Part shown: in pieces, positions 1-64,000 of the stretch
Layout: the number at the start of each line of letters is the position of its first letter
How positions within the stretch are numbered: the first letter of the stretch is position 1
NCBI GenBank assembly: GCA_009789175.1
Contig: CP046866.1
Span: 868,001-932,000 of the forward strand
Reading direction: 5' to 3'
Length of the DNA stretch: 64,000 nucleotides
Source: Salinibaculum litoreum
Lineage (GTDB): Archaea > Halobacteriota > Halobacteria > Halobacteriales > Haloarculaceae
The notes under the pieces: generated by a model
What the model was told of the DNA's origin: nothing
The model's input: only the letters and a program-made list of their open reading frames with translations
The model's database searches: none
Made by a program: the position numbers and the translations under genes

Positions 1-3000
1 GAAAAGCTGCGGATTCTCAGTGACATGAGTGTCGGGACAGATGACCACCAGTATCCGTGGATCCGAGTCACGCGGGACAGTATCAGGCAAGGGGTTGACA
101 TACTCCTGACCGGCCCGGAAGCACTGGATTACATGTTCGTTAGCGATAACGAAGAGACGCGTGGGTTGCTTGGCTCACAAGCCGGTGAGATGCCAGTAGA
201 ACACATCGTCTTCGACGAAGCACACGTCTGGAGTGGGATTCAAGGAGCCGCCGTGTCGCTACTGTCACAACGTCTGAAAACATTCTACTCGGACCGGGAC
301 CCGCAGATTACGATGGTTTCTGCAACTGTGGATAACCCGGCAGAGTTAGCAGCAGATCTGACACTGTCCGACGAGTCGGATATCAACTCGATAGAGTTCA
401 CCCCACGAGAGTTCTCAGCGACAGGAACCCCAGAGTTCAAGCGACTCGCACCCACGCAAGTCGATGATCTTATTCAGGCGCTCGCACTCGCGCATGCTCT
501 GGAAATAGACGAGCAAACGTTCGAGGAAGAGTATGGCCTGGAGAACGCACTCACAACGCTGCGGGAGGTTGGACTCCTCTCTTCGGGTCAGGATGTGCGG
601 CTCACAGAGGCTGCTGGTGAGTGGTTAACTGGTCCTATCGATACTGCCATCTCACGTGCTATTGACGACGTCGAGAGTTTGGTTAGCCCGGCAGATGTCG
701 TGACGAGCGACGAGGGCCGCTCGCGCGTCGTGCGTCGTGTGATGGAGAACAGTGGGACACAGACCGAGTGGTACGATTTTGTCCTTGATGCCGTCCCGGA
801 AGTCGCGGCGTTCGCTGGTTGGTTCGATGAGGGGACCACGGGTGTCGTCGAGTTCAAACACTACGACGAGCTGTACGAGCGAGTTGAGCAGGCTGGAGTC
901 GCCAACCCTGATGGTATATTGCAGACGGTAATGGCATTTGGCCGACTGGCAGGGATTGTTACCGAAAAATATCACAGCTTCCTGAAACCACCTGGTCAGG
1001 TTTACTGGTGTCGTGACTGTGAAATCGTCACCCGGAACAGCCGTTGCCAAGAGTGTGGTGCAAGCCTGCCAGAGATGCAATTCTGTCGCAACTGTCACCA
1101 GCCACATGTCGAAGTTCCATCGGACGATGATGGTTCGTTCGTTCCCGTTGGTGCGTTTGCGTCTAGAGGCGGGACGTCTACGTCTGATCAGTGTCCTGGG
1201 TGTGGGGATAATCCGAGGCTGCACGACATTGGAGTCCCGACGGCATCACTCCTGTCGTACATGTTGACTGAAGTCTGTCGAGTGTCACCGTCGAAAAAGA
1301 CTCTCGTATTCTCTGACTCTCGGAGTACTGCCGAATCAGTCGGCGACCGAATTATCGAGACAGAGTATGGGTTGATGGCTGAGACACTGTACGTACAGGA
1401 ACTCATTGAACGTGGAGGACAGGCAGACAACTACGAACTGTTCCAAGCGGTCGGCGAGCGGCTCCGGAAAGAGTACTGGGAGCCGTTACTCCAGAACCAG
1501 ATGGATCGCGACGGCAAGGCGTACAACTTCTTGCACACGCTGCGCGAGGATATCGACCACCATGCGATGCTATCCAATTGTAGTCATCTTCTAGACAGCG
1601 CGATGGTGACTGCTGATGTGGTCTATGATACCGACGATGTCGAGGAATTCCTCGTCGGACACGCGCTCTACACCTTCTTCGTCACAAACTCTGGTGTTTC
1701 ATTCACCAAATCACGAATCTCCTTCGACGGCGTCACGCGCCAGAAGTTGATTGACCGAATCGAAACACGCACTGGGTTCAACCGTCGAGTCATCGAAACC
1801 CATCTGGACGATTGCCTTCGGAATCTTCTGGAATCGGGTATCATCGGAGAAGCCCCGTGGGACGAAATCCGGCAGAAAATCAATAGCTCGACTCAAGGCG
1901 AGGATGTCAAAAGCGGTGTCTTTGATTTCATTGAGGAGGCCCGAGAGACGGCGATTGATCACGAGTTGACGGATGAACCCGAGAGTGGTGTCTTCACGAG
2001 AACACCGGCAGCAGACGATTCGGAACTCGTTTTATTACCGAACGCGGCGTTCTGCCCCGATTGTTACCGGTCTTTCCCCGCGACACGTGAGGGTGAGTCG
2101 TTGGCCCGATGTCCTGACTGTCAAGAACCGATCGAGATCTACCAGCGCTTCCGGACCGACGAGACGGGCTCACTCGTTGCAGATCCCGGCTATGCGGAGG
2201 CGGCATCCGAATGGAGCTATGCGATCGATCACTGGGCTCACGACATTACTCGTTTGATCAGGGATGGCGCAGAGCCCGACTTCATCTCTGTCGGAATCCA
2301 CAAGGGCAATATCCCGCACACGCTCCGCGGGGCAATTGAGGAGGGGTTCCGAAAAGACGACCCAGACGTGAATATCGTCAGTGCGACGCCGACGATGGAA
2401 CTTGGTGTCGACATCGGGACGCTTGATACGGTTGCCCAGGTCGGAATTCCACCGACACTGACCAACTATGTCCAACGGAGCGGCCGAACAGGACGAACAC
2501 GTGGGAGTTCGTCGCTGGTCGTTACGGCAGTTCGAGGGGATCACCCAGTTGACACACACTACTATGCAAACCTAGATTCGTTCCTCGGCAACTTTGAACC
2601 GGTGCGCGTCCCGGACCCGTACAAGTTTGACGAGTTGCTGGCTGGCCACGTCGTGACTGAGACGTTTGCCTATCTCGCACGCAATCCCCATGAGGAGAAC
2701 GTTTTCGAGCGGATGTATACCATTGACGAACGCAAACAAAACCTCCTGAACTTCGTCGACTCCGTAGAGAAACAGCTCGATATTCTCCGGGAATTCACGC
2801 TCGAAGAGCGGCGCGAGTCAGTCACTTCTCACCTTCAGAAAATATTCGGCGAGGAGGGTGTCCGAATCTTCGAAGAGGTGTTCGAGGGTGACGGACCGTT
2901 GTCGCTCAACAATCGCATTGAAAAGACATTCTCGAAACTCACAACGATGGCCGGGGAGGCGGAGATGAACAAGGCCTTCACTGAAGAAAATGGCCGGCTA

Positions 3001-4101
3001 GACCAGTGGCTCCAGCGACTGGGGTACCTCGCCAACTATCGGTCGTTCGGCCAGCAGTTTCCGGTCAAATTCAGAGGGGCCTCTGAGGGGATTGAATTCG
3101 AAAGCGAGGGCCGTCTTTACGATATGTTCCCCGGTGAAGAGAACGACCTCGGCTCTGTGATGACTCTGCACGGGACTGATTATATCGTCGACGATGTCCA
3201 CGGAACGGGCACGTCACTAACCACTGTCAGTGTCTGTGATAACGACGAGTGCGAGCGGCCGTTCCAAAGCTACCAACCCGAGGTGTCGATCTGCCCTCAT
3301 TGTGAGGAAGAGCTCGAAGAAACCCCCATCCACGGCGTCAGCTCTATCGAGTGTAAAGCAGCCCGTGGCGGGCAGAAAGGGTACACGACACGAGGCCTCC
3401 AGTCAACCTATATCGAAGAAACGGAAGACAGTCGAACACTAGCTGAGGAGGCGACAGAAACCGTCTTCGGACTCCCCTGTGAAGCGACCTATGGACAACT
3501 GGAAGTCACCGACTTCGTGTATGCATTCGAACGGTGGCACACCCAAAGCTCCGAGAAAACTGTTCTCCGCTCGGAGGCAGTCATTGAGCGTGACGAATCC
3601 AGCAGCGATGCCGGAGGGTCGTGGCGAGATCGAATGGACGACGTTGAAAACGAGATGTACCGGCCGGTCGGCCAACAGTACTTCACCCAAGGCCTGACGC
3701 TCCGGTTCGATTACGACGACCTCAGAGCCCGATATGATCAGGCGACACATGAGCCAGTCTCTTGGCCTCAGGCACTGGTGAGTCTCGAGCAGGCGATCGA
3801 GAAGTCTGTCGCTATCGTCGCCGAATGTGATCGGTCAGACTTCCGGGTCAAGACAGTGACGTCTGGTGACGAAATCATCGTCTATTTGGTCGACTCCCGA
3901 CAGGGTGGCAACGGAATTACTTGGCAGGTGTTCGACCAACTGGACGCAGTTGAAGAGCGGATTCGTGAGGTGGCGGACTGTGAACGCTGTGATGACTATT
4001 GTGACGAGTGTCTGCTGCTCGCTCGGACACCCGCGTACTACCTCGAAAATGACCTGCTGAACAGACGGACGCTTGCAACCATCACTGAGGGACAAGCGTG
4101 A
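1..4101 (+). CDS. Giant SF2 DEAH helicase with zinc fingers and C-terminal DUF1998-like domain (5' end outside window)
   Basis: The frame is open to the window edge and the ATP-binding Walker A motif is missing, so the start lies upstream; the first in-window ATG is at base 25. Numbering from it: DEAH box (VFDEAHVW) near residue 64, SAT motif near 99, a Cys-rich block CRDC...CQEC...CRNC at 329-355, further CxxC pairs, motif V/VI (SATPTMELGVDIG ... QRSGRTGR) at 786-828, and a C-terminal GGNGIT plus CERCDDYCDECL block at 1293-1332 typical of DUF1998/MZB helicases. Such helicases are known from DISARM (DrmA) and Dpd restriction clusters. The stop overlaps the GTG of the next gene, so it heads an overlapping operon. 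By position it could be a DpdF counterpart; its length and DUF1998 region fit DpdJ/DrmA types as well. Confidence 0.85.
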   Translation, partial: EKLRILSDMSVGTDDHQYPWIRVTRDSIRQGVDILLTGPEALDYMFVSDNEETRGLLGSQAGEMPVEHIVFDEAHVWSGIQGAAVSLLSQRLKTFYSDRDPQITMVSATVDNPAELAADLTLSDESDINSIEFTPREFSATGTPEFKRLAPTQVDDLIQALALAHALEIDEQTFEEEYGLENALTTLREVGLLSSGQDVRLTEAAGEWLTGPIDTAISRAIDDVESLVSPADVVTSDEGRSRVVRRVMENSGTQTEWYDFVLDAVPEVAAFAGWFDEGTTGVVEFKHYDELYERVEQAGVANPDGILQTVMAFGRLAGIVTEKYHSFLKPPGQVYWCRDCEIVTRNSRCQECGASLPEMQFCRNCHQPHVEVPSDDDGSFVPVGAFASRGGTSTSDQCPGCGDNPRLHDIGVPTASLLSYMLTEVCRVSPSKKTLVFSDSRSTAESVGDRIIETEYGLMAETLYVQELIERGGQADNYELFQAVGERLRKEYWEPLLQNQMDRDGKAYNFLHTLREDIDHHAMLSNCSHLLDSAMVTADVVYDTDDVEEFLVGHALYTFFVTNSGVSFTKSRISFDGVTRQKLIDRIETRTGFNRRVIETHLDDCLRNLLESGIIGEAPWDEIRQKINSSTQGEDVKSGVFDFIEEARETAIDHELTDEPESGVFTRTPAADDSELVLLPNAAFCPDCYRSFPATREGESLARCPDCQEPIEIYQRFRTDETGSLVADPGYAEAASEWSYAIDHWAHDITRLIRDGAEPDFISVGIHKGNIPHTLRGAIEEGFRKDDPDVNIVSATPTMELGVDIGTLDTVAQVGIPPTLTNYVQRSGRTGRTRGSSSLVVTAVRGDHPVDTHYYANLDSFLGNFEPVRVPDPYKFDELLAGHVVTETFAYLARNPHEENVFERMYTIDERKQNLLNFVDSVEKQLDILREFTLEERRESVTSHLQKIFGEEGVRIFEEVFEGDGPLSLNNRIEKTFSKLTTMAGEAEMNKAFTEENGRLDQWLQRLGYLANYRSFGQQFPVKFRGASEGIEFESEGRLYDMFPGEENDLGSVMTLHGTDYIVDDVHGTGTSLTTVSVCDNDECERPFQSYQPEVSICPHCEEELEETPIHGVSSIECKAARGGQKGYTTRGLQSTYIEETEDSRTLAEEATETVFGLPCEATYGQLEVTDFVYAFERWHTQSSEKTVLRSEAVIERDESSSDAGGSWRDRMDDVENEMYRPVGQQYFTQGLTLRFDYDDLRARYDQATHEPVSWPQALVSLEQAIEKSVAIVAECDRSDFRVKTVTSGDEIIVYLVDSRQGGNGITWQVFDQLDAVEERIREVADCERCDDYCDECLLLARTPAYYLENDLLNRRTLATITEGQA

Positions 4102-5015
4102 TTCGAGACGAACTCCTCAGCCAGACACAGAATGCACGTGTCGGATACCTCTGGGACCCGATAGAGAATTCCCGGTGGCACCTCCTTCGGGGGCTCCCAG
4201 CTCTGCAGTATCTGGGAGTCTCGGATTTTACGTATCCGACGTCTTGGTGCCAGTTTAATCGCGGCAAGCGGTACACAGAATCGGATTACGAGTACCATGT
4301 CGTTAGCGGCATTCCGGAGATTCCAACCCCTGAGCCGGATTTCGGCGCCATTACCAACGGATACTACGAGAACGAGACACCATACACCATCAAGCACCTG
4401 ATCGATAGGTACACACGTACAGACCAGCTGTTGCTTGTTCTCTCCGACGCCAAGCGACTCACTCCACAGGGTGGCCGTCGACCACTGTACCAGGAACCCT
4501 TCGTGGATGCGATTGGGAGCTACGAGTCGATTTACCAGTCGTTTGAGCGGGTATATAAGGAATCTGGCTGGCAGCTCCCCCTCTCAGACACCAAGAATCT
4601 GTACATCCAAGACAATGCGATACTCTACGAGTTCGTCACCGACGAGACAGTGTCGACCACCACCGAACTGTTTGAGATACTTCCTGAGGCACCGTTCCTG
4701 CCTCTGTACGATGTTTTTGCACCGATATTTGGTCGGGAAAAAGAACTTGGCTCGTCACCACTGGGTGGCGAGGAGGAGATTACTGAACTCGCGCGGTGGC
4801 TGCGCCGGCGGGTTGAGTGGGACCGCGAAACTGCAAAGGACGTTGCACGACAGCTCAACCAGGATGTCATCAATGGTGGAAGCATATTCGATTCCGCCGC
4901 CGCAAGACGGGATCCAATGGTAGGTATGGCACGAAAGAGGGCGAAGGACATCGACACTGAAGCATCACCGATTGACAAACGATTCGCTGCTTGGCTAACA
5001 AGGTACGAACTATGA
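4098..5015 (+). CDS. Unrecognised 305-aa protein of the helicase operon
   Basis: I do not recognise this family. It starts with GTG inside the stop codon of the upstream helicase gene (GTGA overlap) and its own TGA overlaps the ATG of the next gene (ATGA), so translation is probably coupled. The protein is soluble with no Walker, nuclease or zinc motif. The N-terminal half is rich in aromatic residues; the last 80 residues are helical and basic/acidic (WLRRRVEWDRETAKD...). Its fixed place between a giant helicase and the DpdG/DpdH-like genes suggests a structural or regulatory subunit of the same complex, which is inference from position only. I recall no obvious counterpart in the bacterial dpd cluster. 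Confidence 0.8.
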   Translation: MIRDELLSQTQNARVGYLWDPIENSRWHLLRGLPALQYLGVSDFTYPTSWCQFNRGKRYTESDYEYHVVSGIPEIPTPEPDFGAITNGYYENETPYTIKHLIDRYTRTDQLLLVLSDAKRLTPQGGRRPLYQEPFVDAIGSYESIYQSFERVYKESGWQLPLSDTKNLYIQDNAILYEFVTDETVSTTTELFEILPEAPFLPLYDVFAPIFGREKELGSSPLGGEEEITELARWLRRRVEWDRETAKDVARQLNQDVINGGSIFDSAAARRDPMVGMARKRAKDIDTEASPIDKRFAAWLTRYEL

Positions 5016-5848
5016 GCGAAGGCTACATTCTCAATAAACTCCAGACGCCGGCGGCCCTCCGTCCGGTGTACGAATCGGTCAGAGGTGGTAATGTTACAAA
5101 AGAAACAATTCGGGAAGATACACTGCTCGGAGATAATCTCTTGAGTCAGGGATTAACCGGGCTTAGGCTAGTTCGCTTACTCGGAATCGACGAGGGGAAG
5201 CACTACGTCATCAACCCGCCGTGGGATATCGATGATGCGGAACTCTCGTTCAAAATGGCGATCCTCCATAATCTCGCCAAAGAATGCCAACCAAATGATT
5301 GGGGAAAACAAGCTGCAGTCCTCTTGAACTATCAGTATCTGTTGCAAGAGGATGTTCAATACTTCGAGAACGACGACGAGGTCCTGTTTGACAAAATAAA
5401 TAACTGGCATCGCCGAGAGAAGAACTACGTTCCCCAGTCACAGCAGGGAGACATCGATCTCAACAAGCCAAAATTCGTCAACTGGTCACGGCAGATGGAA
5501 TACCTTGGGCTGGTGCACAAAGCGAGGGGACGAGAACACGTTGTCTACCCTGACCCGGATCTCATTTACAAATCCATCGAACTGGCAATAGGGGAAGACG
5601 GTCAAGACGGCCGCATCGGGATGTCTCAGTATTTGCGCTGGCTCCGTGAAAATCTTCTTCAGGTGACGACGACGGATAGTGGGGCTGTACCGACAGCCCT
5701 CGCGCGAGTGTTGTATAATCTTGTCCGCGACAGGGATATTCGGCTCACAGAATATGGCGACTCTGGGAAGATTGGTCTCAACAGAACGCCACGACGGGAC
5801 GGAATCGACACAGAGGCGAACACTATCGAAATGAGGTCACAGCTATGA
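5012..5848 (+). CDS. 278-aa helical protein, DpdG-like by position
   Basis: Start chosen at the ATG at 5012, which overlaps the previous stop, rather than 21 bases upstream. The protein has no recognisable catalytic motif and is mainly alpha-helical; an N-terminal stretch (GGNVTKETIREDT ... GLTGLRLVRLLGI) and a middle stretch (FVNWSRQMEYLGLV) look like winged-helix DNA-binding units. The stop overlaps the ATG of the ATPase gene. Size and place directly before the large ATPase match DpdG preceding DpdH in bacterial 7-deazaguanine restriction clusters. That is a synteny argument from memory and was not tested by alignment. Likely a partner or DNA-recognition subunit of the following ATPase. Confidence 0.75.
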   Translation: MSEGYILNKLQTPAALRPVYESVRGGNVTKETIREDTLLGDNLLSQGLTGLRLVRLLGIDEGKHYVINPPWDIDDAELSFKMAILHNLAKECQPNDWGKQAAVLLNYQYLLQEDVQYFENDDEVLFDKINNWHRREKNYVPQSQQGDIDLNKPKFVNWSRQMEYLGLVHKARGREHVVYPDPDLIYKSIELAIGEDGQDGRIGMSQYLRWLRENLLQVTTTDSGAVPTALARVLYNLVRDRDIRLTEYGDSGKIGLNRTPRRDGIDTEANTIEMRSQL

Positions 5849-8766
5849 GCAAAAGCACATCATCGGAAGGCAAAGCAGGGAACGTATATTGTCCACATCT
5901 GCAGGATGTTGATGAAGGCACGCTACGACAATTGTTCAGTAAGGTTGCAGCGGTTCGGTCCGAGAACCGTGAGCTGTTCGATTTCACCCACCGACGGATT
6001 GAGGTGTTCCGTCAAAAGTCCGGTGGGGACGAGGTTGTCTCTGAAGATGATGTTTATCGACAGTTCTCGAAAAACCAGACTGGCAATTTTGCGGTCGTAA
6101 TAGAAGGTGAGGTAGGGACTGGAAAGTCTGAACTGTGTGCTTACCTCTCGCATCAGCTTCGCGACGAGGGTCGACCAATACTTCACATCGACAAGGACGA
6201 CGACCTCATGTCGATGCTCACAGATCGACTCCCGAAGTTCTATGAAGAACAATTTGGTGAAGAGATGCCGGAGGCAGCTGACTTCGAGCAGCTTCGCGAC
6301 GACATCGAGAACATTCCACAATCAGTGGCGAATAACGCCGTCTCCGGCGCCATTCTCAATTTGCGAAGTCGAGGGTACTCTGTTAGCCCAGATCCGGGTG
6401 ATGAAGACAAAATTAGAGAATTTGTCACTGACAAACTCCAGCTGCTCACACAGCGTGGTGAATACGCGACAGAAATCAAATTCATAACTGAGCAGGCCTA
6501 CCGGCAAGAAGACTTCCTCAACATCTTCGAAGAGACGCCTCTCGAGGAAGCCGTTGACCAATTCAATGAAGAGCTATGGCGTGTCGTCAGAGACCGGTAC
6601 GAGACAGCTTCGCTATCTGAGGTCCTGAAGCGTGTCGGAAAGCGTTTCACCGACACTCGCCCGGTCATCATTTTCGAGGACTTTGCAATCACTGCGATGG
6701 AAGCGAACAAGCTCGCAAGCTACATCGAGCGAGACAAATCCGAGGACAATTGGGATTTCATTATTGCCGGGACGCGTGACTCGACATCACCACTACACAC
6801 CCAGACAGCTGAAGACCGTTATGAGTTCTACCAAACGAATCAGCAGGATTCGAATAGCGTCTTGTTCCTCGACGAAGACTCAGCAGTAGACTTCGTTCGA
6901 CCGTACCTTGGATACTTCAAATCACTTGACGGCAGCGTCCAGTATGACCATGATAGGGAAGATGGCACGTTTGAATTACGCTCTGCGCCAGCAGGGAGTC
7001 GTTGTGCCGGTTGTGGTCTATGTGATGAGTCATTCCGCGATTTATTCCCATTTAACGAGGTGTTCCTCAAGCGAGTCTACCAGGGCCTGAACGAGAGCGA
7101 ACAGTCACCACGTGAGTACATCATGACGGTTTTTGAAATCCTCAGTGATTATTACGAGGGGCGTATTGATTCCCCCTCAGATGCTGAGGCGCTAAGTCCC
7201 CTTGTTAACCGTCTCTCTGTTGCAGACGAAGTATACGAGACTGCTGAGACCTTTGCCCATTTTGCTCGTTGGTATGGCAGGCCGAACGACATTGAGGATA
7301 GGATCGAAATCGATCGGCGGTTTGCATCAGCTTTCGGGATCATTGAGTCAGGCGCAACAGACGCCCCCGGGCCGGTAACGGTACAGGAAGACGAAGTCTT
7401 CGTTCCTGTCTCGGACACCAGTATTGGAATAGGTGATGAGGAAAATGAAGGGGAAGACGACGGTGGTGACGACGGAAACGGGAATACAGTCGTAGAGGTA
7501 GACCCAGTCCAAGAGGAGTACGATGAATACGCCCCAACCGTCGAGTCATGGGTAAGTGCCCCCGATAGGTTCCCTCAAACTAATCAATATCTGAAACGCG
7601 GGCTCCAGGATGCATTAGCGCGCCTTACTGACGGGTTTGCACTCTACGAGGGCACTACACTCGAATACAACATCAGTAGCGAAAAATACCCCCTCGTCTT
7701 CGCAACTTCGGATGTGGCACCAGATGACGATCAGATTGAAATTGATCCGGATGAGTTCCGGCTCTCTGATCTTCGGAAAGTACTCCGTTTCGGTATCGAG
7801 CGAGAGAAGGCCCCTCGCTCGGCTGGTTACGAAGAGATTCTGAATGAAATTGGAACACAGCTGACGGGGTATGCTCAAGAGTGGCGGGGGAAACTCCGGT
7901 ACACGAATCTTAACGCGGAAAATATTTTATTCAAACGTCAGGCACGGTATGATTTTGCAGATTTCGTGTTGGCAGCCTACAGCTACGTCGTCGTCTTGGA
8001 CTCGCCCTGGAAGTCAATTGGTCCGAACACACTCAATGACCGCTTCGGTGCAGGTGAGTACAGCCTTGACTCCGATATTGGAGTTCTGTCTGGAGCCAGC
8101 AAGGAACTGGATCCTGAGGAATATAAATCGCTCAAATCGCTTGTCGATTCCGGAGAAGAATTAGAAGAGATGGTCTCTGAGCTGTGGGGGATTAGCGCAT
8201 CAGACCTCGACATGGTATCTATCAAACATTGGTTCGACCAGAAATCACCTGCGGACGTCTTGTCGATGCTCGGTCGATTGCAAACGGGGGATATCTCACC
8301 CCGTGTCCGATTTGATAGCTCTGACTCTCTAGTGAAATTGAGGGATCTTGGAGATACTGCATACGATGCACGGAAAGCACTGCACGAGATGGACGGCCAG
8401 TATCGGGAAACGGTCGTTGAAGAAATTCGAATAGAACTCGGAAGTCTATCACTGGATAATGTTCGTGGGACTGTGCAGAAGCTCGAAACGTACGATGAAG
8501 TTAACCCCGACACGATGGAGGCGTTGAAGCGATTCGTCAGTGTTGACGACTCTGAAATCGAGGTTGCTGTACAGGCAGCTAACGAGGCTAATAAACTCCA
8601 CCGACAAACGGGACTTGAAACAATCCAAGCCACGCTAATGAGTGTAAAACTAGAGCAGACATCCGCCTATCGACGGTACAACAACATACAACTAGAGGGG
8701 GGCGGCGGAACCGAAGAAGTTCTTGGGTCAACCTTCCGGAAAGTGGGTGAGTACTATGTCGAGTAA
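5845..8766 (+). CDS. Large P-loop ATPase, DpdH-like
   Basis: A 973-residue protein with a clear Walker A (GEVGTGKS, residues 88-95) and a Walker-B-like strand (VIIFEDF, about 274-280), so an AAA/STAND-like ATPase core occupies roughly residues 60-350. A zinc-type cluster CAGCGLC lies near 387-393, a very acidic low-complexity linker near 530-552, and a long helical C-terminal half follows. It begins in an ATGA overlap with the upstream gene and overlaps the coiled-coil gene by 11 bases. Size, motif order and neighbours fit DpdH of the Dpd restriction complex, where the ATPase is thought to power DNA discrimination. Which partner it acts on is unknown. Confidence 0.8.
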   Translation: MSKSTSSEGKAGNVYCPHLQDVDEGTLRQLFSKVAAVRSENRELFDFTHRRIEVFRQKSGGDEVVSEDDVYRQFSKNQTGNFAVVIEGEVGTGKSELCAYLSHQLRDEGRPILHIDKDDDLMSMLTDRLPKFYEEQFGEEMPEAADFEQLRDDIENIPQSVANNAVSGAILNLRSRGYSVSPDPGDEDKIREFVTDKLQLLTQRGEYATEIKFITEQAYRQEDFLNIFEETPLEEAVDQFNEELWRVVRDRYETASLSEVLKRVGKRFTDTRPVIIFEDFAITAMEANKLASYIERDKSEDNWDFIIAGTRDSTSPLHTQTAEDRYEFYQTNQQDSNSVLFLDEDSAVDFVRPYLGYFKSLDGSVQYDHDREDGTFELRSAPAGSRCAGCGLCDESFRDLFPFNEVFLKRVYQGLNESEQSPREYIMTVFEILSDYYEGRIDSPSDAEALSPLVNRLSVADEVYETAETFAHFARWYGRPNDIEDRIEIDRRFASAFGIIESGATDAPGPVTVQEDEVFVPVSDTSIGIGDEENEGEDDGGDDGNGNTVVEVDPVQEEYDEYAPTVESWVSAPDRFPQTNQYLKRGLQDALARLTDGFALYEGTTLEYNISSEKYPLVFATSDVAPDDDQIEIDPDEFRLSDLRKVLRFGIEREKAPRSAGYEEILNEIGTQLTGYAQEWRGKLRYTNLNAENILFKRQARYDFADFVLAAYSYVVVLDSPWKSIGPNTLNDRFGAGEYSLDSDIGVLSGASKELDPEEYKSLKSLVDSGEELEEMVSELWGISASDLDMVSIKHWFDQKSPADVLSMLGRLQTGDISPRVRFDSSDSLVKLRDLGDTAYDARKALHEMDGQYRETVVEEIRIELGSLSLDNVRGTVQKLETYDEVNPDTMEALKRFVSVDDSEIEVAVQAANEANKLHRQTGLETIQATLMSVKLEQTSAYRRYNNIQLEGGGGTEEVLGSTFRKVGEYYVE

Positions 8767-9463
8767 TTCTACCGATTCTGATTCGTTTGAAGGGCGTCTA
8801 GATCGGATGTACCAGCGCTATCGGAGGCAGGGTCTGGAGGATGAACTCGAAGAAATCGCCCAGAAGATGGAGGACACGCTCTTACAGCAGGCACTGGCAG
8901 ACGGATTTTTCGACGAAACTCTGGAGATTGACCGCGAAGCCAAGGGTGCCGTCAGCGAAACGCTCGACACACTCCAGAGAGCAGATCGAGACGAAGGAGA
9001 CTACGACGCTGTCGAGGAACAAGTTGAGGCTCTTCGAGAACGCGTTGAGAATGAGGAAACGCGCATTGCGAACAAAATCCAGCAGCTTCGGATCAAACGG
9101 CAGGAAAAAGTCTCGGGGATGCGGCGGCTCAACGAACGGGTCGAACGGGCAGACAGTACGCAACTCAAAGCTCTCGAGACGCTTCTGGAGGACTGGAACT
9201 GGAAGACACACGTCTATTCTGAGGACGTCGACACCTACGAACAACGGCGCGAGGAAGCGCTCCAGTACGGTGAGGATATGTCGTTCGTGTTCACGCAGCT
9301 CAAGAACGACCTGTTCGGCGTTTACGACGGGACAGAGCTCCGTCCGCTGGTCGATAAGTTGCTAGACGATGACCGACTCATCTTGGCTGCCCTCAGTGAG
9401 ACGGAACGCCAGCAACTCGCTGAGTCTGACCTCGGTGAGTATATCGAGCTGAAGTTATCGTAG
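8756..9463 (+). CDS. 235-aa coiled-coil protein, DpdI-like by position
   Basis: Start taken at the ATG at 8756, 11 bases inside the ATPase gene. The protein is highly charged and almost all helix: residues about 45-140 carry heptad-like Glu/Arg/Leu patterns (EEQVEALRERVENEETRI) predicted as coiled coil, followed by a compact C-terminal segment ending EYIELKLS. No enzymatic motif is visible. It closes the first overlapping gene group; a gap of about 100 bases follows before the second helicase. Position between the ATPase and the DUF1998-type helicase matches DpdI. A scaffold role linking ATPase and helicase is plausible but only inferred. Confidence 0.75.
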   Translation: MSSNSTDSDSFEGRLDRMYQRYRRQGLEDELEEIAQKMEDTLLQQALADGFFDETLEIDREAKGAVSETLDTLQRADRDEGDYDAVEEQVEALRERVENEETRIANKIQQLRIKRQEKVSGMRRLNERVERADSTQLKALETLLEDWNWKTHVYSEDVDTYEQRREEALQYGEDMSFVFTQLKNDLFGVYDGTELRPLVDKLLDDDRLILAALSETERQQLAESDLGEYIELKLS

Positions 9464-9513
9464 TCACATCATTTAAATCGGAACCTCAGATGGCTATCAC
9501 TCCCGCGCTTACG

Positions 9514-9526
9514 CGAAGTTTTTAGA
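9514..9526 (+). promoter_or_regulatory. Possible TATA-type promoter element for the second helicase gene
   Basis: This is the only gap of any size in the first operon. An AT-rich GAAGTTTTTAGAC lies about 45 bases before the ATG at 9568, and a second AT-rich stretch (CATTTAAATCGG) lies near 9470. Either could let the helicase and HKD genes be transcribed separately. Weak evidence. Confidence 0.3.
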
Positions 9527-9567
9527 CGCCCCCGTTGTTATCGCCTTATATCGGTTTACTTGACAGA

Positions 9568-12500
9568 ATGCAATTCATAGATCGCAATACCGATGACAGC
9601 CGTGTCCCGGCCGATGTACGACCGCTTCTTCAGGGGATGCTATATAACCGGCAGCTGTTTAGTGACGATGCTGAAGATGCGCCCTTTGTTACAGACGCAA
9701 TCAAATACGTGCGACAGCCCCAAGCACGGCGTGAAACGAGTCCGTACACCGGCGGCGACGACTTTGTCGAGTCGATAATCGATATTTTCGGATTCGACCC
9801 GCTGGACTTCCAAGTCGAGAGCTGGCAGACTGTCGACGAACTCGACAGACAGAGAATCGAACAAGATCAGACGAAAGCAGGTGTCTTTTCCGCACCAACC
9901 GGATTTGGGAAGACAGAGGCATTTCTCGGTCCACTTTACCAATTACTCAGAGAGGGGCGACAGGACTCTGTCGCCATCGTCTACCCGAGCCGTGCACTAC
10001 TACAGGATCAGCTTGGGCGTATTATCGAGCACATTCACACGCTCGAAACAGAACACGACGACAAGCTCTCAGTTGGCATCTACGCCGGTGGAATGCCGTA
10101 CGAGAAGTCAGACGTCGAGACCAACGATACTGTATTCGAACCGGGGAATGGCAGGCCGCGGTTCAAATTCGCCAACTGCTGGTGCGGAGACGAAGAGACG
10201 AATGCGTTCGAATTTCACGGCACCAGCCAGTCCTACTACATCCAGTGTGAAGAAAACCCTGAGCACCGGCTCACGGACCAGCAACTCTATCTCGCACGGA
10301 AAGAACTCGTCTCGGATGAGCCGGATATCGTCCTGACGACACTCGAATCGCTGGAAGGATTCGCCCTCAAACCCAACTACTCGCTAGTCGACGCCTTCGA
10401 TACGATTGTCCTTGACGAGGTACACTTGAACACCCGCCTCCGTGGTGCACATGCGTCGAAGATTATCGAGAACGTCAACGAAATCACGGACGACCCACTG
10501 TTGTGGCTTGGCTCCAGTGCAACCATCGACGACGCAGAACGGTTTGGACGCCGAATCTTCAGTGTCGACAGTTCAGACATCGAGACGATAGAGCCACCAG
10601 AGTCTGATTACGACCAGAATCATGACGACAACGAGCATTACTATTTCATGCTCGCTCCGGAGGACGGCCCTGGTGCCACTCCCATGGCGATTCAGCAGCT
10701 GATGTTGCTCGGACACACGCTGCTAGAGGACCCCGGTGGTGACAGGAGCAAACTGCTCTCGTTTATTGACAGCATTTCTCAAGTCAATCAAAAGAGCGTT
10801 CAGCTGAACGACGCGGACCGTACCCGGCAACTCTGGGAGCACCACCGTGGACACGATGATATCGAGGATTGGGACGAAGTTGCTGATGCGATGGGTCAGC
10901 AATTCCTCGACGAGCCGCTGGATTTCATGTCTGTTTACTCCGATGCAGGATTCGATAGCGATGAGACTCAGGCCAGTGATGTCCTCCTCTCAACGTCATT
11001 TCTCGAGGTAGGAATCGACGTGGGAGACATCAAAATCGTCTCACAATATCGAACGCCATGGGATCTTTCCTCGTTCCTCCAGCGAGCTGGCAGGGCAGCC
11101 CGAAAGACTGGGATGGACTCGCATATTGCGGTGTTCCTGTCGAATCTCACGAGCGACGCGAATATGTTCTACCGTGCCGACCGTTTCCTGAACTCTGAAA
11201 TTCGCACACCACTGAAAACAGACAATATCGTCGTCGAGTGGATGCACGACCGGTTCCGACGATACTACTCACACGCAAAGGACATCCATGGAGAATATTA
11301 TCGCTCGAGAAGCGACGAACAGGCAGCGTTTCTGGAACGGTATCTCAAAGACGATCTCGGCTATGATGCCTATTACGAATTACTGATCGAGCCGTCGTCG
11401 TTTTTCGAAGAGGAATTCGGACTTGACGTCGGGCCGGAACGACTGCTCTCCCCAGAGGTAGTCGATGATGTCCGAGAGGAGCTTGAAACCCATCTTGAGC
11501 AGCAAGGGACGGACTTCAGCGATATCAGGGAGTATTTCGAAGTCGACGATGGTGAAGTCATTCGAGGGGAGAATGCCGTCGACATGTACATCGCTGAAGT
11601 ACAGGACCAGACGCTCAGGGTTATCAATACATTCCACGGGCAGGTGACAGGATACGAGGAGAAGTTAGACGACATTGGCGTGACCGAACACGACGAATTG
11701 ATAGGGTCGCTTAACGAGCAACTCACAGAGTTCCGCGAGCGGGCAGCTACGTTGCCCGAGGGTGACACCGAAGAGAAGTCTGGTTACTTCTCAGGTCTCT
11801 TGGCGGATTTATTCGGGTTGATTGGTGACCTTATGCGACTCCGTAATCAAACAAATGCAGTAGCAGAGGACCCAATCCCACAGGTCAACCGAGATAGAAT
11901 CGACGAGCTGAGCGGTGCGGTGGCGCAACTTGAGGCACTAGCTGAAGAGGGCCGAATCACGGCTTATCATCAGGAGGAGAAACAGATCTACTATCTCAAA
12001 TCCGCTCTTGACGAGCTTGAATCCTATCTCGACTTCTATACCCCACACTTCTCGCTGTTTGCTATCAAACACCTGCTCAGGGGCGCATACTATCTTGATC
12101 GCTACTTCCGCACTGATGATCGGCAGCTCGACGATGATGTTTGGTTCGTGCCGCCAGATTACTTCGGAAGCACAGGCCAGTATGTAACCGTTCACCGAGG
12201 TGAAGACGATCTGGATGGCAATGACGAGTCAATCGACCAACTGATGAGTACGTTCACCCCGTATCGCAGTGAGTATCAGTCCGAGTCTGGCTCGATGCGG
12301 TCATTCCTCCCGATGACGGAGGTGACAGAGGACGGTGTTCAGTTCGACTTTACACGAGATGTAACGGGTGAAACCCGTGAGGGGGTACTGGTTCCAGATT
12401 CGATACAGCTATCTGAGATTCAGGATGAAACCGGGGATAGCGGGCAGAATATCATCAAATATTGTCCGGAGTGTTTCCAAATCATCACTGGTGATCTTGA

Positions 12501-13653
12501 TGTGTGTCTCCGGCACGAAGACAGAGCCTACGGGAAGATACACTCGGAGCCACATGTCGACACGACGGTCACTGATCGGACACCTGTTGAAAGTACTGGT
12601 GACCTTCTCTTGGCTGACTTGGAAGCGACCGTCTCACTTGAGAGTGTGACACTGTCGATTAATCCCGGAAAATACTACGGTCCCGAACTTGGCGTCAACT
12701 TCGATAGCAGCGAAGAACGCTTCGAACAGAAAATCACGAGCGGTTCACCGCCGATTGGATATCATTCAGAAACTCGGGGACTGGTCTTCGAGATGGGGCC
12801 GCTTTTCGATTCGTTCGATGAAAAGGTCCAAGAGTACGTTGAGCGCTACAAGGACGGTGGCAATCTGGAGTTCGAACAGCTGACGTACCATACGGCGGCA
12901 CACTTCTTCCTCCAGTTGGTCGCAGACGTCAGCAGTGTCAGCACCCAGATGCTGTTCTATGGCTACGATCAAGAGGAAGAGGAGGTTTACGTCTTTGAGC
13001 GGACAGAGGGTGGCCAGGGTATTGTTGACCTTGTCTACGAGGAACTTCGCGTCGACCCTGCGAGCGTTCTCGAATCGATTACTCGCATTGCATACAACGA
13101 GCAGGTGATCAGCGAACGGCTATGGGCACAGCCCGCGTTCGTGGGAGACATGCCGGTCAAGAGTCAAGCTGAATCCGATATCCGACCGATAGTCGAAGAG
13201 TACGTGCCTGTCCCGTACGACGACGTACAGGACCGCGTTGTCCAAGAGGTGTTGTCGACTGTGGACCGTGTTCATCAGTTTGCTGAGGATACCGGTGTGT
13301 CGGTGGCTGATGCGTTCGAGATTAAGCACACTGTCGCAACAGAGCAAATTGCTGGTACTGACGAGTTCCCAGCCGATGTCGTTGAGTCACTCGATGTCGA
13401 GGTGACCGACATTAATCGAGTCCGAACAATGTTTTACTCCCCGGATATCGATGGTTGTGTAGAGAACCTACACCTTGCTGAGTGCATCTCTGGCGGTGAC
13501 CAGACCGAAACGTTGAGCTACATTGTTCTCGAGGGGATACGTGAGCATCTCCTTGATACCGTTCCGACGGCAGAGGCAAGTGAAGCGATGTTCGAACATG
13601 AACTCCCCCCAGCAGGTGAACTCAATGGTACAAGCATTTTCCTTGACTTCTGA
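9568..13653 (+). CDS. Giant SF2 helicase, DpdJ-like, with DUF1998-type C-terminus
   Basis: A 1361-residue helicase counted from the ATG at 9568; an in-frame TTG at 9535 would add 11 residues. Walker A (APTGFGKTE) is at 110-118, DEVH (VLDEVHLN) near 283, SSAT near 316, and motif VI (LQRAGRAARKTG) near 505. A zinc cluster (CWCGDE ... C) lies near 205, a second (CPECF ... C) near 965, and a FERTEGGQGIVDLVYEE segment typical of DUF1998/MZB proteins follows near 1150. It overlaps the HKD gene by 29 bases. This helicase plus HKD pairing is shared by DpdJ-DpdK and DrmA-DrmC. With no methyltransferase nearby and DpdA-like genes in the same island, I favour DpdJ. Confidence 0.85.
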   Translation: MQFIDRNTDDSRVPADVRPLLQGMLYNRQLFSDDAEDAPFVTDAIKYVRQPQARRETSPYTGGDDFVESIIDIFGFDPLDFQVESWQTVDELDRQRIEQDQTKAGVFSAPTGFGKTEAFLGPLYQLLREGRQDSVAIVYPSRALLQDQLGRIIEHIHTLETEHDDKLSVGIYAGGMPYEKSDVETNDTVFEPGNGRPRFKFANCWCGDEETNAFEFHGTSQSYYIQCEENPEHRLTDQQLYLARKELVSDEPDIVLTTLESLEGFALKPNYSLVDAFDTIVLDEVHLNTRLRGAHASKIIENVNEITDDPLLWLGSSATIDDAERFGRRIFSVDSSDIETIEPPESDYDQNHDDNEHYYFMLAPEDGPGATPMAIQQLMLLGHTLLEDPGGDRSKLLSFIDSISQVNQKSVQLNDADRTRQLWEHHRGHDDIEDWDEVADAMGQQFLDEPLDFMSVYSDAGFDSDETQASDVLLSTSFLEVGIDVGDIKIVSQYRTPWDLSSFLQRAGRAARKTGMDSHIAVFLSNLTSDANMFYRADRFLNSEIRTPLKTDNIVVEWMHDRFRRYYSHAKDIHGEYYRSRSDEQAAFLERYLKDDLGYDAYYELLIEPSSFFEEEFGLDVGPERLLSPEVVDDVREELETHLEQQGTDFSDIREYFEVDDGEVIRGENAVDMYIAEVQDQTLRVINTFHGQVTGYEEKLDDIGVTEHDELIGSLNEQLTEFRERAATLPEGDTEEKSGYFSGLLADLFGLIGDLMRLRNQTNAVAEDPIPQVNRDRIDELSGAVAQLEALAEEGRITAYHQEEKQIYYLKSALDELESYLDFYTPHFSLFAIKHLLRGAYYLDRYFRTDDRQLDDDVWFVPPDYFGSTGQYVTVHRGEDDLDGNDESIDQLMSTFTPYRSEYQSESGSMRSFLPMTEVTEDGVQFDFTRDVTGETREGVLVPDSIQLSEIQDETGDSGQNIIKYCPECFQIITGDLDVCLRHEDRAYGKIHSEPHVDTTVTDRTPVESTGDLLLADLEATVSLESVTLSINPGKYYGPELGVNFDSSEERFEQKITSGSPPIGYHSETRGLVFEMGPLFDSFDEKVQEYVERYKDGGNLEFEQLTYHTAAHFFLQLVADVSSVSTQMLFYGYDQEEEEVYVFERTEGGQGIVDLVYEELRVDPASVLESITRIAYNEQVISERLWAQPAFVGDMPVKSQAESDIRPIVEEYVPVPYDDVQDRVVQEVLSTVDRVHQFAEDTGVSVADAFEIKHTVATEQIAGTDEFPADVVESLDVEVTDINRVRTMFYSPDIDGCVENLHLAECISGGDQTETLSYIVLEGIREHLLDTVPTAEASEAMFEHELPPAGELNGTSIFLDF

Positions 13654-14083
13654 TAGCCTGGGATATTTCATCGGGTACACACTCCACCACGCACGACGTG
13701 TCGCAATCGTGACGCCGTGGCTGAGTAACGTTCAGCTCCGCTTCCCCTTGAACGATCAACTCGATGCTCGCCACATGCGACTTCTCGACGCACTCGAGCA
13801 GTTAGAGGAGACTGATGTAACGCTCATCGTCCGTGAAGGCGAGGATCACAATGATTTCATCCGGGACCGCCTTCCTGAGGGTGTGTCACTCCTTGCTGTC
13901 GACGGTCTTCACGCTAAGGTAGTCGTCTGTGACGAATTTATCTATCTCGGCTCGGCCAACATCACGCGTGGCGGTCTGAGTATCAACAGGGAAGTCTGCG
14001 AAATAATCGAAAACGAGTACGAAGATGCTGGCGAATACTTGGAGCGCGAGCTTGATATCCAGTATTCGACTGAGGATCAATAG
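13625..14083 (+). CDS. Phospholipase-D-like single-HKD protein, DpdK-like
   Basis: Start set at the ATG at 13625, which has a GGTGA ribosome-binding sequence 7 bases upstream; in-frame ATGs at 13598 and 13523 would give longer forms. The 152-residue product has one complete HKD motif, LHAKVVVCD...GSANIT, with His near residue 96, as in PLD-family nucleases that dimerise to bring two HKDs together. DpdK of the Dpd cluster and DrmC of DISARM are such proteins. It is the last gene of the helicase operon, overlapping the helicase by 29 bases. Candidate nuclease effector, or a DNA-end-binding subunit. Confidence 0.8.
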   Translation: MVQAFSLTSDSLGYFIGYTLHHARRVAIVTPWLSNVQLRFPLNDQLDARHMRLLDALEQLEETDVTLIVREGEDHNDFIRDRLPEGVSLLAVDGLHAKVVVCDEFIYLGSANITRGGLSINREVCEIIENEYEDAGEYLERELDIQYSTEDQ

Positions 14084-14170
14084 TTCGAAGCAACAGATCG
14101 GCACAATTTTTCATGCGGCGTCACTGCTTTCAGCACATGCTGTGGCGCTTAAAAAGGGTGGGTGAACGAA

Positions 14171-14284
14171 TTAGAGAGAACTTCTGATAAGCTCACGTCG
14201 CCGAGCCTTCTCGTCCGAGGTGCTGTCGTGCTGCGACTCCGCTTCGACTCTTTCGCCGTTACCGTCCGTGATGATTTTCGACAT
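14171..14284 (-). CDS. Small 37-aa protein with hairpin leader
   Basis: A minus-strand ATG at 14284 is preceded by AGGAG with a 7-base spacer, a rare clear Shine-Dalgarno here. The product is a charged 37-residue peptide beginning MSKIITDGNGERVEAE and ending RRRELIRSSL. An in-frame ATG at 14347, inside the loop of the upstream hairpin, would give 58 residues. A TATA box at 14378-14388 on the same strand predicts a transcript starting at about 14358, exactly the first base of the hairpin. I do not recognise the peptide. This is the only gene-like content in the 14,084-14,420 stretch. Confidence 0.45.
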   Translation of the reverse strand: MSKIITDGNGERVEAESQHDSTSDEKARRRELIRSSL

Positions 14285-14320
14285 TTTAGAACTCCTGTGT
14301 TTCCGAGGTGGCGACCCTGA

Positions 14321-14358
14321 GCTCTCGGGACTGCTCCCCCCCTTCATGTCCCGAGAGC
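14321..14358 (-). repeat. 11-bp perfect inverted repeat (RNA hairpin)
   Basis: GCTCTCGGGAC (14321-14331) and GTCCCGAGAGC (14348-14358) pair perfectly around a 16-base loop containing a G-run. It lies 24-26 bases downstream of a minus-strand TATA box, so the predicted RNA would begin with this stem. Confidence 0.75.
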
Positions 14359-14377
14359 ATTCATCCAGAATGGGACT

Positions 14378-14388
14378 AGTATATAAAT
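14378..14388 (-). promoter_or_regulatory. TATA box for the small hairpin-led transcript
   Basis: On the minus strand the sequence reads TTTATATACT, a good archaeal TATA box. The distance to the hairpin start at 14358 is about 26 bases, the usual TATA-to-start spacing. The box is near-palindromic, but no plus-strand gene begins downstream of it. Confidence 0.5.
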
Positions 14389-14420
14389 CGCAAAAGCTCG
14401 CTTTTCACTCCGACTAATTC

Positions 14421-15116
14421 CTAATTTTTGCGTCTGCCCTGTGTTAGCAGCTCTGTTTCTGGGTCGAGGACATCAACCGCGACAGTGATGATGAGCGTCC
14501 ACTCGTCGTCCTGTTTGGCTCTGATGACTGCGTTAATGTCTTCGGCACAGTCGACGATGTCTTCGGAATCCTGCGTAACAAGAACTGAGGAGCCACCGTT
14601 TGCAGTCCACGCTGCAGCATCGGTAATAACACGGACGTCAGCACTATTTTCTATCTCCCCATCAAGGGCAAACCGGAGTTCAAGAGGTACCACTGGGTCG
14701 ATAGTCTGGCCTTCGAACTTGCTTTTCAGATAGTCGATACGAGACTCTGCTGCCTTGATGAACCGACGGAGGCGATACTGAACCTCTCGTCTGTCCTCTT
14801 CGTCCGCAAGATCGTACTGAATCGAGCGGATATGACCGACGTCATTCGAGTCAAAATATACACGCCGACTACCCGGGTCATACTCTTCTATCTCACCGTC
14901 CTCTTCAAGCAGGAAGTCCAAGAAGTCCGGATAGATATCTTGCCTACGTTCACAGACATCCTCGAATTCCTCGTACACGGACTGGCTGATCACCACCTCG
15001 ATGGACTCGTGGTCGATGAGGGCAGACGCAACGTCTCCTTCCCACTCTTGTTGCACGAAATTCAGGAGGATGCAGGTGTCTGCGAACACTTCGTCTGGCA
15101 CTTCTATTTCACTCAT
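14421..15116 (-). CDS. PIN-domain protein (probable RNase toxin or nuclease)
   Basis: The 231-residue product starts with a PIN-type first strand VFADTCILLNF (catalytic Asp near residue 13), has mid-domain acidic residues, and carries VITDAAAW and LVTQDSEDI near 165-195, matching the conserved Asp positions of PIN nucleases. These enzymes cleave RNA with Mg2+ and are the toxins of VapBC-type modules. The start lies 3 bases after the stop of the upstream disrupted gene on the same strand, so the two were an operon. The partner is broken by an insertion sequence, which raises the question of how toxicity, if any, is controlled. Start ATG with no strong competitor. Confidence 0.7.
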   Translation of the reverse strand: MSEIEVPDEVFADTCILLNFVQQEWEGDVASALIDHESIEVVISQSVYEEFEDVCERRQDIYPDFLDFLLEEDGEIEEYDPGSRRVYFDSNDVGHIRSIQYDLADEEDRREVQYRLRRFIKAAESRIDYLKSKFEGQTIDPVVPLELRFALDGEIENSADVRVITDAAAWTANGGSSVLVTQDSEDIVDCAEDINAVIRAKQDDEWTLIITVAVDVLDPETELLTQGRRKN

Positions 15117-15119
15117 AGA

Positions 15120-16047
15120 TCACTCAAGATATTTTTCGCTCAGTTCTGCAGCAGTTCGACTGATACCATCGTCTGGAACTTCGTAATCAGTGTGCGCTGG
15201 CTTTAGTCCAGCTTGCTCAAGCGTCCGCTCGAACTCTCGGCACCTCTTTCTCAGTCGCTCGTCGAAAGATGCTAACTGTTCTTGTCGCTGTGACCGGAGT
15301 ATCTTTGCTGATGGACCAGTTGCAGTTTCCTGTGAGATGATGAGGCAGGGTAACCGCCAGACCCAGTAATAAAACAGATCCTGCATTTCACCGACGATTT
15401 CTCGGTGCGTTGGCGTCAGTTCTTCTGGCTCCATCTGTGACAGCATCATCAGCCCATCTTCGATCAAGTCCGTCCCGCAGACGACATCCGATAGTGTCGC
15501 GCTGAGAGAGTCGGACTTACGTATCGAGTAGTGAAGGTCGGAAATCTCTAGACCGACAGCCTTTGCGAGAGATGAGATGTCTTGGTCTGTTTGCTCACCG
15601 TCTACGTGGAGTGCGATGGCTTCTTCAACTTCCCTTAGACGCGTTCTGAGGTGCGTACTCTGGAGGTAGAGTTCCCGATACTCCTTTGGCGCATGTGAGA
15701 CATAGAAATTCTGCAGGAACTGCATCGTATTCTGGTGCCACACATCCGGGAGTCTACGCTCGTAAAAATCGATAACCTCCCTACGTCGATCCCCGAGTTC
15801 ATCCTGTGATGTGGGCTCAGTTGAATCATCTGTATTTGTCGTGTCGGAGAAGAGTACCGGGTCCATCTTCTCCACATCATCGTCACAACGGAGTCTTTGC
15901 TTGAAATCCGCTACCGTTTCCTCGATGTCGATCTCTGGGACTGACTTCTCAGTTTCTGTATCTGGTGTGGCAGACGTATCTTGGGCGCGGGCTGGCGATT
16001 CGGACGGTGCCATCGTCGGTTGGTCTGTCGTAGAAACGTCGTCGAAT
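15120..16047 (-). pseudogene. 3' part of a 392-codon gene split by an ISH3-type element
   Basis: The reading frame stays open from the IS border at 16047 to the stop at 15120; an internal ATG at 16013 leaves a 297-aa open reading frame. Removing the element (16048-17436) and one AAT target copy joins this part in frame with the fragment at 17437-17690, giving a 392-aa protein with ...PVSPTGFDDVSTTD... across the junction. This part is hydrophilic and Ser/Thr/Asp-rich for about 80 residues, then helical (LHTRLREVEEAI-like stretches), with no catalytic motif I recognise. It sits directly before the PIN gene, so it is a likely partner or antitoxin. It may still be translated from 16013. Confidence 0.7.
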
Positions 16048-17436
16048 GCAGTTTCAGTCGATCACATCGGGTTAGAGGAAGTGTCTGCTTTGGGAGGATG
16101 TGCAACAACCCGAAGCAGACAGCGAAATAGAGGAAGAGCACCTGCTTAATTTTGTCGTCAACAGCCTCGACGAAGAGCTTGCGATAGACCTCGGTGATGA
16201 CGTCAAGGTCACGACAGAGACGTTGTACGAGGTCCTCGCCGGCGCCAGCGCCGGCGGGACCTCAATCAACCACGTCTGCGAAACGACCGGCGACTCGCCA
16301 CACGCCAATACCGTCCGGGGACATCTCACCGAGCAGTTTGAGCTTGACTCGGTTGAGGCAGTTGGGGACACGCTCCTGCAGCGAGATGCGCTTGCGACAC
16401 TTCCAGATCGACCGGTGGAGGTCTGTGCAGACCTCCACCTCGATCCCTACTACGGCGACGAAGACGAGACAGAGGCGCTGTACTTCTCGCAGGCGAAACG
16501 AGGAACCACAACGTTTCATGCGTACGCGACGCTGTACGTACGAGTACGCAACAAACGATACACGCTGGCGGTGCGCCAGCTCGTCGCTGGCGACACCACC
16601 AGCGATGTCCTCGCTGAGTTTCTCGAACTGCTCGACGGCCTTGACCTCAGCGTCAAGGCCGTCTACCTTGATCGTGGATTCTACAACAGCACCTGTCTCG
16701 GACTGCTGTACGCCCACAACTACGCCTATGCAATGCCGATTGTCAAGTGGGGCGAGACGATTCAAAACGAACTCAACAGGGGCTGGAGCCGCGAGATCGA
16801 GCACGATCTCGCCGGCGAGGTAACGTTCCCTGTGTTCATCGATTGTGTGTACCAGCAAGGGCGGTACGATGAACACGGAGTGGCGCGTCACGGCTACGCC
16901 GCTGACGCGCCGTTCATCGACACACCACGAGATGCTCGAGAGCACTACAGCAAGCGTTTCGGCATCGAGTCAAGCTACCGATTAGCCAAGCAGAGCCTCG
17001 CGTTCACCAGTTCTCAAGACGCTGGCCTGCGGCTAGTGATGTTTGTCGTGAGTCTGTTGCTGCAGAACAGCTGGCGGTATCTGCATTGGAGGTACGTGGC
17101 GGCGCCCCGCCGCGGGGGGCGCCGCCTCTGGAGATGGCCGTTCGCGGAGTTTTGTGAGATGGTGTTGCGGGCCGCTTGGACAGCGCTTGGTGTGCGTAGA
17201 GCAGTCCCAGCGAACCAGTCACTCGACGACCGGTTCTTCCGGTAGCTGTCCACCGATCCGGACAGCGGTCGTGAGTGGCGACACTGTCGCGTCGGCGGCG
17301 ATCCGCCGCCGACAGCGACGGTCCATGCCGAAGATCCCGCTCACTAGCGCTTCGAAGACGCTCCACGACCAGTTCAATCTGATTCACCGCCATCAGACGA
17401 GGTTACGCGGCTGTCGATGTGATCGACTGAGTTTGC
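16048..17436 (+). mobile_element. ISH3-family insertion sequence, 1389 bp
   Basis: Imperfect terminal inverted repeats: GCAGTTTCAGTCGATCACAT at the left (16048 on) and its near-complement ending at 17436, identical from TCAGTCGATCACATCG inward with three mismatches in the outer bases. Both flanks carry AAT (16045-16047 and 17437-17439), a short target duplication consistent with the in-frame repair of the interrupted gene. ISH3-family elements are more often said to give 5-bp duplications, so the boundary could be off by a base or two. It contains a single full-length transposase gene. Confidence 0.8.
16100..17245 (+). CDS. ISH3-family DDE transposase
   Basis: The 381-residue product begins at a GTG with GGAGG close upstream. 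DDE residues are visible: VCADLHLDPYYGD (first Asp), AVYLDRGFYN (second Asp) and RFGIESSYRLAKQ (Glu), the typical layout of haloarchaeal ISH3/ISH27-like transposases related to IS4. The N-terminal about 90 residues form a helical DNA-binding region (SINHVCETTGDSPHANTVRGH). Length is full and the frame intact, so the element may be active. A GC-rich run in the codons (near 17,100) differs from the lower-GC island around it, consistent with recent arrival. Confidence 0.9.
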   Translation: MQQPEADSEIEEEHLLNFVVNSLDEELAIDLGDDVKVTTETLYEVLAGASAGGTSINHVCETTGDSPHANTVRGHLTEQFELDSVEAVGDTLLQRDALATLPDRPVEVCADLHLDPYYGDEDETEALYFSQAKRGTTTFHAYATLYVRVRNKRYTLAVRQLVAGDTTSDVLAEFLELLDGLDLSVKAVYLDRGFYNSTCLGLLYAHNYAYAMPIVKWGETIQNELNRGWSREIEHDLAGEVTFPVFIDCVYQQGRYDEHGVARHGYAADAPFIDTPRDAREHYSKRFGIESSYRLAKQSLAFTSSQDAGLRLVMFVVSLLLQNSWRYLHWRYVAAPRRGGRRLWRWPFAEFCEMVLRAAWTALGVRRAVPANQSLDDRFFR

Positions 17437-17690
17437 AATCCGGTCGGTGATACGGGGTCCCCTGGTACTATAGCACCAGCAAGATACCAGCTGTACGTCA
17501 ATGGCAAGTCAAACTCATCGATTGCCAGATACAGTAGCTTCTGTAGTTTCGTCTTATTAGCATACTCTGGGTCAACCTCAGCAGTCTGATCGATAGCTAT
17601 GGCTAAACACTCGAGAAGATCGCCAACGAGAGTGTGTTCGGCTGTAGATAGCTGAACCATAGAGGATGAGGTAGCCGCTTGTGTTGACAA
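17437..17690 (-). pseudogene. 5' part of the IS-split gene; Panacea-like N-terminus
   Basis: This is the first 84 codons of the gene whose remainder is at 15120-16047. The segment YANKTKLQKLLYLAIDEF followed by LPLTYSWYLAG resembles the KLQKLLY-type opening of Panacea/SocA-like antitoxin domains (moderate to low confidence). The minus-strand TATA at 17705-17713 predicts a start near 17684, so the ATG at 17660 (MVQLSTAEHT) may be the true start rather than 17690. The frame runs into the IS and would end within its terminal repeat, giving a 95-aa truncated product. Confidence 0.65.
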
Positions 17691-17704
17691 GGCTGTCTCT
17701 CGAT

Positions 17705-17713
17705 TAAATATCT
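17705..17713 (-). promoter_or_regulatory. TATA box of the disrupted antitoxin-like gene
   Basis: On the minus strand ATATTTAAT lies about 25 bases before the expected transcript start near 17684. The rest of 17,714-17,903 shows no gene; it holds only AT-rich sequence and the run-up to the TFB gene. Confidence 0.4.
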
Positions 17714-17903
17714 TTACCTGTTACGTCTGGATTGGCGGACCGATATCTGGAGTGGTGCTTTATCAGTTTAAGTACTCTCCCCTGTTTGGTGAAGTGAAGC
17801 GCCAGTTTGGGAGGGAAATCCCGAATTGGCACCAGAAAAAATAAATCAGACCCCATCCAACTAACAATAAGCCCGCTTTGCGGCGGTAACGCGCTGTACC
17901 GAC

Positions 17904-18989
17904 TTGTTGGCATCGCAATCTTCAACCACCGAGGCACCATCGAAGCGCCACTCAGATACAGCGGCCAGCAACGACTCTCGCTGGCGTAGCGAGAAACCGA
18001 CCAACAGTGCAGTGTCAGCGAAGCAAGCAGTACGAAAAGCGTCAGAAGACGACAGTGGCATCGTCGTCAATAATCCAAGTGTCGCCCGAACTCGTAGCGA
18101 AGACTGCGAGAAAACCAGTAGTGACTCCCGAGACACTGCACGGAGCTGGGCGTGGAATTTCGACACGGAAATCCCTTGTACGGAATGTGGCGCCGAAGAG
18201 TATACCCGTTCTGAGTCTGGTGAGTGGTACTGTGAGGAGTGTGGTGCCGTCCAGAGTCGAGGTGACGTTGAGCAGCGAAAGCCCGGCTGGACAAACCAAG
18301 AGGAACGTCGCTTGGGTCCGAGTACCGGGCCGTCCGATATTCAAATTGGAAGCTCTGTGGGCGCACCGTGGTCGAACGAGGGTGGTCGGTGGGCGAAGTA
18401 CAATGAACGGCTCTCATACCGGAACAAGCGGCTTCTCGACAGCCTCAAAGAAATCAAAGCACTCGTTTCGGCGCTGGAGCTGACTGGGACGACGTGCGAC
18501 GAGGCTGGGGCTCTCTTCCGAAAGACTGCCGAAGCGGGGCTACTAAAGGGTCGGTCGGTCGAAGCCGTCACAGCGGCGTGTGTCTATATTGCCGCACGGC
18601 AGAACTCTGAACCACTGACGTTCTCGTGGCTCGCGGACGTCTCCCCTGTCTCGGAGAGTGAAATTAGCAACACGTATCGGAAACTGCTCACGGAATTCGA
18701 GCTGGAAATGAACGTCCCCGTTCCCGCGGAGTTTGTCGACCGCATAGGCTCGGATGCGTCCCTCCCTGTCTCTGTCCGACATCGGGCACGTGAGATGCTT
18801 GAGAAAGTTGCTGAGGCTGGCGAACATATTGGGCAGAGTCCACCCGGTATGGCGGCTGCGGCACTCTACGGTGCCGCTATGGAGTCGGAGATTGGAATCA
18901 CGCAAGAGGATATCGCAGAGTGCGCCAGCGTCAGCGTGGTCACTCTTTCACGGCAGTGGCAGACAATCAAATCTAGCATCACAGAGTAA
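17904..18989 (+). CDS. TFB-family transcription initiation factor (TFIIB homologue)
   Basis: The product has an N-terminal zinc ribbon (CTEC...CEEC, starting near residue 93 of the longest form) and two cyclin-like repeats (from about 160 to the end; VTAACVYIAARQ and MAAAALYGAAM mark the equivalent helices). It would bind TBP/TATA and recruit RNA polymerase, choosing a promoter subset. The only ATG before the ribbon is at 17904, leaving about 90 Ser/Thr-rich residues in front of the ribbon, which is unusual; a GTG about 35 codons in may be the true start. An island-borne TFB could drive island promoters. It stands alone, with no promoter I can name. Confidence 0.85.
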   Translation: MLASQSSTTEAPSKRHSDTAASNDSRWRSEKPTNSAVSAKQAVRKASEDDSGIVVNNPSVARTRSEDCEKTSSDSRDTARSWAWNFDTEIPCTECGAEEYTRSESGEWYCEECGAVQSRGDVEQRKPGWTNQEERRLGPSTGPSDIQIGSSVGAPWSNEGGRWAKYNERLSYRNKRLLDSLKEIKALVSALELTGTTCDEAGALFRKTAEAGLLKGRSVEAVTAACVYIAARQNSEPLTFSWLADVSPVSESEISNTYRKLLTEFELEMNVPVPAEFVDRIGSDASLPVSVRHRAREMLEKVAEAGEHIGQSPPGMAAAALYGAAMESEIGITQEDIAECASVSVVTLSRQWQTIKSSITE

Positions 18990-19178
18990 TAATAGACCTG
19001 CCCTCTTGAAGTCTTCAATAGTAATAGGCTCAAGTAGCTGTGCTAACCACAACACGCATATTTATAATATGATCTTCAAACCTCCTCAACAAAAAATATA
19101 CACAAAATATCAGGCTGGTACGACATAGGAATATGCGCGCGGAAATCAATAGATGCTTCAATGACACTATGAGGAACG

Positions 19179-19187
19179 TTTTATACT
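19179..19187 (+). promoter_or_regulatory. TATA box of the winged-helix/TRAM gene
   Basis: TTTATACTC is centred 24 bases before the ATG at 19207, predicting a leaderless transcript. The preceding 190 bases hold no gene. Confidence 0.55.
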
Positions 19188-19206
19188 CAAAAACAGTGGA
19201 CGGCAC

Positions 19207-19965
19207 ATGGGAAAACACACCAAGCGAGATGAGGTGTGGAATGCAGCATTACAAAGGGCAGCTAAGGGAGAGAGTCCCAAGGTCAAAGATATAGCAGATT
19301 GTACATCTGTTTCGAAAAGCGAGAGTGTGATAAGCGAGACGCTTGATGTAATGTCAGACCTTGGGTGGCTTTCTAAGGAAGGTTCACATTTGTATAGATG
19401 GGAGCCAGGAGCCGCGTTCCAGAGTGGTGAAACTTGCTCTGTTGAATAGCGGTGCTGGCTGAGGGGATCGAAATTTGAGTCGGCTTGTTAGCGGTTAACG
19501 CTAGTGGTCTCAAGATCGATGTCGTCTCATCGTCACTCAGAGACCGCTATTCAACACGGCAGTGAAACTAAAGATGAAGGAGTGTTCGCTGCTAAACCGG
19601 TGACCGAAGTTCAGTCGCTATCCGAGGGCAAAATCTACAGTGGAAAGGTGGACAGAACCAGTAGTAGTGGAAATGGGATTGTGGCCGTGCCATCAAAATT
19701 AGATCATGATATGATCAATTTGGGCCCAATCGATCCCGATGCAGTAGGCGAAAGAGTAGAGTTCAAGTTTCTCGGATCGGTTTGGGGAGAATGCCTAACT
19801 GAAAAATATATTTATCAAGGATATAACCCTCAAGATGGGGTGTCATCATCGAGTTCCTCTGGTGGACAAGTCTCTCAAAATCCTACGACGACAAACCCGT
19901 TTCAATTCACTTCTAATAATAGCAAAAACGGTTTACTCAATGATAAAACGTGGACAGTTAGGTAG
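19207..19965 (+). pseudogene. Winged-helix + TRAM-domain regulator split by a MITE
   Basis: As it stands, an 80-aa frame (winged-helix: KVKDIADCTSVSKSESVISE) ends at a TAG supplied by the inserted element, and a second frame from about 19504 begins within the element. Excising 127 bp plus one 8-bp duplication restores one continuous 207-aa frame, with ...FQSGETKDEGVFAA... across the join. The C-terminal half (LSEGKIYSGKVDRTSSSGNG ... GERVEFKFLG) fits a TRAM nucleic-acid-binding domain, then a Ser-rich tail. A small DNA/RNA-binding regulator in its intact form. The truncated winged helix could still be made from its own promoter. Confidence 0.7.
19435..19561. mobile_element. 127-bp MITE with IS5-type ends and 8-bp target duplication
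   Basis: Left end TGCTCTGTTGAATAGCGGT, right end (complement) TGCCGTGTTGAATAGCGGT. Flanked by GTGAAACT at 19427-19434 and 19562-19569. The right terminal repeat is identical over 15 bases to that of the full IS at 27209-28137, so that transposase could mobilise it. No coding content of its own. Confidence 0.85.
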
Positions 19966-20061
19966 CCCAGCAGGCGCGTCGTGTATCTAGTACTATTGTC
20001 AACCGAAATCAGCCCCATTCACTCGTTGTATCTCTAGTTAAGATAACGTTGGATAAATCTG

Positions 20062-23000
20062 TCAGCTACCCACGAGTAGCTTGATTCTGCTTGCAGTCTG
20101 TGGCCCGACGTCATCGATCTCGCTCAATTCCTCACTGTCTGCTTTTTTGAGATCTTCCTTCGTGTGATACCCTGCACTCCGAAGACTCTCTGCGACACTC
20201 TCTGTGACGCCACCAATCTCCGTCAGTTCATCTCCCCTCTTGGGTTCACTCCCGGCCCCATCCTGTCCATCACCGTCCACACTCGCCCCATCTGTATCCT
20301 CATCATCGTGGGACGTCGTACCGCCGCCTCCATCGTCAGTGGTCGATGTACCCTCTTGCGCGTCTATCTTGATATCTGGTTTGTCAGGAAATCCGGCTAA
20401 AAGCTCCTCTGCCCGCTCAAATTCAGGCGTCGTCTCGACGAGTACCGGCAACGCCTCCCCGCTCTCCGGAGTTTTCGGAATCTGTATTTCGCCTGCTTCG
20501 GCCCTCTCGAGGCCAGAAAGGTAGGACACCAACTCGGCGATCGCTTCTGAAAGAGGGGCAGTCTCTATCGCTTGGAAGTCGTCTACGGAGTCTCCATTAC
20601 CATACTTCTCGCGGTACCCAGCCATAGTGAACTTCGCTCGTTCGTTCTGCTGTACGCCATAACTATCATTAGATGCACTGGATCCTTCCCCAGCCCATCG
20701 ACTTTTTACCAAGGCATGCCAGCGCGTCATCGGCTCGGACTCATCGAGGTAATCATCCATATCTTCACCGAGCAGTGCTTGCTGCACCGCGACCAGATTA
20801 CCCAGCACTTCGTAATATTCCGCTAATGGACTCGGTTCGAGTTCGCCGGACGTCGTTTCCTTCGGCTCTTTTCCCTTCTGTCCGGACTCCTGGAGTAGCT
20901 CTTTTACCTTCACGTCAGAGTCAACGCCTGCAGCCCGACAGGCCTCACCCCACGTGTCGAAATGGTCGTAAACATAGCTACTGCTGTATGCAGCGTGCTC
21001 GTCGAATTCAATCGCTTTCGGTCTTCTCTCAAGCTCGATTGCAAGTTCTCGAGTCTGGCCAATGACATCCTTTTTGTAGTCCATCCCAGCAGCAGCCGTC
21101 GCTTGCTTCACCGAATCGTATTTTCGCCTGTAAAATTGGGGTGGGTATTCACCGCACTCTTCGACGTGATGTCTCGCCGGCACATATCCTAATTCATCGT
21201 TTAGACGGTGTAGTTCGTCGAGCAGGTCTTCATTCGTGGGATACGGTATATCCGCCTCTCTCACTGCGTTTTCCCAGGATTCGAAATAGTCGGTGTACCA
21301 CTCTGAATCATATAGCCCAAGTTCGTCGACTTCACCTTTTGTTGGCGCCCGTCCTAGTTCTGAGCTCACATCTCGGAGCGCATTCAAGAGGCGTTCTTCG
21401 ACATTGATGTCCGTCTCTTGGAGGGCTGCTTCCCAGCTACCGAACACCTCCGAGTATTCTTGTGGGTTGATCCCATCGTAATCGTACATCTCGGTGTACG
21501 TCGGTAGGTGGCCGATGTCGCCAATGGCTTCCTCAAGCTTCAACAGAAGAGATTCCTGTACCCCGTTATCGGACTGCTCCCCCGGGGTTTTTCTGGAGTT
21601 GTCTGCCCCCAAACTACTGATATCTGGATAAGCCTCGTGAAATGCACTATTGACTGCTGCACTTTCTAAAAGTTCACTGAGTTTTGTCTGGTTGAGGTCC
21701 GCTTGTAACTCCTCGACGGCATCATCCGAGTGAACGCCTGCAGCTTGACAGGCGTCGGTCCAACCGTCAAAAGCCTCATACGTATCATAGACGCTATAGT
21801 TAGAAAATCGGTTGAAGTCTGAAGTCTTTGGACGGCGGCCGAGTGCGATGGCGATTGCTTTGATTGTATCCTCGAGGACCGACTTGGTGGTTTGTTCTGT
21901 TTCTTCGTCTTGGGTAGATGCTATTCTCTCAGTGTACACCTCAAAGAGGCCATCTGTTACTGGGGCATTTTCTATAACACCCTCTATCTCTTCTCGTGAC
22001 AACTCTGACAGTAATTCTTCCACAGCCTCTTCCGAATTTACACCTGCAGACTCACACGCATCACGCCATCCGTCGAAATAGTTGTAGATGTAGCTGGAGC
22101 TGTACGATGCATACTCGTCGAATTCTTTCGATTTGGGGCGGTGACCTAATCCGACAGCAATAGCCTCAATGGCGTTGAGGATGTCCGACTCATAGTCCAG
22201 TCCATCCTCTTCGGCGGCTTTGCGAACTGAACCGAACTGTTTCCGGTAGTGGCTTACTGGATAGTCGCCATGTTCTCTTACGTGGGCACTTGTCGGTACG
22301 TAGCCGAGCTCAGTTTCCAACCGACGTAGTTCGTCAAGTAACGTGGCTCGTGAGGGTTTCTCTAGTCCAGCTTCAGAAAGTGCCTCGTCGTAGCTTCCGA
22401 AACAGTCGTTGATCCGACTGCTGCTATGAGTGCCATACTCGTCGAATTCCGATTTTGTTGGCGCCCGTCCAAGTTCCCCAGCAACAGATTGGAGATCTTC
22501 GATCAACCGTTCTTCGATATCGATATCAGTTGTTTTGAGGGCGTCCTGCCAGCTTGTGAATTTCTTTGAGTATTCTTTCGCTTTGAACGGCCCGTTATCG
22601 TGCATATCTCCGTACTGTGGAACTCTCCCGAGTTCCTCAGCAACCTCTTCGATGACATCAATCATTTTCTCACGTCTCGATACCTCTTCGGAATCTATCG
22701 ATGAGGAAGGCGTCTCAGATTCGGTATCACCCTTCTTGTCTCCATTATCTTCGGCCGTACTCCCCTCGCTGTTCTCTACCGAATTCGTAGAGTAGTCTGC
22801 ACTCGTTTCCTCGAGATGACGAGCAGTCGTTTGGAGAGAGTCGATTTTCTGTTCTATGCCTGCGATACGTTCTTCGAGGCCATCTTTGTCAATTCCAGGT
22901 GCATTTTCGGCGAATATCTGACAGAGGCTATTATGTGCTCGGGACAGTTGGTCTCTCGCAGTATCGATATCATTGACTTCGTTGCCGACATTATTAGCTA

Positions 23001-23745
23001 TCTCTTCAGCTTCTTTGATTTGATGTAGTGTAGAATCCAGAACCGCTCCGTAGTCGACATACTCCGGGGAATCCTGACGTTCGCTTGACGAAGTTGACGT
23101 TGAATCAGATTTTTGCTGGCGTTCAACGGTGACTCCGTCAACATGCGTCTGGGTTTGCTGTCCGTTCTGTTGAGCCACATTGCTGTCTGTTGTAGAGTCT
23201 TTCCCAGCCGAGGGTGGCGAATCTGAGCCGACGGTGTCTGTTTCACCTTCTGTTTTCTCCTCAGACTGTTCACTATCTATTTGCTCTTGCCATCTGTTGA
23301 TATAATCGGTCGCAGCAGAGGTGTCCTTGTCCGAACGCGTGTAGAATTTAATCCGTTCTGACGATGATTTGATATTTAACAAGTTCTTCATGAATCCCTC
23401 CCCAAAATCCGCATTTACTACCTGATTCAATGGAATTGCAATGACCTCGTCACCGTCATCTTGGCCGACAACACAAAGGATACGGTTGGAAGTAACACCG
23501 AGGATTGTGCGATAGCTCGAGTTAGGAGCTATCGTTTCCTTGTCGTCTCCGCTGGTTACAGTAATCCCCTTCTTTCTATTCTCAAAGAGATATTCGAGCG
23601 ACTCATCTGGTTGGAGGTAGTTGAGGAAGGGCTTATCATGGAGATATCCTGTGGACGCAGATCTGCCATCTCCCTGCTTACTCAGCAAGTCTTTATCTAT
23701 TGTTCCTTCAGCCGACTCGATAATATCATAAATTTTGAGAGACAT
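20062..23745 (-). CDS. 1227-aa protein: PH-like domain, nine homing-endonuclease-associated repeats, HhH end
   Basis: Residues about 30-150 look like a bacterial PH-type domain (YLQPDESLEYLFENRKKG ... EVIAIPLNQVVNADFG). A low-complexity Ser/Glu linker and a coiled-coil stretch follow to about 350. Nine repeats of about 52 residues lie at about 355-945, each of the form ...ELGRxPTxxEFDE...Y...FGSWxxALxxAG, matching the HNH/homing-endonuclease-associated repeat family thought to bind DNA. Repeats 1-4 and 6-9 pair one to one, a block duplication. Residues 1175-1227 form a helix-hairpin-helix unit (IGGVTESVAESLRSAGYHT). The gene starts 20 bases after the upstream helicase stop, so the two form an operon. 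No nuclease motif seen; likely a DNA-binding or target-recognition partner. Confidence 0.8.
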   Translation of the reverse strand: MSLKIYDIIESAEGTIDKDLLSKQGDGRSASTGYLHDKPFLNYLQPDESLEYLFENRKKGITVTSGDDKETIAPNSSYRTILGVTSNRILCVVGQDDGDEVIAIPLNQVVNADFGEGFMKNLLNIKSSSERIKFYTRSDKDTSAATDYINRWQEQIDSEQSEEKTEGETDTVGSDSPPSAGKDSTTDSNVAQQNGQQTQTHVDGVTVERQQKSDSTSTSSSERQDSPEYVDYGAVLDSTLHQIKEAEEIANNVGNEVNDIDTARDQLSRAHNSLCQIFAENAPGIDKDGLEERIAGIEQKIDSLQTTARHLEETSADYSTNSVENSEGSTAEDNGDKKGDTESETPSSSIDSEEVSRREKMIDVIEEVAEELGRVPQYGDMHDNGPFKAKEYSKKFTSWQDALKTTDIDIEERLIEDLQSVAGELGRAPTKSEFDEYGTHSSSRINDCFGSYDEALSEAGLEKPSRATLLDELRRLETELGYVPTSAHVREHGDYPVSHYRKQFGSVRKAAEEDGLDYESDILNAIEAIAVGLGHRPKSKEFDEYASYSSSYIYNYFDGWRDACESAGVNSEEAVEELLSELSREEIEGVIENAPVTDGLFEVYTERIASTQDEETEQTTKSVLEDTIKAIAIALGRRPKTSDFNRFSNYSVYDTYEAFDGWTDACQAAGVHSDDAVEELQADLNQTKLSELLESAAVNSAFHEAYPDISSLGADNSRKTPGEQSDNGVQESLLLKLEEAIGDIGHLPTYTEMYDYDGINPQEYSEVFGSWEAALQETDINVEERLLNALRDVSSELGRAPTKGEVDELGLYDSEWYTDYFESWENAVREADIPYPTNEDLLDELHRLNDELGYVPARHHVEECGEYPPQFYRRKYDSVKQATAAAGMDYKKDVIGQTRELAIELERRPKAIEFDEHAAYSSSYVYDHFDTWGEACRAAGVDSDVKVKELLQESGQKGKEPKETTSGELEPSPLAEYYEVLGNLVAVQQALLGEDMDDYLDESEPMTRWHALVKSRWAGEGSSASNDSYGVQQNERAKFTMAGYREKYGNGDSVDDFQAIETAPLSEAIAELVSYLSGLERAEAGEIQIPKTPESGEALPVLVETTPEFERAEELLAGFPDKPDIKIDAQEGTSTTDDGGGGTTSHDDEDTDGASVDGDGQDGAGSEPKRGDELTEIGGVTESVAESLRSAGYHTKEDLKKADSEELSEIDDVGPQTASRIKLLVGS

Positions 23746-23765
23746 GATGCAATTAACAGTTCTCG

Positions 23766-26249
23766 TTATTCTGCTCTGAGTTCGGACAACGTAATTGCTT
23801 GTTGACTACTATCGGCCGAGGAGTCAACTCGGAGTGTTGTTATCCCCGCATCTGGGTGCCGTACAGCAACAGTATATCGCCCAACATGTGCCTGGATTTT
23901 CAGTTCCCCGGATTCATTTGTCCTCGCGCTCACAGCATGCTCGACGTTCACGAACGAGACGAATGCGTTGGATACTGGCTTGCCACCCGAGTCGTAGAAA
24001 GTAAATGTTGTTCTATCTGCCAACCCTCTCTCTTCTGTTGTTTCTGTTACTGCGGTTGTACTCTCCTCTAAATGGTTGGATCCGATAGTGTCTGTGTCTG
24101 CCTCTGTTCCCGACCATGCTTCCAGCACTACATTAGTTCCTGATTCTAGCTCTGCCTTGATATCTGCCAGTAGACTTTCAAGTTGGTCTCTGTGGTCTGT
24201 GTTCTCGGGCCAATTGTATACGTCATCGTGGTCTAGTGTCATAATCCGGTTGTGTCCTTCTTCAAGAAGCCGACCAACCGCATCAGGGACGATTTGGGAG
24301 GTGGTGGCGAAGATTGGTGCATTGTCGAACTGGTCTCCGAAGGACACGAATTGCTGTGCATCCTCAATGAGACTCTGGCCATCCTCCTCTGGAATCTGGC
24401 TCTTTTGCTCAGCGGGAATCCCAACGAGATCTACGAACGTCGCTTGTTTGTCGCCATCTGGGTTGCGAAGAACGCGACCTATCCGCTGAATCAGTTCCTT
24501 GTTCACACTTCCCGTCGACATGTTTATTCCGACGTCTGCGTGTTGCATGTCGACACCCTCTCCGATCAGGTCACCAGTGCCGATGAGCACACCCTCTTTG
24601 CCAGTTTCGTCGAACGAATCGACGATGTCTCGCTGTTCTGTACTACTATCAGTACCATAGACTGTGTAGACACGTTCGGATTGAATCTCATCGAAAGTGG
24701 ATAGGAGCTCGTCTAATCTGTCGATCTGTGAGTTGTTGTTCGTCAAAACGACGACCTTGCTGTCACGGTAGCGCTTGACAGTACTGACGACCACGTCTAA
24801 CTGCGGCGATTGGTTCCACCGCTGCGTCCGCCTGGAGAACAATGTAGTGACGAGTTCTTTGAAATCGTCGTTTTCCTGCTTCAATTCCTTGCCCTCTGAG
24901 GTGTGTGAAAACCTTCGGACGTCATCGTGCGTGCGGAGATGTCGATCAGACTCAATATCGAGGGTTCCGTCTTCTAGCTGTTTCTGGAATTTGTCGAAAC
25001 TGACTGCTGCTTTCTCTGTTATCTCCACGAATTCACCACCGGTGTCACCCGTTGGAGCGTACTCGACCCTCCAGTCGAACGTCGGAATGACTCCATCACG
25101 CTGTGCATCAGTGATACTGTAGTGTTTGATTTCCTGGCCAATCGTCGAGTCGAGTCTGTCTCGCAGCCTCGAATCAGCCTCTTTCCCTTCGTCGACGGAA
25201 CCAGAGAGTGCGAGGATGTCGTTCTCGAAGGACTTAAGTAATTGACCCCAGCCGGACCCGTTCGCATAGTGGTGAGCTTCGTCCAAGATGACGAGATCGT
25301 ACTCTATGTGGTCACGATTGAGAAGCGATTGTGCAGTCCGAAAGTGGATCCGACCCCAACTGAGTTCGACATCGTTACTGCCGCGTGTTCTGTCTTCTGG
25401 GATGTTCAGGTGACGGTCGAATTCACGTCTCCACTGCTCTAGAATCAGGTCGTTGTGAGCAACGATCAGTACATTCGCCTTCCGGTCGTTTCGCGGCTCC
25501 TCCAATCGGTCAATGTCTTCGTCAAGCGGATGTAGTCCGCCGTACCGAAGTGCAATCGCTGCGAGCCCCAATACCGTTTTACCCGTTGCTGTTGCCATGT
25601 TGGCGTAACCACGACAGTTCGATTCGGCCCAGCTACGGAGCGCATCTCGTTGGTGGTCCCACAGGGGTGTCATCATCTGGGGCTCATCCAGCTTAGCGAG
25701 GAGTCCTTGGTTGTACGTATCTTCGAACTTCTCAAGGATGTCACTCGCCTGTTCAGCTACGACTGGATCCGAAAAGAGCTGGATCAATATGTCTGCTGTC
25801 GAATTTGTCCCGCCACCCAACTGTGGATTTACTCGGCCGTGCGCATCGGTCAAAAGTTTCTCCAGCACAGCAGTAATCGCACGCTGTATATCATCCAATC
25901 CCGTCTCAGATTTTCCAATTTCGTAGCTCAACTGGTTGAGCAAATAAACCAACTGGCCCAATTCTTTACCAGTGACATCCTGCTTGACGACTGCTGGGAG
26001 GTCAGAATACTCACTGGCTGTGGCGACCATCCCCTGTCTGTAAAGCGGCCCCGCTTCTTCAGGAAAGTTGAATTTATCAAGATCGGTATCACCAATGCCG
26101 ATTCCAGTCTGGATATCGACCGCTACCTCGTCCAGATACGACGGCCACTGTGAGGACGGACGGTCATCAAGGAACGAGTCTTGCAGCTTTTCAGAGGGGG
26201 ACTGCTCAAACGCTCGTTCGTCAGCTAGACTGTCAATATTATGTGGCAT
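23766..26249 (-). CDS. SF2 helicase with C-terminal Ig-like domain
   Basis: The 827-aa product has an N-terminal helical region (1-190), then an XPB/RecG-like SF2 core: Walker A (MATATGKTVLG) near 220, DEAH (VILDEAHHY) near 320, SGS in the motif III position, and motif V/VI (GTGDLIGEGVDMQHADV ... QRIGRVLRNPDGD) near 575-620. Residues about 755-827 are a beta-sandwich of the carboxypeptidase-regulatory/Ig type (FYDSGGKPVSNAFVSF ... NESGELKIQAHVGRYTVAV), normally seen on secreted proteins and odd on a cytoplasmic helicase. It lies directly upstream of the repeat/HhH gene. Probably an island DNA translocase. Confidence 0.85.
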   Translation of the reverse strand: MPHNIDSLADERAFEQSPSEKLQDSFLDDRPSSQWPSYLDEVAVDIQTGIGIGDTDLDKFNFPEEAGPLYRQGMVATASEYSDLPAVVKQDVTGKELGQLVYLLNQLSYEIGKSETGLDDIQRAITAVLEKLLTDAHGRVNPQLGGGTNSTADILIQLFSDPVVAEQASDILEKFEDTYNQGLLAKLDEPQMMTPLWDHQRDALRSWAESNCRGYANMATATGKTVLGLAAIALRYGGLHPLDEDIDRLEEPRNDRKANVLIVAHNDLILEQWRREFDRHLNIPEDRTRGSNDVELSWGRIHFRTAQSLLNRDHIEYDLVILDEAHHYANGSGWGQLLKSFENDILALSGSVDEGKEADSRLRDRLDSTIGQEIKHYSITDAQRDGVIPTFDWRVEYAPTGDTGGEFVEITEKAAVSFDKFQKQLEDGTLDIESDRHLRTHDDVRRFSHTSEGKELKQENDDFKELVTTLFSRRTQRWNQSPQLDVVVSTVKRYRDSKVVVLTNNNSQIDRLDELLSTFDEIQSERVYTVYGTDSSTEQRDIVDSFDETGKEGVLIGTGDLIGEGVDMQHADVGINMSTGSVNKELIQRIGRVLRNPDGDKQATFVDLVGIPAEQKSQIPEEDGQSLIEDAQQFVSFGDQFDNAPIFATTSQIVPDAVGRLLEEGHNRIMTLDHDDVYNWPENTDHRDQLESLLADIKAELESGTNVVLEAWSGTEADTDTIGSNHLEESTTAVTETTEERGLADRTTFTFYDSGGKPVSNAFVSFVNVEHAVSARTNESGELKIQAHVGRYTVAVRHPDAGITTLRVDSSADSSQQAITLSELRAE

Positions 26250-26375
26250 ATTATTAATGTAAGTGGTTGGTAATCACGTGCTTTGAGATGGATTCACATA
26301 TACCTTTACGTACCAACAATTGGCGTGGGGTTTAGAGTTAGCCTTTTTCCCTTGATACTTGTTATTTGAGTGGCT

Positions 26376-26987
26376 CTATCTTTTCTCACACTGCTTCCGA
26401 TAGTACTCTCTCACCAGACAGCTACATTCGCTACACTTCACTCGAGGAGGTGATTGGTCAGCCTCGACACTCTCTGCGGCCGTGTTTCTATCAGGGGATG
26501 ACCCGAGGTGCTCAAACCAGCTTTCCTCAGTACCGACGAGCATGAACTCAACTGGAAGAGTCCCTATCGTCTGGCGAGTCTGCTCAGGAAGCACGAGAGC
26601 ATTGGCGAGATACAGTTCTCCGGCACAATTGGGGCAACGGTCGACGTTAATGCCTACTACACCTTTTGGAACATCAGGACTGCTTTTCAGTCGCTCACGA
26701 CGGCGTTCAGGTCCATCGTATAGTGGACGTTTTGGATTACATCCAACGACTGACTCGAATCGGTACCATTCCCCGGATGTCCAGTCTATGCTGTGTCCCG
26801 GCGAGTCTGGGGTGAACACCATCAGTCGTGAAACACCCTTAGTATCGGTAATCTCTAACACTATGATGCCATCACTCCCTCCAGCGACGACGCTCGTTAC
26901 CTTTGAGGTGAACGTGTAGACTGCATTGTGATTGACTGTGCTGAGTGCAGACATGGTCGAACAGGATGCGATGTGGGGCACACTCAC
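26376..26987 (-). CDS. OB-fold plus zinc-ribbon nucleic-acid-binding protein
   Basis: Residues about 20-90 (VYTFTSKVTSVVAGGSDG ... WTSGEWYRFESVVGC) fit a single-strand-binding OB fold. CPNC near 118 and CSEC...C near the C-terminus could form a split zinc ribbon. The ATG at 26954 (MSALSTVNHN) is an alternative start giving 192 residues. It is co-oriented with and 126 bases upstream of the helicase gene, so an accessory DNA-binding subunit is likely. The OB segment resembles the C-terminal part of the protein at 31317-33698, suggesting the two modules act in the same process. Family not identified. Confidence 0.65.
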   Translation of the reverse strand: MSVPHIASCSTMSALSTVNHNAVYTFTSKVTSVVAGGSDGIIVLEITDTKGVSRLMVFTPDSPGHSIDWTSGEWYRFESVVGCNPKRPLYDGPERRRERLKSSPDVPKGVVGINVDRCPNCAGELYLANALVLPEQTRQTIGTLPVEFMLVGTEESWFEHLGSSPDRNTAAESVEADQSPPRVKCSECSCLVREYYRKQCEKR

Positions 26988-27153
26988 TCACGAGAGACAG
27001 ATGCTACTACTTGAATCGCTAAAATGGTAGTTCGTGGTGATTCAGATTAATACTTGGAAGAAAAGAATATATTATCACGAAAATTTAGCTACTACTAGGT
27101 AGCCTTGTTGAATATTTTACGCAGTAACACAGACAACGATAATTTTCAGCGGA

Positions 27154-27163
27154 TTATTAAATA
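27154..27163 (+). promoter_or_regulatory. TATA box of the interrupted nuclease gene
   Basis: TTATTAAATA is centred about 24 bases before the original ATG at 27183, fitting a leaderless transcript. The insertion sequence now separates this promoter from most of the gene. Confidence 0.5.
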
Positions 27164-27182
27164 TCCCGAAGAGCCGTAAAGT

Positions 27183-27208
27183 ATGAAGACATCTGCCGCC
27201 GTTCAAAC
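27183..27208 (+). pseudogene. Original first eight codons of the nuclease gene
   Basis: ATG at 27183 followed by seven codons (MKTSAAVQ) runs into the IS. Removing the IS and one GTTCAAAC copy joins it in frame with ACC GCT CTT... at 28144, so this was the original start of the gene now read from 28111. Confidence 0.75.
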
Positions 27209-28137
27209 TGCCGTGTTGAATAGCGATCTAATCGACGGTTGTCACGGGTTAGAAGGGCGAAGCCGAGGAAATCGATTCTGGCTATGGAAGTTGATCTCCT
27301 CGACTTCGTTGAGCAGTGTCGGCAGCTAGTCAAACAAGCGTTGGGAAAGCACGCGGGCGAGCCCGCCAGCGGCGGGTTCGCCCGCTGGAAGCACGTCGTT
27401 CTCCATTGTTTCCGGCTCGAAGACGGCCACAGCTACCGTGAAACACCGAATCGGCTACAGTACATGACCGAGATTTGTGACGCACTTGGCCTAGATCCGG
27501 ACGATATGCCTGACTTCACCACACTCTACAAATCGTTCGACCGGCTGGAAATGTGGGTCTGGCGGGCGTTGCTGCGCGTTTCCGCGCAGCAACACCCGCA
27601 GTCTGGCCACGCTGCACTCGACAGCACGTTCTTCGACCGCCGCTCCGCTTCGTCGTACTACCGCCAGCGGTCAGGAAGTAACGTCCAGACACTGAAAGTG
27701 ACGACACTAACCGATAGAGAGTCTCTTGCTGTTCTTGACGTACATATCTCCGCCCGGTGGAAACACGATACGAAGACCGGGCCGCAGGTCGTCCGCCGGA
27801 ACGCGGACGACCTGCTATCAGTGGCTGCCGACAAAGCCTTCCACAACTGGATCACGAAATACGAGTTCTACGCACTCGGTGTCGAGCCACTCATCTTACA
27901 GCGTGGATCAAGACCGTTGACGCTAGGACATAACGCGCTCATCCGGGCAAAAGGCTACTCTCAGCGCTGGATGGCCGAAACATCGTATTCGACAACGAAG
28001 CGCTCGCTCGGCGATGCCGTGCGAGCGCTCGGCTGGTATCGACAGTTCCGTGAAATCGTCCTCATGTTCGCCATATCCAACATAGAACCGCTCTGTGAAC
28101 CTCTCTAACCATGACTCAGCATCTATTCAACACGGCA
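27209..28137 (+). mobile_element. IS5-family (ISH1-group-like) insertion sequence, 929 bp
   Basis: Perfect 15-bp terminal inverted repeats TGCCGTGTTGAATAG (27209-27223; complement at 28123-28137) and an 8-bp target duplication GTTCAAAC (27201-27208 and 28138-28145). One transposase gene. The element interrupts a nuclease gene at codon 8. Confidence 0.9.
27239..28108 (+). CDS. IS5-family transposase
   Basis: The product is 289 residues from a TTG at 27239, or 274 from the ATG at 27284 (MEVDLLDFV). DDE residues can be placed at HAALDSTFFDR, at RNADDLLSVAADKAF, and at the Glu of WMAETSYSTTKRSLG, which is the usual signature of haloarchaeal IS5-type transposases. The N-terminal 80 residues hold a helix-turn-helix-like region. 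Intact and probably functional; it could also act on the 127-bp MITE at 19435-19561, which shares its terminal repeat. Confidence 0.9.
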   Translation: MSRVRRAKPRKSILAMEVDLLDFVEQCRQLVKQALGKHAGEPASGGFARWKHVVLHCFRLEDGHSYRETPNRLQYMTEICDALGLDPDDMPDFTTLYKSFDRLEMWVWRALLRVSAQQHPQSGHAALDSTFFDRRSASSYYRQRSGSNVQTLKVTTLTDRESLAVLDVHISARWKHDTKTGPQVVRRNADDLLSVAADKAFHNWITKYEFYALGVEPLILQRGSRPLTLGHNALIRAKGYSQRWMAETSYSTTKRSLGDAVRALGWYRQFREIVLMFAISNIEPLCEPL

Positions 28138-28923
28138 GTTCAAACCGCTCTTGAATCGTTCTGTGACGAAATAGTCGCCCGCGCTCCTAATGGCGTCGAA
28201 GGTTTACTTACCGGCGATAAGGACAAACTTGGAAAGACTATTCTTCGTCAGGACCCGGAACAGTTCGTCTGTCAATATCTGGTCTGGCCAATCTGTCGGG
28301 CGCTCAATTATGACCACGTCACTGAGTGGTACCTTGATGGCTACGATGGGTCTGCCGACTTCTATATCAGGAGTACTTCGACCCCCATTTTAGCGGAAGT
28401 CAAACGATTCAATCACTACAAGAAGGCAATCCGAGATCTCCGCGACTATCTCAATCATCGTACAACTACGACATCATATGGGATTGCAACGGATGGGCTC
28501 TCGTGGATCTTTTTCCGAGCACCGATGGACCGCCGTCGGAATCCTGTCGTTCTTGAGTATGCCTCTCTCCGGGAGGCGGCCTTCGATTATCTGGTTGATG
28601 AGGGACTTGTACGACCACAATTAGAGGGGACGCGGATCCTCCGACATTCGACGATTCAACCTGTAGCGAAGGTCAGCTATCGGGAGTATTGTCGTCTTCG
28701 CCGTCGCCCCCGTTCTGATAGCGCTAGAAGATTTGTTCGACAATTCAGCCCAATTATACTCAACCGCCATCTCTCTCATTCTCACCATGACGGTTCTCTT
28801 AGCCAATACGACTCCCTAGAAGAGGAGGACAAGCGAGAAACTCTCGCTGACTTCGACTCATCAGCCTCGGAGTCTGACAAATCGGAAGAAGCCGACGACA
28901 CTGGATTGAATGATTTTATGTAG
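28111..28923 (+). CDS. PD-(D/E)XK-type nuclease domain protein, 5' end replaced by IS sequence
   Basis: From the ATG at 28111, which lies inside the right end of the insertion sequence, the frame gives 270 residues; only the first ten codons are IS-derived and the rest continues the original gene begun at 27183. The centre has GSADFYIRSTSTPILAEVKR, the D...(E)xK arrangement of restriction-enzyme nucleases (as in HsdR N-terminal domains), followed by IRDLRDYLNHRTTTTSYGIA and DGLSWIFF. The C-terminus is Ser/Asp/Glu-rich. The IS therefore seems to supply a replacement start; whether it also supplies a promoter is unclear. Likely an island effector nuclease. Could be classed as a pseudogene if not expressed. 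Confidence 0.7.
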   Translation: MTQHLFNTAVQTALESFCDEIVARAPNGVEGLLTGDKDKLGKTILRQDPEQFVCQYLVWPICRALNYDHVTEWYLDGYDGSADFYIRSTSTPILAEVKRFNHYKKAIRDLRDYLNHRTTTTSYGIATDGLSWIFFRAPMDRRRNPVVLEYASLREAAFDYLVDEGLVRPQLEGTRILRHSTIQPVAKVSYREYCRLRRRPRSDSARRFVRQFSPIILNRHLSHSHHDGSLSQYDSLEEEDKRETLADFDSSASESDKSEEADDTGLNDFM

Positions 28924-29188
28924 TCAGTCGTGAATTAGGCAGCTTGTTTCTCCAATGCAGTTGCGTCATGCGCTCCCTGATGCAATCATAATCTCCAGTG
29001 CTACTACGGCTTCAGTTCTGAGTTGCTGGAATCTATCGAGAGGCGTTGTATCGGTCAAGTCTAGCGACTCACGACTGAAGCGACACTTCTACCCGAGGCA
29101 GTAATATTTATCAATACTACGATACTGTCAGTTATTGGCCGGTGTCTCTCGTTAATTGTTGGTCGAACCAGCGTCTATGTGCTGTCGG

Positions 29189-29575
29189 TCAGGAGTTCGC
29201 AAATTCGGCAAGCGAGTGGTTTGGGCTGTCAGCCCTCCATTTCCCAATTTGGATGAAATCGAAGGTATCGAGCGGATCTGAAACCACCTCATTGAGCTGT
29301 GCCTTGATCGCCTTTGAGAGACTATCGACGGGGATCACCGTGAGTGCGTGCTGGGTAAGGAAGTAACTGGTAGCTAGGTTTGTCGGTGCGACAACGATGA
29401 CGTCTGCCCCATCGGTGTCGTCGAGAGCGAGTTGGGCGTCCCGATACTGGAGTACAGTTGCGTCGAGTTCATCCACTGGGAACAATCCGACAGCATCACC
29501 GTAGCTATACTTTCTCCCGCCGATCTGAAATGTCCTTTGGTCATAATTACATTCCGATATATGTCCAATAAGCAT
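29189..29575 (-). CDS. Unrecognised 128-aa soluble protein
   Basis: Start placed at the ATG at 29575 (MLIGHISECNYDQ); an upstream ATG at 29650 would add 25 residues that look non-coding. The sequence shows an N-terminal beta-rich part and a Rossmann-like stretch ADVIVVAPTNLATSYFLTQH, but no catalytic residues I can name. It lies alone between the nuclease gene and the divergently transcribed exonuclease VII genes. The 265 bases on its left (28,924-29,188) hold no gene, only AT-rich sequence. Function unknown. Confidence 0.6.
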   Translation of the reverse strand: MLIGHISECNYDQRTFQIGGRKYSYGDAVGLFPVDELDATVLQYRDAQLALDDTDGADVIVVAPTNLATSYFLTQHALTVIPVDSLSKAIKAQLNEVVSDPLDTFDFIQIGKWRADSPNHSLAEFANS

Positions 29576-29753
29576 TAATTTTTGCGGTGGGAAGCTGAGC
29601 GACTCCCGATTCGGATTGGTTCTACCTTTCAGTTGGAATATTAGAATCACCGCACAATCCCGTCGATGCCGCCGAATTCCTCACTCAAAATAGCTACGAC
29701 ACTGACAATAACCGGGGTGCATTTTTATCTCACCAGCCGAGTTGCTGTGATAG

Positions 29754-30989
29754 ATGGCTGATGTCGACGGGTCACTCGCCACTGAAGCCGACTTAGATGC
29801 TGACGATGTGGTAACAGTCGCAAGCCTCAACGCAGAGATTGCCAGCGTTATCGAGGCCCGTGCCGACCTAAATCACGACTACGTCGTTGGCGACGTCTCA
29901 GACCTGTCCGAATCCAACGGGCACGTCCATTTCGATTTGGTCTATGAGGAGGCGTCGATACACTGCGTACTCTTCGGCTTTCGCCGCAACGGCGCGAGTA
30001 TCGAGCCTGAAGAGGAGATGCAGGCAGCAGTCCGGGGCGAACTCTCGTACTACGAAGAGCGTGGCTCGTGCTCGCTGCTCGTCACCGACGTTGTTGATAT
30101 CGGTGAGAGCGAGTACAGTCAGGTATACGAACAGAATCGTCAGCTACTCGCAGAACATGGGCTGTTGGCAGACGAACGCAAGCAGACGCTACCGGATCTG
30201 CCGAGCACAGTCGGTCTAGTGACATCCGCGGACAGTGCTGCCAAAACTGATGCGGTGACTGCAATCCACGACTGCTACCCAGATGTCGACATCAAACTCC
30301 AGCATGCTACTGTTCAGGGCCCAGATGCGCTGCAGGAACTGATGGGCGGTATCTCGGGACTTGACGACGATGCAACGGTTGACATCATTGTGGTCACTCG
30401 TGGTGGCGGTGCCGACAAAACATTGCGAGTCTTTAATGAAACCCCGCTCTGCCGTGTTATCGCCGGAACTGAAACGCCAATCGTTGCGGGTATCGGCCAC
30501 GAAGATGACCGGACGTTGGCTGGCGAGGTTGCTGACCATCGTGTAATGACGCCAACGGAGGCCGGCAAAATTGTTCCCGAGCGAGCGGCGAAAGAACAGG
30601 AACTGTCGCGACTCAGCACAAATTTGAAGAGCGCCTACGAGACAGCAGTCGAGACGCAACTGGCTGGCTTCGGAACTGCTCTCGATAATGTCTACGAGAC
30701 GGAGATCACGACTCATTTACAGAATCTTGAGGCATCACTTAGCCACGCAACGAAGCGACAGGTAGAAACGGAACTGTTGAACCTCCAAGCCCAACTCAAT
30801 GGTGCGTACGACGCGGTAGAGCGGAAGAAAGAACACGAGGAGGTACTCGCCGAGACAGTCGAAACGGTCCGAGAAGAAGCGACTGCGAACGCGCAAGCGG
30901 AGGTCGAAGCCACTCGACGGCGGTACCGCCTGCTTCTCGTGGCGTTGTTCCTCTTGGCAATCCTGTTGTTTGTTCTGTTTGGACTCTAA
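29754..30989 (+). CDS. xseA: Exonuclease VII large subunit with C-terminal membrane segment
   Basis: The 411-aa product has an N-terminal OB-fold (DYVVGDVSDLSESNGHVHFD), the catalytic domain with VVTRGGGA near 215, the GIGHEDDRTLAGEVADHR motif near 245, and a long coiled-coil C-terminus as in XseA. Exonuclease VII degrades single-stranded DNA to oligonucleotides and needs several XseB subunits. The last 22 residues (LLLVALFLLAILLFVLFGL) form a single hydrophobic helix, a tail anchor that I do not associate with bacterial XseA. Start ATG at 29754. The xseB reading frame follows 2 bases later but carries a frameshift. Confidence 0.85.
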   Translation: MADVDGSLATEADLDADDVVTVASLNAEIASVIEARADLNHDYVVGDVSDLSESNGHVHFDLVYEEASIHCVLFGFRRNGASIEPEEEMQAAVRGELSYYEERGSCSLLVTDVVDIGESEYSQVYEQNRQLLAEHGLLADERKQTLPDLPSTVGLVTSADSAAKTDAVTAIHDCYPDVDIKLQHATVQGPDALQELMGGISGLDDDATVDIIVVTRGGGADKTLRVFNETPLCRVIAGTETPIVAGIGHEDDRTLAGEVADHRVMTPTEAGKIVPERAAKEQELSRLSTNLKSAYETAVETQLAGFGTALDNVYETEITTHLQNLEASLSHATKRQVETELLNLQAQLNGAYDAVERKKEHEEVLAETVETVREEATANAQAEVEATRRRYRLLLVALFLLAILLFVLFGL

Positions 30990-30991
30990 TC

Positions 30992-31169
30992 ATGGCCAAA
31001 GGCAACCATCGGTGACAAGGTGAATCGTGTCGAAACGATTATTGAGCGACTTGAAGAGGGCGAGGTATCGCTAGAAGAAGCGCAGAATCTACACGAAGAA
31101 GGACAAGAGTTGCTCGAAGAGCTCCAGAGCGACCTTAATGTGGGTGATGGGCAGATTCTCGAGCAATAA
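30992..31169 (+). pseudogene. xseB: Exonuclease VII small subunit, frameshifted
   Basis: ATG at 30992 is followed by GCC AAA GGC and soon by a TGA. Deleting one G of the GG at 31001-31002 opens a frame MAKATIGDKVNRVETII that runs to the stop at 31167-31169 as a typical 59-residue XseB (EERLEEGEVSLEEAQ-like helix, then LHEEGQELLEELQ). A shortened 49-aa form could start at the GTG at 31020. Two bases separate it from xseA, so they were co-transcribed. The shift may be a true mutation, a sequencing error, or recoding. Confidence 0.75.
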
Positions 31170-31316
31170 CCTCATAAGCCCGTTTTTCAAGTCTCATAGA
31201 CTTTTTATAATCTGACAGAACGACATGTTCTCAATTCAAGTACGTTGCTTATCCTCTGTAGAAATAGTGAGTGACGTGAGCGTATTTTACCCAAGCGTCT
31301 TGGATGGTAAATCGAT

Positions 31317-33698
31317 ATGATTTCTGAGAGTGAATTGATGGAATCTGTCGAATTCCCCGTCGATCTATCAGAGGCTGACACGGGCGCAGTGTTGTTCTAT
31401 ATTGCCGGCCAGGTTCCACTACCGGTTGAGGACTTCTCTAGGGACTGCTGTCAGACTCAGAGTGAAGTGAGGGATATTTTGCAGAGTAGGTTCCAAAACG
31501 AGGTGAAGATCGACCAGACCGGGTTCATAAGTTTGACACAGGCCGCTTCGAAGCCCCTTCTCACAGAGGCGAGCCCTATATTAAATAAGGCGAAAGATGC
31601 TGAGAGCCGGGGCAAACGATATCATGATGATGGCAACAGCGAAAAGGCGGCTAAGCAGTATCGGACCGCTGCTATCCTCTTTTCTGGAGTGAAAAATCGA
31701 CTCACGACGGCCGGAGATGTCTCAGATAGTCTCACAGAGCGGGTCGCAGAAGTCAGCAAAACCCACGACAGGATTCAAAAAGAATTGGCCGAAGACACTG
31801 TCACTCACCGCAAAATGCTCGCACAGCACCGTGAGAACGAAGGTGATGACTCCGTGCAATTAGACGACTATGATGAAGCTGCCGAACACTTTGACGATGC
31901 TCTTCTCCTCTACAAGGGGGCAAAAGAGGCCATTGAAACATACAATGAAAGCCGCTTTTTCTCATCCAGTGAGCCGATAGATTCGAGCGAAGTCGACCGT
32001 CTCGCTAATGCGGTGAACCGGAAGGTTCGCAACGCAAAGGGGCATGCTGAGGAAACTCCTGAGACTGAAGAGACAAAACTGAATGACAAAACAACTGAGG
32101 GCAACTCTCAGACTCAGAGCGAAATAGATGATGAAATCCAGACTGATGACGACCCAGATTCCGATGGCATAGATGAGGATGCTGGAAGTGCGCTGTCGAA
32201 AGAAAATGTGATTGGCAACATAAAGCAGTACGTCGATGAACACGATAGCATTCCGACATGCAAAGAGATTGCCAACATATCCTCTGAGACTGAAAAAGAG
32301 CTTCTCGCACATTTCGACACATGGAACAGTGCACTCGAAACTGCGGATATCGATAAACAAAAACGGCTAATCGACGAATTACAAGACATTTCAGAAGAAG
32401 TTAGCGTCCCGCCTAGCGTCGGGCAAGTTGATGAACATAGTGTCTACACCTCCGAGATATATCTCGACGAATTTGGTTCTTGGGCGGACGCAATAACTGC
32501 AGCTGGTCTCAGAAATGTATCGCGAAATCCACCTAAAGAAAACCTCTCGACTGAGGAGGAGATGAGTCAGACACTGCAGCGACTAGACGAGGAAACTGAT
32601 GTGTTCCCGATGATGAACGACGTTCGCGAAAAGACAGATTACACTCCCTCGGAGTACAAATCTGAGTTTGGATCGTGGAACGATGCACTCGTCGCTGTGG
32701 GTATTGATAAGCAGGAACGTCTCTTAGAAGAGATACGTCGTGTCAGAAATATCGTCGGTTCTCGACCGAGCGTCTTCGAACTTTACACACACAGTTCTCT
32801 TTCGATGGGGGAATTTACGAAGAATTTCGAGGACATCGGTGAAGTCCTTGACCTCGCACTGGGCGATGAGGTGTATAACGAATCCCCGTCTGAGGGCGAG
32901 CACCCTTCTAAAGAGGAGGACAAAACTAGTAGTAGCAACACTTCCACTGACTCTGATGAGGAAACCTCTGAAGGGGTCGAATCGTTAGCCACCTCAAATC
33001 CAACACGTCAGGACTATCTTGAGGCCATTCGGTTCGTGGCTGACTCACTTGAGACAGCTGTGAAGTCAGCTGACATCCGTGGTCAGACACCGTACTCGGT
33101 GAATGAAATTACACAAGAGTTCGGAACATGGCCGGCGGCACTCAAGGCAGCAGACATCGACAATGAAACACGATTGCTGACCGAACTTCGTCGTGTCGCA
33201 GACAAATTAGGTCATCAGCCGTCGACAACAGAAATGAATGAACACGGCCATGTAAGCGCAGGTCTGTACCAGATCTATTTCAGGTCGTATACTGAGGCGG
33301 TTGACCAGGCATTCAATGATGATCAAGAAAGCGAGAACGAAATCCCCTCTCAGACTATCTCTGTCACAACGACTGTCAGTGCGATAGAAGAGGATAGTCG
33401 ACTTGATCAACCCATAGTAGTTCAGGTAATCCAATCCTCGACGGTGAATGGGAACGTCAAGGACGCCAATTTGCGGGTTGAAGATATTGATGGGAATCAA
33501 ACGTGGCTCAACATCTGGAGCAAGCACGCTGTCGACATCTTGTGGGAGACTGGTCACTGGTATGTACTCCTGCAGGCTCGGGGTCAATACTGGACAAACA
33601 GTGATGGGGAGACTGGTCGCAACTTGAGTTCCACGAAGGATTTGCTGGTAGAGAGCATTGGTCCTGGTCGTCCAGACGTAGAGACTGTGGTCAGATGA
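31317..33698 (+). CDS. 793-aa protein with six homing-endonuclease-associated repeats and C-terminal OB-fold
   Basis: The N-terminal 80 residues look like a winged helix; residues about 90-220 are helical hairpins (KRYHDDGNSEKAAKQY; EAAEHFDDALLLYKGAKEA) of TPR/MIT type. After an acidic linker, six repeats of about 50 residues follow (about 297-680), e.g. RLIDELQDISEEVSVPPSVG ... FGSWADAITAAGL. They match the repeats of the protein at 20062-23745. The last 120 residues form an OB-fold (LRVEDIDGNQTWLNIWSKHA). Probable DNA-binding scaffold. It precedes the DpdA-like operon by 120 bases on the same strand. Confidence 0.8.
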   Translation: MISESELMESVEFPVDLSEADTGAVLFYIAGQVPLPVEDFSRDCCQTQSEVRDILQSRFQNEVKIDQTGFISLTQAASKPLLTEASPILNKAKDAESRGKRYHDDGNSEKAAKQYRTAAILFSGVKNRLTTAGDVSDSLTERVAEVSKTHDRIQKELAEDTVTHRKMLAQHRENEGDDSVQLDDYDEAAEHFDDALLLYKGAKEAIETYNESRFFSSSEPIDSSEVDRLANAVNRKVRNAKGHAEETPETEETKLNDKTTEGNSQTQSEIDDEIQTDDDPDSDGIDEDAGSALSKENVIGNIKQYVDEHDSIPTCKEIANISSETEKELLAHFDTWNSALETADIDKQKRLIDELQDISEEVSVPPSVGQVDEHSVYTSEIYLDEFGSWADAITAAGLRNVSRNPPKENLSTEEEMSQTLQRLDEETDVFPMMNDVREKTDYTPSEYKSEFGSWNDALVAVGIDKQERLLEEIRRVRNIVGSRPSVFELYTHSSLSMGEFTKNFEDIGEVLDLALGDEVYNESPSEGEHPSKEEDKTSSSNTSTDSDEETSEGVESLATSNPTRQDYLEAIRFVADSLETAVKSADIRGQTPYSVNEITQEFGTWPAALKAADIDNETRLLTELRRVADKLGHQPSTTEMNEHGHVSAGLYQIYFRSYTEAVDQAFNDDQESENEIPSQTISVTTTVSAIEEDSRLDQPIVVQVIQSSTVNGNVKDANLRVEDIDGNQTWLNIWSKHAVDILWETGHWYVLLQARGQYWTNSDGETGRNLSSTKDLLVESIGPGRPDVETVVR

Positions 33699-33788
33699 AC
33701 GCTGTGCCAGTTACGATGTGATCAATGTGCATCATGAAAATATAGATTTATAATTATTATGGTATCTCATTCGCTGGCAGGGAACAGA

Positions 33789-33797
33789 GTTATACAA
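33789..33797 (+). promoter_or_regulatory. TATA box of the DUF6884-DpdA-GHKL operon
   Basis: GTTATACAA is centred about 26 bases before the ATG at 33819, so transcription would be leaderless. A second AT-rich segment (TTTATAATTATTAT) is near 33750. Confidence 0.5.
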
Positions 33798-33818
33798 TAG
33801 TGGTCTCAACAACTGTCT

Positions 33819-34295
33819 ATGTCTATCTTGCTTATTCAGGGATGCTCCAAGTCTAAGAACGCCCCCGGAGAACCTGTTGAGGCCCTCGATTTATACTCCG
33901 GATACTTCTTCAAGATTATCAAAAAAGCCATACGTGACGGCGATTTCAATAAACGAATCGACATTTGGATTCTATCAGCGAAATACGGGCTAATCGAGGA
34001 TGAAACCGAGATACAGCACTATGATCGACGGATGGATTCTAAGCGCGCAGCAGAACTTGCCCCGCAAGTCTCGGAAGATTTGGAACATAAGGGTGTGGGT
34101 GAGTATGACACTGTTGTTGTGAACGTCGGGAATGACTATCGTGATGCCCTCTCCGGCTTAGAAGCCTTAGAAAGTACAGATGTACATCACATTGATGGGG
34201 AAGGGATTGGTGTGAAAGGTCACAAATTAAAACAAATTATCCGTGGTGACTTCTCTGTGCCCCAGAAAGCAACCTCTGAAAAGGAGTCGGTCTAA
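33819..34295 (+). CDS. DUF6884-like protein linked to the DpdA-like enzyme
   Basis: The 158-aa product opens with LLIQGCSKSK, then LYSGYFFK, ILSAKYGLI and EIQHYDRRM, the conserved order of DUF6884-type domains. The layout parallels the archaeosine-synthase core seen in the gene at 41930-43933 (PCSQKK ... SGMYGPVP ... YDYV), so I read the two as distant relatives; here the KPYxxSxxH part is absent. It sits 2 bases before the transglycosylase gene and is surely co-transcribed with it. It may modify the inserted base or help DpdA recognise DNA; neither is shown. Confidence 0.7.
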   Translation: MSILLIQGCSKSKNAPGEPVEALDLYSGYFFKIIKKAIRDGDFNKRIDIWILSAKYGLIEDETEIQHYDRRMDSKRAAELAPQVSEDLEHKGVGEYDTVVVNVGNDYRDALSGLEALESTDVHHIDGEGIGVKGHKLKQIIRGDFSVPQKATSEKESV

Positions 34296-34297
34296 GT

Positions 34298-35539
34298 ATG
34301 GCTCAAACCCACTCTACGCAATCGCTCGATTTCGATATTGATTCAATTACAGGTGATGCCAGAGCTGGCCAACTCATCATCAACGACCAAACGCTCGAAA
34401 CCCCGAATCTCTTTCCAGTACTCAACTTCTACGCTGGGGGAACTCAGCGGAGTGTCTACGGTGGTGGCGTCCATCGGACGATAAAGGAATTCATGATTGG
34501 TGCTGACCGGGTTGGTACAGACCCGCTGTCTGAATATTTTGATGCAGCGATGACCTCCGTGTCGTCGTTGACTGACTACAATCTGACCCGAGAGCGCTAC
34601 GAAGACTATCTTGAGACACCAATCAAAGAACGAGAACTCTTCGAACCATTCTCTGGCCTTGTTTTCGCTGACTCCGGTGGTTTCAAATTCCTGAATAGTG
34701 ACGAGATGGACGGTAGCGACTTTGAAATGGAGATGAACCAAGAGACTGTCTTCGACATCCAGCAATCACTGGGAAGCGATATCATCGTAAACCTCGATCA
34801 TCCGATTGCGCCGGACGATGGTCACGAGGAGAGGGTCGAAAAGGCGAGACAAACAGCCGACAACATACATGAATTTCTCAGTTTGTCCCGTGATTTTGAG
34901 GGGGCACTCTATCTCACAGTCCACGGCTACAATTATTCAATGATTGATGAATTTCTGGACGTTCTCACCGACGAAGTTCCCGAAGGCGTGATTCGGGAGG
35001 GATTCGATGGAATCGCTCTCGGAAGCCTGGTGCCAAAGAAGGACAACCGTGGTGCGTTGATTACTGCAGTTTCTGACTGTCGGGAGGTAATGGCTGACTG
35101 GGGAATCTCTGATTGGCCGTTGCACGTATTGGGTATCTCGAGTCGTGCTATTCCACTACTCGCAGCACTGGGTGCTGATACATTCGATTCCAGCACGCAC
35201 CTCCACAACGCCATCAACGGCAAGTACAATTACTCTATGATGGAGAGTGTCCCTATCGACGATGTTGACTTCAGTAGGTGTGACTGCCCTGTCTGCCAAT
35301 CCGATGAATTAGTCGATAGAATGAAAGGGAATGCGGAATACCAGAAGGATATACTTGGTCCGGTTGCGATGCACAACTTGATTATACAGAAACGGGAACT
35401 CGCAGAGATCAGACGGTGCATTCACGAAGAGGACACGAATGCGCTTGTGGACTACTTTGAAGATCGGTTCAGTCGAGACAAGACTATGAGACGCTACGCA
35501 CATCAGGTCGTCAACGAATCACTTGGAGGGTACTTCTAA
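34298..35539 (+). CDS. dpdA: DpdA-like DNA/tRNA-guanine transglycosylase
   Basis: The 413-residue product has the TGT fold signature: FADSGGFKFLNSDE with the proton-transfer Asp near 125, NLDHPIAPDDG, LTVHGYNYS, ALGSLVPKK, and GADTFDSSTHLHNA with the nucleophile Asp near 296. A zinc site CxCxxC (CDCPVC, near 328) plus a downstream His (AMHN) is complete. It lacks the C-terminal PUA domain expected of the archaeal tRNA enzyme and differs strongly from tRNA TGT. DpdA enzymes exchange guanine in DNA for the 7-deazaguanine preQ0, a base archaea already make for archaeosine. Flanked by a DUF6884 gene and a GHKL ATPase with overlapping starts. Confidence 0.8.
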   Translation: MAQTHSTQSLDFDIDSITGDARAGQLIINDQTLETPNLFPVLNFYAGGTQRSVYGGGVHRTIKEFMIGADRVGTDPLSEYFDAAMTSVSSLTDYNLTRERYEDYLETPIKERELFEPFSGLVFADSGGFKFLNSDEMDGSDFEMEMNQETVFDIQQSLGSDIIVNLDHPIAPDDGHEERVEKARQTADNIHEFLSLSRDFEGALYLTVHGYNYSMIDEFLDVLTDEVPEGVIREGFDGIALGSLVPKKDNRGALITAVSDCREVMADWGISDWPLHVLGISSRAIPLLAALGADTFDSSTHLHNAINGKYNYSMMESVPIDDVDFSRCDCPVCQSDELVDRMKGNAEYQKDILGPVAMHNLIIQKRELAEIRRCIHEEDTNALVDYFEDRFSRDKTMRRYAHQVVNESLGGYF

Positions 35540-37095
35540 TGAAGAAAGCACCAAAAGTCAACGAGGTAAACGAGTTTCTTGAGATAGCGAGCGACTTCGA
35601 GAACCCTCTTGAGGTAATTCGTGAGTCGCTGTCGAACGCCTACGACGCTGGTGCCTCAAACGTCGAGATCCGGATCAGGAGTCGTCAGGGTGGCTCTGAT
35701 ATCATCATCGAAGACGATGGGTGTGGGATGAACGAACGCGATTTGGAATCGTTTTTCGACCTCGGTAACTCGCGAAAAACGGATGCGATTGGCTACAAGG
35801 GCCATGGCACGAAGATTTTCTACAAGAGTGACCGCATTGAGGTCACGACTGTCAACGACGGCACGAGCTACCGTGCGGTGATGGAGGATCCCTGGGAGAA
35901 ACTCAATAACAAGGAATTGCCTGAATACGATCTTACGTCGAATGACGTCCGCCGCGGGAACTCAGGAACGAAGATTCAAGTTACGAACTTCCGGTCCGGA
36001 CACGGATTCGATGCCGAGGAGCTGACGTACAACAAAATTCACCACTATCTGAAGTGGAAGACCATCGCTGGGTCGACGGCACACTACTTCGGCGATGGCC
36101 AGCGGGAAATGGATATTACGGTCACGCTGGATGAGGATATCGACGATTCACGCGAGTCGTTGGAGACAACGAACCGACTGGAGTTTCCTGACGAGCAACT
36201 GGAGCCCAGTGACGGTGAGTACCCTGCTGAGCGGATGTGCAAACACTACCCCGCTAGGGAAATCGAAGTCGAGTATGATGGCGGAGAAACACTCCTTCAG
36301 ATGGTCGGGATGGTTGGTGGAAAGGAGACGCGCAACGAATTGCCGACGTATGGACGTCACTCCGCACAATTCGGAATCTGGTTCGCGAAAGATCATATCA
36401 AGGTTGAACGCCTTAACGAGGCAATTTCTCACGACAACGAGTATATTCACTTCTTGTTCGTCGCGAACTGCCAGGATATCGAACTCTCTGCGAACCGTGA
36501 GACGATTCGGAACAAGGCCAGCCCTGTGTATAAGGCCATCCGGGAGGAGGTGGAGTACTACCTCTCGAAGGTGACCCAAGACCCATGGTTCAAGGACTAT
36601 CTGGAAACACGGAAGGAGGGTGAACATCGTCGACGGTCGGCCAAACAAGAGTCGTCGCTGAAAGACCGGAGAGAACGTGTCGAGACGGATGGATTCGCTC
36701 CAGAAAACCAAGCTGAGGTACTTCTGGGACTCGAACGTGCGTCACGGCAGGCCAACACCCGGTCCTTTACCGTGGAAGACTTTGACCCAGCAGCTGACGT
36801 GCATGCAATCGTCCGCCAGAACGGGAAACTACGGAATGCCGCTGTGCATCGTACACTCACGGAGTTATTCGAGGAAGAAGTCCCTCTAGAAAACACGGAG
36901 CTAGCGATTTGTTGGGACAAAGGAGACCCCGCAGAGCTCAGCGAGTATGAACGAAACGGGTACTTCGGTGGTGACGTGTCCTTGGACCTGGATCAAGGTG
37001 GACTTCGCTATCAGAACCACGACGATCAGTTCATAGAAATCGTCGAAGTGAAATCACTGCTCGAAACTGGTGCAGTGCCTCTCGCTAACGATTAA
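35539..37095 (+). CDS. GHKL (Bergerat-fold) ATPase, MORC/Hsp90-like
   Basis: The 518-aa product has the three ATP-site boxes of GHKL proteins: RESLSNAYDA (Glu/Asn, near residue 30), EDDGCGM (near 60) and GYKGHGTK (near 86-93). A transducer-like domain follows, ending near residue 330 (QDIELSANRETIRN), then a charged helical region and a C-terminal beta domain. MORC, MutL and Hsp90 ATPases use this fold to clamp on DNA or protein. It starts on the last base of the dpdA stop, so translation is likely coupled. An IS inserted 40 bases after its stop now separates it from the DUF262 gene. Confidence 0.8.
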   Translation: MKKAPKVNEVNEFLEIASDFENPLEVIRESLSNAYDAGASNVEIRIRSRQGGSDIIIEDDGCGMNERDLESFFDLGNSRKTDAIGYKGHGTKIFYKSDRIEVTTVNDGTSYRAVMEDPWEKLNNKELPEYDLTSNDVRRGNSGTKIQVTNFRSGHGFDAEELTYNKIHHYLKWKTIAGSTAHYFGDGQREMDITVTLDEDIDDSRESLETTNRLEFPDEQLEPSDGEYPAERMCKHYPAREIEVEYDGGETLLQMVGMVGGKETRNELPTYGRHSAQFGIWFAKDHIKVERLNEAISHDNEYIHFLFVANCQDIELSANRETIRNKASPVYKAIREEVEYYLSKVTQDPWFKDYLETRKEGEHRRRSAKQESSLKDRRERVETDGFAPENQAEVLLGLERASRQANTRSFTVEDFDPAADVHAIVRQNGKLRNAAVHRTLTELFEEEVPLENTELAICWDKGDPAELSEYERNGYFGGDVSLDLDQGGLRYQNHDDQFIEIVEVKSLLETGAVPLAND

Positions 37096-37135
37096 TCAAG
37101 TCAGACAGGGTTTCATAGAACGGACCACAAGATGT

Positions 37136-38247
37136 TGCACTGTTGAATGGAAGACGGCGCTAGTATTGGAATAATGATATTCAGCTTTCCACCAGTAGCG
37201 GTGCTCTCTCAGCGGATTCTTAGACCGGACGATTCAATTTCAGCCGCCTTGTGCGGTGACCAAAACATCAGTTTCACAAGATACCGCACGAAGTATGAGG
37301 TGGACGATGGCGACGCCTCTCCTCGATACGTCCAGAGAAGGGGAGCAGGCGGCGAGCTCTAACTCGCCGCCTGCGTTAGGTTATGTACGATGCACTTGCG
37401 CGTGAGCTCCCGGAATTGGCCGTGCCAACTCCGGGAGCGGATCTCGTCGCCGTCGTCCTTCAACATCGCAAACACCGTCTCGCTCATTGACCGCTGATTG
37501 TAGACATCGTCGTCAATTCGAGCGTTGTGAGCTTTCTTGAGCGCGTTTTGCTCGCAGTGTTTGATCACTGGACGCGTTGATGCATCACGACAAGCTTCCC
37601 TGAGTTCGCTCCATGAGTACATCTTGTCCGCCAGCAGTGCCTGCAGGTCTTCGGCGTTTCGCCGAAAGACCTGCAGCCCAATATGGCCGTCATAGGCTTT
37701 CTTCGTCGTGAAATGAGCGTCCATGATGGCCAGTGACTCCGTGTCGACGAGCAGCGTCGTCTTCATGGCATTGAACGAGTAGCCGACACGATTGCGGTAG
37801 TGTGAGCTGGCTTGATCGCGCTGGAAGCCGCTGGCGTCAATCGACGCCGTTCCCGACAGCCCCGCCTGCTCCGCTGACCGGCGGAGCAGGCGGCGCAACT
37901 CTTGCATCGGAAATTCACCGTCCCACACGCTGAACGACGTGAAGTCAGGCGATTCCTCAAGGTCAAACACGTCGAGGATTCCCGGCATCTCGTTCAGGTA
38001 GTCTTCGAACTGCCGGAGCGGTTTGTTGACCTCCTCTTTGAGCAAGAGTAGCGCGATCTTCGTGGCCTTATCGTACCCGTCGTCGCCGTCGGCGACGGCG
38101 GGTACGTCTGACTCTTCTACGTGGGTCGTGGCAAACTCGTGAAATGCCTGTGTAAGGTTCCTGAGCCGTCCCATACCACCAGACGGCGTCCAAATCCCCT
38201 GAAATCAGCGATACAATCCGCAGAGGGCGTCAGCATTCAACGGAGCA
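37136..38247 (-). mobile_element. IS5-type insertion sequence, 1112 bp, with 8-bp target duplication
   Basis: Ends TGCACTGTTGAATG (37136 on) and, as complement, TGCTCCGTTGAATG (ending 38247), 12 of 14 bases matching. Flanked by CAAGATGT at 37128-37135 and 38248-38255. The transposase is on the minus strand. It lies between the GHKL and DUF262 genes without breaking either. Confidence 0.85.
37359..38174 (-). CDS. IS5-family transposase
   Basis: The 271-aa product has DDE residues at ASIDASGFQRDQASSHY, at ALLADKMYSW, and at SMSETVFAMLKDD, with NAMKTTLLVDTESLAI between them as in haloarchaeal IS5-type enzymes. It is intact. It resembles the transposase at 27239-28108 in layout but not closely in sequence, though the terminal repeats share TGTTGAAT. 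Its GC-rich codons stand out from the surrounding genes. Confidence 0.9.
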   Translation of the reverse strand: MGRLRNLTQAFHEFATTHVEESDVPAVADGDDGYDKATKIALLLLKEEVNKPLRQFEDYLNEMPGILDVFDLEESPDFTSFSVWDGEFPMQELRRLLRRSAEQAGLSGTASIDASGFQRDQASSHYRNRVGYSFNAMKTTLLVDTESLAIMDAHFTTKKAYDGHIGLQVFRRNAEDLQALLADKMYSWSELREACRDASTRPVIKHCEQNALKKAHNARIDDDVYNQRSMSETVFAMLKDDGDEIRSRSWHGQFRELTRKCIVHNLTQAAS

Positions 38248-38435
38248 CAAGATGTTGTTTGTGCTCGAATTTTAGCGAATCAGCTGTTAGAATGAGTCTG
38301 CGTACTGACCACGGATGGAGACTGTCATCTTCCGCTGATGTTTGCGGGACGCCCTGAGTAGTGCGTGTATAGCTGGTACAGGACGAAATATAATATCCAG
38401 CATCCAGATCATAAGGGTCAAAAATGCAAAGAAGT

Positions 38436-38446
38436 ATTTAAATTAA
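38436..38446 (+). promoter_or_regulatory. TATA box of the DUF262/HNH gene
   Basis: ATTTAAATTAA lies 60-70 bases before the ATG at 38505, predicting a transcript start near 38,465 and a leader of about 40 bases. A 12-codon frame (38460-38498, ending 6 bases before the start) overlaps the predicted transcript start, so it may or may not be transcribed. No other gene lies in 38,256-38,504. Confidence 0.55.
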
Positions 38447-38504
38447 TAACATTTTCTCTATGGCATCTCTGTTAAAGATGTCACGGGATTTCAAGTAAGA
38501 GGGT

Positions 38505-41500
38505 ATGATTGATGTGAGTATGCCGAACGATTCGCTTGAGGAAGTAGCCTCGAAGATTCTCACGTACACTGATGACAAATACAAAGAGGAATACCCCAGC
38601 ACTCACAAATACAACGTCCCGACCCGGCTAAAACAGCTTGAGCAGCGAGTTGCAGGCTTTGACGACGATGACCCGGTTTACGACATCGATACCGAATCTG
38701 TCCACGAGTATCTGATCCGGCTTGACGACGATGAGCTGTTTACATCAAGTGCCTTTCTCGGACATATACTGAACCCTCCAGTAAGCAGCTTAGTCATCCC
38801 AGATTACCAGCGTGACTACTCTTGGAAGACTCCAAATAATCGTCGCTATTGGATCGACATCAAAACCCTGTTGCACAGCATCACCGATCAAGGCCCACAG
38901 CAACGAGAGAAGTACATGGGTTCGGCATATCTCTCCGACGAATCAGATAATCTCGAAATCATTGATGGCCAACAGCGGGTCACAACATCCTTATTGCTAT
39001 TGTTAAATATAAAACATTATTTCGACTTGCTCCAGCCGCATGTGGTGGAGAATGCGAATGAAAATTTCAAAGCCTTCTTTAACCATTTCACCGGCTCTGA
39101 CCATCTCGAACAGATGCTGTATCCCTCTGGAGGCGAGCCCGTCTTGAAGCCAAACGAGAGCGATGAGAGCTACTTCAATGCTATCTTTGCTAAGGAAGAC
39201 GTGCTCCTTGAGCAGTACTTAGACGACATTGAGACGGCGGAAGGACCTGGCGGTGTAATCGGTGATGAAAAATTACTGCGAAACGAACTCGGATATCCCC
39301 CCCATGAGGTGGATGAGTTATCGCCTGTCCCTGATGGAAAGAATTTCGTACAAAAGCAATCGAATCGGTTGCTTCGGGAAGCGTTCACATTCTATCGGGA
39401 GCAAATTGGCGAGCTAATCAACCAGCAACGCGTGCTTGGGGAAGATAGGGAGCTAACGGTAAATATCATTACTGCTAGTTCTAACCGAGTGCATCTCCAG
39501 GCAGGTACCTCTCCAAGCAGTGATGATCAGTTAGCCAATGTTCCTGTCGCTGATGCTCACGTCTATTATCTTTCTGGTGAAGGAGATTCCAGCGATGGGT
39601 ATATGGAGGAGCTGTCTGAGGAAACATATCAGGGTACTACTGATGCCTATGGAAAATTAGAGGTTGATTTCGAAACAGCCCCGGATGACGGGGGCAGGAT
39701 AGTAGTCAGGAGCGGTTACGAGACGGAAACAATTAATTTCTCTGCTATTTCTGAGCTAGAACCGGACAGGATCTCGATTGTTTCCCAGACTGAGAACAAA
39801 CTAATAGTCGCTGCTCGAAACGATGAAGGTGGACAACCGGAGACGACCATTGAAGTCAATGGGACTAGTAACGAAACTGATGAAAATGGGGTTGCGGTCT
39901 TCAATCTTAATAATATCGACCCCCTGGCCACTGATGGGAATAGCGTTTATCAAATCCGGCTTTCCGATGGGACAACTCGGGATGTCGCAAGTGACTCAAT
40001 AACTGCCAGTGAGTATTGGCCTATCACTTACGGAGACTTCGAGAATCCAGTAGAAAAGTCCCGTATCCTTATCAACCTCGTTTTCGTGTTGCTGCATTCA
40101 ATCCGAATAGTGTATGCGGAGTTTGGGATTCCAAACAAACAATATAAAATAGATATCTTCCAGTCGCTTAACGATAGAGGGGAAGAGCTCGACATCCGAG
40201 ATATTATTCGGGCTAGGGTTATCGCAAAAGAGGTGGACAATGTTGGTGCTTGGAGAGAAATTGACGACCGGTTTGATGGTGAGCCTGAGGATATCGAGGA
40301 CTTCCTAAAGCAGTACATTACTGCTGAACAGGGGCTAACTAAGCCCGATAGCGACGATGTCAAATCGTTATTCGCGCTTCATGAAGCCACGGTTGGTGAC
40401 GCAGAGTCTATTTTAGTAGGCGATGTAAATGACGCCGAAACCAAGCTGGCCGAACTTGAGACGTACTCCAAGCGATACAAAGAAATCAGCCAAGCAACGC
40501 TCCCCCCAGCCAGCTCAGGGGAGATACAGGGATTTACACGAAGTCATGCGTCTGGAAGTCAGAACCCGAGTCAGGAAGAGCAAAATCTGCGGGAGGAGTG
40601 TGAGACGTTATTTGGCTATCTCAACGAGGTTGGCAAGGTTTGGCAACCGTTCGTTCTTGGACTTTATTATGACTTTGCGCAAACAGATGGAAGGGGAAAG
40701 AAGTTTAACGACGTACTGAAAGTTCTCGTCAAAATTATCTATCGGTATACCCCATACGGGGAAGGTATTTCCTCGTCCATCGCGAGAACGTATCTCCACG
40801 ATATGGCCAAAAACCTTGTTGACGAGCAGCTTGACGTGAACGACTCAGACGACATCATCAGGAGACTCAAGTCCGATCTCCCGGATGACTTGGAATTGGA
40901 GGAAGTTGCCCGCCGGTTTGCGACACGACGAAACTGGCAGTCGGACACGGTCAAGTCTTTGTATGCACGCCACATTGACATCAAGCTCAGTCAGCAGGCG
41001 GAGGAGGGTCAATATATAACTCGGCAGTTCGAACGCACCAGCGAAGATGAGTTGACCATTGAGCATATTTTCCCTTCTTCGCTGGGACTAAACGCCAACA
41101 GTGAGAGTCCGAAGCGATGGCTTGAGGTCTATTTCTACCCCGTTAACAGCGATTCGCTGGAAACGTTGGTTGACGAACTGGAAGTCGATGGTGACGGTCA
41201 AGCCGATGATGTCGAAATGCTGCGCCAGAAATTCGTGAACGAGATTGGTAATATGATTCCGCTCATTCACGCGGAAAATGCCTCGGTGTCTGACCGGATG
41301 TTCTCGAAGAAGCTCACCTACTATTTCCTTGTCGGAATGACCGAAATGAAAAATACGGACGAATACCTCTACAACGAGCACTCCTTAGCTGACCTTGTCC
41401 CACTCATCGAGGCGTTCGTCGATAAGGCTGGCTACAGTGAGGACGTCGCAGCCAGCATCTTTGGGTTGTTAGTAGAAAGTGGGGACACAGCACAGCAAGA

Positions 41501-41855
41501 AACGATTTCAGATGCTTTGATACAGTACGATATCGATGCAGATGCCATCTCATCAACCGAGCTGACAACGGACGTTGACTCCAATTCCACAGTCAAAGAC
41601 AAAATTCGGTCTATGCTCGAACGCGACACGATAGATGAAACGGACAAAGGAACCCTAAGCATCGTGAAAACCTACAACCACAAATGGACTGTCGAAGATA
41701 CTAAAGATCGCAAAGAACATCTCATTCGTGAGATGCTGAAAACGTTAGCCTTCGAAGACGAGTACGACCCGAGCGAAGATGATGAGGCAAACTTTGGTAC
41801 TGACCTCCAGACAGCAATCGACGACGACTACGAGAAACGAATTGATCTTCGCTAA
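38505..41855 (+). CDS. DUF262-DUF1524 (GmrSD/DpdB-like) protein with an internal Ig-like insertion
   Basis: The 1116-aa product begins with a DUF262 (ParB-superfamily) domain: IPDYQRDYSWK near 100 and IIDGQQRVTTSLLLL near 152. It is interrupted at about 318-500 by two Ig/carboxypeptidase-regulatory-like units (VPVADAHVYYLSGEG ... DAYGKLEV; ETTIEVNGTSNETDENG), then resumes (FQSLNDRGEELDIRDIIRA). A DUF1524 HNH-type domain follows with LTIEHIFPSSLG near 850 and GNMIPLIHAEN. GmrSD enzymes of this build cut modified DNA using NTP. DndB/DpdB proteins share the DGQxR motif and act in DNA modification. Which role applies here is open. ATG at 38505; ATG at 38520 is possible. Confidence 0.8.
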   Translation: MIDVSMPNDSLEEVASKILTYTDDKYKEEYPSTHKYNVPTRLKQLEQRVAGFDDDDPVYDIDTESVHEYLIRLDDDELFTSSAFLGHILNPPVSSLVIPDYQRDYSWKTPNNRRYWIDIKTLLHSITDQGPQQREKYMGSAYLSDESDNLEIIDGQQRVTTSLLLLLNIKHYFDLLQPHVVENANENFKAFFNHFTGSDHLEQMLYPSGGEPVLKPNESDESYFNAIFAKEDVLLEQYLDDIETAEGPGGVIGDEKLLRNELGYPPHEVDELSPVPDGKNFVQKQSNRLLREAFTFYREQIGELINQQRVLGEDRELTVNIITASSNRVHLQAGTSPSSDDQLANVPVADAHVYYLSGEGDSSDGYMEELSEETYQGTTDAYGKLEVDFETAPDDGGRIVVRSGYETETINFSAISELEPDRISIVSQTENKLIVAARNDEGGQPETTIEVNGTSNETDENGVAVFNLNNIDPLATDGNSVYQIRLSDGTTRDVASDSITASEYWPITYGDFENPVEKSRILINLVFVLLHSIRIVYAEFGIPNKQYKIDIFQSLNDRGEELDIRDIIRARVIAKEVDNVGAWREIDDRFDGEPEDIEDFLKQYITAEQGLTKPDSDDVKSLFALHEATVGDAESILVGDVNDAETKLAELETYSKRYKEISQATLPPASSGEIQGFTRSHASGSQNPSQEEQNLREECETLFGYLNEVGKVWQPFVLGLYYDFAQTDGRGKKFNDVLKVLVKIIYRYTPYGEGISSSIARTYLHDMAKNLVDEQLDVNDSDDIIRRLKSDLPDDLELEEVARRFATRRNWQSDTVKSLYARHIDIKLSQQAEEGQYITRQFERTSEDELTIEHIFPSSLGLNANSESPKRWLEVYFYPVNSDSLETLVDELEVDGDGQADDVEMLRQKFVNEIGNMIPLIHAENASVSDRMFSKKLTYYFLVGMTEMKNTDEYLYNEHSLADLVPLIEAFVDKAGYSEDVAASIFGLLVESGDTAQQETISDALIQYDIDADAISSTELTTDVDSNSTVKDKIRSMLERDTIDETDKGTLSIVKTYNHKWTVEDTKDRKEHLIREMLKTLAFEDEYDPSEDDEANFGTDLQTAIDDDYEKRIDLR

Positions 41856-41929
41856 TCGTCTGAGAATGAGATTGAGTATATGTAATGTTCTATCACACCA
41901 TTGATAAACCAGACAAGAACTGTCTGTAG

Positions 41930-43933
41930 TTAGTCCCGAGTGACGCCATCGGCTGAGCTATCGAGGTAGTCGAGGAGTTCCTGAACGTTGCTGTTACGGA
42001 AATACTCCGTTAGCTGAAGCGCCTTCGGGTCTCGTGGCAAGGTTTCCCCACGGCCGTAGCGGTCGAATGCATTTTCGAGGACCTGCCGGTACGTTTTGCT
42101 CGTCACGTAGCCCAATATCGTATCGTACTGTTCCCCGTAGGCTTCTAAGAAATCGACGGTTCGATCGGTAACCAACTCTATCTGCTCTTTGTCCTCCTTT
42201 GCGAGGACGTAGTCATACTCTAAAACGGGATCGGCGCGCTCGCATTCCTGTGGCACCGGACCGTACATCCCCGATATTGTTACTTTTTGAATGTCATCTG
42301 ATCTGGATCCAAGTTTATCGAAGAGGACCGAATGTGTTCGCGACTTCGAATACGGCTTCTTCTGGCTACACGGAATAAACAGGAGTGTGTCTTTGTCGCC
42401 CTGAGGCTCATACGACCGGGTCAGGACGTTGAAATCGCTCGGGTGGTGCTTAAGTGAGATGCGGCGGGAGTTTGTGTCCTTTTCGACGCCTGCATCCCAC
42501 TTTGAGAGCGTCGCTTGATCACTTGTCAATGACGACCCTGGCAAGAGGTCGTAAGCCTCGCGCGCAGCGACATCGTTCCGGAGTTGTTTGTCGCGGAGTT
42601 GTGCCTCCTGCAGTCCTTTTTTGATGTCGTCGTGCTCTCTGGCAAACCCAATCACGTAGTCGAGAAGGTTTCCTTCCTGGATAGCGTCTCGGACACGTCG
42701 CAATTCTTCATTGTATACCTCGAAATTGTGTCGTGCCAGTAACGCGTAGTAGTCACTCTTGATGGGCTCGTCATTTTCTTTGCGCTCTTGACGCTCATCG
42801 TAGGTCAGGTCAGTGTTCAGTTCCTCGAGTAACTTCTCGTAACTGACTCCGTCGTCGCCACACAGAAGGCATTCTGGCAGGTCACATGGGAAACTGCCGT
42901 CCGGACGCAGTTCGCCTGAAAGTTCGTCGAGCTTGTAGTGGCTCCACGACTCAGGGTGTGTGTACTTTTTGTAGCGGGCAGTTTGCATGTGAGTCGAACA
43001 GTCAAACGAATCTACGCCAAGTAGTGAGAGCAGTCCAACTTGCTTGCCCCCAACCCCGAAGACGTGGAGTCCGAGTTCGTCGTCTCTGGCTTCTGGGATG
43101 GCGTCCTTGGCTCCCTGGACGATGTCAACGAGGACGTCCATGCTGCTCCTCAACGGAACTAACGAGCCGACCGCAAACCCCTCAAATGAGCTATCAAGCT
43201 CTAAATCAGCAACTCTCTCGATGAACGTTCCGACGTACCAGTTGATCGTTTCGTAGTCGTGTCCGTGCAATGCAATATAGACGCTCGGTTCCTCACCAGC
43301 GGCTTTCCTTTCACGGAGACGCTCTGCCGCTCGACTGTTGATTTCGAAGTTTTCTTCGAGCCGGGAAGGGTCGTCGAGAATTCGGAGACATTCGACTGCG
43401 CTATCGATACTGCGCTCCATTCGCTCGACTTTCTCCTCTTCCTTGAGATCGGGCGGGATCGGATAGTCAAGAGTCGCGACGATATCTGCTCCGAAATCGA
43501 GTTGTAGTCCCAGTATACTCTTCGGGTCGGTGTATAGTCCCCACTCGTTTGGCGTCCCACCTTTCTCTGGTGCTTCCCCGAACGTATTGGAGTTCATCAG
43601 CTTGAATCCGCCAGAGTCGATGAACACTGGTGCATTCAGGTCCTCGAAGTGTTCGTAGAAGGTTCTCGGACGCCAGAATTCATTGAGGTTCTCCGGCGAA
43701 ACTCCGTAGTCTGTAAAACTCATCGTCTGGAACATGACTCCCTGCAGGTGATCCTTTGAGATGAGCTTCTCCCGCATTCTTCGCCAGACGCCGCCAGACT
43801 CGTGCGTAGTTCCACCGATAAGGTTGACGACGGGAAAGAGGGCTGGTGTTTCGACATCTCCATGTGAAGTCTGTAACTCTCCCAACCGCCCGTAGCCATC
43901 ATCTCCGACTGTCTTCACACGGAAACTCATCAA
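41930..43933 (-). CDS. DpdA-like transglycosylase fused to an archaeosine-synthase (ArcS) core domain
   Basis: Residues 1-400 are a complete TGT-type catalytic domain: FIDSGGFKLMNS (Asp near 104), ATLDYPIPPDL, IALHGHDYE, AVGSLVPL, VDSFDCSTH (nucleophile Asp near 309), and zinc ligands CDLPECLLC near 349 with a later His. Residues about 515-640 match the ArcS core with PCSQKKPYSKSRTH (near 520-533), an exact fit to the PCx3KPYx2Sx2H motif of archaeosine synthase, then SGMYGPVPQECE and YDYV. No PUA tRNA-binding domain follows. ArcS acts on preQ0 already placed in tRNA; a TGT active site plus ArcS motif without PUA suggests both steps on another substrate, probably DNA. Convergent with the DUF262 gene. 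Confidence 0.8.
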   Translation of the reverse strand: MMSFRVKTVGDDGYGRLGELQTSHGDVETPALFPVVNLIGGTTHESGGVWRRMREKLISKDHLQGVMFQTMSFTDYGVSPENLNEFWRPRTFYEHFEDLNAPVFIDSGGFKLMNSNTFGEAPEKGGTPNEWGLYTDPKSILGLQLDFGADIVATLDYPIPPDLKEEEKVERMERSIDSAVECLRILDDPSRLEENFEINSRAAERLRERKAAGEEPSVYIALHGHDYETINWYVGTFIERVADLELDSSFEGFAVGSLVPLRSSMDVLVDIVQGAKDAIPEARDDELGLHVFGVGGKQVGLLSLLGVDSFDCSTHMQTARYKKYTHPESWSHYKLDELSGELRPDGSFPCDLPECLLCGDDGVSYEKLLEELNTDLTYDERQERKENDEPIKSDYYALLARHNFEVYNEELRRVRDAIQEGNLLDYVIGFAREHDDIKKGLQEAQLRDKQLRNDVAAREAYDLLPGSSLTSDQATLSKWDAGVEKDTNSRRISLKHHPSDFNVLTRSYEPQGDKDTLLFIPCSQKKPYSKSRTHSVLFDKLGSRSDDIQKVTISGMYGPVPQECERADPVLEYDYVLAKEDKEQIELVTDRTVDFLEAYGEQYDTILGYVTSKTYRQVLENAFDRYGRGETLPRDPKALQLTEYFRNSNVQELLDYLDSSADGVTRD

Positions 43934-44051
43934 TCAGCGATAGATATCGGAGCCCGGCTCATAGTCCCTTCGCTATATTCTATGAGTAGCCAAGGAACTG
44001 GCCTTGAGGTCAAACCAAAACTACAACCGATGTGCGAATCACGTCCAGCTC

Positions 44052-44462
44052 ATGACCACTCCTCCACCTGTAGACGAATACGATTCAGTTACAGAAGCCG
44101 AGGATGATGTTCGCTCACGTCTTGAGATCCTTTCTGAAAGTGAGCAGTGGCTCTCAGAGCCGATGCTAGAGACCGTGATTCCAGTGTGGACGGATGCACT
44201 CAGCTCTTTTAGTGCAAAAACTACTGTCTCTGAACAGGATGCTGTCGCGCTAGAGCAAATCGAACAGTTGTATAGCCACTCCAGTGAACGCCTACAGCGC
44301 AGAGCCGAACTTCTCGGCTCTGGGAAGATGTCGACTCTTGAGAAGGGTCACGTACTCTTTATTGTACTCTTCCGAAACCTCCAACGGAAGTTCGCTGAGA
44401 AGGCCAATATGAATCCACACAAGCTTCGGGTTCTGTTAGATGATCGGTACTCGGTAGACTGA
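44052..44462 (+). CDS. Unrecognised 136-aa helical protein
   Basis: Start at the ATG at 44052 (MTTPPPVDEYDS); the frame extends upstream to 44004 but those codons look non-coding. The product is acidic and helical with no motif I recognise; a stretch TLEKGHVLFIVLFRNLQRKF is mildly hydrophobic. It is divergent from the DpdA-ArcS fusion gene (118-base gap) and convergent with the integrase gene. It could be a small regulator of either neighbour. Function unknown. Confidence 0.6.
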   Translation: MTTPPPVDEYDSVTEAEDDVRSRLEILSESEQWLSEPMLETVIPVWTDALSSFSAKTTVSEQDAVALEQIEQLYSHSSERLQRRAELLGSGKMSTLEKGHVLFIVLFRNLQRKFAEKANMNPHKLRVLLDDRYSVD

Positions 44463-44522
44463 GTTAGACAATCGAGAACGATTTGCAATCCACATTCTCA
44501 CCTACTTCGCAGCAGGTTCTGT

Positions 44523-45626
44523 TTACCCCATTCTATCGAGGGCATCTTGTCGATCTTCGACCGGCGTCTGATCGTATTTCATTGTCGTCTGAGGTGACCT
44601 ATGCCGTAATTGTGCTTGCGCTGCAGCCAAGTCTTCTTCTCTCGTCATGTAGGTTCCCACTGAGTGACGAATTGAGTACCAACTCATCTTTCTGTTTTCT
44701 GTCTCGATGTCTGCGATATCGCAGAGCCGCTCTATCACGGTTTTCAGCGAGTGCGAGCCGTAGGGATTGTTTTCACGGGTCAGCCAGATAGCGCCACTTC
44801 CGTCGTATTTAGAATATAATTCCCGTTCTTCGAGCCATCTGCTGAGTATATCCGCTGTCTTTTCTCTGAGACTGACAATCCAGTTATCCCGAGATTTTGC
44901 ACTCTCCTCTTTAGGAATTCGCAACACTCCATTTTCTGTGTCGACCCACGAAGTGATTGCGCGCTCTACCTCGATGGGCCGAAGTCCAGCATCGAGCGAT
45001 GTCCAAACGAGCGATGGTATCTTCCACCCGTTGGCCCGACTCCAATCTTCTGGGCTGATTTCTGACTTTGGCTTTGAGAATCGCTGCGCCAGATGTATTT
45101 TCCACTTTTCTCGTTCACTTGGAGCAAGATTCGAATAGGAAGGGATGGTACCGTACTCTAGCGCAGCATCTCGGACTTTCCCTCGCTCTTCTCGAGTTAG
45201 GTAATCACGGGGCTGTGAACTGCTGTTCTCAGAAAATCTAATCGAGGGATCCCAGTTTTCAACACCATGTTCGCGGTGTCGCCATTTGAACAGCATCTGG
45301 ACTGACTTTTGACAATTTGCTTTGTGCGTGTTGCTGTAGTCTGTCTGTGCCAGATGCCGCGTCCATTGGTCCGCGTGACTGGGTTTGATATTCGCTGTAT
45401 ACCCGTTCTCCTGTTCCCAGACCCAGCGATAGAACTGGTCCATCCGGTAGGACCGTGGCTTGACTGTTCCAAACGCGTAGCCTTCACCCTTTTCGGGTCT
45501 CTTGCCGATCGAGAGCAACCATCGGAGACAGTCTTTTCGTTCGTCTTCGTAGTCGAGTAGCTGACGCGGATTAAGGTATTCTTCTGCAACCTCCGTTACG
45601 ACAGGTAACTCTGAAATCTCGTCCAT
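44523..45626 (-). CDS. Tyrosine recombinase (XerC/phage-integrase type)
   Basis: The 367-aa product has an N-terminal SAM-like core-binding domain (residues about 20-140) and a C-terminal catalytic domain with the Arg of SLDAGLRPIEVE near 213, SIRHSVGTY (H-x-x-R equivalent) near 318, LRHRSPQTT (His) near 342, and the catalytic Tyr in MKYDQT near 351. It would catalyse site-specific integration or excision. Its start is about 210 bases from the tRNA-Glu remnant, the classic arrangement for an archaeal island. A CDS of full length with all catalytic residues, so possibly still active. Confidence 0.85.
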   Translation of the reverse strand: MDEISELPVVTEVAEEYLNPRQLLDYEDERKDCLRWLLSIGKRPEKGEGYAFGTVKPRSYRMDQFYRWVWEQENGYTANIKPSHADQWTRHLAQTDYSNTHKANCQKSVQMLFKWRHREHGVENWDPSIRFSENSSSQPRDYLTREERGKVRDAALEYGTIPSYSNLAPSEREKWKIHLAQRFSKPKSEISPEDWSRANGWKIPSLVWTSLDAGLRPIEVERAITSWVDTENGVLRIPKEESAKSRDNWIVSLREKTADILSRWLEERELYSKYDGSGAIWLTRENNPYGSHSLKTVIERLCDIADIETENRKMSWYSIRHSVGTYMTREEDLAAAQAQLRHRSPQTTMKYDQTPVEDRQDALDRMG

Positions 45627-45833
45627 TGTGACCGTTTAGACTCGGGTCCGTATCGATCATAGTCAATCGCTGATTGCGTACGGTCAGAGAGTCGTTCGAG
45701 TCGCCATTGTCTCAAGGGCAATTCTATGGGTGTTTATATGTGCTTCCACTCAAAATCTGCCTGAAGTAGCCGAAAACGCCCGTTTTAGAGAAAGGAGACA
45801 GCGTTAGAACGAAATTCAGTCCTTCGAAACGTA

Positions 45834-45879
45834 GTGGCCTCTCACGGCAAGGACTTGGGTTCGAATCCCAAACGGAGCA
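45834..45879 (+). tRNA. Decayed 3' part of tRNA-Glu(CTC), probable attachment site
   Basis: 46 bases match the 3' half of haloarchaeal tRNA-Glu as I recall it: anticodon loop CTCTCAC with anticodon CTC, an intact T arm (TTGGG-TTCGAAT-CCCAA), the acceptor 3' strand ACGGAGC and discriminator A. The anticodon stem is broken (GGC opposite GGC) and no 5' half (GCTCCGT...) lies nearby, so it is not a functional tRNA. Remnants of tRNA 3' ends beside an integrase mark attachment sites. A full copy of the gene is expected at the other island end. Confidence 0.6.
45860..45879 (+). repeat. Direct repeat copy 1 of tRNA-end (att-like) sequence
   Basis: TTCGAATCCCAAACGGAGCA, identical to the copy at 45971-45990, 111 bases apart. 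It is the T-loop to discriminator part of the tRNA-Glu remnant. Confidence 0.85.
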
Positions 45880-45921
45880 CTCTTCTGAGGAACGAAGTGA
45901 CGAAGAAGGAAGCGCACGGAA

Positions 45922-45980
45922 GGGATTCGAACTACGCGAACGTGAGCGCCAGCGAGCGTTCGCCATCGAGTTCGAATCCC
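45922..45980. repeat. Nested inverted repeat between the att-like copies
   Basis: GGGATTCGAACT (45922-45933) pairs perfectly with AGTTCGAATCCC (45969-45980), and inside it GCGAACG (45936-45942) pairs with CGTTCGC (45957-45963), giving a long cruciform that includes tRNA T-arm sequence on both strands. Confidence 0.75.
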
Positions 45981-45990
45981 AAACGGAGCA
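45971..45990 (+). repeat. Direct repeat copy 2 of tRNA-end (att-like) sequence
   Basis: Second exact copy of the 20-base T-loop/acceptor sequence, without the anticodon part. It may mark a second integration event or a duplicated attachment site. Apart from these repeats, 45,627-46,081 holds no gene I can support. Confidence 0.85.
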
Positions 45991-46081
45991 TTTTACTGCG
46001 ACCCTCTCTGCAAGCAGCGACAGCGTCACATCGCCTGCGCGGACCGAACTCTCTTCAGCCTGACTGTGCCTACTGTCATGT

Positions 46082-46957
46082 GTGGCCGAGAACGCACCTG
46101 ACGAGCACGTCGTCGTTCTCACAGGCGGGACAAGCGGTATCGGCCGGCTTGCAGCAAAGAACCTCGCCGAGGCTGGCTCGACGGTCGCCGTCGTTGGCCG
46201 TGACCGCACACGGGGGACACAACTCGCTTCGGAAGCATCGACGACTCCCGGTACCATCAGGTTCCATCAGGCAGACCTCGCGCCGCAGGCGGGCGTTCGG
46301 TCACTTGCTGCAGACCTCCGTGAGACCTACGAGCGGATCGACGTACTCGCTCACAACGCTGGGCTATCGTCGGCGACACGAACCGAAACCGAGGACGGCA
46401 TCGAGCGCACGCTCGCGGTCAACCACCTCGCGCCGTATCTCCTGACTTACGAACTCCTCGACGTGCTCACTGCCTCGGAACCGGCACGCGTCGTCGTCAC
46501 TGCTTCGGACATTCATCGGCGTGGGTCACTCGATTTCGATGACCTCCAGTACACGAATGATTACGACGCACTCGACGCTTACGCGCGGTCGAAGCTCGCG
46601 ACCATCGCGTTCACTTTCGAACTCGCCGAGCGCCTGCCTGCAGACGGCGGGGTCACAGCGAATTGCTTTCACCCCGGGTTTATCCCGTCGACGAACCTGT
46701 TCCGTGATGCGAGCCTCCGGACCCGACTCATGGTCCGCCTCGCTGGTCTCGTCCCCGGCGTCGGGACCACGAAACGCGACGGGGCTCAGCGGCTCTGTCG
46801 ACTCGCTACCGACTCCGACTTCGCCGACGAAACCGGTGCGTACGTGACCGGTGACGGTCCTGCCTCACCGGCAGCCGAGGCCTCGGACCCCCACACACGG
46901 GACCGACTCTGGACTGTGAGTGCCGACCTCGTCGGCGTCGACCCGGACTGGCCCTGA
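46082..46957 (+). CDS. Short-chain dehydrogenase/reductase
   Basis: The 291-aa product (GTG start at 46082) has the SDR cofactor loop VLTGGTSGIGR near residue 14, LAHNAGLS (NAG motif) near 91, a Ser-containing strand VVVTASDIH, and the catalytic YARSK near 163-167. Likely an NAD(P)-dependent oxidoreductase of the retinol-dehydrogenase-like group; substrate unknown. It is the first clearly chromosomal, GC-rich gene after the island border. It converges with the flavin-dependent oxidoreductase gene, with 8 bases between the stops. Confidence 0.85.
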   Translation: MAENAPDEHVVVLTGGTSGIGRLAAKNLAEAGSTVAVVGRDRTRGTQLASEASTTPGTIRFHQADLAPQAGVRSLAADLRETYERIDVLAHNAGLSSATRTETEDGIERTLAVNHLAPYLLTYELLDVLTASEPARVVVTASDIHRRGSLDFDDLQYTNDYDALDAYARSKLATIAFTFELAERLPADGGVTANCFHPGFIPSTNLFRDASLRTRLMVRLAGLVPGVGTTKRDGAQRLCRLATDSDFADETGAYVTGDGPASPAAEASDPHTRDRLWTVSADLVGVDPDWP

Positions 46958-46965
46958 GCGACAGC

Positions 46966-47988
46966 TCAGGCCAGTCCGACGCCCTCGGCCAGCAACTCGT
47001 GAGACCGGAGCGCGTGGTCGTGGCTCTCGTGGCTGTGTTGTATCATCACTTCGTCCGCACCGACCCGGTCGGCGAGTTGTTCGAGGAGCGCCGCCAGCCG
47101 CTCGGGACTGCCGGAGAGCGAGCGCGGCCACTCGTCGGCATCGAGCGTCGCCGGTGTCGGCTCCGGTACGCCGCCGAGTTCGTCGATGGCCTCCTCGATG
47201 GTCGGTCGCGTCCCGCGGACGCCCCGTTGCATGCGCTTGTAGATTGCCTCGGCCACAGCACGCCGTCTGGCTGCCGTCTCGTTTGTCTCTGCACAGACCG
47301 CGTTGACAGCGACCATCACGCGTGGGTCGTCGACGCCGCCGGCAAGCGCTGAAGGCCGGAAGGTGTCGCGGTAGGTTTCGACGGAATGGGTCGCAAACTG
47401 GGGGCGGATGAACGCCGCAAAGCAGTACGGCAACCCGAGTTGGCCAGCTATCTCGGCGCTTGCAGGACTCGACCCGAGCACCCAGGGCATGGGTTCGGCC
47501 TCGCCCGACCGTGGTATTTCGAGGTCGGCGTAGGGGTGTTCGGACGGGTACTCGTCGTAGAGATGATTGACGACGGCTTCGATACGCTCCGCGTGGTCCT
47601 CATCGGGGTTCTCGACGTGTCTGTCCGTGCCGAGGGCGCGGTCCGCGGCCGGTGACCCGTTCGCTCGCCCGAGGCCGGCGTCGATGCGACCCGGTGCGAG
47701 GGCATCGAGCGCGCCGAACTGCTCTGCGACTTTGAACGGGCTGTAGTGGTTGAGCAACACCGCCCCGGACCCCAGCCGAATCGACTCGGTTTCGGCGGCA
47801 AGGTGTCCCAGCAACACCTCAGGAGTCGTCCCGGCGAGAGAGTCCGCCCTGCCGTGGTGTTCCGCTACCCAGAACCGGTTGAATCCCAACCGCTCGGCCT
47901 GCTGGGCCGCATCGATGGTGTCGGCATACGCCTCACTCGCAGTGCCATCGCTGGGCACAGGGGACAAATCGACCGCAGAGATATCCAT
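46966..47988 (-). CDS. Luciferase-like (LLM) flavin-dependent oxidoreductase
   Basis: The 340-aa product is a full-length bacterial-luciferase-family TIM barrel: RFWVAEHHGR near 38-48, IRLGSGAVLLNHYSP, FGALDALAPGRIDAGLGRA, and WVLGSSPASAEIAGQLGLP are the standard landmarks for FMN/F420-binding members. Haloarchaeal relatives are annotated as LLM-class monooxygenases or dehydrogenases; substrate unknown. Start ATG at 47988. Convergent with the SDR gene. Nothing unusual is visible. Confidence 0.85.
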   Translation of the reverse strand: MDISAVDLSPVPSDGTASEAYADTIDAAQQAERLGFNRFWVAEHHGRADSLAGTTPEVLLGHLAAETESIRLGSGAVLLNHYSPFKVAEQFGALDALAPGRIDAGLGRANGSPAADRALGTDRHVENPDEDHAERIEAVVNHLYDEYPSEHPYADLEIPRSGEAEPMPWVLGSSPASAEIAGQLGLPYCFAAFIRPQFATHSVETYRDTFRPSALAGGVDDPRVMVAVNAVCAETNETAARRRAVAEAIYKRMQRGVRGTRPTIEEAIDELGGVPEPTPATLDADEWPRSLSGSPERLAALLEQLADRVGADEVMIQHSHESHDHALRSHELLAEGVGLA

Positions 47989-48081
47989 GTCCGGACTGGA
48001 CGATTGTGGGAGTTAACGGTTTGGTCTGGCTAATCCCAACTGGATTGGCACGGACTGTAATCTGCCCTCGGGGACACGACG

Positions 48082-51000
48082 CTACCCGTTCAACGCCTCC
48101 AGCAACTGCTGTTTGAATGCGTACGGGGAGTCGAACCGGTCTCTCGGATGTTGGGCAATGGCTGTCTCGATGACATCGTCGAGTGCCTCCGGAAGACTCG
48201 GGTCGACCGTGGTCGGCGATGGGAGTTCGCCGTCCCTGATAGCTGCAGCCAGGTCGGATTCGGACTCGAAGGGGACCGTCTCCGTCAGTACGTGATAGCT
48301 CACCATGCCGAGCTGGTAGACATCCGTCGGGACCCCTGCAGTCGAATCCGAAAGCTGCTCGGGCGCGGTATACGGAGTAACAGGGTCGGAGCCGAGAGCT
48401 GCTGCGGCAGTCGACTCGATTCCCCAGTCTGCAAGCGTCGCACTCGGCGTTCCCTCCCCACGCGTGACGTAGATGTGCCCGGGCTCTAAGCCGGTCTGGT
48501 TGATGTTGTACATGTTACCGGTGCGGACTGCCTCGGCCACCTCCCCGAGGACGGCGCGCTTCTCGCCCATATCCAGCGAAGTCAGCACCGAATCAAGCGA
48601 CTCACCGCCAGCAAAGGCCACCCACGGTCGGGGGTCCGAACCCATCTCCAGCACTGTCGCGACGTTCGGGTTTTTGCTGATGCCGTTCCACTGGCGGGCT
48701 GCCGAGAGGAAGCTTTCACGAGCCTCCTCGTCATCGGCGTGTGTCGACGCCAGTGCGTAAGCCAGCGTTGGGTCGTCGTCATCGTAGCCCGCGAGGCTGA
48801 CGCTGTACCGATTGATGGGTGAAGCTTTCGAGCGAACCGTTGCTCCCTGTAGCGAGTCGACACCGGAGACCAAGTCACGGGCGACGGGGTCTGTCTCGGC
48901 CTGCGGTGCCGACTCATCGGGCTCCGTGTCGGCAGAGTCGGACGGGCTCTGTGCCTGTGACCCGGCCGGCTCGGTTGTGTCTTCCTGTTGCGGAGCGGTG
49001 AATTCACTGGGTGGGTCCTCGTCCGAACGCACGTATCGCCATCCACCGATACCGACCGTACCGACGACCAATAGGAGCCCACCGAGCAGTAACAGCCACG
49101 AGAAGTCACCGGTCAGCCCCGTAATCGCTCCCTGGCCTGTGGAACCTGCATCACTTCCCTGTCCCTCGAACGTGGTTGCCGGCAGCGCCTTGGTGTAGCT
49201 GTTCCCGTTCCCATCGGCCCCGACCTGATAGATGGCCTGCCCGGAGATATCGTAGTTGCCGGCCTCGTCGCTCTGTAAATCGAGCCGTATCGTCTCGGTT
49301 TCACCACCAGCGATGGTCGTGAGAGTCGTGTCGGTCTCGTTTGCCATTTCGACGCCTCCGGCGCTTTCGACTGTCACGCCATCGGGAAGGTTCAGACGAA
49401 TCCCCGCACGTATCGGCGTCTCTGGGTGCGGGTTCGACACCTCATATCGGAGGTCCGCGCTGTCTTCGCTGTCTGACTCGCCTGAGGCAACCGAGACTGA
49501 TGGACTCTCTTCGACGGTAACGGTCGTCTCTACCGTTGCCGTGTCGCCGTACTGGTCGGTGATGTCCAGAGTGACGGCGTGTTGCCCGGCGCTGGAAAAG
49601 GCGTGCTCGACCGCTTTCCCTTCCACGTCGATACTCCCGTCCCCGTCGAAATCCCACTCGTAGCTCTGTATCTCGTCGTCGCTCGTGGCTGTCACCGCGA
49701 CTGCACTCTCGGTGTAGACCGGCTGTGTCTCCCAGTTGATGCTCGCGGCCGGGTCGACATCTCTGACCTGCACTGTCTCCTCGTACGTCGTCTCCACTCC
49801 CTCCGCTGTTGTCACAGTCAACGCCACAGGCTGGCTGCCGCCCTTGGGGAACCTGTGGCGTGCCTGCGGCCCGGTCGCGTCTCTTTGTCCGTCACCGTCG
49901 AAGTCCCAGGCGTAGGACTGGACGGTGGCGGTCGATGACGTTTCGAACGTGACCTCTTCGTGGTCCGCTGGCGCGCGTGGCGTCCACGTCACGTCGACCG
50001 TCGGCCGGTCGTACACCGAGAGCGTCACGTTCGTCGACGCACGCGCTCCCAGATTATCGACGACGGTGAGCTGTACGGTTTTCGTCCCCGGCTCTATGGG
50101 GGTGTAGCTCATCTCCGGCCCTGCTTTTGTCCGGCCCGATGGCAGCGTCCACTCGTAGGACTCGATGCTCCCGTCGCTGTCCGTGGAGAGCGCTCCAGAA
50201 AACTCGACTTCCTGTCCCGTGACCGCTTCTTCGCTCCCGAGTGTAATGTGAGCCTCCGGCTTCTCGGTGACTGTTATGGTCCGGGTTTCGGTGCGTGATT
50301 TCCCGGCGTTGTCGGTCACCCGCAGCCCCAGTTCATACGTGCCACTCCTGTCGGGGATGAAACTGGTCGTTTCTCCGTTGTCGGCATCGTCGTAGTACTC
50401 GCCGTACTCACCGTCGCCGTCGGTGTCCCACTCGTAGGACTCGATACTCCCGTCCGTGTCGTAGGAGCCGGTGGCGTCCAGCGTGATGCGGTCGCCCGGG
50501 TTGGGCTCCTCCGGTGTGTAGGAAACTTCGGGTCCGGTGCGGAATTCTCGACGTTGATGGTGGTCCACATCGTATCCGATTTCCCGCCGTTGTCCGTGAC
50601 CCGGAGCCTGACGACGTATTCCCCCCCTGTCTCGTATGATACTGTCGTCGTCTTCCCGTTGTCGGCGTCGTCGTAATACTCACCGAACTCCCCGTCCCCA
50701 TCTGTATCCCACTCGTAGGACTCGATTGTTCCATCCGGATCGGTGGAATAACTGCCATCCAGCGTGATTTCCTCTTGTGGGCTCGGGGACAACGGTGAGT
50801 ATGCGAACCCGGCATTTGGAGCAGGATTTTCGACCGTAATCTGGCGCGTTACCTCCTCCGTGTTTCCGTTATCGTCGGTGATTCTGAGCCCGACAGTGTA
50901 GGTCCCCTCCGAATCGAAGGACACTGTCGTCCGTTCTCCGTCGCTGGCGTCGTCGTAGTACTCGCCGTACTCACCGTCACCGTCGGTGTCCCACTCGTAG

Positions 51001-51236
51001 GATTCGATAGTGCCCTCGTCACTGGATGGTCCCGCATCCAGTGTTATCGTCTCGTCCGGATTGGGCGTCGACGGCGAATACGTGAAATCAGCGGTCGGAT
51101 GGTCACTCTGGCCGTCGGGCGTCGTCAGTCGTGGCTGCTCCGCAGCAACCGGTGTTCCCACGATGGCCAACGCGAGAACGAGGGTCACGCTGACCGACGC
51201 GGCACTGAGACTGACAGACTCCGTTGTCCCTGACAT
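48082..51236 (-). pseudogene. PKD-repeat surface protein with cytoplasmic pseudokinase domain, frameshifted
   Basis: Two overlapping frames (51236-50316 and 50568-48082) encode one protein. The first gives a signal peptide (VTLVLALAIVGTPVAA), then two PKD domains. At about 50,524-50,532 one base is missing; adding it after CCGAAG restores VENSAPDPKVSYTPEEP and joins the second frame, which holds four more PKD-like domains, a beta domain, a membrane helix (WLLLLGGLLLVVGTVGIGGW) and a kinase-like domain. The kinase part has LADWG and YTAPEQL, but the HRDxKxxN loop reads GLEPGHIYV, so catalytic residues are missing. Intact length would be about 1050 residues. Mutation or sequencing error cannot be told apart. 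Confidence 0.75.
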
Positions 51237-51295
51237 CTGATTCCGTTCGACTCGAACAACGTCCTGGGCGCATGAAATAGGTTGCCAATATGCCC

Positions 51296-53143
51296 TTACA
51301 GCGCAAGTATGAGCAACAGTGTGATGACGACTGTCAACAGTAACACGGTCGTCCCGATGCTTGCCCTGAGGTACAGACGGGATGGCGTTCCGCCGTCTGC
51401 CGGTGGCTCATCCTGCCCGAAGGAGGGACGGAACGACTGGGGAAGATAGCGGGCGAGACGCACGGCCACAAGCGTCGGATTCGAGCCCACCCAGTAACAG
51501 CCACGCACGAACCGGATGGCAGTCCGGTCAATGGCCGCGTAGAGTTCCGTCACGCCGTAGACGCTCGCTTTGCCGCTGTAGTAGACCAGCGGACTCACCA
51601 GCACGTCCACGTCCGGGATATGGCCAAGCTTCGAGAGCGGTTTCTTGATGACGGCAAAGGCGACGAGGCTGATACCGACGAGGATAGCCTGACTCTGGAG
51701 GTGGCTCGAACTGTAGGGGTGGAGATGGTAAGCTTCCTCTTTGAGCAGCGGCCACGGCAGGAGGTCAAGCAGCCACTCCCACTGCACGCCGAAGAGCAGA
51801 CAGAGGCCGCCGATAAAGAGCATCGCGACGGTGTGGCCCGGCTTGGCGTCAGCCAGTTCCGGCCCGTCCCACTCGCCGTGTAAGAAGGCGTAGTAACCCA
51901 GTTTGATGAACGAGAGCAGCGTACCGATGGCTCCGAGATACAGCAGCCAGTAGATGGGCTCGGTCGCACTGGAACCGTAGTAATGCGGGTCGGCAGCGTC
52001 CAGAATCATTCCCTTGCTGATGAAGCCGTTGAAGCCCGGAATCGCGGTAATCGACAGCGCGCCCAGGCCAAAGCCAACAGCAGTCAGGGGCATCTCGCGC
52101 CAGAGTCCCCCCAGTTCGTACAGGTCGTCGATTCCCGTCCGGTAGATGATGACTCCGACGGCCATGAACAGCAACGCCTTGAACAGGACGTTGTTGAAGA
52201 CGTGCGCGAGCGCACCCCCAACGCCCAGTTCGAGCGTCGTCCCACCGAGATACAGCCCCAGGCCCATCCCGGCAATCATGTAGCCGACCTGTGCCTGGAT
52301 GTGGTAAGTCAGCAGGGCGCGCATATCGTGTTGCAAGAGCGCGAAGCCAGCGCCGTAGACGGCCATGATACCGCCCATGTAAGCGACTGCAAGCGTCACT
52401 GAATCCCCGAGGGGGAGGACGCGATACATCACGTAGGCGCTGGTCTTTGTCGTGAACACCGAGAGGAAGACGCTGGCGGCGATGTGCGGGCGCGGGTAAG
52501 TGTCGGGCAGCCAGACGTGCAGGCCGACGAACCCGCAGTTGATGCCCATCCCGAGGATGGCGAGATACAGCGGGATACCGCTGGTAATCGAGGTGATGCC
52601 TTCCTCGGCGAAGAGGAAGGTCCCGGTCTCGGCGAAGTGCCAGGTCACCGCAAGCAGCAGCAGGCTGCCGGAGATGCCGTGTGCAAGAGCGTAGCGGAAG
52701 CCGGCTCGCACGGCTTCCCCGCCGTAGTGCCAGACCAGCAGCGTGCTCGTGACGGCCATCAGCTCCGCGAAAAAGAGAAGCGTCAGCCAGTCGCCGGCGA
52801 AGAGCACGCCCATCGTCGAACTGACGTAAGTCAGCGCGAAGGCGGTGGTCACTTTCGGCGCGTCGCTGGAGTACGAATAGAGGACGGCGGCGCTACCGAG
52901 GGCAGCGAAGACGAATCCGAACGCCTGCGAGAAGCTATTGACGCTGAAAAGGACCACGTCGAAGGACGCGAACAGTGTCGTCTGGTAGTAAGTCCCGTGT
53001 GGGGCCAGAAGCGAGATGGCGAGCACGGCAAGCAACGAGAGCACACCGACGGCGTGGCCGACGAGACGCGGCAAGATGGCGACCAGCAGCGCGGCCACCA
53101 GGACGATGGCAAACGGTGGGACGAGAGTGGCAAGCTCGCTCAT
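51296..53143 (-). CDS. Mnh/Mrp-type antiporter, ND5/ND2-like proton-channel subunit
   Basis: The 615-aa product is a many-helix membrane protein of the proton-conducting NuoL/M/N family: helix runs such as LLFFAELMAVTSTLLVWHYGG, the conserved Lys-bearing LFKALLFMAVGVI region near 330, and ITAIPGFNGFISKGMIL near 375. It is the last gene of the Mnh operon, overlapping the previous gene by 4 bases. In such complexes these subunits conduct ions and sit beside the MnhE/F/G module. It lacks the DUF4040 extension of a full MnhA. Likely a D- or H-type subunit. Confidence 0.85.
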   Translation of the reverse strand: MSELATLVPPFAIVLVAALLVAILPRLVGHAVGVLSLLAVLAISLLAPHGTYYQTTLFASFDVVLFSVNSFSQAFGFVFAALGSAAVLYSYSSDAPKVTTAFALTYVSSTMGVLFAGDWLTLLFFAELMAVTSTLLVWHYGGEAVRAGFRYALAHGISGSLLLLAVTWHFAETGTFLFAEEGITSITSGIPLYLAILGMGINCGFVGLHVWLPDTYPRPHIAASVFLSVFTTKTSAYVMYRVLPLGDSVTLAVAYMGGIMAVYGAGFALLQHDMRALLTYHIQAQVGYMIAGMGLGLYLGGTTLELGVGGALAHVFNNVLFKALLFMAVGVIIYRTGIDDLYELGGLWREMPLTAVGFGLGALSITAIPGFNGFISKGMILDAADPHYYGSSATEPIYWLLYLGAIGTLLSFIKLGYYAFLHGEWDGPELADAKPGHTVAMLFIGGLCLLFGVQWEWLLDLLPWPLLKEEAYHLHPYSSSHLQSQAILVGISLVAFAVIKKPLSKLGHIPDVDVLVSPLVYYSGKASVYGVTELYAAIDRTAIRFVRGCYWVGSNPTLVAVRLARYLPQSFRPSFGQDEPPADGGTPSRLYLRASIGTTVLLLTVVITLLLILAL

Positions 53144-54858
53144 CCGATGACACCTCCCAGTTCCGTCCCGAGGACCGCCTCGCTAATCTGGATAGCGAGG
53201 TCGAGGAAGCCGGTCATCCCGGGGACGACACCGAGGACGACGGCTCCGGTGACGATGACGGCAATCGGCATGAGCATGAGCCAGGTACTCTCTGTCCAGG
53301 GTTTGTGACGCTCCCAGCCACCCGGGGGCGGCCCGTGATGGTGGTGGTCGTGTTCGTGGTCGCCGTGGTGGTCGTCGTCGGTTGCATGCGGGGATTCGTC
53401 CTCGTCTCCAGGCTCGCCACCATCTGCGGCGACTTCCTCGCCGTAGGACTCACGCGTCCCCCCCATCGGGAAGTCCACCAGCGGTTTGGCGTCGTGTTCG
53501 TCCTCGCTCTCGAAGAAGGCGGTGTAGACCACCGGCCAGAAGTACGCGATGTTCAGCACGCCAGAGAGGATGAGCGACCCGGCGAAGATGATGCCAGCAA
53601 GCTGTGCCTCCATGCTCACTGCCCCGATGAGCATGTAGAACTTACTGACGAACCCGGCGACCAGCGGGATACCGGCCATCCCGGCCGCTGCGATGGTGAA
53701 GGCCGTCATCGTCAGGGGCATCCGCTTGCCGATGCCGGCCATATCGGAGATGTCGTCGGTGTGTGTCTCGACGTGGATGGCACCCGCACAGAAGAAGAGG
53801 GTGAGCTTCATGAACGCGTGTGCCGGGATGTGGAGCAATCCGCCCACGATACCGTAGGGAGTCAGCAGTGCGATACCCATGATGATGTAGGACAGCTGGC
53901 TAATCGTCGAATACGCCAGCCGGCGCTTGAGGTTGTCCTTTCGCAGCGCGATGAACGACGCTGTCAGGAACGTAAACGCGGCCAGAGCCGCAAGCGGGAG
54001 ATGCATCCCGATTTCGACGGTCAGGTCCGGCTCGTAGACATCGAGCAACAGGCGCGCAACGCCGAAGGCCCCCGACTTGACGACGGCGACAGCGTGCAAC
54101 AGGCCCGAGACCGGCGTCGGCGCGACCATCGCGTCGGGCAGCCAGGAGTGCAGTGGCATGATGGCCGCCTTGGTCCCGAACCCGAGCGCGAGGAAGGCGA
54201 AGATGGCCTGTGCGATGGCCGGGTCGGTTTCGGCGAGTAACCGGAGTCCCTCGGCAGTCTCGCCGAACTGGACTGTCCCGGCCGCCCAGTAGACGAGTGC
54301 CGAGCCACCGAGCACGAGGAAGCCGCCGCCGAAGAAGGTGTACGCGAGGTACTTCCGGCCGGCAGTCCGTGCCTCTTCGGTCTCGTCGTGTGCGACCAGC
54401 GGGTACGTCACGACCGAGAGTAACTCGTAGAAGACGAACATGACGACGAGGTTCTCGGCGAAGGCGATACCCATCGCAGTCGACAGCGAGGCCGCAAACG
54501 AGGCGAAAAACCGCGTCTGGGCGTGCTCGTCCAGCCCGCGCATGTAGCCGGTGGCGTAGAACGCGGTGAAAATCCACAGGAAACTGGCGAGCATCGCAAA
54601 CAGCAAGCCGAGCGCGTCTGCCCGGAACGCGAACTCGATGCCGAAGACGAACTCACCCAGTGACCAGCGATACTCCATCCCGTCCAACACGCCGGGAGCC
54701 ATGCTGGCGACGATGGCGAACTTCGTCAGCGCCGCCAGGACGGACCAGCCCTCCCGGATGTTCGGGCGGCGATGCGAGGCGATGATGAGGACGACCGCCA
54801 GCGCAGAGACCAGCACTGCTGCCAGCGGTCGGTAAGAAGCGACGACGTGTTCACTCAT
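53140..54858 (-). CDS. mnhD: Mnh/Mrp-type antiporter subunit D-like (second copy)
   Basis: A 572-aa, about 14-helix member of the NuoM/MrpD family. Landmarks are FVFYELLSVVTYPLVAH (conserved Glu) near 140, GTKAAIMPLHSWLPDAM near 225, KSGAFGVARLL (conserved Lys) near 265, and AGIPLVAGFVSKFYML near 390. A His/Asp-rich loop (DDDHHGDHEHDHHHHG) near 500 is a possible metal- or proton-buffering feature. ATG overlaps the stop of the preceding mnhD-like gene. Functions in the membrane as an ion-translocating subunit. Confidence 0.88.
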   Translation of the reverse strand: MSEHVVASYRPLAAVLVSALAVVLIIASHRRPNIREGWSVLAALTKFAIVASMAPGVLDGMEYRWSLGEFVFGIEFAFRADALGLLFAMLASFLWIFTAFYATGYMRGLDEHAQTRFFASFAASLSTAMGIAFAENLVVMFVFYELLSVVTYPLVAHDETEEARTAGRKYLAYTFFGGGFLVLGGSALVYWAAGTVQFGETAEGLRLLAETDPAIAQAIFAFLALGFGTKAAIMPLHSWLPDAMVAPTPVSGLLHAVAVVKSGAFGVARLLLDVYEPDLTVEIGMHLPLAALAAFTFLTASFIALRKDNLKRRLAYSTISQLSYIIMGIALLTPYGIVGGLLHIPAHAFMKLTLFFCAGAIHVETHTDDISDMAGIGKRMPLTMTAFTIAAAGMAGIPLVAGFVSKFYMLIGAVSMEAQLAGIIFAGSLILSGVLNIAYFWPVVYTAFFESEDEHDAKPLVDFPMGGTRESYGEEVAADGGEPGDEDESPHATDDDHHGDHEHDHHHHGPPPGGWERHKPWTESTWLMLMPIAVIVTGAVVLGVVPGMTGFLDLAIQISEAVLGTELGGVIG

Positions 54859-56563
54859 TGTTGGCTACCTCCCAGATGGCGTCGGTTTTGACACCCTCGA
54901 TTGCCGGCGCACTCTCCTGAACGGCGTCGACGACCGGGTCCAGTGCCGACGCTATCTCAGCGCCGCCAAAGCCCAGCACGGCTGCGATGACGACGGCCGT
55001 GGCGACGAATGCGGCCATCCCGAGCGAGACGCGCCGCGTTGCCGGCGCACCGCCGTCTGCTGCGACGGCTCCGCCAGTTGCGTCGCCAGCGGTCGGCTCA
55101 CCGCTGGCGTCGCCGTGGTCCGGGACGGCGTCGGGCCGGTGGTCGAAATAGACCTTTTCCAGAATCCGTGCGACGTACAGCAGCGTCAGCACGGTACTGG
55201 CAAAGACGACCCCGACGACCGGCCAGAGCCCTGACTCGACGGCGGCGACTGCGATGTACCATTTGCCGACGAAGCCCGCGGTCGGCGGCACGCCGACGAT
55301 TGCCAGCCCGAGGACGGCTATCGCACCCGAGAGGAACGGTCGCCGTCGGGCGAGGCCGGCATACGATGAGAGTCTGCGACTCCCGTCACCGGCGGCGATT
55401 GCCCCCGCAGTCGCGAACAGGCCACCCTTGATGACGGCGTGAGCGACCAAGTGGAAGACCGCCCCGTAGATACCGAATCGAACAGCGCCGTCGCCGCTTG
55501 CGGGGTGGACGGCGACGGCGAAGGCGATGACGACCAGCCCGAACTGCGCGACCGAGGAGTACGCGAACATCCGCTTGATGCGACGCTGGGTGGCTGCGAG
55601 CGCGCTGCCGGCGACGACGCTCGCACCGGCAAGCGCCAGCACCCCGTTTATCAGCGCCGGGTTGGCTGCGAAGAAGTCGGGCGTGAACACGAACAGCGCG
55701 ACCCGACCGAAGGCGTAGGCGGCGACGGTCGAGACGAGCGCGGAAATGTAGACCGTCACCGAATCGGGTGCTTCGGCGTAGGCGTCCGGCTGCCAGGTGT
55801 GCAGCGGGAAGATAGCGGCTTTGGTCAGCAGGCCCGCGGCGACGAAACCGAAGGCGGCAGCGACGAGTGGGTCCGCGTACAGCGCCCCGTCAATCCAGCT
55901 CGGGTCCCCGGCAAGCGACCGGGAGAGGTCGACCATGTTGAGCGTCCCCGTTCGGACGAAGAGGTAGCCGACGCCGACGAGATACATCGAAGCGCCGGCC
56001 GTCCCGATGACGAGATATTTCAGGGCGGCGATGGCGGCGTCCGTCGACCGGTCGGCGGCGACCAGGGCATACGTCGCAAGCCCCGTGATTTCGAGGAAGA
56101 CGAAGAGGTTGAACATATCTCCCGTGACGGCGACGCCCATCAGCCCGCCGGTCAGGAGGAGATAGCCGCTGTAGAAGGCGTTCCCGCGCGGGCCGGCACG
56201 GCGCATGTAGGCGAGGACGGCAAGCGCGACGCCGGCGACGACGAGGACGACCAGCCCGGAGAGGGCGTCGCCGACGAGTTCGATGCCGACGATGAAGTCC
56301 TCGGTGGGCGTTCCGTTTATCATGACGTCCTTCCGGCCGAACTGCTTGCCGCCCAGCACGTGGACGACACGGCGGCCCTGTCCGTAGATGGCGTAGGCGA
56401 GCAGGCCGGCCAGCGCGGCCTCCACCGCGAGGGCGATGGCGGTCACGTACCATCCGACTCTCTCCCAGCGCAGGCCAAGCGCAAGCGGCAGCGTCGCCGC
56501 GAGGATTGGAACGACGATGAGCAGCGCCGGAATCAGTTTCGCGGCCACCAGCGGGTCACTCAT
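54851..56563 (-). CDS. mnhD: Mnh/Mrp-type antiporter subunit D
   Basis: The 570-aa product is a NuoN/MrpD-like ion-translocating membrane subunit: FVFLEITGLATYALVA near 152, LLTKAAIFPLHTWQPDAY near 250, FHLVAHAVIKGGLFATAG near 385, and GVPPTAGFVGKWYI near 430. It overlaps both neighbours by 8 bases and carries an Ala/Gly-rich loop near the C-terminus. First of three consecutive ND-type subunits; standard bacterial Mrp has two (A and D). Confidence 0.88.
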   Translation of the reverse strand: MSDPLVAAKLIPALLIVVPILAATLPLALGLRWERVGWYVTAIALAVEAALAGLLAYAIYGQGRRVVHVLGGKQFGRKDVMINGTPTEDFIVGIELVGDALSGLVVLVVAGVALAVLAYMRRAGPRGNAFYSGYLLLTGGLMGVAVTGDMFNLFVFLEITGLATYALVAADRSTDAAIAALKYLVIGTAGASMYLVGVGYLFVRTGTLNMVDLSRSLAGDPSWIDGALYADPLVAAAFGFVAAGLLTKAAIFPLHTWQPDAYAEAPDSVTVYISALVSTVAAYAFGRVALFVFTPDFFAANPALINGVLALAGASVVAGSALAATQRRIKRMFAYSSVAQFGLVVIAFAVAVHPASGDGAVRFGIYGAVFHLVAHAVIKGGLFATAGAIAAGDGSRRLSSYAGLARRRPFLSGAIAVLGLAIVGVPPTAGFVGKWYIAVAAVESGLWPVVGVVFASTVLTLLYVARILEKVYFDHRPDAVPDHGDASGEPTAGDATGGAVAADGGAPATRRVSLGMAAFVATAVVIAAVLGFGGAEIASALDPVVDAVQESAPAIEGVKTDAIWEVANNE

Positions 56564-56951
56564 CGGCGCGCACCTCCCTGATGGTGTCCTCTTCTAAGGT
56601 CCCGTACGCCGAGTAGATACGCACGATGAGAGCCAGTGCCACCGCAGTGAGTGCGATGCCGACGACGATTGCAGTCAGCACGATGACCTGGGGGAGCGGG
56701 CTGACGAAGGGGTCGTACGCCTTTGCTTCCTTGGGGATGACCGGCGTTGCGCCCCCCGTGACGTAGGCAGTACTGATGAAAAACAGGAAGATAGCAGTCT
56801 GAAACAGGTTCAGCCCGATTATCATCTTCACCAGATTCGAACTGGCGATGATGATGTACAGCCCGATAGCCAACAACAGTGCAAAGAGCAGGTACGCATA
56901 CCGGTGTGTGAGCAACTCGATGCCAACTTGCAGGGGGAGTGGGTCAATCAT
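56556..56951 (-). CDS. mnhC: Mnh antiporter subunit C (NuoK-like)
   Basis: The 131-aa product has three membrane helices (YLLFALLLAIGLYIIIAS; IIGLNLFQTAIFLFFIS; VIVLTAIVVGIALTAVALAL), the layout of MrpC/NuoK. It lies between mnhB and mnhD with 8-base overlaps on both sides. Length is typical, and no key feature is missing. Confidence 0.88.
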   Translation of the reverse strand: MIDPLPLQVGIELLTHRYAYLLFALLLAIGLYIIIASSNLVKMIIGLNLFQTAIFLFFISTAYVTGGATPVIPKEAKAYDPFVSPLPQVIVLTAIVVGIALTAVALALIVRIYSAYGTLEEDTIREVRADE

Positions 56952-57474
56952 CGTCAGTCACCTCTGTCGTCGGGGTCGACTTCGTGTCAGCGTCGGTGGG
57001 GCTCCTGCTGTCCCAGGTGTCGCCGTTGGACAGATAGCCGGCTGCGATGGCGAAAAACAGGCCACAGACGACGCCGGCCACGATGGGGGCCACGCCGAGT
57101 ATCTCGATGGCCTCCAGTCCCCACTTGGCCTTGATACCGAAGACCTCCTTGTACATCTTGTATTCCAGGAACTTGCCACCGACGAGAACGGGCACGAGAC
57201 CGACCATCCCGAATGCAGCGACCCCGCCGGCAGCCAGCGCTACGACCGTCCGGTTGCGCAGCCATTCGCGGGTCACCTCGATACCGAAGGCGAAGGCAAT
57301 CATCAGCACCGTTGCGCCGATGATGGCCCCGCCCTGGAAACTCCCGCCTGGGGTGTCGGCTCCGTGAAAGAGCAGGAAGAGGCCGTAGGTCATCGAGAAC
57401 GGTGCGATGAGCTGGACGGTCGTCATGATGACCTGACTCTCGACGTATGGGGACTCCTCTTGGCTCTCACTCAC
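56944..57474 (-). CDS. mnhB: Mnh antiporter subunit B
   Basis: Start chosen at the GTG at 57474 (VSESQEESPYVES), overlapping the stop of the upstream gene; the frame is open further upstream but reads as shadow. The 176-aa product has four helices including VQLIAPFSMTYGLFLLFHGA and GGSFQGGAIIGATVLMIAF, the MnhB signature (GxxxPGGxFQGGxI-like). It is part of the nine-gene antiporter operon. Confidence 0.85.
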   Translation of the reverse strand: MSESQEESPYVESQVIMTTVQLIAPFSMTYGLFLLFHGADTPGGSFQGGAIIGATVLMIAFAFGIEVTREWLRNRTVVALAAGGVAAFGMVGLVPVLVGGKFLEYKMYKEVFGIKAKWGLEAIEILGVAPIVAGVVCGLFFAIAAGYLSNGDTWDSRSPTDADTKSTPTTEVTDDD

Positions 57475-58054
57475 GGGTGAACACCGTCCGTTTGAGTACG
57501 ATGAGCGTCGCGACGCCGGCGGCGAAGACGACTGTCGCTTCGCCGAAGGTATCAAAGCCGCGGTAGCCGGCCAGGACGGCCGTCACGGCGTTTTCCACGC
57601 CGGTGTCAGCATAGCCCGATTCGATGTAATACTGGCTGACCGCGGGGTTGAACCACGCCATCGATTCGCCGTCTCCGACCGCCGGGAATTCGTTGACTGT
57701 CGCTATCAGGACGGCAGCGAAGGCACCGACGACCACCAGTCCGGTGCCGTCGACACGCTCCAGAATCCGGTCCTCGTTTGGCCTGACGGTCTTGGCGATG
57801 GTCAAAAGCAGCAGTATCGTCGTCACGCCAGCGCCGATAGCTGCCTCGGTCATCGCCACGTCCGGGGCGAGCAAGATGGCGTAGAAAATCGCCATCCCGA
57901 GGCTGTAGGCAGCGAAGACGACGATGACTGCAAGCACGTCCCGCAACATCGCCGTCGCAACCGCCGTCAGCAACACGAACACGAACAGCGCTGCCTCGAC
58001 TGCGGAAATCGGTTCGGGCTGTGGGACTGCAAGGGGAACCAGACCGACACTCAT
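57467..58054 (-). CDS. Mnh/Mbh-type DUF4040 subunit
   Basis: The 195-aa product has about five helices, with AALFVFVLLTAVATAMLRDVL and ILLAPDVAMTEAAIGAGVTT, the DUF4040 signature found in MbhD and in the C-terminal part of MrpA. Its presence as a separate gene means the MnhA functions are divided between this and the ND-type subunits. Overlaps mnhG by 4 bases and mnhB by 8. Confidence 0.85.
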   Translation of the reverse strand: MSVGLVPLAVPQPEPISAVEAALFVFVLLTAVATAMLRDVLAVIVVFAAYSLGMAIFYAILLAPDVAMTEAAIGAGVTTILLLLTIAKTVRPNEDRILERVDGTGLVVVGAFAAVLIATVNEFPAVGDGESMAWFNPAVSQYYIESGYADTGVENAVTAVLAGYRGFDTFGEATVVFAAGVATLIVLKRTVFTRE

Positions 58055-58416
58055 GCGTTCTCACCGCCCGTTTCGGCATCAGCAGCGAGATCGACATCGG
58101 AGCGGTCGTCGTCGACCGTCCATGCCTCGATGCCCTCCTCGTCGGCCGACCGGGTGATAGCGTGGGCCGCAGTCGGGTTCGTCACGAAGATGAACACGAG
58201 CAACAGGACGGCCTTGATTGTCGGTGCCTGCACTCCAAGCGAGAGGACGACGCCGGTGATGGCAAAGCCCGCTCCGAGGGTGTCCGCCTGCGAGGCCGTG
58301 TGTGCACGCGAGTATATGTCCGGCAGGCGCAACACTCCCACCGTCGAGACGAGCGTAAAGAGCAGGCCGAGGACGAGACATGCGATGATAGCGCCGGCGC
58401 GTATCGTCCCCATCAT
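58051..58416 (-). CDS. mnhG: Mnh antiporter subunit G
   Basis: The 121-aa product has three helices, and GLLFTLVSTVGVLRLPDIYSRAHTAS-type sequence near 20-45 is the MnhG/PhaG signature. An acidic cytoplasmic tail follows (DDDRSDVDLAADAET). Overlaps mnhF by 4 bases. Confidence 0.9.
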   Translation of the reverse strand: MMGTIRAGAIIACLVLGLLFTLVSTVGVLRLPDIYSRAHTASQADTLGAGFAITGVVLSLGVQAPTIKAVLLLVFIFVTNPTAAHAITRSADEEGIEAWTVDDDRSDVDLAADAETGGENA

Positions 58417-58700
58417 AGCACACCACCCCTGTCGACGGTGAACTTCGAGATGGCAACCGCCATCAGGAAGTTAAGGAGTGCATAGACGAGTGCCACGTCC
58501 AGCAGCGAGGTCTCGCCGAGGCCCGCCGCAAGCACGGCCAGTACGACGACCGTGTTGGTTCCGATGACGTTGACCGCGAGGACGCGGTCCTGCGTCGTCG
58601 GGCCTTTGACCGCGCGGTAGAGCATCCCGATTGCGAGCAACATGAACGCGGCCGCGACGGCGAGGAACGCGTCGGTGATGAGCGCCTCGTAGGCCATCAC
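58413..58700 (-). CDS. mnhF: Mnh antiporter subunit F
   Basis: A 95-aa, three-helix protein with MLYRAVKGPTTQDRVLAVNV near 27-46, the conserved GPTxxDRVxA motif of MnhF/PhaF. Overlaps mnhE by 4 bases. Length and topology typical. Confidence 0.9.
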   Translation of the reverse strand: MMAYEALITDAFLAVAAAFMLLAIGMLYRAVKGPTTQDRVLAVNVIGTNTVVVLAVLAAGLGETSLLDVALVYALLNFLMAVAISKFTVDRGGVL

Positions 58701-59800
58701 TCCGCACCTCCCGTCGTGTCCTCTTGTGTCTGTGGGTCCGTGCTGGCGGCTCCGTCTTCCTCGGTCGGCGGCTGGAGTACCTCGGTATCCCCACGTTCCT
58801 TCGGTGAGGGGATGGCCATCGAGCCACGGCCATAGAAGACGAACCGGACGGCCCGCTCCAGCGAGCCGTCGAACAGCCCATCACGCGCCCACGGGATGAG
58901 CGTGTGGACGACGAGATGTTGCCCGCGTACCCGGACCGTCAGCGTCCCCGGCGTGAGGGTGATGCTATTGGCAAGCGTCGTCGTCGGCAATGGCCCGACA
59001 ACATCTGCTCGAACGCGGGTCATCCGTGGGTCGATAGGAAGCCGCGGGTTGAGGATGACCGCGGAGACGACCAGGTTCGCCGCGATAATCTCATACAGCA
59101 GATACGGGATGTAGATGATGCCCCTGACGATGCGGACTGGCATCCCGCTGTCGGGACGGCGGTTCAGCGACACGCGGGCGAGCGTCACCGCCACGATGGT
59201 CGCACTCATCGTTCCAGTGACGAGGTCGAACAGAGTGAACGCCCCGTTGAGTATCTGATAGAAGACGAACGCAGTCCCGAAGAGAACGCCCACGCCAGCA
59301 GCCGACGTCTGTCGGAGCAGGGGAACCCGTCGGGTCGCCCGCTCGACCGGTGCCTCGTCGACTGTCACGTTCGTTCGCTGTGCGAGTTCGACCTCCAGCG
59401 GCCGCAACAGCGGTGCGCCGATACCCGGGTCGTACTCCGGGTCGAGCACGATTCGGTCGATGTCCGACGCAGCCACCTCCTCTTCGAGCAGCGCCGCGAC
59501 ATCCGAGGGGCTGAAGATGTACTCCGACTCCCCGAGGATGGCCGTCTCGACTGTCAACTCGGCCTCGTGGTCGCCGGCGTCTTCGGTGGCCCACAGCGAG
59601 GCACGCGAGAGGATTTCCTCACCGGCCTCTTTCTGCTCGTCAGTCACGGTATCCGTCTGTGGCGAACAGATCCAGACGAACCGGACCAGCCCAGGGTCAT
59701 CACTCCGTGCACCGTCGAGTGCTTCTTTCACTGCGTACCCGACGGTTTCCCTGAGCGTGCTCGTCTCCGATACCGGGACGAGGATTCGCTTACTCGACAC
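58697..59800 (-). CDS. mnhE: Mnh antiporter subunit E with N-terminal universal-stress-type domain
   Basis: The 367-aa product begins at a GTG with GGAGGGG about 11 bases upstream. Residues 1-150 look like a UspA-type nucleotide-binding domain (ILVPVSETSTLRETVGYAV ... SEYIFSPSDVA). Residues about 165-300 are the MnhE membrane domain (RIVRGIIYIPYLLYEIIAAN; LANSITLTPGTLTVRV). A charged C-terminal tail ends the protein. This is about twice the usual MnhE length owing to the added sensor-like domain. It heads the antiporter operon (E-F-G-DUF4040-B-C-D-D-D), which exports Na+ in exchange for protons. Confidence 0.88.
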   Translation of the reverse strand: MSSKRILVPVSETSTLRETVGYAVKEALDGARSDDPGLVRFVWICSPQTDTVTDEQKEAGEEILSRASLWATEDAGDHEAELTVETAILGESEYIFSPSDVAALLEEEVAASDIDRIVLDPEYDPGIGAPLLRPLEVELAQRTNVTVDEAPVERATRRVPLLRQTSAAGVGVLFGTAFVFYQILNGAFTLFDLVTGTMSATIVAVTLARVSLNRRPDSGMPVRIVRGIIYIPYLLYEIIAANLVVSAVILNPRLPIDPRMTRVRADVVGPLPTTTLANSITLTPGTLTVRVRGQHLVVHTLIPWARDGLFDGSLERAVRFVFYGRGSMAIPSPKERGDTEVLQPPTEEDGAASTDPQTQEDTTGGAE

Positions 59801-60109
59801 GTATCGGACCCCTCCCTGACGTGGTCGAGAACTGCGACGAAAACGGATTCTGCACGCTCACGAGGCGTCCACCGGGCCGTCGCTCCGCCATGGCGTCGGT
59901 CATAGGGACCTCTTTCTGTTGGAGCATGCACCAACACGCCGAAAACGATTTCGTTCTCACGTGGCAGGATTGCGCCGTCGAGCGAGACTTACCAGACCCT
60001 GCACACGGCCGGCTCGAGGCTTTGCAGGACAGCGCCCCTGAAGTGACAATTAACGGTAACCGACTGCTTCACCGTCACTCTCAATCCGCTCTGGACCCTA
60101 CATGCGTCC
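59801..60109. promoter_or_regulatory. Intergenic region between divergent mnhE and small Cys-protein genes
   Basis: A 309-base stretch with no convincing gene. It should hold the minus-strand promoter of the mnh operon and a plus-strand promoter near 60,050-60,085 (GACAATTAACGG is AT-rich there). Long open frames on both strands here have no recognisable product. Confidence 0.4.
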
Positions 60110-60559
60110 ATGTATACGGGCAAGCGCGAGCGGCCATGCTGTCTCTGTGGCAATCCCGAGACGAATCATCGGCTGGACCTCCCGCCCCGGGCTATCGAGG
60201 TGATGAAACACAGCGGCCGGGTCGCGTGGCGCGACATCGTGGGTGAGGTGTCCGTCTACTTCTGTTCGTCCGACTGGGAGACCGTCCGTGACCTCGTCTT
60301 GGAGACTGGGATGAATCCTCTCTCCCGATGCAACGCGGCACGGGCCGATTTCGACCTCCGTGACGATTTCGAGGCGCTGACGAACGCGACTCGCTCCCGA
60401 CAGGACCACGACCAGCGGGAGACGGAGATGCTGGATGCTGCCCAGGAGACGATTGCTGCCTTCGAGCGCGGCGAGTCGGTCGAAGACCGACGGCTCGTCG
60501 AAGCGAGAGTGCTGAAATGGACGCTGACGGACCTCGATGCCGCCGCAGTCTCGCAGTAA
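60110..60559 (+). CDS. 149-aa protein with N-terminal CxxC pair
   Basis: Starts at the ATG at 60110. The N-terminus has CCLCGN and a later FCSSDW, possibly a zinc site. The middle contains RDLVLETGMNPLSRCNAARAD, and the C-terminal half is a charged helix. I do not recognise the family; small haloarchaeal proteins of this kind are often annotated only as hypothetical. It converges with the beta-propeller gene. Confidence 0.65.
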   Translation: MYTGKRERPCCLCGNPETNHRLDLPPRAIEVMKHSGRVAWRDIVGEVSVYFCSSDWETVRDLVLETGMNPLSRCNAARADFDLRDDFEALTNATRSRQDHDQRETEMLDAAQETIAAFERGESVEDRRLVEARVLKWTLTDLDAAAVSQ

Positions 60560-60571
60560 CGAGACCGTAGT

Positions 60572-61885
60572 TCAGTCAGACAGTACGACGACCGTGTCGT
60601 CAAGCCCCAGGTACAGGCGGCCCGAGGAGGGAATCGCTGGCGTCGCGATCTCCCGGTCGAACGACACTGTCCACTGTCCGGCCCCAACGGCCAGTCCACC
60701 GTGGAGCCGGGTTTTCCCCGGCGCGTACAGCATCCGGCCAGCAGCCGTCGGGGCCAGGCGCATCTCGACGCTGCTCCCGAAGTCCCAGCGGACGTTTCCG
60801 GTCCCGGTTTCCATCCCCATAACACCCCTCCGCGAGGCGTTGACGTTGGTAATCGTCCCGAAGATAGCGTACTCGTCGGTCAGCACCGGGGCCGTCGCGC
60901 CCCGGATGTCGCTGATGCGGTTCTGGAGGACACCGCGGACTTCCTCGTCACCGCGGTTGTACACGCCGGCTTCCGAGGACCCTCCAAACGCGATTGTCGA
61001 GTCGTCCATCGCGATTCCCGGCGTCGGACCGATATCGATGAGACCGGTCCGCTCGCCGCTTGCGGGGTTCAACGTCACGATGCCCGGCGCGTTCGTCGGG
61101 ACATAGAGCGTCGAGTCGCTGAGTGCCAGCCCGGTCGGCACGCCCTTCGCTGTTCCGATAGCGAGGTTGTCCTGTGACCACTCGTTTCGTCCAGCCGTGT
61201 TGACGGCGTAGATTTCAGCGGTCGTGTTGCTCGTCGCCGACGCGAAATAGATTAGCTGGTTAGCGAACATCGCCGGACCGACCGCCCCGGAGCCATTCCC
61301 GGAGTAGTGCCAGCGCTTCTCCCCGCTGACGAGGTCGTACGCCGTGATGCCGTCGCCGTTGGGGACGTAGATGTTGTGTGGCCCGACTGCTGGTGTCGTC
61401 GGCCGCCCCATCAGAGATTTCGTCCAGAGTACCGTGTTCTCGGTCGGGTGAAGCGCAACGAGGGTATCGTTGTTCGTCCCGACGTAGACCGCAGTCTCAC
61501 TGACGACGGGCGTCGTCACAGGGTTCCCGCCGAAGTCGTACTCCCACTGGATACTCGGCCGATTCTCCGGCCCGCTGCCCTCGGTGTTGTACCCCGTGTT
61601 CTCGAAGTCGTACCGCGCCAGTGGCCACGGTTCGACGCTCACGTCCGGGGGCTGGTCCTCGTCGTCGTCGCTGTCGTCGTCCTCCGGCGTCTGCTCTGTC
61701 GTCTCGTCTGACTGCTCCGGTGTCGCCGTCGGTTCCCTCGTCGTTTCCTCCGGCGCTTCGGTCTCGTCATCGTCGTCGGCCTCTGTCTCGGTCCCGTCGC
61801 CGTCTCCGCTACACCCGGCGACGACTGCCGTACCCACGACCGAACTCACCGCGAGAAATTCCCGTCGCGTTCGCTTGTCGACCAT
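60572..61885 (-). CDS. Tat-exported lipoprotein with PQQ-type beta-propeller repeats
   Basis: The 437-aa product starts with a twin-arginine signal and lipobox (KRTRREFLAVSSVVGTAVVAG, then Cys at about 25). A long Glu/Asp/Thr-rich linker follows to about 95, and then repeated blades such as YVGTNNDTLVALHPTENTV, IYVPNGDGITAYDLVSGEK and YVPTNAPGIVTLNPASGER typical of PQQ/BamB-like propellers. Probably a cell-surface, membrane-anchored protein-binding or redox-enzyme-like domain; catalytic PQQ residues were not checked. Confidence 0.85.
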   Translation of the reverse strand: MVDKRTRREFLAVSSVVGTAVVAGCSGDGDGTETEADDDDETEAPEETTREPTATPEQSDETTEQTPEDDDSDDDEDQPPDVSVEPWPLARYDFENTGYNTEGSGPENRPSIQWEYDFGGNPVTTPVVSETAVYVGTNNDTLVALHPTENTVLWTKSLMGRPTTPAVGPHNIYVPNGDGITAYDLVSGEKRWHYSGNGSGAVGPAMFANQLIYFASATSNTTAEIYAVNTAGRNEWSQDNLAIGTAKGVPTGLALSDSTLYVPTNAPGIVTLNPASGERTGLIDIGPTPGIAMDDSTIAFGGSSEAGVYNRGDEEVRGVLQNRISDIRGATAPVLTDEYAIFGTITNVNASRRGVMGMETGTGNVRWDFGSSVEMRLAPTAAGRMLYAPGKTRLHGGLAVGAGQWTVSFDREIATPAIPSSGRLYLGLDDTVVVLSD

Positions 61886-62105
61886 ATCACGGAGTGAGAC
61901 CGCCCAAATGTAATTGTACCGGAAGGTTGAGGTATCGCCCCAGTCCAGAGACGGCTATCTTGGTACAACGAGAGAATCCCGGCGTTCACGCCGGGCGTGA
62001 ATCGTGTAAGCCCGGTAATACCTTTGACGGGGACTGCCGGGCCGGATATTCCACTTTCACTCTGGCAGGCAACTACTTATCAATCTCGCATACAACAGGC
62101 TATGT

Positions 62106-63359
62106 ATGGCGGATCAGGTCACGCGCACCTACGTTGCGTCCATTCGCAATCACCAGCAGGTGCGTGACGACCTCGATTCGCTCGGGTTCGCTGCCTCGAA
62201 ACTCTGGAACGTCGCCCGGTGGACGTGTGACCGTATCTGGCACGAAACCGGCACGATTCCAGACCACGGCACGCTCAAAGCGTACCTCAAGAGTCACGAA
62301 CGCTACGCGGATTTGAACGCACAATCCAGTCAGGCAATTCTCGAAGAGTTGACTGAAGCGTTCGACTCGTGGTACGCTCACCGCGAAAACGGAAACGGGG
62401 AGGCGAACCCACCCGGCTACCGCAAGCATAGCGACGACCACCCGCGCTCAACAGTCACATTCAAAGAGGACGGTTTCAAGCACGAATCCGACCACAACCG
62501 GATTCGGCTCTCGAAGGGGCGAAACCTGAAAGATGGGCGGAGCGACTTCGTTCTCTGTGAGTATGCCGTTGATCCCGAAGTAATCGTCCAGAACGTCCAG
62601 CAGGTCCGGGCGGTCTGGACCGGCGACAAGTGGGAATTGCACATCGTCTGTCGCGTCAAAACTGGCGACCCGGACCCACCCGGCGACCGGGTGGCAGGCA
62701 TCGACCTTGGCATCTGTAATTTCGCCGCCGTTGCAGTCGGTGACGAGGCTTTGCTTTACCCTGGTGGGGCACTCAAAGAGGACGACTACTACTTCCAGAA
62801 AAAGCGAGCGAAGTGCGACGACAGCGACTCCGATAAATCACAACGACTGGATCACAAGCGTCGGGGTAGACGTGACCACTTCCTACACGCTGTCTCGAAA
62901 AACGTGGTGGCCGAGTGCGCCGCCCGCAACGTCGGGACGATTGCCGTAGGCTACCTGTCGGGCATTCGTGAGGACGCCGACTGGGGCGACCACGGCAACC
63001 TCGATTTGCACGGATGGGCGTTTGACCGCTTCATCAAGATGCTGGAATACAAAGCCGCCGAACGAGGTATCAACGTCGAGAAAGTGGACGAACGCGATAC
63101 GTCCAAATCGTGCGCCTCTTGCGGGACAACCGACGATAGCCAGCGCGTCGAGCGTGGTCTGTACGTCTGCGACGAGTGTGGGCTGGTCGCCAACGCCGAC
63201 GTGAACGGAGCCGCGAACATCCGACAGAAGGTACTCCCGAGTCTCGCCTGTGACGGGGGAGATAGGGATAACGGCTGGATGGCACAGCCAGCGGTGCGCC
63301 TGTTCGACAAATCCACGGGGCGAGTAACCCCACAAGAGCAGGCGAACCGCGAACCATAA
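62106..63359 (+). CDS. tnpB: TnpB (OrfB), RNA-guided nuclease family, with altered RuvC-II motif
   Basis: The 417-aa product has the OrfB N-terminal helical domain, RuvC-I GIDLGICNFAAV near 197, a zinc ribbon CASCG...CDEC near 337-357, and RuvC-III ADVNGAANI near 365. At RuvC-II, where most TnpB proteins have a Glu (IxxEDL), this one reads TIAVGYLSGIRED, so the usual catalytic Glu is replaced; the Glu may be relocated, or the nuclease weak or dead. TnpB is guided by an RNA from the element's right end. Confidence 0.85.
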   Translation: MADQVTRTYVASIRNHQQVRDDLDSLGFAASKLWNVARWTCDRIWHETGTIPDHGTLKAYLKSHERYADLNAQSSQAILEELTEAFDSWYAHRENGNGEANPPGYRKHSDDHPRSTVTFKEDGFKHESDHNRIRLSKGRNLKDGRSDFVLCEYAVDPEVIVQNVQQVRAVWTGDKWELHIVCRVKTGDPDPPGDRVAGIDLGICNFAAVAVGDEALLYPGGALKEDDYYFQKKRAKCDDSDSDKSQRLDHKRRGRRDHFLHAVSKNVVAECAARNVGTIAVGYLSGIREDADWGDHGNLDLHGWAFDRFIKMLEYKAAERGINVEKVDERDTSKSCASCGTTDDSQRVERGLYVCDECGLVANADVNGAANIRQKVLPSLACDGGDRDNGWMAQPAVRLFDKSTGRVTPQEQANREP

Positions 63360-63378
63360 TATCCCAAAGCTTGGGAAA

Positions 63379-63398
63379 CCGCGCCGTTTACGGCGCGG
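63379..63398 (+). repeat. Right-end hairpin of the tnpB element
   Basis: 8-bp stem CCGCGCCG/CGGCGCGG with a TTTA loop, followed by GAGGATGTCA; in related elements this region forms the 3' end of the guide RNA scaffold. Confidence 0.7.
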
Positions 63399-63404
63399 AG
63401 GATG

Positions 63405-64000
63405 TCATTCGTTCTGTCGTGCCACGCGCTGTCTGTGGACCAGTCCTTGCATGTCCGCCGTCTCGTTGGCGAACTCCCGCAGGGCATCGCTGGTCTCGCC
63501 GTCGTCCAGCACCATCGGTTCGCCGCGGTCGCCACCTTCCCGAATCGAGGGGTCGAGCGGTATCTCGCCGAGGAAGGGCATCTCGACTTCGTCGGCCAAC
63601 TGCTGACCGCCGCCTTCGCCGAAGATAGCGTGGTCGCCACCACAGTCCGGACACCGGAACGAGGACATGTTCTCGACGATGCCCAGCACTGGCGTGTCGT
63701 GGCGACCGAACATCTTGAGTCCCTTTCGGGCGTCGTCGAGGGCCACGCCCTGGGGTGTCGTGACGATAACTGCACCGGAGACCGGAACACTCTGGAGCAG
63801 GGTCAACTGGGTGTCACCCGTTCCGGGCGGCAGGTCGACGACCATGTAATCGAGACGCCCCCACTCGACGTTCTCCAGAAACTCCGTCAGCAGGTTGTGG
63901 ACCATCGGGCCCCGCCAGATGACAGGGTCGTCCTCGCCAGCGAGGAAGTCCATGCTCATCAGCTTCATCCCGAACTTCTCGGGTGGGATTATCTCCTCGT
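63405..64000 (-). CDS. Mrp/NBP35-type P-loop ATPase (5' end outside window)
   Basis: The frame is open to the window edge; the P-loop itself is not in view. Visible landmarks are VVDLPPGTGDTQLTL, VIVTTPQGVALDDARKG and MSSFRCPDCGGDHAIFG, the CxxC that binds an Fe-S cluster in Mrp/ApbC scaffold proteins. These carry Fe-S clusters to target enzymes. The stop falls within the right-end border of the tnpB element, which inserted just behind the gene. Not the Mrp antiporter despite the shared name. Confidence 0.88.
   Translation of the reverse strand, partial: EEIIPPEKFGMKLMSMDFLAGEDDPVIWRGPMVHNLLTEFLENVEWGRLDYMVVDLPPGTGDTQLTLLQSVPVSGAVIVTTPQGVALDDARKGLKMFGRHDTPVLGIVENMSSFRCPDCGGDHAIFGEGGGQQLADEVEMPFLGEIPLDPSIREGGDRGEPMVLDDGETSDALREFANETADMQGLVHRQRVARQNE

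What the first reader, a model, noticed from the sequence alone, without database searches (positions are those of the whole stretch)
33819..37095. Compact DUF6884-DpdA-GHKL ATPase operon
Three genes with a 2-base gap and a 1-base overlap join a DUF6884-like protein, a DpdA-like transglycosylase with all catalytic residues, and a MORC-like GHKL ATPase. The first two may be a split version of the fusion at 41930-43933, since the CS-x-K, S-x-YG and YD positions line up. I recall no GHKL ATPase in bacterial dpd clusters, so this may be a new layout.
Basis: partly seen in the sequence, partly recalled or inferred. Interest (0 to 1): 0.78.

Follow-up and report, generated by a model that had tools for sequence, protein, structure and literature searches.

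The report
MORC-like ATPase in DNA modification operon
Salt-loving archaea carry a fixed three-gene set that probably swaps guanines in their own DNA for a protective altered base; its third gene, an ATP-driven protein apparently descended from a DNA-cutting enzyme that lost its blade, seems to replace the ATPase used by the related bacterial system.

Summary
Observation confirmed: DUF6884 (33819-34295), a tRNA-guanine-transglycosylase paralogue (TGT, 34298-35539) and a GHKL ATPase (35539-37095), 2-base gap and 1-base overlap. The layout is conserved. Of 292 haloarchaeal genomes, 31 carry the TGT and 31 an intact GHKL gene: the same 31, in the same order, DUF6884 upstream each time. A second TGT fused to an archaeosine-synthase domain (41930-43933) occurs in 28 of those 31 and 1 of the other 261. 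DndB/DpdB, the ATPase of bacterial Dpd systems, is absent from 32 of 32 genomes searched. The window starts with a Dpd/YprA-like restriction operon (25-14083), and 3 kb upstream of the window lies a preQ0 operon. This matches BRIGADE, named in a 2025 preprint whose main text does not mention the ATPase. Two things look new. First, the GHKL protein co-evolves with the TGT (r 0.92), not with the restriction genes (0.34-0.48). Second, its non-halophilic relatives carry a PD-(D/E)xK-like motif in 37-38 of 38 proteins, which the 31 haloarchaeal ones have lost. Best reading: a former GHKL nuclease became the ATP-dependent partner of a DNA-modifying TGT, in DpdB's place. DNA modification itself is inferred, not shown.

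The parts
33819..34295 (+). DUF6884 protein, 158 aa; DpdC/YaaA/ArcS-like small domain, proposed to process the nitrile of DNA-bound preQ0
   Evidence: PF21818 E 4e-15; PADLOC PDC-M57A 3.5e-13 and DpdC 2.9e-7; upstream of TGT in 31 of 31 genomes; C9, S10, K13, S53, A54, G57, Y68, D69 invariant in the 20 rows of A2
34298..35539 (+). TGT paralogue, 413 aa, no PUA domain hit; proposed DNA guanine transglycosylase
   Evidence: PF01702 E 3.4e-25; in 31 of 292 genomes, next to GHKL in all; own clade 99/99
35539..37095 (+). MORC-type GHKL + S5 ATPase (about residues 6-370) with a C-terminal domain (about 385-518) that looks like a PD-(D/E)xK nuclease without its active site
   Evidence: HATPase_c_3 2.6e-13; MORC3 Z 20.1; ATPase motifs in 31 of 31; E-D-E-K motif lost in 31 of 31, kept in 37-38 of 38 non-haloarchaeal homologues
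41930..43933 (-). TGT fused to DUF5591 (ArcS domain, PCSxxKPYSxSRTH), 667 aa; second TGT of the module
   Evidence: PF01702 1.6e-27, PF17884 3e-18; in 28 of 31 triplet genomes and 1 of 261 others
38505..41855 (+). GmrSD-type (DUF262 + DUF1524) protein, 1116 aa; possible exchangeable effector
   Evidence: PF03235 1.3e-21, PF07510 2.3e-8; GmrSD homologue within the fetched neighbourhood in 8 of 31 genomes
25..4101 (+). YprA-like helicase with DUF1998/MZB domain; first gene of the restriction operon in the window
   Evidence: PF09369 4.3e-9; PADLOC DruE 2e-32, DpdJ 6e-18
4098..5015 (+). 305-aa protein of the restriction operon
   Evidence: homologue in 15 of 31 neighbourhoods
4991..5848 (+). 285-aa protein of the restriction operon
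   Evidence: position; a family of about 280 aa sits at this place in 15 of 31 neighbourhoods; not compared directly
5845..8766 (+). DpdH-like STAND NTPase, 973 aa
   Evidence: PADLOC DpdH 1.4e-6; in 20 of 31 triplet genomes and 2 of 261 others
8723..9463 (+). 246-aa protein of the restriction operon
   Evidence: homologue in 15 of 31 neighbourhoods
9535..13653 (+). DpdJ-like helicase, 1372 aa
   Evidence: PADLOC DpdJ 2e-45; in 21 of 31 triplet genomes and 1 of 261 others
13523..14083 (+). PLD-type nuclease, DpdK-like, 186 aa
   Evidence: PADLOC DpdK 8e-11

Best explanation
The triplet is the core of the self-marking half of a 7-deazaguanine restriction-modification island. A linked operon makes preQ0 from GTP (shown: genes present; activity inferred). 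The TGT exchanges guanine for preQ0 in DNA (inferred from homology and context). The GHKL ATPase is its obligatory partner: like MORC/MutL it would close on DNA when it binds ATP and open or load the duplex so that the TGT can flip out a base, the job that DpdB's ATPase is thought to do in bacterial Dpd (inferred; the one-to-one tie and the absence of DpdB are shown). DUF6884 acts next on the nitrile, most likely as DpdC does, giving the amide (inferred). The TGT-ArcS fusion adds a second preQ0-derived base, probably by lysine transfer towards archaeosine (inferred). Unmarked DNA is attacked by an exchangeable restriction half (YprA/DpdJ-like helicases, DpdH-like NTPase, PLD nuclease, or GmrSD-type). 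The GHKL protein appears to descend from a GHKL plus PD-(D/E)xK nuclease whose active site was lost when it joined the modification side.
For: One-to-one tie of TGT and GHKL: the same 31 of 292 genomes, always adjacent. Distance correlation TGT-GHKL r 0.92; GHKL with restriction genes 0.34-0.48, although restriction genes among themselves reach 0.76-0.95. DndB/DpdB absent in 32 of 32 genomes. TGT-ArcS fusion in 28 of 31 against 1 of 261. QueC within 40 kb of the triplet in 18 of 31 genomes (binomial p 1.6e-19); own genome has QueD-QueE-(FolE)-QueC 3-6 kb upstream of the window plus a second QueC elsewhere. The tRNA arcTGT and ArcS are separate genes at 2.16 Mb. Restriction operon with DpdJ/DpdH/DpdK-like proteins at 25-14083. 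ATPase motifs kept in 31 of 31; nuclease motif present in 37-38 of 38 outside haloarchaea and lost inside. That C-terminal domain (pLDDT 93) best matches EndoMS, MspJI and Cap4, all PD-(D/E)xK enzymes (class recalled). On a Haladaptatus plasmid the PLD gene and the triplet run head to tail.
Against: No chemistry: nothing here shows a modified base in DNA. The TGT fails the curated DpdA cut-offs. The nuclease fold of the ancestor rests on a motif and modest structural scores (VIA Z 6.3, 5.3, 3.8, 3.0; Foldseek nothing at E <= 0.001). The GHKL protein could serve restriction. Of 31 triplet genomes, 3 lack the fusion and 10 lack the window-type DpdJ protein. PMC12839542 (passages and section 36 read) says that DpdB may be dispensable in some Dpd clusters, so a replacement need not exist.
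Confidence: 0.6

Rival explanations
1. The GHKL protein belongs to the restriction side: a MORC-like clamp that reads modified or unmodified DNA and licenses the PLD, GmrSD or helicase effectors.
For: Prokaryotic MORC/paraMORC proteins are tied to restriction systems (PMC2292703, abstract and passages); NCBIfam restriction enzyme BbrUII/HgiDII family hits the ATPase part at 6.6e-12; relatives look like nucleases; GmrSD homologues lie nearby in 8 of 31.
Against: It follows the TGT one to one and is kept when the restriction genes change (10 of 31 lack the DpdJ-like protein); r 0.92 with TGT against 0.34-0.48 with restriction genes; the nuclease motif is lost in 31 of 31.
Confidence: 0.25
2. The module modifies tRNA or another RNA, not DNA.
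For: Both TGTs score nearer to archaeal TgtA than to DpdA, and ArcS domains are known from tRNA archaeosine synthesis.
Against: A complete separate arcTGT-ArcS pair exists in the genome; neither window TGT gives a PUA hit; patchy distribution (31 of 292) and plasmid carriage; linkage to Dpd-like restriction genes.
Confidence: 0.07
3. It is simply BRIGADE as already published, with the ATPase as an incidental passenger.
For: Components and host range match the preprint's description: two YprA-like helicases, 7-deazaguanine cluster, PLD nuclease, halophiles only (PMC12458937, section 5 read).
Against: A passenger would not be present in 31 of 31, adjacent, with intact ATPase motifs; the preprint's main text has 0 mentions of GHKL, MORC, TGT or DpdA.
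Confidence: 0.08

Closest known systems
BRIGADE (Bell et al. 2025 preprint, PMC12458937; abstract, section 5 and passages read)
   Same: Haloarchaea; two YprA/Dpd-like helicases; PLD nuclease; 7-deazaguanine gene cluster
   Different: The text names no GHKL ATPase and no TGT; here the modification half also occurs without the window-type helicases and evolves apart from them
Dpd system (dpdA-K)
   Same: TGT, DpdC-like small protein, preQ0 genes, DpdJ/DpdH/DpdK-like restriction proteins
   Different: No DpdB/DndB (0 of 32); GHKL ATPase instead; TGT below DpdA cut-offs; second TGT fused to an ArcS domain
Prokaryotic MORC/paraMORC restriction systems (Iyer et al. 2008, PMC2292703; passages read)
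   Same: GHKL + S5 ATPase in a restriction-modification setting
   Different: Those passages name helicases and endonucleases, no transglycosylase; here the partner is a TGT and the nuclease domain is degenerate
BREX-related capture system with TGT (PMC12839542, section 36 read)
   Same: TGT in a defence operon without DpdB or DpdC, an NTPase suggested in DpdB's place
   Different: Centred on HerA/PglZ/STAND; no GHKL, no DUF6884 mentioned there

Membership tests
Dpd system | DpdA-family transglycosylase | tested here: not met
   NCBIfam NF041059 29.4 bits against cut-off 200; no PF23859 hit; PF01702 TGT instead
Dpd system | DpdB (DndB-like) ATPase | tested here: not met
   PF14072 in 0 of 32 genomes
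Dpd system | DpdC-type nitrile-processing protein | tested here: inconclusive
   DUF6884; PADLOC DpdC 2.9e-7 over residues 16-70; PMC11888242 passage lists DUF6884 as the dpdC domain
Dpd system | DpdJ, DpdH, DpdK-like restriction proteins | tested here: met
   2e-45, 1.4e-6, 8e-11 in the window
BRIGADE | two YprA-like helicases | tested here: inconclusive
   two helicases with DruE/DpdJ hits, one with DUF1998/MZB; their place in the YprA tree was not tested
BRIGADE | 7-deazaguanine cluster | tested here: met
   two TGTs and a preQ0 operon upstream of the window
BRIGADE | PLD or PD-(D/E)xK nuclease nearby | tested here: met
   PLD at 13523-14083
BRIGADE | halophilic archaeal host | tested here: met
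MORC/paraMORC GHKL ATPases | GHKL plus S5 transducer with intact ATP motifs | tested here: met
   MORC3 Z 20.1 over residues 6-356; motifs 31 of 31
PD-(D/E)xK nuclease | E...D...ExK active site | tested here: not met
   haloarchaeal proteins: first E 0, D 1, second E 0, K 0 of 31; non-haloarchaeal 38, 38, 38, 37 of 38
DNA 7-deazaguanine modification | modified base in DNA | not testable with these tools
   needs LC-MS of genomic DNA

The most novel reading that the evidence does not exclude
A restriction-type enzyme (GHKL ATPase plus PD-(D/E)xK nuclease) lost its nuclease and became the ATP-dependent DNA-opening subunit of a DNA guanine transglycosylase in archaea, a non-homologous replacement of DpdB. 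Together with the TGT-ArcS fusion it would put archaeosine or a lysine adduct, which as far as I recall is known in DNA only from viruses, into a cellular genome as a self mark.
Probability: 0.35. Interest if true: 0.82.

Novelty: new variant of a known kind. Interest (0 to 1): 0.66.

Why it matters
Why DNA-modifying TGTs need an ATPase is an open question. A system in which an unrelated ATPase of known mechanical class (MORC/MutL clamp) holds that place one to one would let the question be tested by swapping or mutating one gene. It would also show a restriction nuclease turned into a modification subunit, and point to cultivable archaea whose own DNA should carry 7-deazaguanine bases.

Tried and rejected
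Rejected: (a) chance or a local oddity, because the order is the same in 31 of 31 genomes. (b) Recent split of the fusion: the TGT tree puts the 16 stand-alone TGTs used (of 31) in one clade (99/99) apart from the 17 fusions used; the fusions are not one clade for certain (44% of bootstraps), and arcTGT and E. coli Tgt sit on very long branches, so the root is unsure. (c) A wide GHKL-TGT system: 44 non-haloarchaeal loci plus one viral contig with GHKL homologues have no TGT or DUF6884 gene in the DNA held, though several contigs end close by. (d) Viral origin: TGT against 50,697 phage records gave 1 weak hit, the fusion 1 weak hit; GHKL in viral contigs 1 distant locus. (e) TGT outside Halobacteria: 6 of 246 genomes of the phylum sample at E <= 1e-25, all in the window's order.

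Led nowhere: Foldseek with the nuclease-like domain found nothing at E <= 0.001; the DUF6884 profile against PDB sequences gave only AF0587 at E 0.16 and an unrelated chain at 0.97; Rfam none; no tRNA in the window. Papers on Dpd biochemistry (PMC10164549, PMC10966956, gkad657, gkad141, PMC4801273) were not held.

Dropped rows: 7 of 45 non-haloarchaeal GHKL loci (truncated, outside 490-605 aa) before the motif counts; G039 (GHKL fragments only) from the neighbourhood set, though it was searched for DndB.
Full report
Observation. They are DUF6884, a TGT paralogue and a GHKL ATPase. The companion at 41930-43933 is a TGT fused to DUF5591, the domain of archaeosine synthase.

Conservation. I searched 292 genomes of the class with the GHKL protein and the TGT. 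GHKL is intact in 31, and broken fragments occur in one more (G039). The TGT (E <= 1e-40) is in 31, and these are the same 31. In all 31 the order is DUF6884, TGT, GHKL on one strand. The TGT-GHKL spacing runs from -89 to +2 bases in 30; in G291 the script chose a start codon too far upstream. Fisher p for TGT with GHKL is 1.6e-42. A scan of named genomes with the GHKL profile gave 64 loci: 20 haloarchaeal, of which 19 carry the full triplet and one (L154) has only a GHKL fragment, and 44 others without TGT or DUF6884 in the DNA held. RefSeq calls the three genes 'DUF6884 domain-containing protein', 'tRNA-guanine transglycosylase' and 'ATP-binding protein' on a Haladaptatus plasmid.

The rest of the system. 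The TGT-ArcS fusion is in 29 of 292 genomes, 28 of them triplet carriers; G028, G143 and G291 lack it, and G237 has it without the triplet. The window's left end holds a restriction operon: a YprA-like helicase, 305- and 285-aa proteins, a DpdH-like NTPase, a 246-aa protein, a DpdJ-like helicase and a DpdK-like PLD nuclease. The DpdH-like protein is in 20 of 31 triplet genomes and 2 of 261 others; the DpdJ-like one in 21 of 31 and 1 of 261. Among genomes without the window types, some have other candidates nearby: another YprA/DpdJ-like helicase (G260, G254), DrmA (G291), GmrSD (G056), HerA and NurA domains (G254). Defence islands are crowded, so those neighbours are leads only.

Precursor supply. 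QueC is present in all 31 triplet genomes (37 copies). In 18 of 31 a copy lies within 40 kb of the triplet on the same contig; in 12 of these it is the only copy found and in 6 there is another elsewhere (binomial p 1.6e-19, assuming 3-Mb genomes). The own genome has QueD, QueE, a 196-aa gene that I read as FolE (recalled from sequence, same place as folE) and QueC at C1:862256-864768, just before the window (which starts at 868001), and a second QueC at 2.27 Mb. QueD and QueE were named by me from sequence motifs. Where the island holds the only copy, insertion beside a housekeeping locus is an alternative.

Not the tRNA pathway. The genome has separate arcTGT and ArcS genes side by side at 2.16 Mb. 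The window's TGT and fusion are nearer to each other (27% identity, E 3e-45) than to arcTGT.

The ATPase. Residues 6-370 model as a GHKL + S5 module; the top structural matches are MORC3, SMCHD1 and, among others, MutL (Z 19-20; model pLDDT 80.7). The ATP motifs are invariant in 31 of 31. The C-terminal domain was the surprise. In 38 non-haloarchaeal homologues of full length (of 45 loci; 7 truncated ones dropped) a glutamate, an aspartate and the E and K of an E-x-K motif are conserved in 38, 38, 38 and 37. In the 31 haloarchaeal proteins the same columns hold 0, 1, 0 and 0 of these residues. That domain from Mucilaginibacter models at pLDDT 93. Foldseek gave nothing at E <= 0.001, but the re-alignment of its top 1000 chains ranks EndoMS (Z 6.3 and 5.3), MspJI (3.8) and Cap4 (3.0, tied with an acetyl-CoA carboxylase chain) first. 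These are PD-(D/E)xK nucleases (class recalled). Z under 8 is modest; the claim rests on fold and motif together.

Which half does it belong to? Pairwise protein distances across genomes: TGT-GHKL r 0.92 (n 31), DUF6884-TGT 0.74, DUF6884-GHKL 0.75, fusion-GHKL 0.82 (n 26). Restriction genes among themselves 0.76-0.95 (n 10-16). Between the halves 0.32-0.51 (n 10-17). So the two halves are inherited partly apart, and the ATPase goes with the TGT. With DndB/DpdB missing in 32 of 32 genomes, the simplest reading is that GHKL fills the ATPase place next to the transglycosylase.

A parallel. On three haloarchaeal plasmids inspected (of seven with such a TGT listed), a different 344-aa TGT is followed by a 298-299-aa protein and a gene annotated as a BREX ATP-binding protein (BrxC/D Pfam hit on the one tested), near a larger TGT. 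In the one tested, the larger TGT carries a C-terminal DUF6884 domain (E 1.9e-7) and sits next to queC, folE, queE and a gene that I take for queD. This ties DUF6884 to TGT chemistry and suggests that DNA TGTs recruit different ATPases.

Literature. PMC12458937 (abstract, section 5 and passages read) names BRIGADE with matching parts; its main text has no GHKL, MORC, TGT or DpdA. PMC12839542 (section 36 and passages) states that DpdB's ATPase serves insertion and that it may be dispensable in some clusters. PMC6884629 (passages) notes a host DpdA that might modify the halovirus HVTV-1, and dADG and dG+ in viral DNA. PMC12137116 (passages) reports that a GmrSD-type enzyme restricts phages with 7-deazaguanine DNA. 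Searches for the combination found no paper: at least two of 'GHKL ATPase', 'queuine tRNA-ribosyltransferase' and 'defense island', 0 papers; DUF6884, 2 papers, of which one was opened. Supplementary files were not readable here, so BRIGADE's own gene tables may list the ATPase.

Verdict. A real, conserved module; a new variant of a known kind (Dpd/BRIGADE); the ATPase is the part worth a bench test.

Noticed in passing
L179 5916-12043, L181 6992-10076, L182 6959-10043: A second haloarchaeal plasmid system: TGT (344 aa), a 298-299-aa protein and a BREX-type ATPase, with a larger TGT nearby (on L179 fused to DUF6884, beside queC-folE-queE-queD).
   Followed up: partly
L112-L153, L157 (GHKL genes): A widespread, apparently uncharacterised GHKL ATPase plus PD-(D/E)xK-like protein of about 565 aa in bacteria and other archaea, in no constant gene context.
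   Followed up: partly
L158 12302-15414: Genome G237 has the TGT-ArcS fusion and a DpdJ-like helicase but, instead of the triplet, a true Pfam DpdA (PF23859 E 1.6e-24).
   Followed up: partly
L180 19509-24208: Haladaptatus plasmid with the triplet and two TGT-DUF5591 fusions.
   Followed up: no
29754-30989: Exonuclease VII large-subunit-like protein ending in a hydrophobic, probably membrane-spanning stretch.
   Followed up: no
20062-23745 and 31317-33698: Two proteins with many HNH-associated repeats (PF18780; 9 and 5 stretches); the first lies next to a PbeA-like helicase (23766-26249).
   Followed up: no
27239-28108 and 37359-38174: Two transposase-like ORFs (my reading of the sequence) flank the region and an integrase lies at 44523-45626, so the island is probably mobile.
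   Followed up: no
L160 5422-6099: A second DUF6884 gene in the same genome, in an unrelated context without a TGT.
   Followed up: partly

Follow-up and report, generated by a model that had tools for sequence, protein, structure and literature searches.

A predicted DNA-modifying fusion of a DpdA-type transglycosylase and an archaeosine-synthase core in a haloarchaeal Dpd-like island

Introduction

Marks of the 7-deazaguanine type are found in the DNA of phages and bacteria, and dG+ in phage DNA. The literature that we found holds no report of such marks in archaeal chromosomes. BRIGADE, a predicted class of Dpd-like defence systems, is described in the main text of a recent preprint as confined to halophilic archaea (Bell et al., 2025; PMC12458937). 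Its traits are given there as a pair of YprA-type helicases, a nuclease of the PLD or PD-(D/E)xK kind and a gene cluster predicted to synthesise 7-deazaguanine; in type I, one helicase is ARMADA-like and the other belongs to the Dpd branch (PMC12458937). The terms TGT, transglycosylase, ArcS, preQ0 and archaeosine do not occur in that main text, which thus leaves the fusion gene treated here and its chemistry undescribed. Our literature search likewise returned no paper describing a fusion of a transglycosylase (TGT) with an ArcS core; the main Dpd papers lay outside the search and may hold an earlier mention.

The chemistry of ArcS, whose core forms the second half of such a fusion, is known from tRNA. 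In the passages of the ArcS study covered here, the Thermococcus kodakarensis enzyme lysinates preQ0 carried by tRNA, by RNA fragments and by the preQ0 nucleoside or its 5'-phosphate, and leaves the free preQ0 base unmodified (PMC11298593). ArcTGT no longer exchanges the product, preQ0-Lys (PMC11298593). The substrates in these passages are RNA and nucleosides, with no DNA among them.

Results and discussion

A Dpd-like island in Salinibaculum litoreum

The window, the whole stretch of DNA that was analysed, comprises 64,000 nt of Salinibaculum litoreum (CP046866.1, positions 868,001–932,000, forward strand). The fusion gene lies in an island of ~58 kb that is integrated in tRNA-Glu(CTC) and has a G+C content of 0.52, against ~0.63 outside. 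The features of the island are as follows (window positions unless stated otherwise).

Genome C1:862256–864768, within the island and just upstream of the window: QueD, QueE, FolE and QueC (preQ0 genes)
1..4101, plus strand: YprA-type helicase A with an MrfA zinc-binding domain, complete at 1558 aa, its first 192 codons lying left of the window
4098..5848, plus strand: two conserved genes of the cassette (4098–5015 and 4991–5848), neither with a family match
5845..8766, plus strand: STAND-like ATPase, DpdH-like (PADLOC DpdH 1.4e-6)
8723..9463, plus strand: conserved cassette gene, no confident family
9535..13653, plus strand: DpdJ-like helicase (NCBIfam 1.4e-43, below cut-off; PADLOC 2e-45)
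13523..14083, plus strand: DpdK-like PLD nuclease (NCBIfam 2.5e-11, below cut-off; PADLOC 8e-11)
33819..34295, plus strand: DUF6884 protein of the YaaA/DUF328 type (Pfam 4e-15; PADLOC DpdC 2.9e-7)
34298..35539, plus strand: DpdA-like TGT, the second transglycosylase, with a complete active site of the His type
35539..37095, plus strand: HATPase (GHKL) protein, third gene of a conserved DUF6884-DpdA-HATPase triad
38505..41855, plus strand: GmrSD-type (DUF262/DUF1524) endonuclease, a variable neighbour at fusion loci and a regular neighbour of the triad at loci without the fusion
41930..43930, minus strand: TGT–ArcS-core fusion (FUS), 666 aa from ATG, or 667 aa from TTG at 43933
44523..45626, minus strand: tyrosine integrase, at the island's right end
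45838..45879, plus strand: 42-bp direct repeat of the tRNA-Glu 3' end, marking the island end; the other copy is within the tRNA-Glu gene (genome C1:855871, position 7871 of L006)

By gene content, the island fits the description of BRIGADE type I, with the helicases placed by best match. It shares with that type two YprA-type helicases (one nearest DruE, one DpdJ-like), the 7-deazaguanine genes QueD, QueE, FolE and QueC, the PLD nuclease at 13523–14083 and a halophilic host, a genome among the Halobacteria with Haloplanus, Natrinema, Halorubrum and others as nearest relatives. DruE is also the best PADLOC match of helicase A, and the restriction cassette with DpdH, DpdJ and DpdK homologues spans 1–14083. 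The original prediction spoke of an island full of DNA-defence genes; the Dpd-like genes agree with this, although the class already bears a name, BRIGADE, in the preprint's main text (PMC12458937). The prediction did not mention the second TGT that follows the DUF6884 gene, the preQ0 genes or the Dpd-like cassette.

Unlike canonical bacterial Dpd systems, in which dpdA, dpdB, dpdC and dpdD–K score above cut-offs, the island has only distant DpdA-, DpdC-, DpdH-, DpdJ- and DpdK-like genes that fall below the NCBIfam cut-offs. The second TGT, for example, matches the DpdA profile NF041059 weakly (3.5e-7, below cut-off). No DpdB match was found among the island proteins scanned, and the HATPase of the triad is a possible DpdB stand-in.

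Several other features of the island were observed. Truncation of helicase A by upstream IS copies was considered and rejected, as its 1558-aa frame runs uninterrupted across the left border of the window. Next to the DpdK-like gene, here and at two other loci (L041 and L077), stand a weakly PIN-like protein and one of 297 aa (14421–16013, minus strand), which are likely to be a further component or a toxin-antitoxin-like pair. A transposase-like gene is present in two copies with identical protein, one inside the island (16100–17245) and one near its left end (L006:10196–11341). Two long proteins (20062–23745, minus strand, and 31317–33698, plus strand) carry nine and five HNH-associated repeats (PF18780), respectively; one of the two ends in a C-terminal helix-hairpin-helix, and such repeat proteins recur beside islands. 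At 1116 aa, the GmrSD-type protein is of unusual length, and the ~280 residues that separate its N-terminal domain from the next matched part resemble, by eye, an Ig-type insert. Finally, within 45838–45992, a shorter repeat of the tRNA-Glu end (23 bp, at 45970) stands next to the 42-bp one, as though this site had been used for insertion twice.

An intact transglycosylase site joined to an ArcS core

The fusion is encoded by an uninterrupted reading frame (41930–43933, minus strand) of 667 aa counted from TTG. Relatives open with 'MASF..', which favours the ATG of the second codon (666 aa) as the start. Its parts, all on the minus strand and in the residue numbers of the fusion, are listed below.

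42629..43897: TGT domain, residues 13–435 (Pfam TGT 1.6e-27)
43616–43618, 43265–43267 and 43001–43003: TGT active-site residues D106, His223 and D311; also D156
Within the TGT domain: zinc ligands C350/C355/C358/H402
42050..42424: DUF5591 (ArcS core), residues 504–628 (Pfam 3e-18)
42332–42373: ArcS motif PCSQKKPYSKSRTH (PCx3KPYx2Sx2H), residues 521–534

Both Pfam matches exceed the curated cut-offs, and the PCSQKKPYSKSRTH motif was not hit once in 200,000 shuffles of the protein. Among the fusions collected, the equivalents of Zymomonas mobilis D102, D156 and D280 (here D106, D156 and D311) are invariant (42 of 42), as is the zinc ligand His402. Each zinc cysteine is retained in 27–28 of 29 close members and in all 13 members of a sister group (FUSb); the site has the form C-x4-C-x2-C (CDLPECLLC), not CxCxxC. 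The exact PCx3KPYx2Sx2H motif is kept in 39 of 42 relatives, with its last histidine replaced by glutamine in two members. The pairing of a complete TGT-type active site with an exact ArcS motif in one gene, which the original prediction had read from the letters, is thereby upheld.

The same holds for the contrast that it drew with ArcS. The two proteins share the core domain with the PCx3KPYx2Sx2H motif, but ArcS combines a degenerate TGT domain with a C-terminal PUA-type extension, whereas the TGT site of the fusion is intact and PUA is missing. A mean of 0.8 residues follows the core in fusions, compared with 144 in ArcS. The N-terminal TGT domain of ArcS is degenerate at the catalytic positions, and the equivalent of D156 is proline in 23 of 30 proteins. 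A comparison of the C-terminal region with ArcS, set beforehand, also came out as expected: the fusion's core matches that of the host's own ArcS by profile (98%, E 1.6e-13; 31% identical). In an AlphaFold2 model built with 20 family sequences (mean pLDDT 77.5), residues 1–465 adopt the TGT fold, with Z 33 to the archaeosine TGT (1iq8/1j2b). The last 163 residues, modelled separately (pLDDT 85), match AF0587 (2q07) with Z 15.2 over 131 residues, far above the next unrelated fold (Z 9.3). AF0587 is also the sole solved protein that matches this domain by sequence.

Profile models of the known families assign the fusion to none of them. It scores 102 bits against the ArcS model NF040592 (threshold 440) and 103 bits against the TgtA model TIGR00432 (threshold 350), and neither the NCBIfam (NF041059) nor the PADLOC model of DpdA matches it. 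With the DpdA proteins of phages and of bacterial dpd islands (PMC6884629) it has in common the TGT fold, the catalytic aspartate pair and probably a conserved histidine, as well as the preQ0 genes and DpdJ-, DpdK- and DpdH-like genes nearby. It differs from DpdA in adding a C-terminal ArcS core and in length (667 aa against about 320–420). TgtA (1iq8/1j2b) offers the closest solved fold for the TGT part; unlike TgtA, the fusion has histidine in place of the base-binding glutamine, forms a separate clade, lacks PUA and carries the ArcS core.

The remodelling of TGT-family proteins in type IV CBASS raises the question of a substrate other than nucleic acid. Cap10 binds a protein N-terminus bearing a 7-deazaguanine base (PMC11996544), and its structure (9ntn) is a very weak profile match to the fusion (E 0.0066). 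A role in modifying a protein or small nucleotide in the manner of Cap9/Cap10 is nevertheless very improbable: the match to true TGTs is much stronger (3.7e-24), both catalytic aspartates are present in every member, the setting is that of Dpd and BRIGADE, and no CD-NTase was found among the subset of island proteins scanned.

The transglycosylase domain groups with DpdA-like proteins

The position that binds the base in tRNA TGTs (Gln203) separates the fusions from the housekeeping enzymes. It is glutamine in 30 of 30 TgtA proteins and histidine in all 42 fusions and all 33 haloarchaeal DpdA-like proteins. A conserved histidine has been described in DpdA (PMC6884629), and the alignment suggests that His223 of the fusion is likely its reported His196; the DpdA of phage 9g aligns one residue off at this position. 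In a tree of the TGT region built without 9g DpdA, the fusions form a single clade (support 100/100) and, together with haloarchaeal DpdA and a Halorientalis TGT (Hl344), stand apart from TgtA, ArcS, E. coli Tgt and Nostoc TGT (97/86). A larger sequence set gives the same split (99/94). The placement of 9g DpdA beside FUSb in the larger tree was taken as a long-branch artefact. A clade of the fusions with TgtA is rejected (p-AU 0.009), and one with ArcS is marginal (p 0.06) for the TGT region; in the tree of the core domain, ArcS splits from the fusions with support of 100. A simple reading of these trees is a DpdA-type TGT that acquired an ArcS core and not an ArcS that lost its PUA, with the test against ArcS remaining marginal (p 0.06). 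Of the phylogeny that the original prediction proposed as a check, the separation from TgtA and the grouping with haloarchaeal DpdA-like proteins are thus clear, but the split from ArcS is marginal.

It had also named, as the case that would speak against it, a TGT domain clustering with housekeeping TgtA/ArcS in a genome lacking another copy; with respect to TgtA, this case did not arise. Besides the p-AU value, the host has its own TgtA, ArcS and RaSEA outside the island, along with a second QueC. All 39 genomes with a fusion in our survey (see below) have separate TgtA and ArcS genes above cut-off, and a housekeeping TgtA/ArcS role for the fusion was rejected on these counts. The same data bear on the idea of an archaeosine enzyme that modifies tRNA specifically under stress or infection. 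In fold and active site the fusion corresponds to archaeosine TGT and ArcS, which are known to act on tRNA, and the title of a 2006 paper referenced in the ArcS study states that the PUA of archaeal TGT is not strictly required (PMC11298593). A tRNA substrate is still improbable, given that TgtA and ArcS are already present in 39 of 39 genomes, that the TGT domain groups with DpdA-like proteins and has the DpdA-type histidine, and that the gene keeps company with helicases and DpdH/J/K-like genes rather than with translation genes.

Distribution of the fusion and its association with a second transglycosylase

Full-length fusions occur in 39 of 391 Halobacteria genomes (one per species, taken evenly across the class), spanning 26 genera and 46–81% identity, and on two haloarchaeal plasmids. 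They fall into two sister groups, FUS and FUSb. When bacteria and archaea at large were scanned with one genome for each species, full-length relatives were found in haloarchaea only, and distant TGT-only relatives in Methanofastidiosum and a few bacteria. IMG/VR viral contigs gave no relative in single-sequence and profile scans, and a phage collection gave no fusion and one TGT-only match (23% identity); a viral origin was rejected on these results, within the reach of scans that miss distant relatives. DpdA2 and ArcS are not among the annotated names in the first 50 kb of the Vibrio phage nt-1 record. On a plasmid of Haladaptatus sp. YSMS36 (L078:20001–33433), FUS, FUSb and a DpdA-like protein make three TGT genes at one locus.

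Fusion and DpdA-like TGT occur together in 38 of the 391 genomes, the fusion alone in one, the DpdA-like TGT alone in five and neither in 347 (Fisher p 4e-46, uncorrected for kinship). Within ~9 kb of the fusion, 31 of 38 loci have the triad, 14 the preQ0 genes, 15 helicase A and 14 the DpdH-like ATPase; a RaSEA gene was sought and found in no fusion neighbourhood. With DpdA in 38 of 39 fusion genomes, the fusion rarely acts alone. The five genomes with the triad and no fusion, and the one with a fusion and no DpdA of the triad, indicate that the fusion is not required and not paired in every case. Whereas the triad also occurs in fusion-free genomes, a fusion without the triad is a rare exception. 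At the five Halobacteria loci that lack a fusion (L185–L189), the triad is followed by GmrSD and accompanied by a conserved protein of ~313 aa (MGKRPEIGA..), and some have DpdJ/DpdK-like genes nearby.

This near-constant company is compatible with a different assignment of the chemistry. The fusion could be a DNA transglycosylase whose core works like DpdC (hydrolysing dpreQ0 to dADG) or yields another nitrile product, or it could be mainly a partner subunit of DpdA, so that the mark would be dpreQ0 or dADG and neither lysine nor G+ would be involved. A model for the subunit version is the heterodimer of eukaryotic QTRT1 and QTRT2, in which the active site of QTRT2 is incomplete. In the haloarchaeal loci, the fusion is almost always accompanied by both a DpdA-like TGT and a DUF6884 protein resembling DpdC, and RaSEA is absent from its neighbourhoods. 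The DUF6884 protein is a distant relative of the ArcS core and of DpdC (hhalign to the fusion's core, 64.7%, E 6e-5), and phage ArcS may itself carry out amidohydrolase chemistry, as suggested in PMC6884629. We consider this assignment rather unlikely. The KPY, S and H of the ArcS motif are near-invariant and the domain is clearly ArcS-type; the separate DUF6884 protein could take the place of DpdC; the active site is complete in both TGTs, in contrast to QTRT2; and five genomes have DpdA without the fusion.

Proposed function in DNA modification

We propose that the fusion is a bifunctional enzyme that inserts preQ0 into DNA and adds lysine to it through the ArcS core, as part of a BRIGADE/Dpd-like system of self/non-self recognition; for this combined reading, our confidence is evenly divided. 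That the gene serves DNA modification in such a system is by itself highly probable. The lysine or G+ chemistry in particular is a closer call that falls a little short of even, and the ArcS core may perform chemistry other than lysine transfer. The most specific version, in which a single polypeptide places preQ0 in the DNA of the chromosome and turns it there into deoxy-preQ0-lysine, or with the host's RaSEA into dG+, so that a lysine-derived or amidine base would be the self mark of an archaeal defence system, we put forward as a tentative model.

Judging from gene families, QueD, QueE, FolE and QueC of the island would supply preQ0. The DpdA-type TGT domain, with its complete active site, would then exchange a guanine for preQ0 in DNA, which the Dpd-like surroundings make the likeliest substrate. 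By analogy with ArcS biochemistry, the core would next attach lysine to the inserted base at its nitrile, giving deoxy-preQ0-lysine. Base insertion is expected to precede lysine addition because ArcS, in the passages covered, ignores the free preQ0 base, and the lysine step would lock the exchange because ArcTGT cannot exchange preQ0-Lys back (PMC11298593). Carrying both sites on a single chain would lock an exchange that is otherwise reversible, in the way reported from tRNA for ArcS and ArcTGT. Optionally, the housekeeping RaSEA could cleave the adduct to dG+. The resulting mark would shield host DNA from the helicase, ATPase and PLD-nuclease cassette of the island, which would attack unmarked DNA, and the DUF6884-DpdA-HATPase triad may act as a second, partly independent modification module that is nearly always alongside.

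Two parts of the original prediction need qualifying in this light. One enzyme that both inserts and converts preQ0 is what we propose as well, but it is no self-sufficient system: a second DpdA-type TGT is present in 38 of 39 genomes, usually in the triad next to the fusion. Of the two products that it named, a lysine adduct or G+, the adduct is the predicted direct one by analogy with ArcS since the fusion neighbourhoods lack RaSEA, and dG+ would need the housekeeping RaSEA. If the model is right, coupling base exchange to ArcS chemistry equips archaea with a self mark that is bulky and may bear lysine, and the fusion of both steps would account for how transglycosylation, in itself reversible, becomes permanent. 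BRIGADE would also gain a concrete DNA chemistry that is testable in culturable strains such as Haloplanus ruber, Natrinema salsiterrestre, Halorubrum coriense and others.

A plasmid of Halorientalis litorea (L082:1531–11043) resembles the island in having QueC-FolE-QueE-QueD and a pair of TGTs. It differs in the fused domain, which is DUF6884-like and not an ArcS core (968-aa TGT protein, C-terminus read by eye). Its preQ0 genes are divergent from the 968-aa TGT, the partners are a 344-aa His-type TGT and a BREX-type ATPase, and the 12 kb examined contain no YprA helicase. From its gene content, we regard it as a parallel system with another fused domain. Outside the haloarchaea, Methanofastidiosum-type archaea (L166–L173) encode TGTs of ~355 aa with histidine at the base-binding position (SCVHGF), which are possible DpdA proteins.
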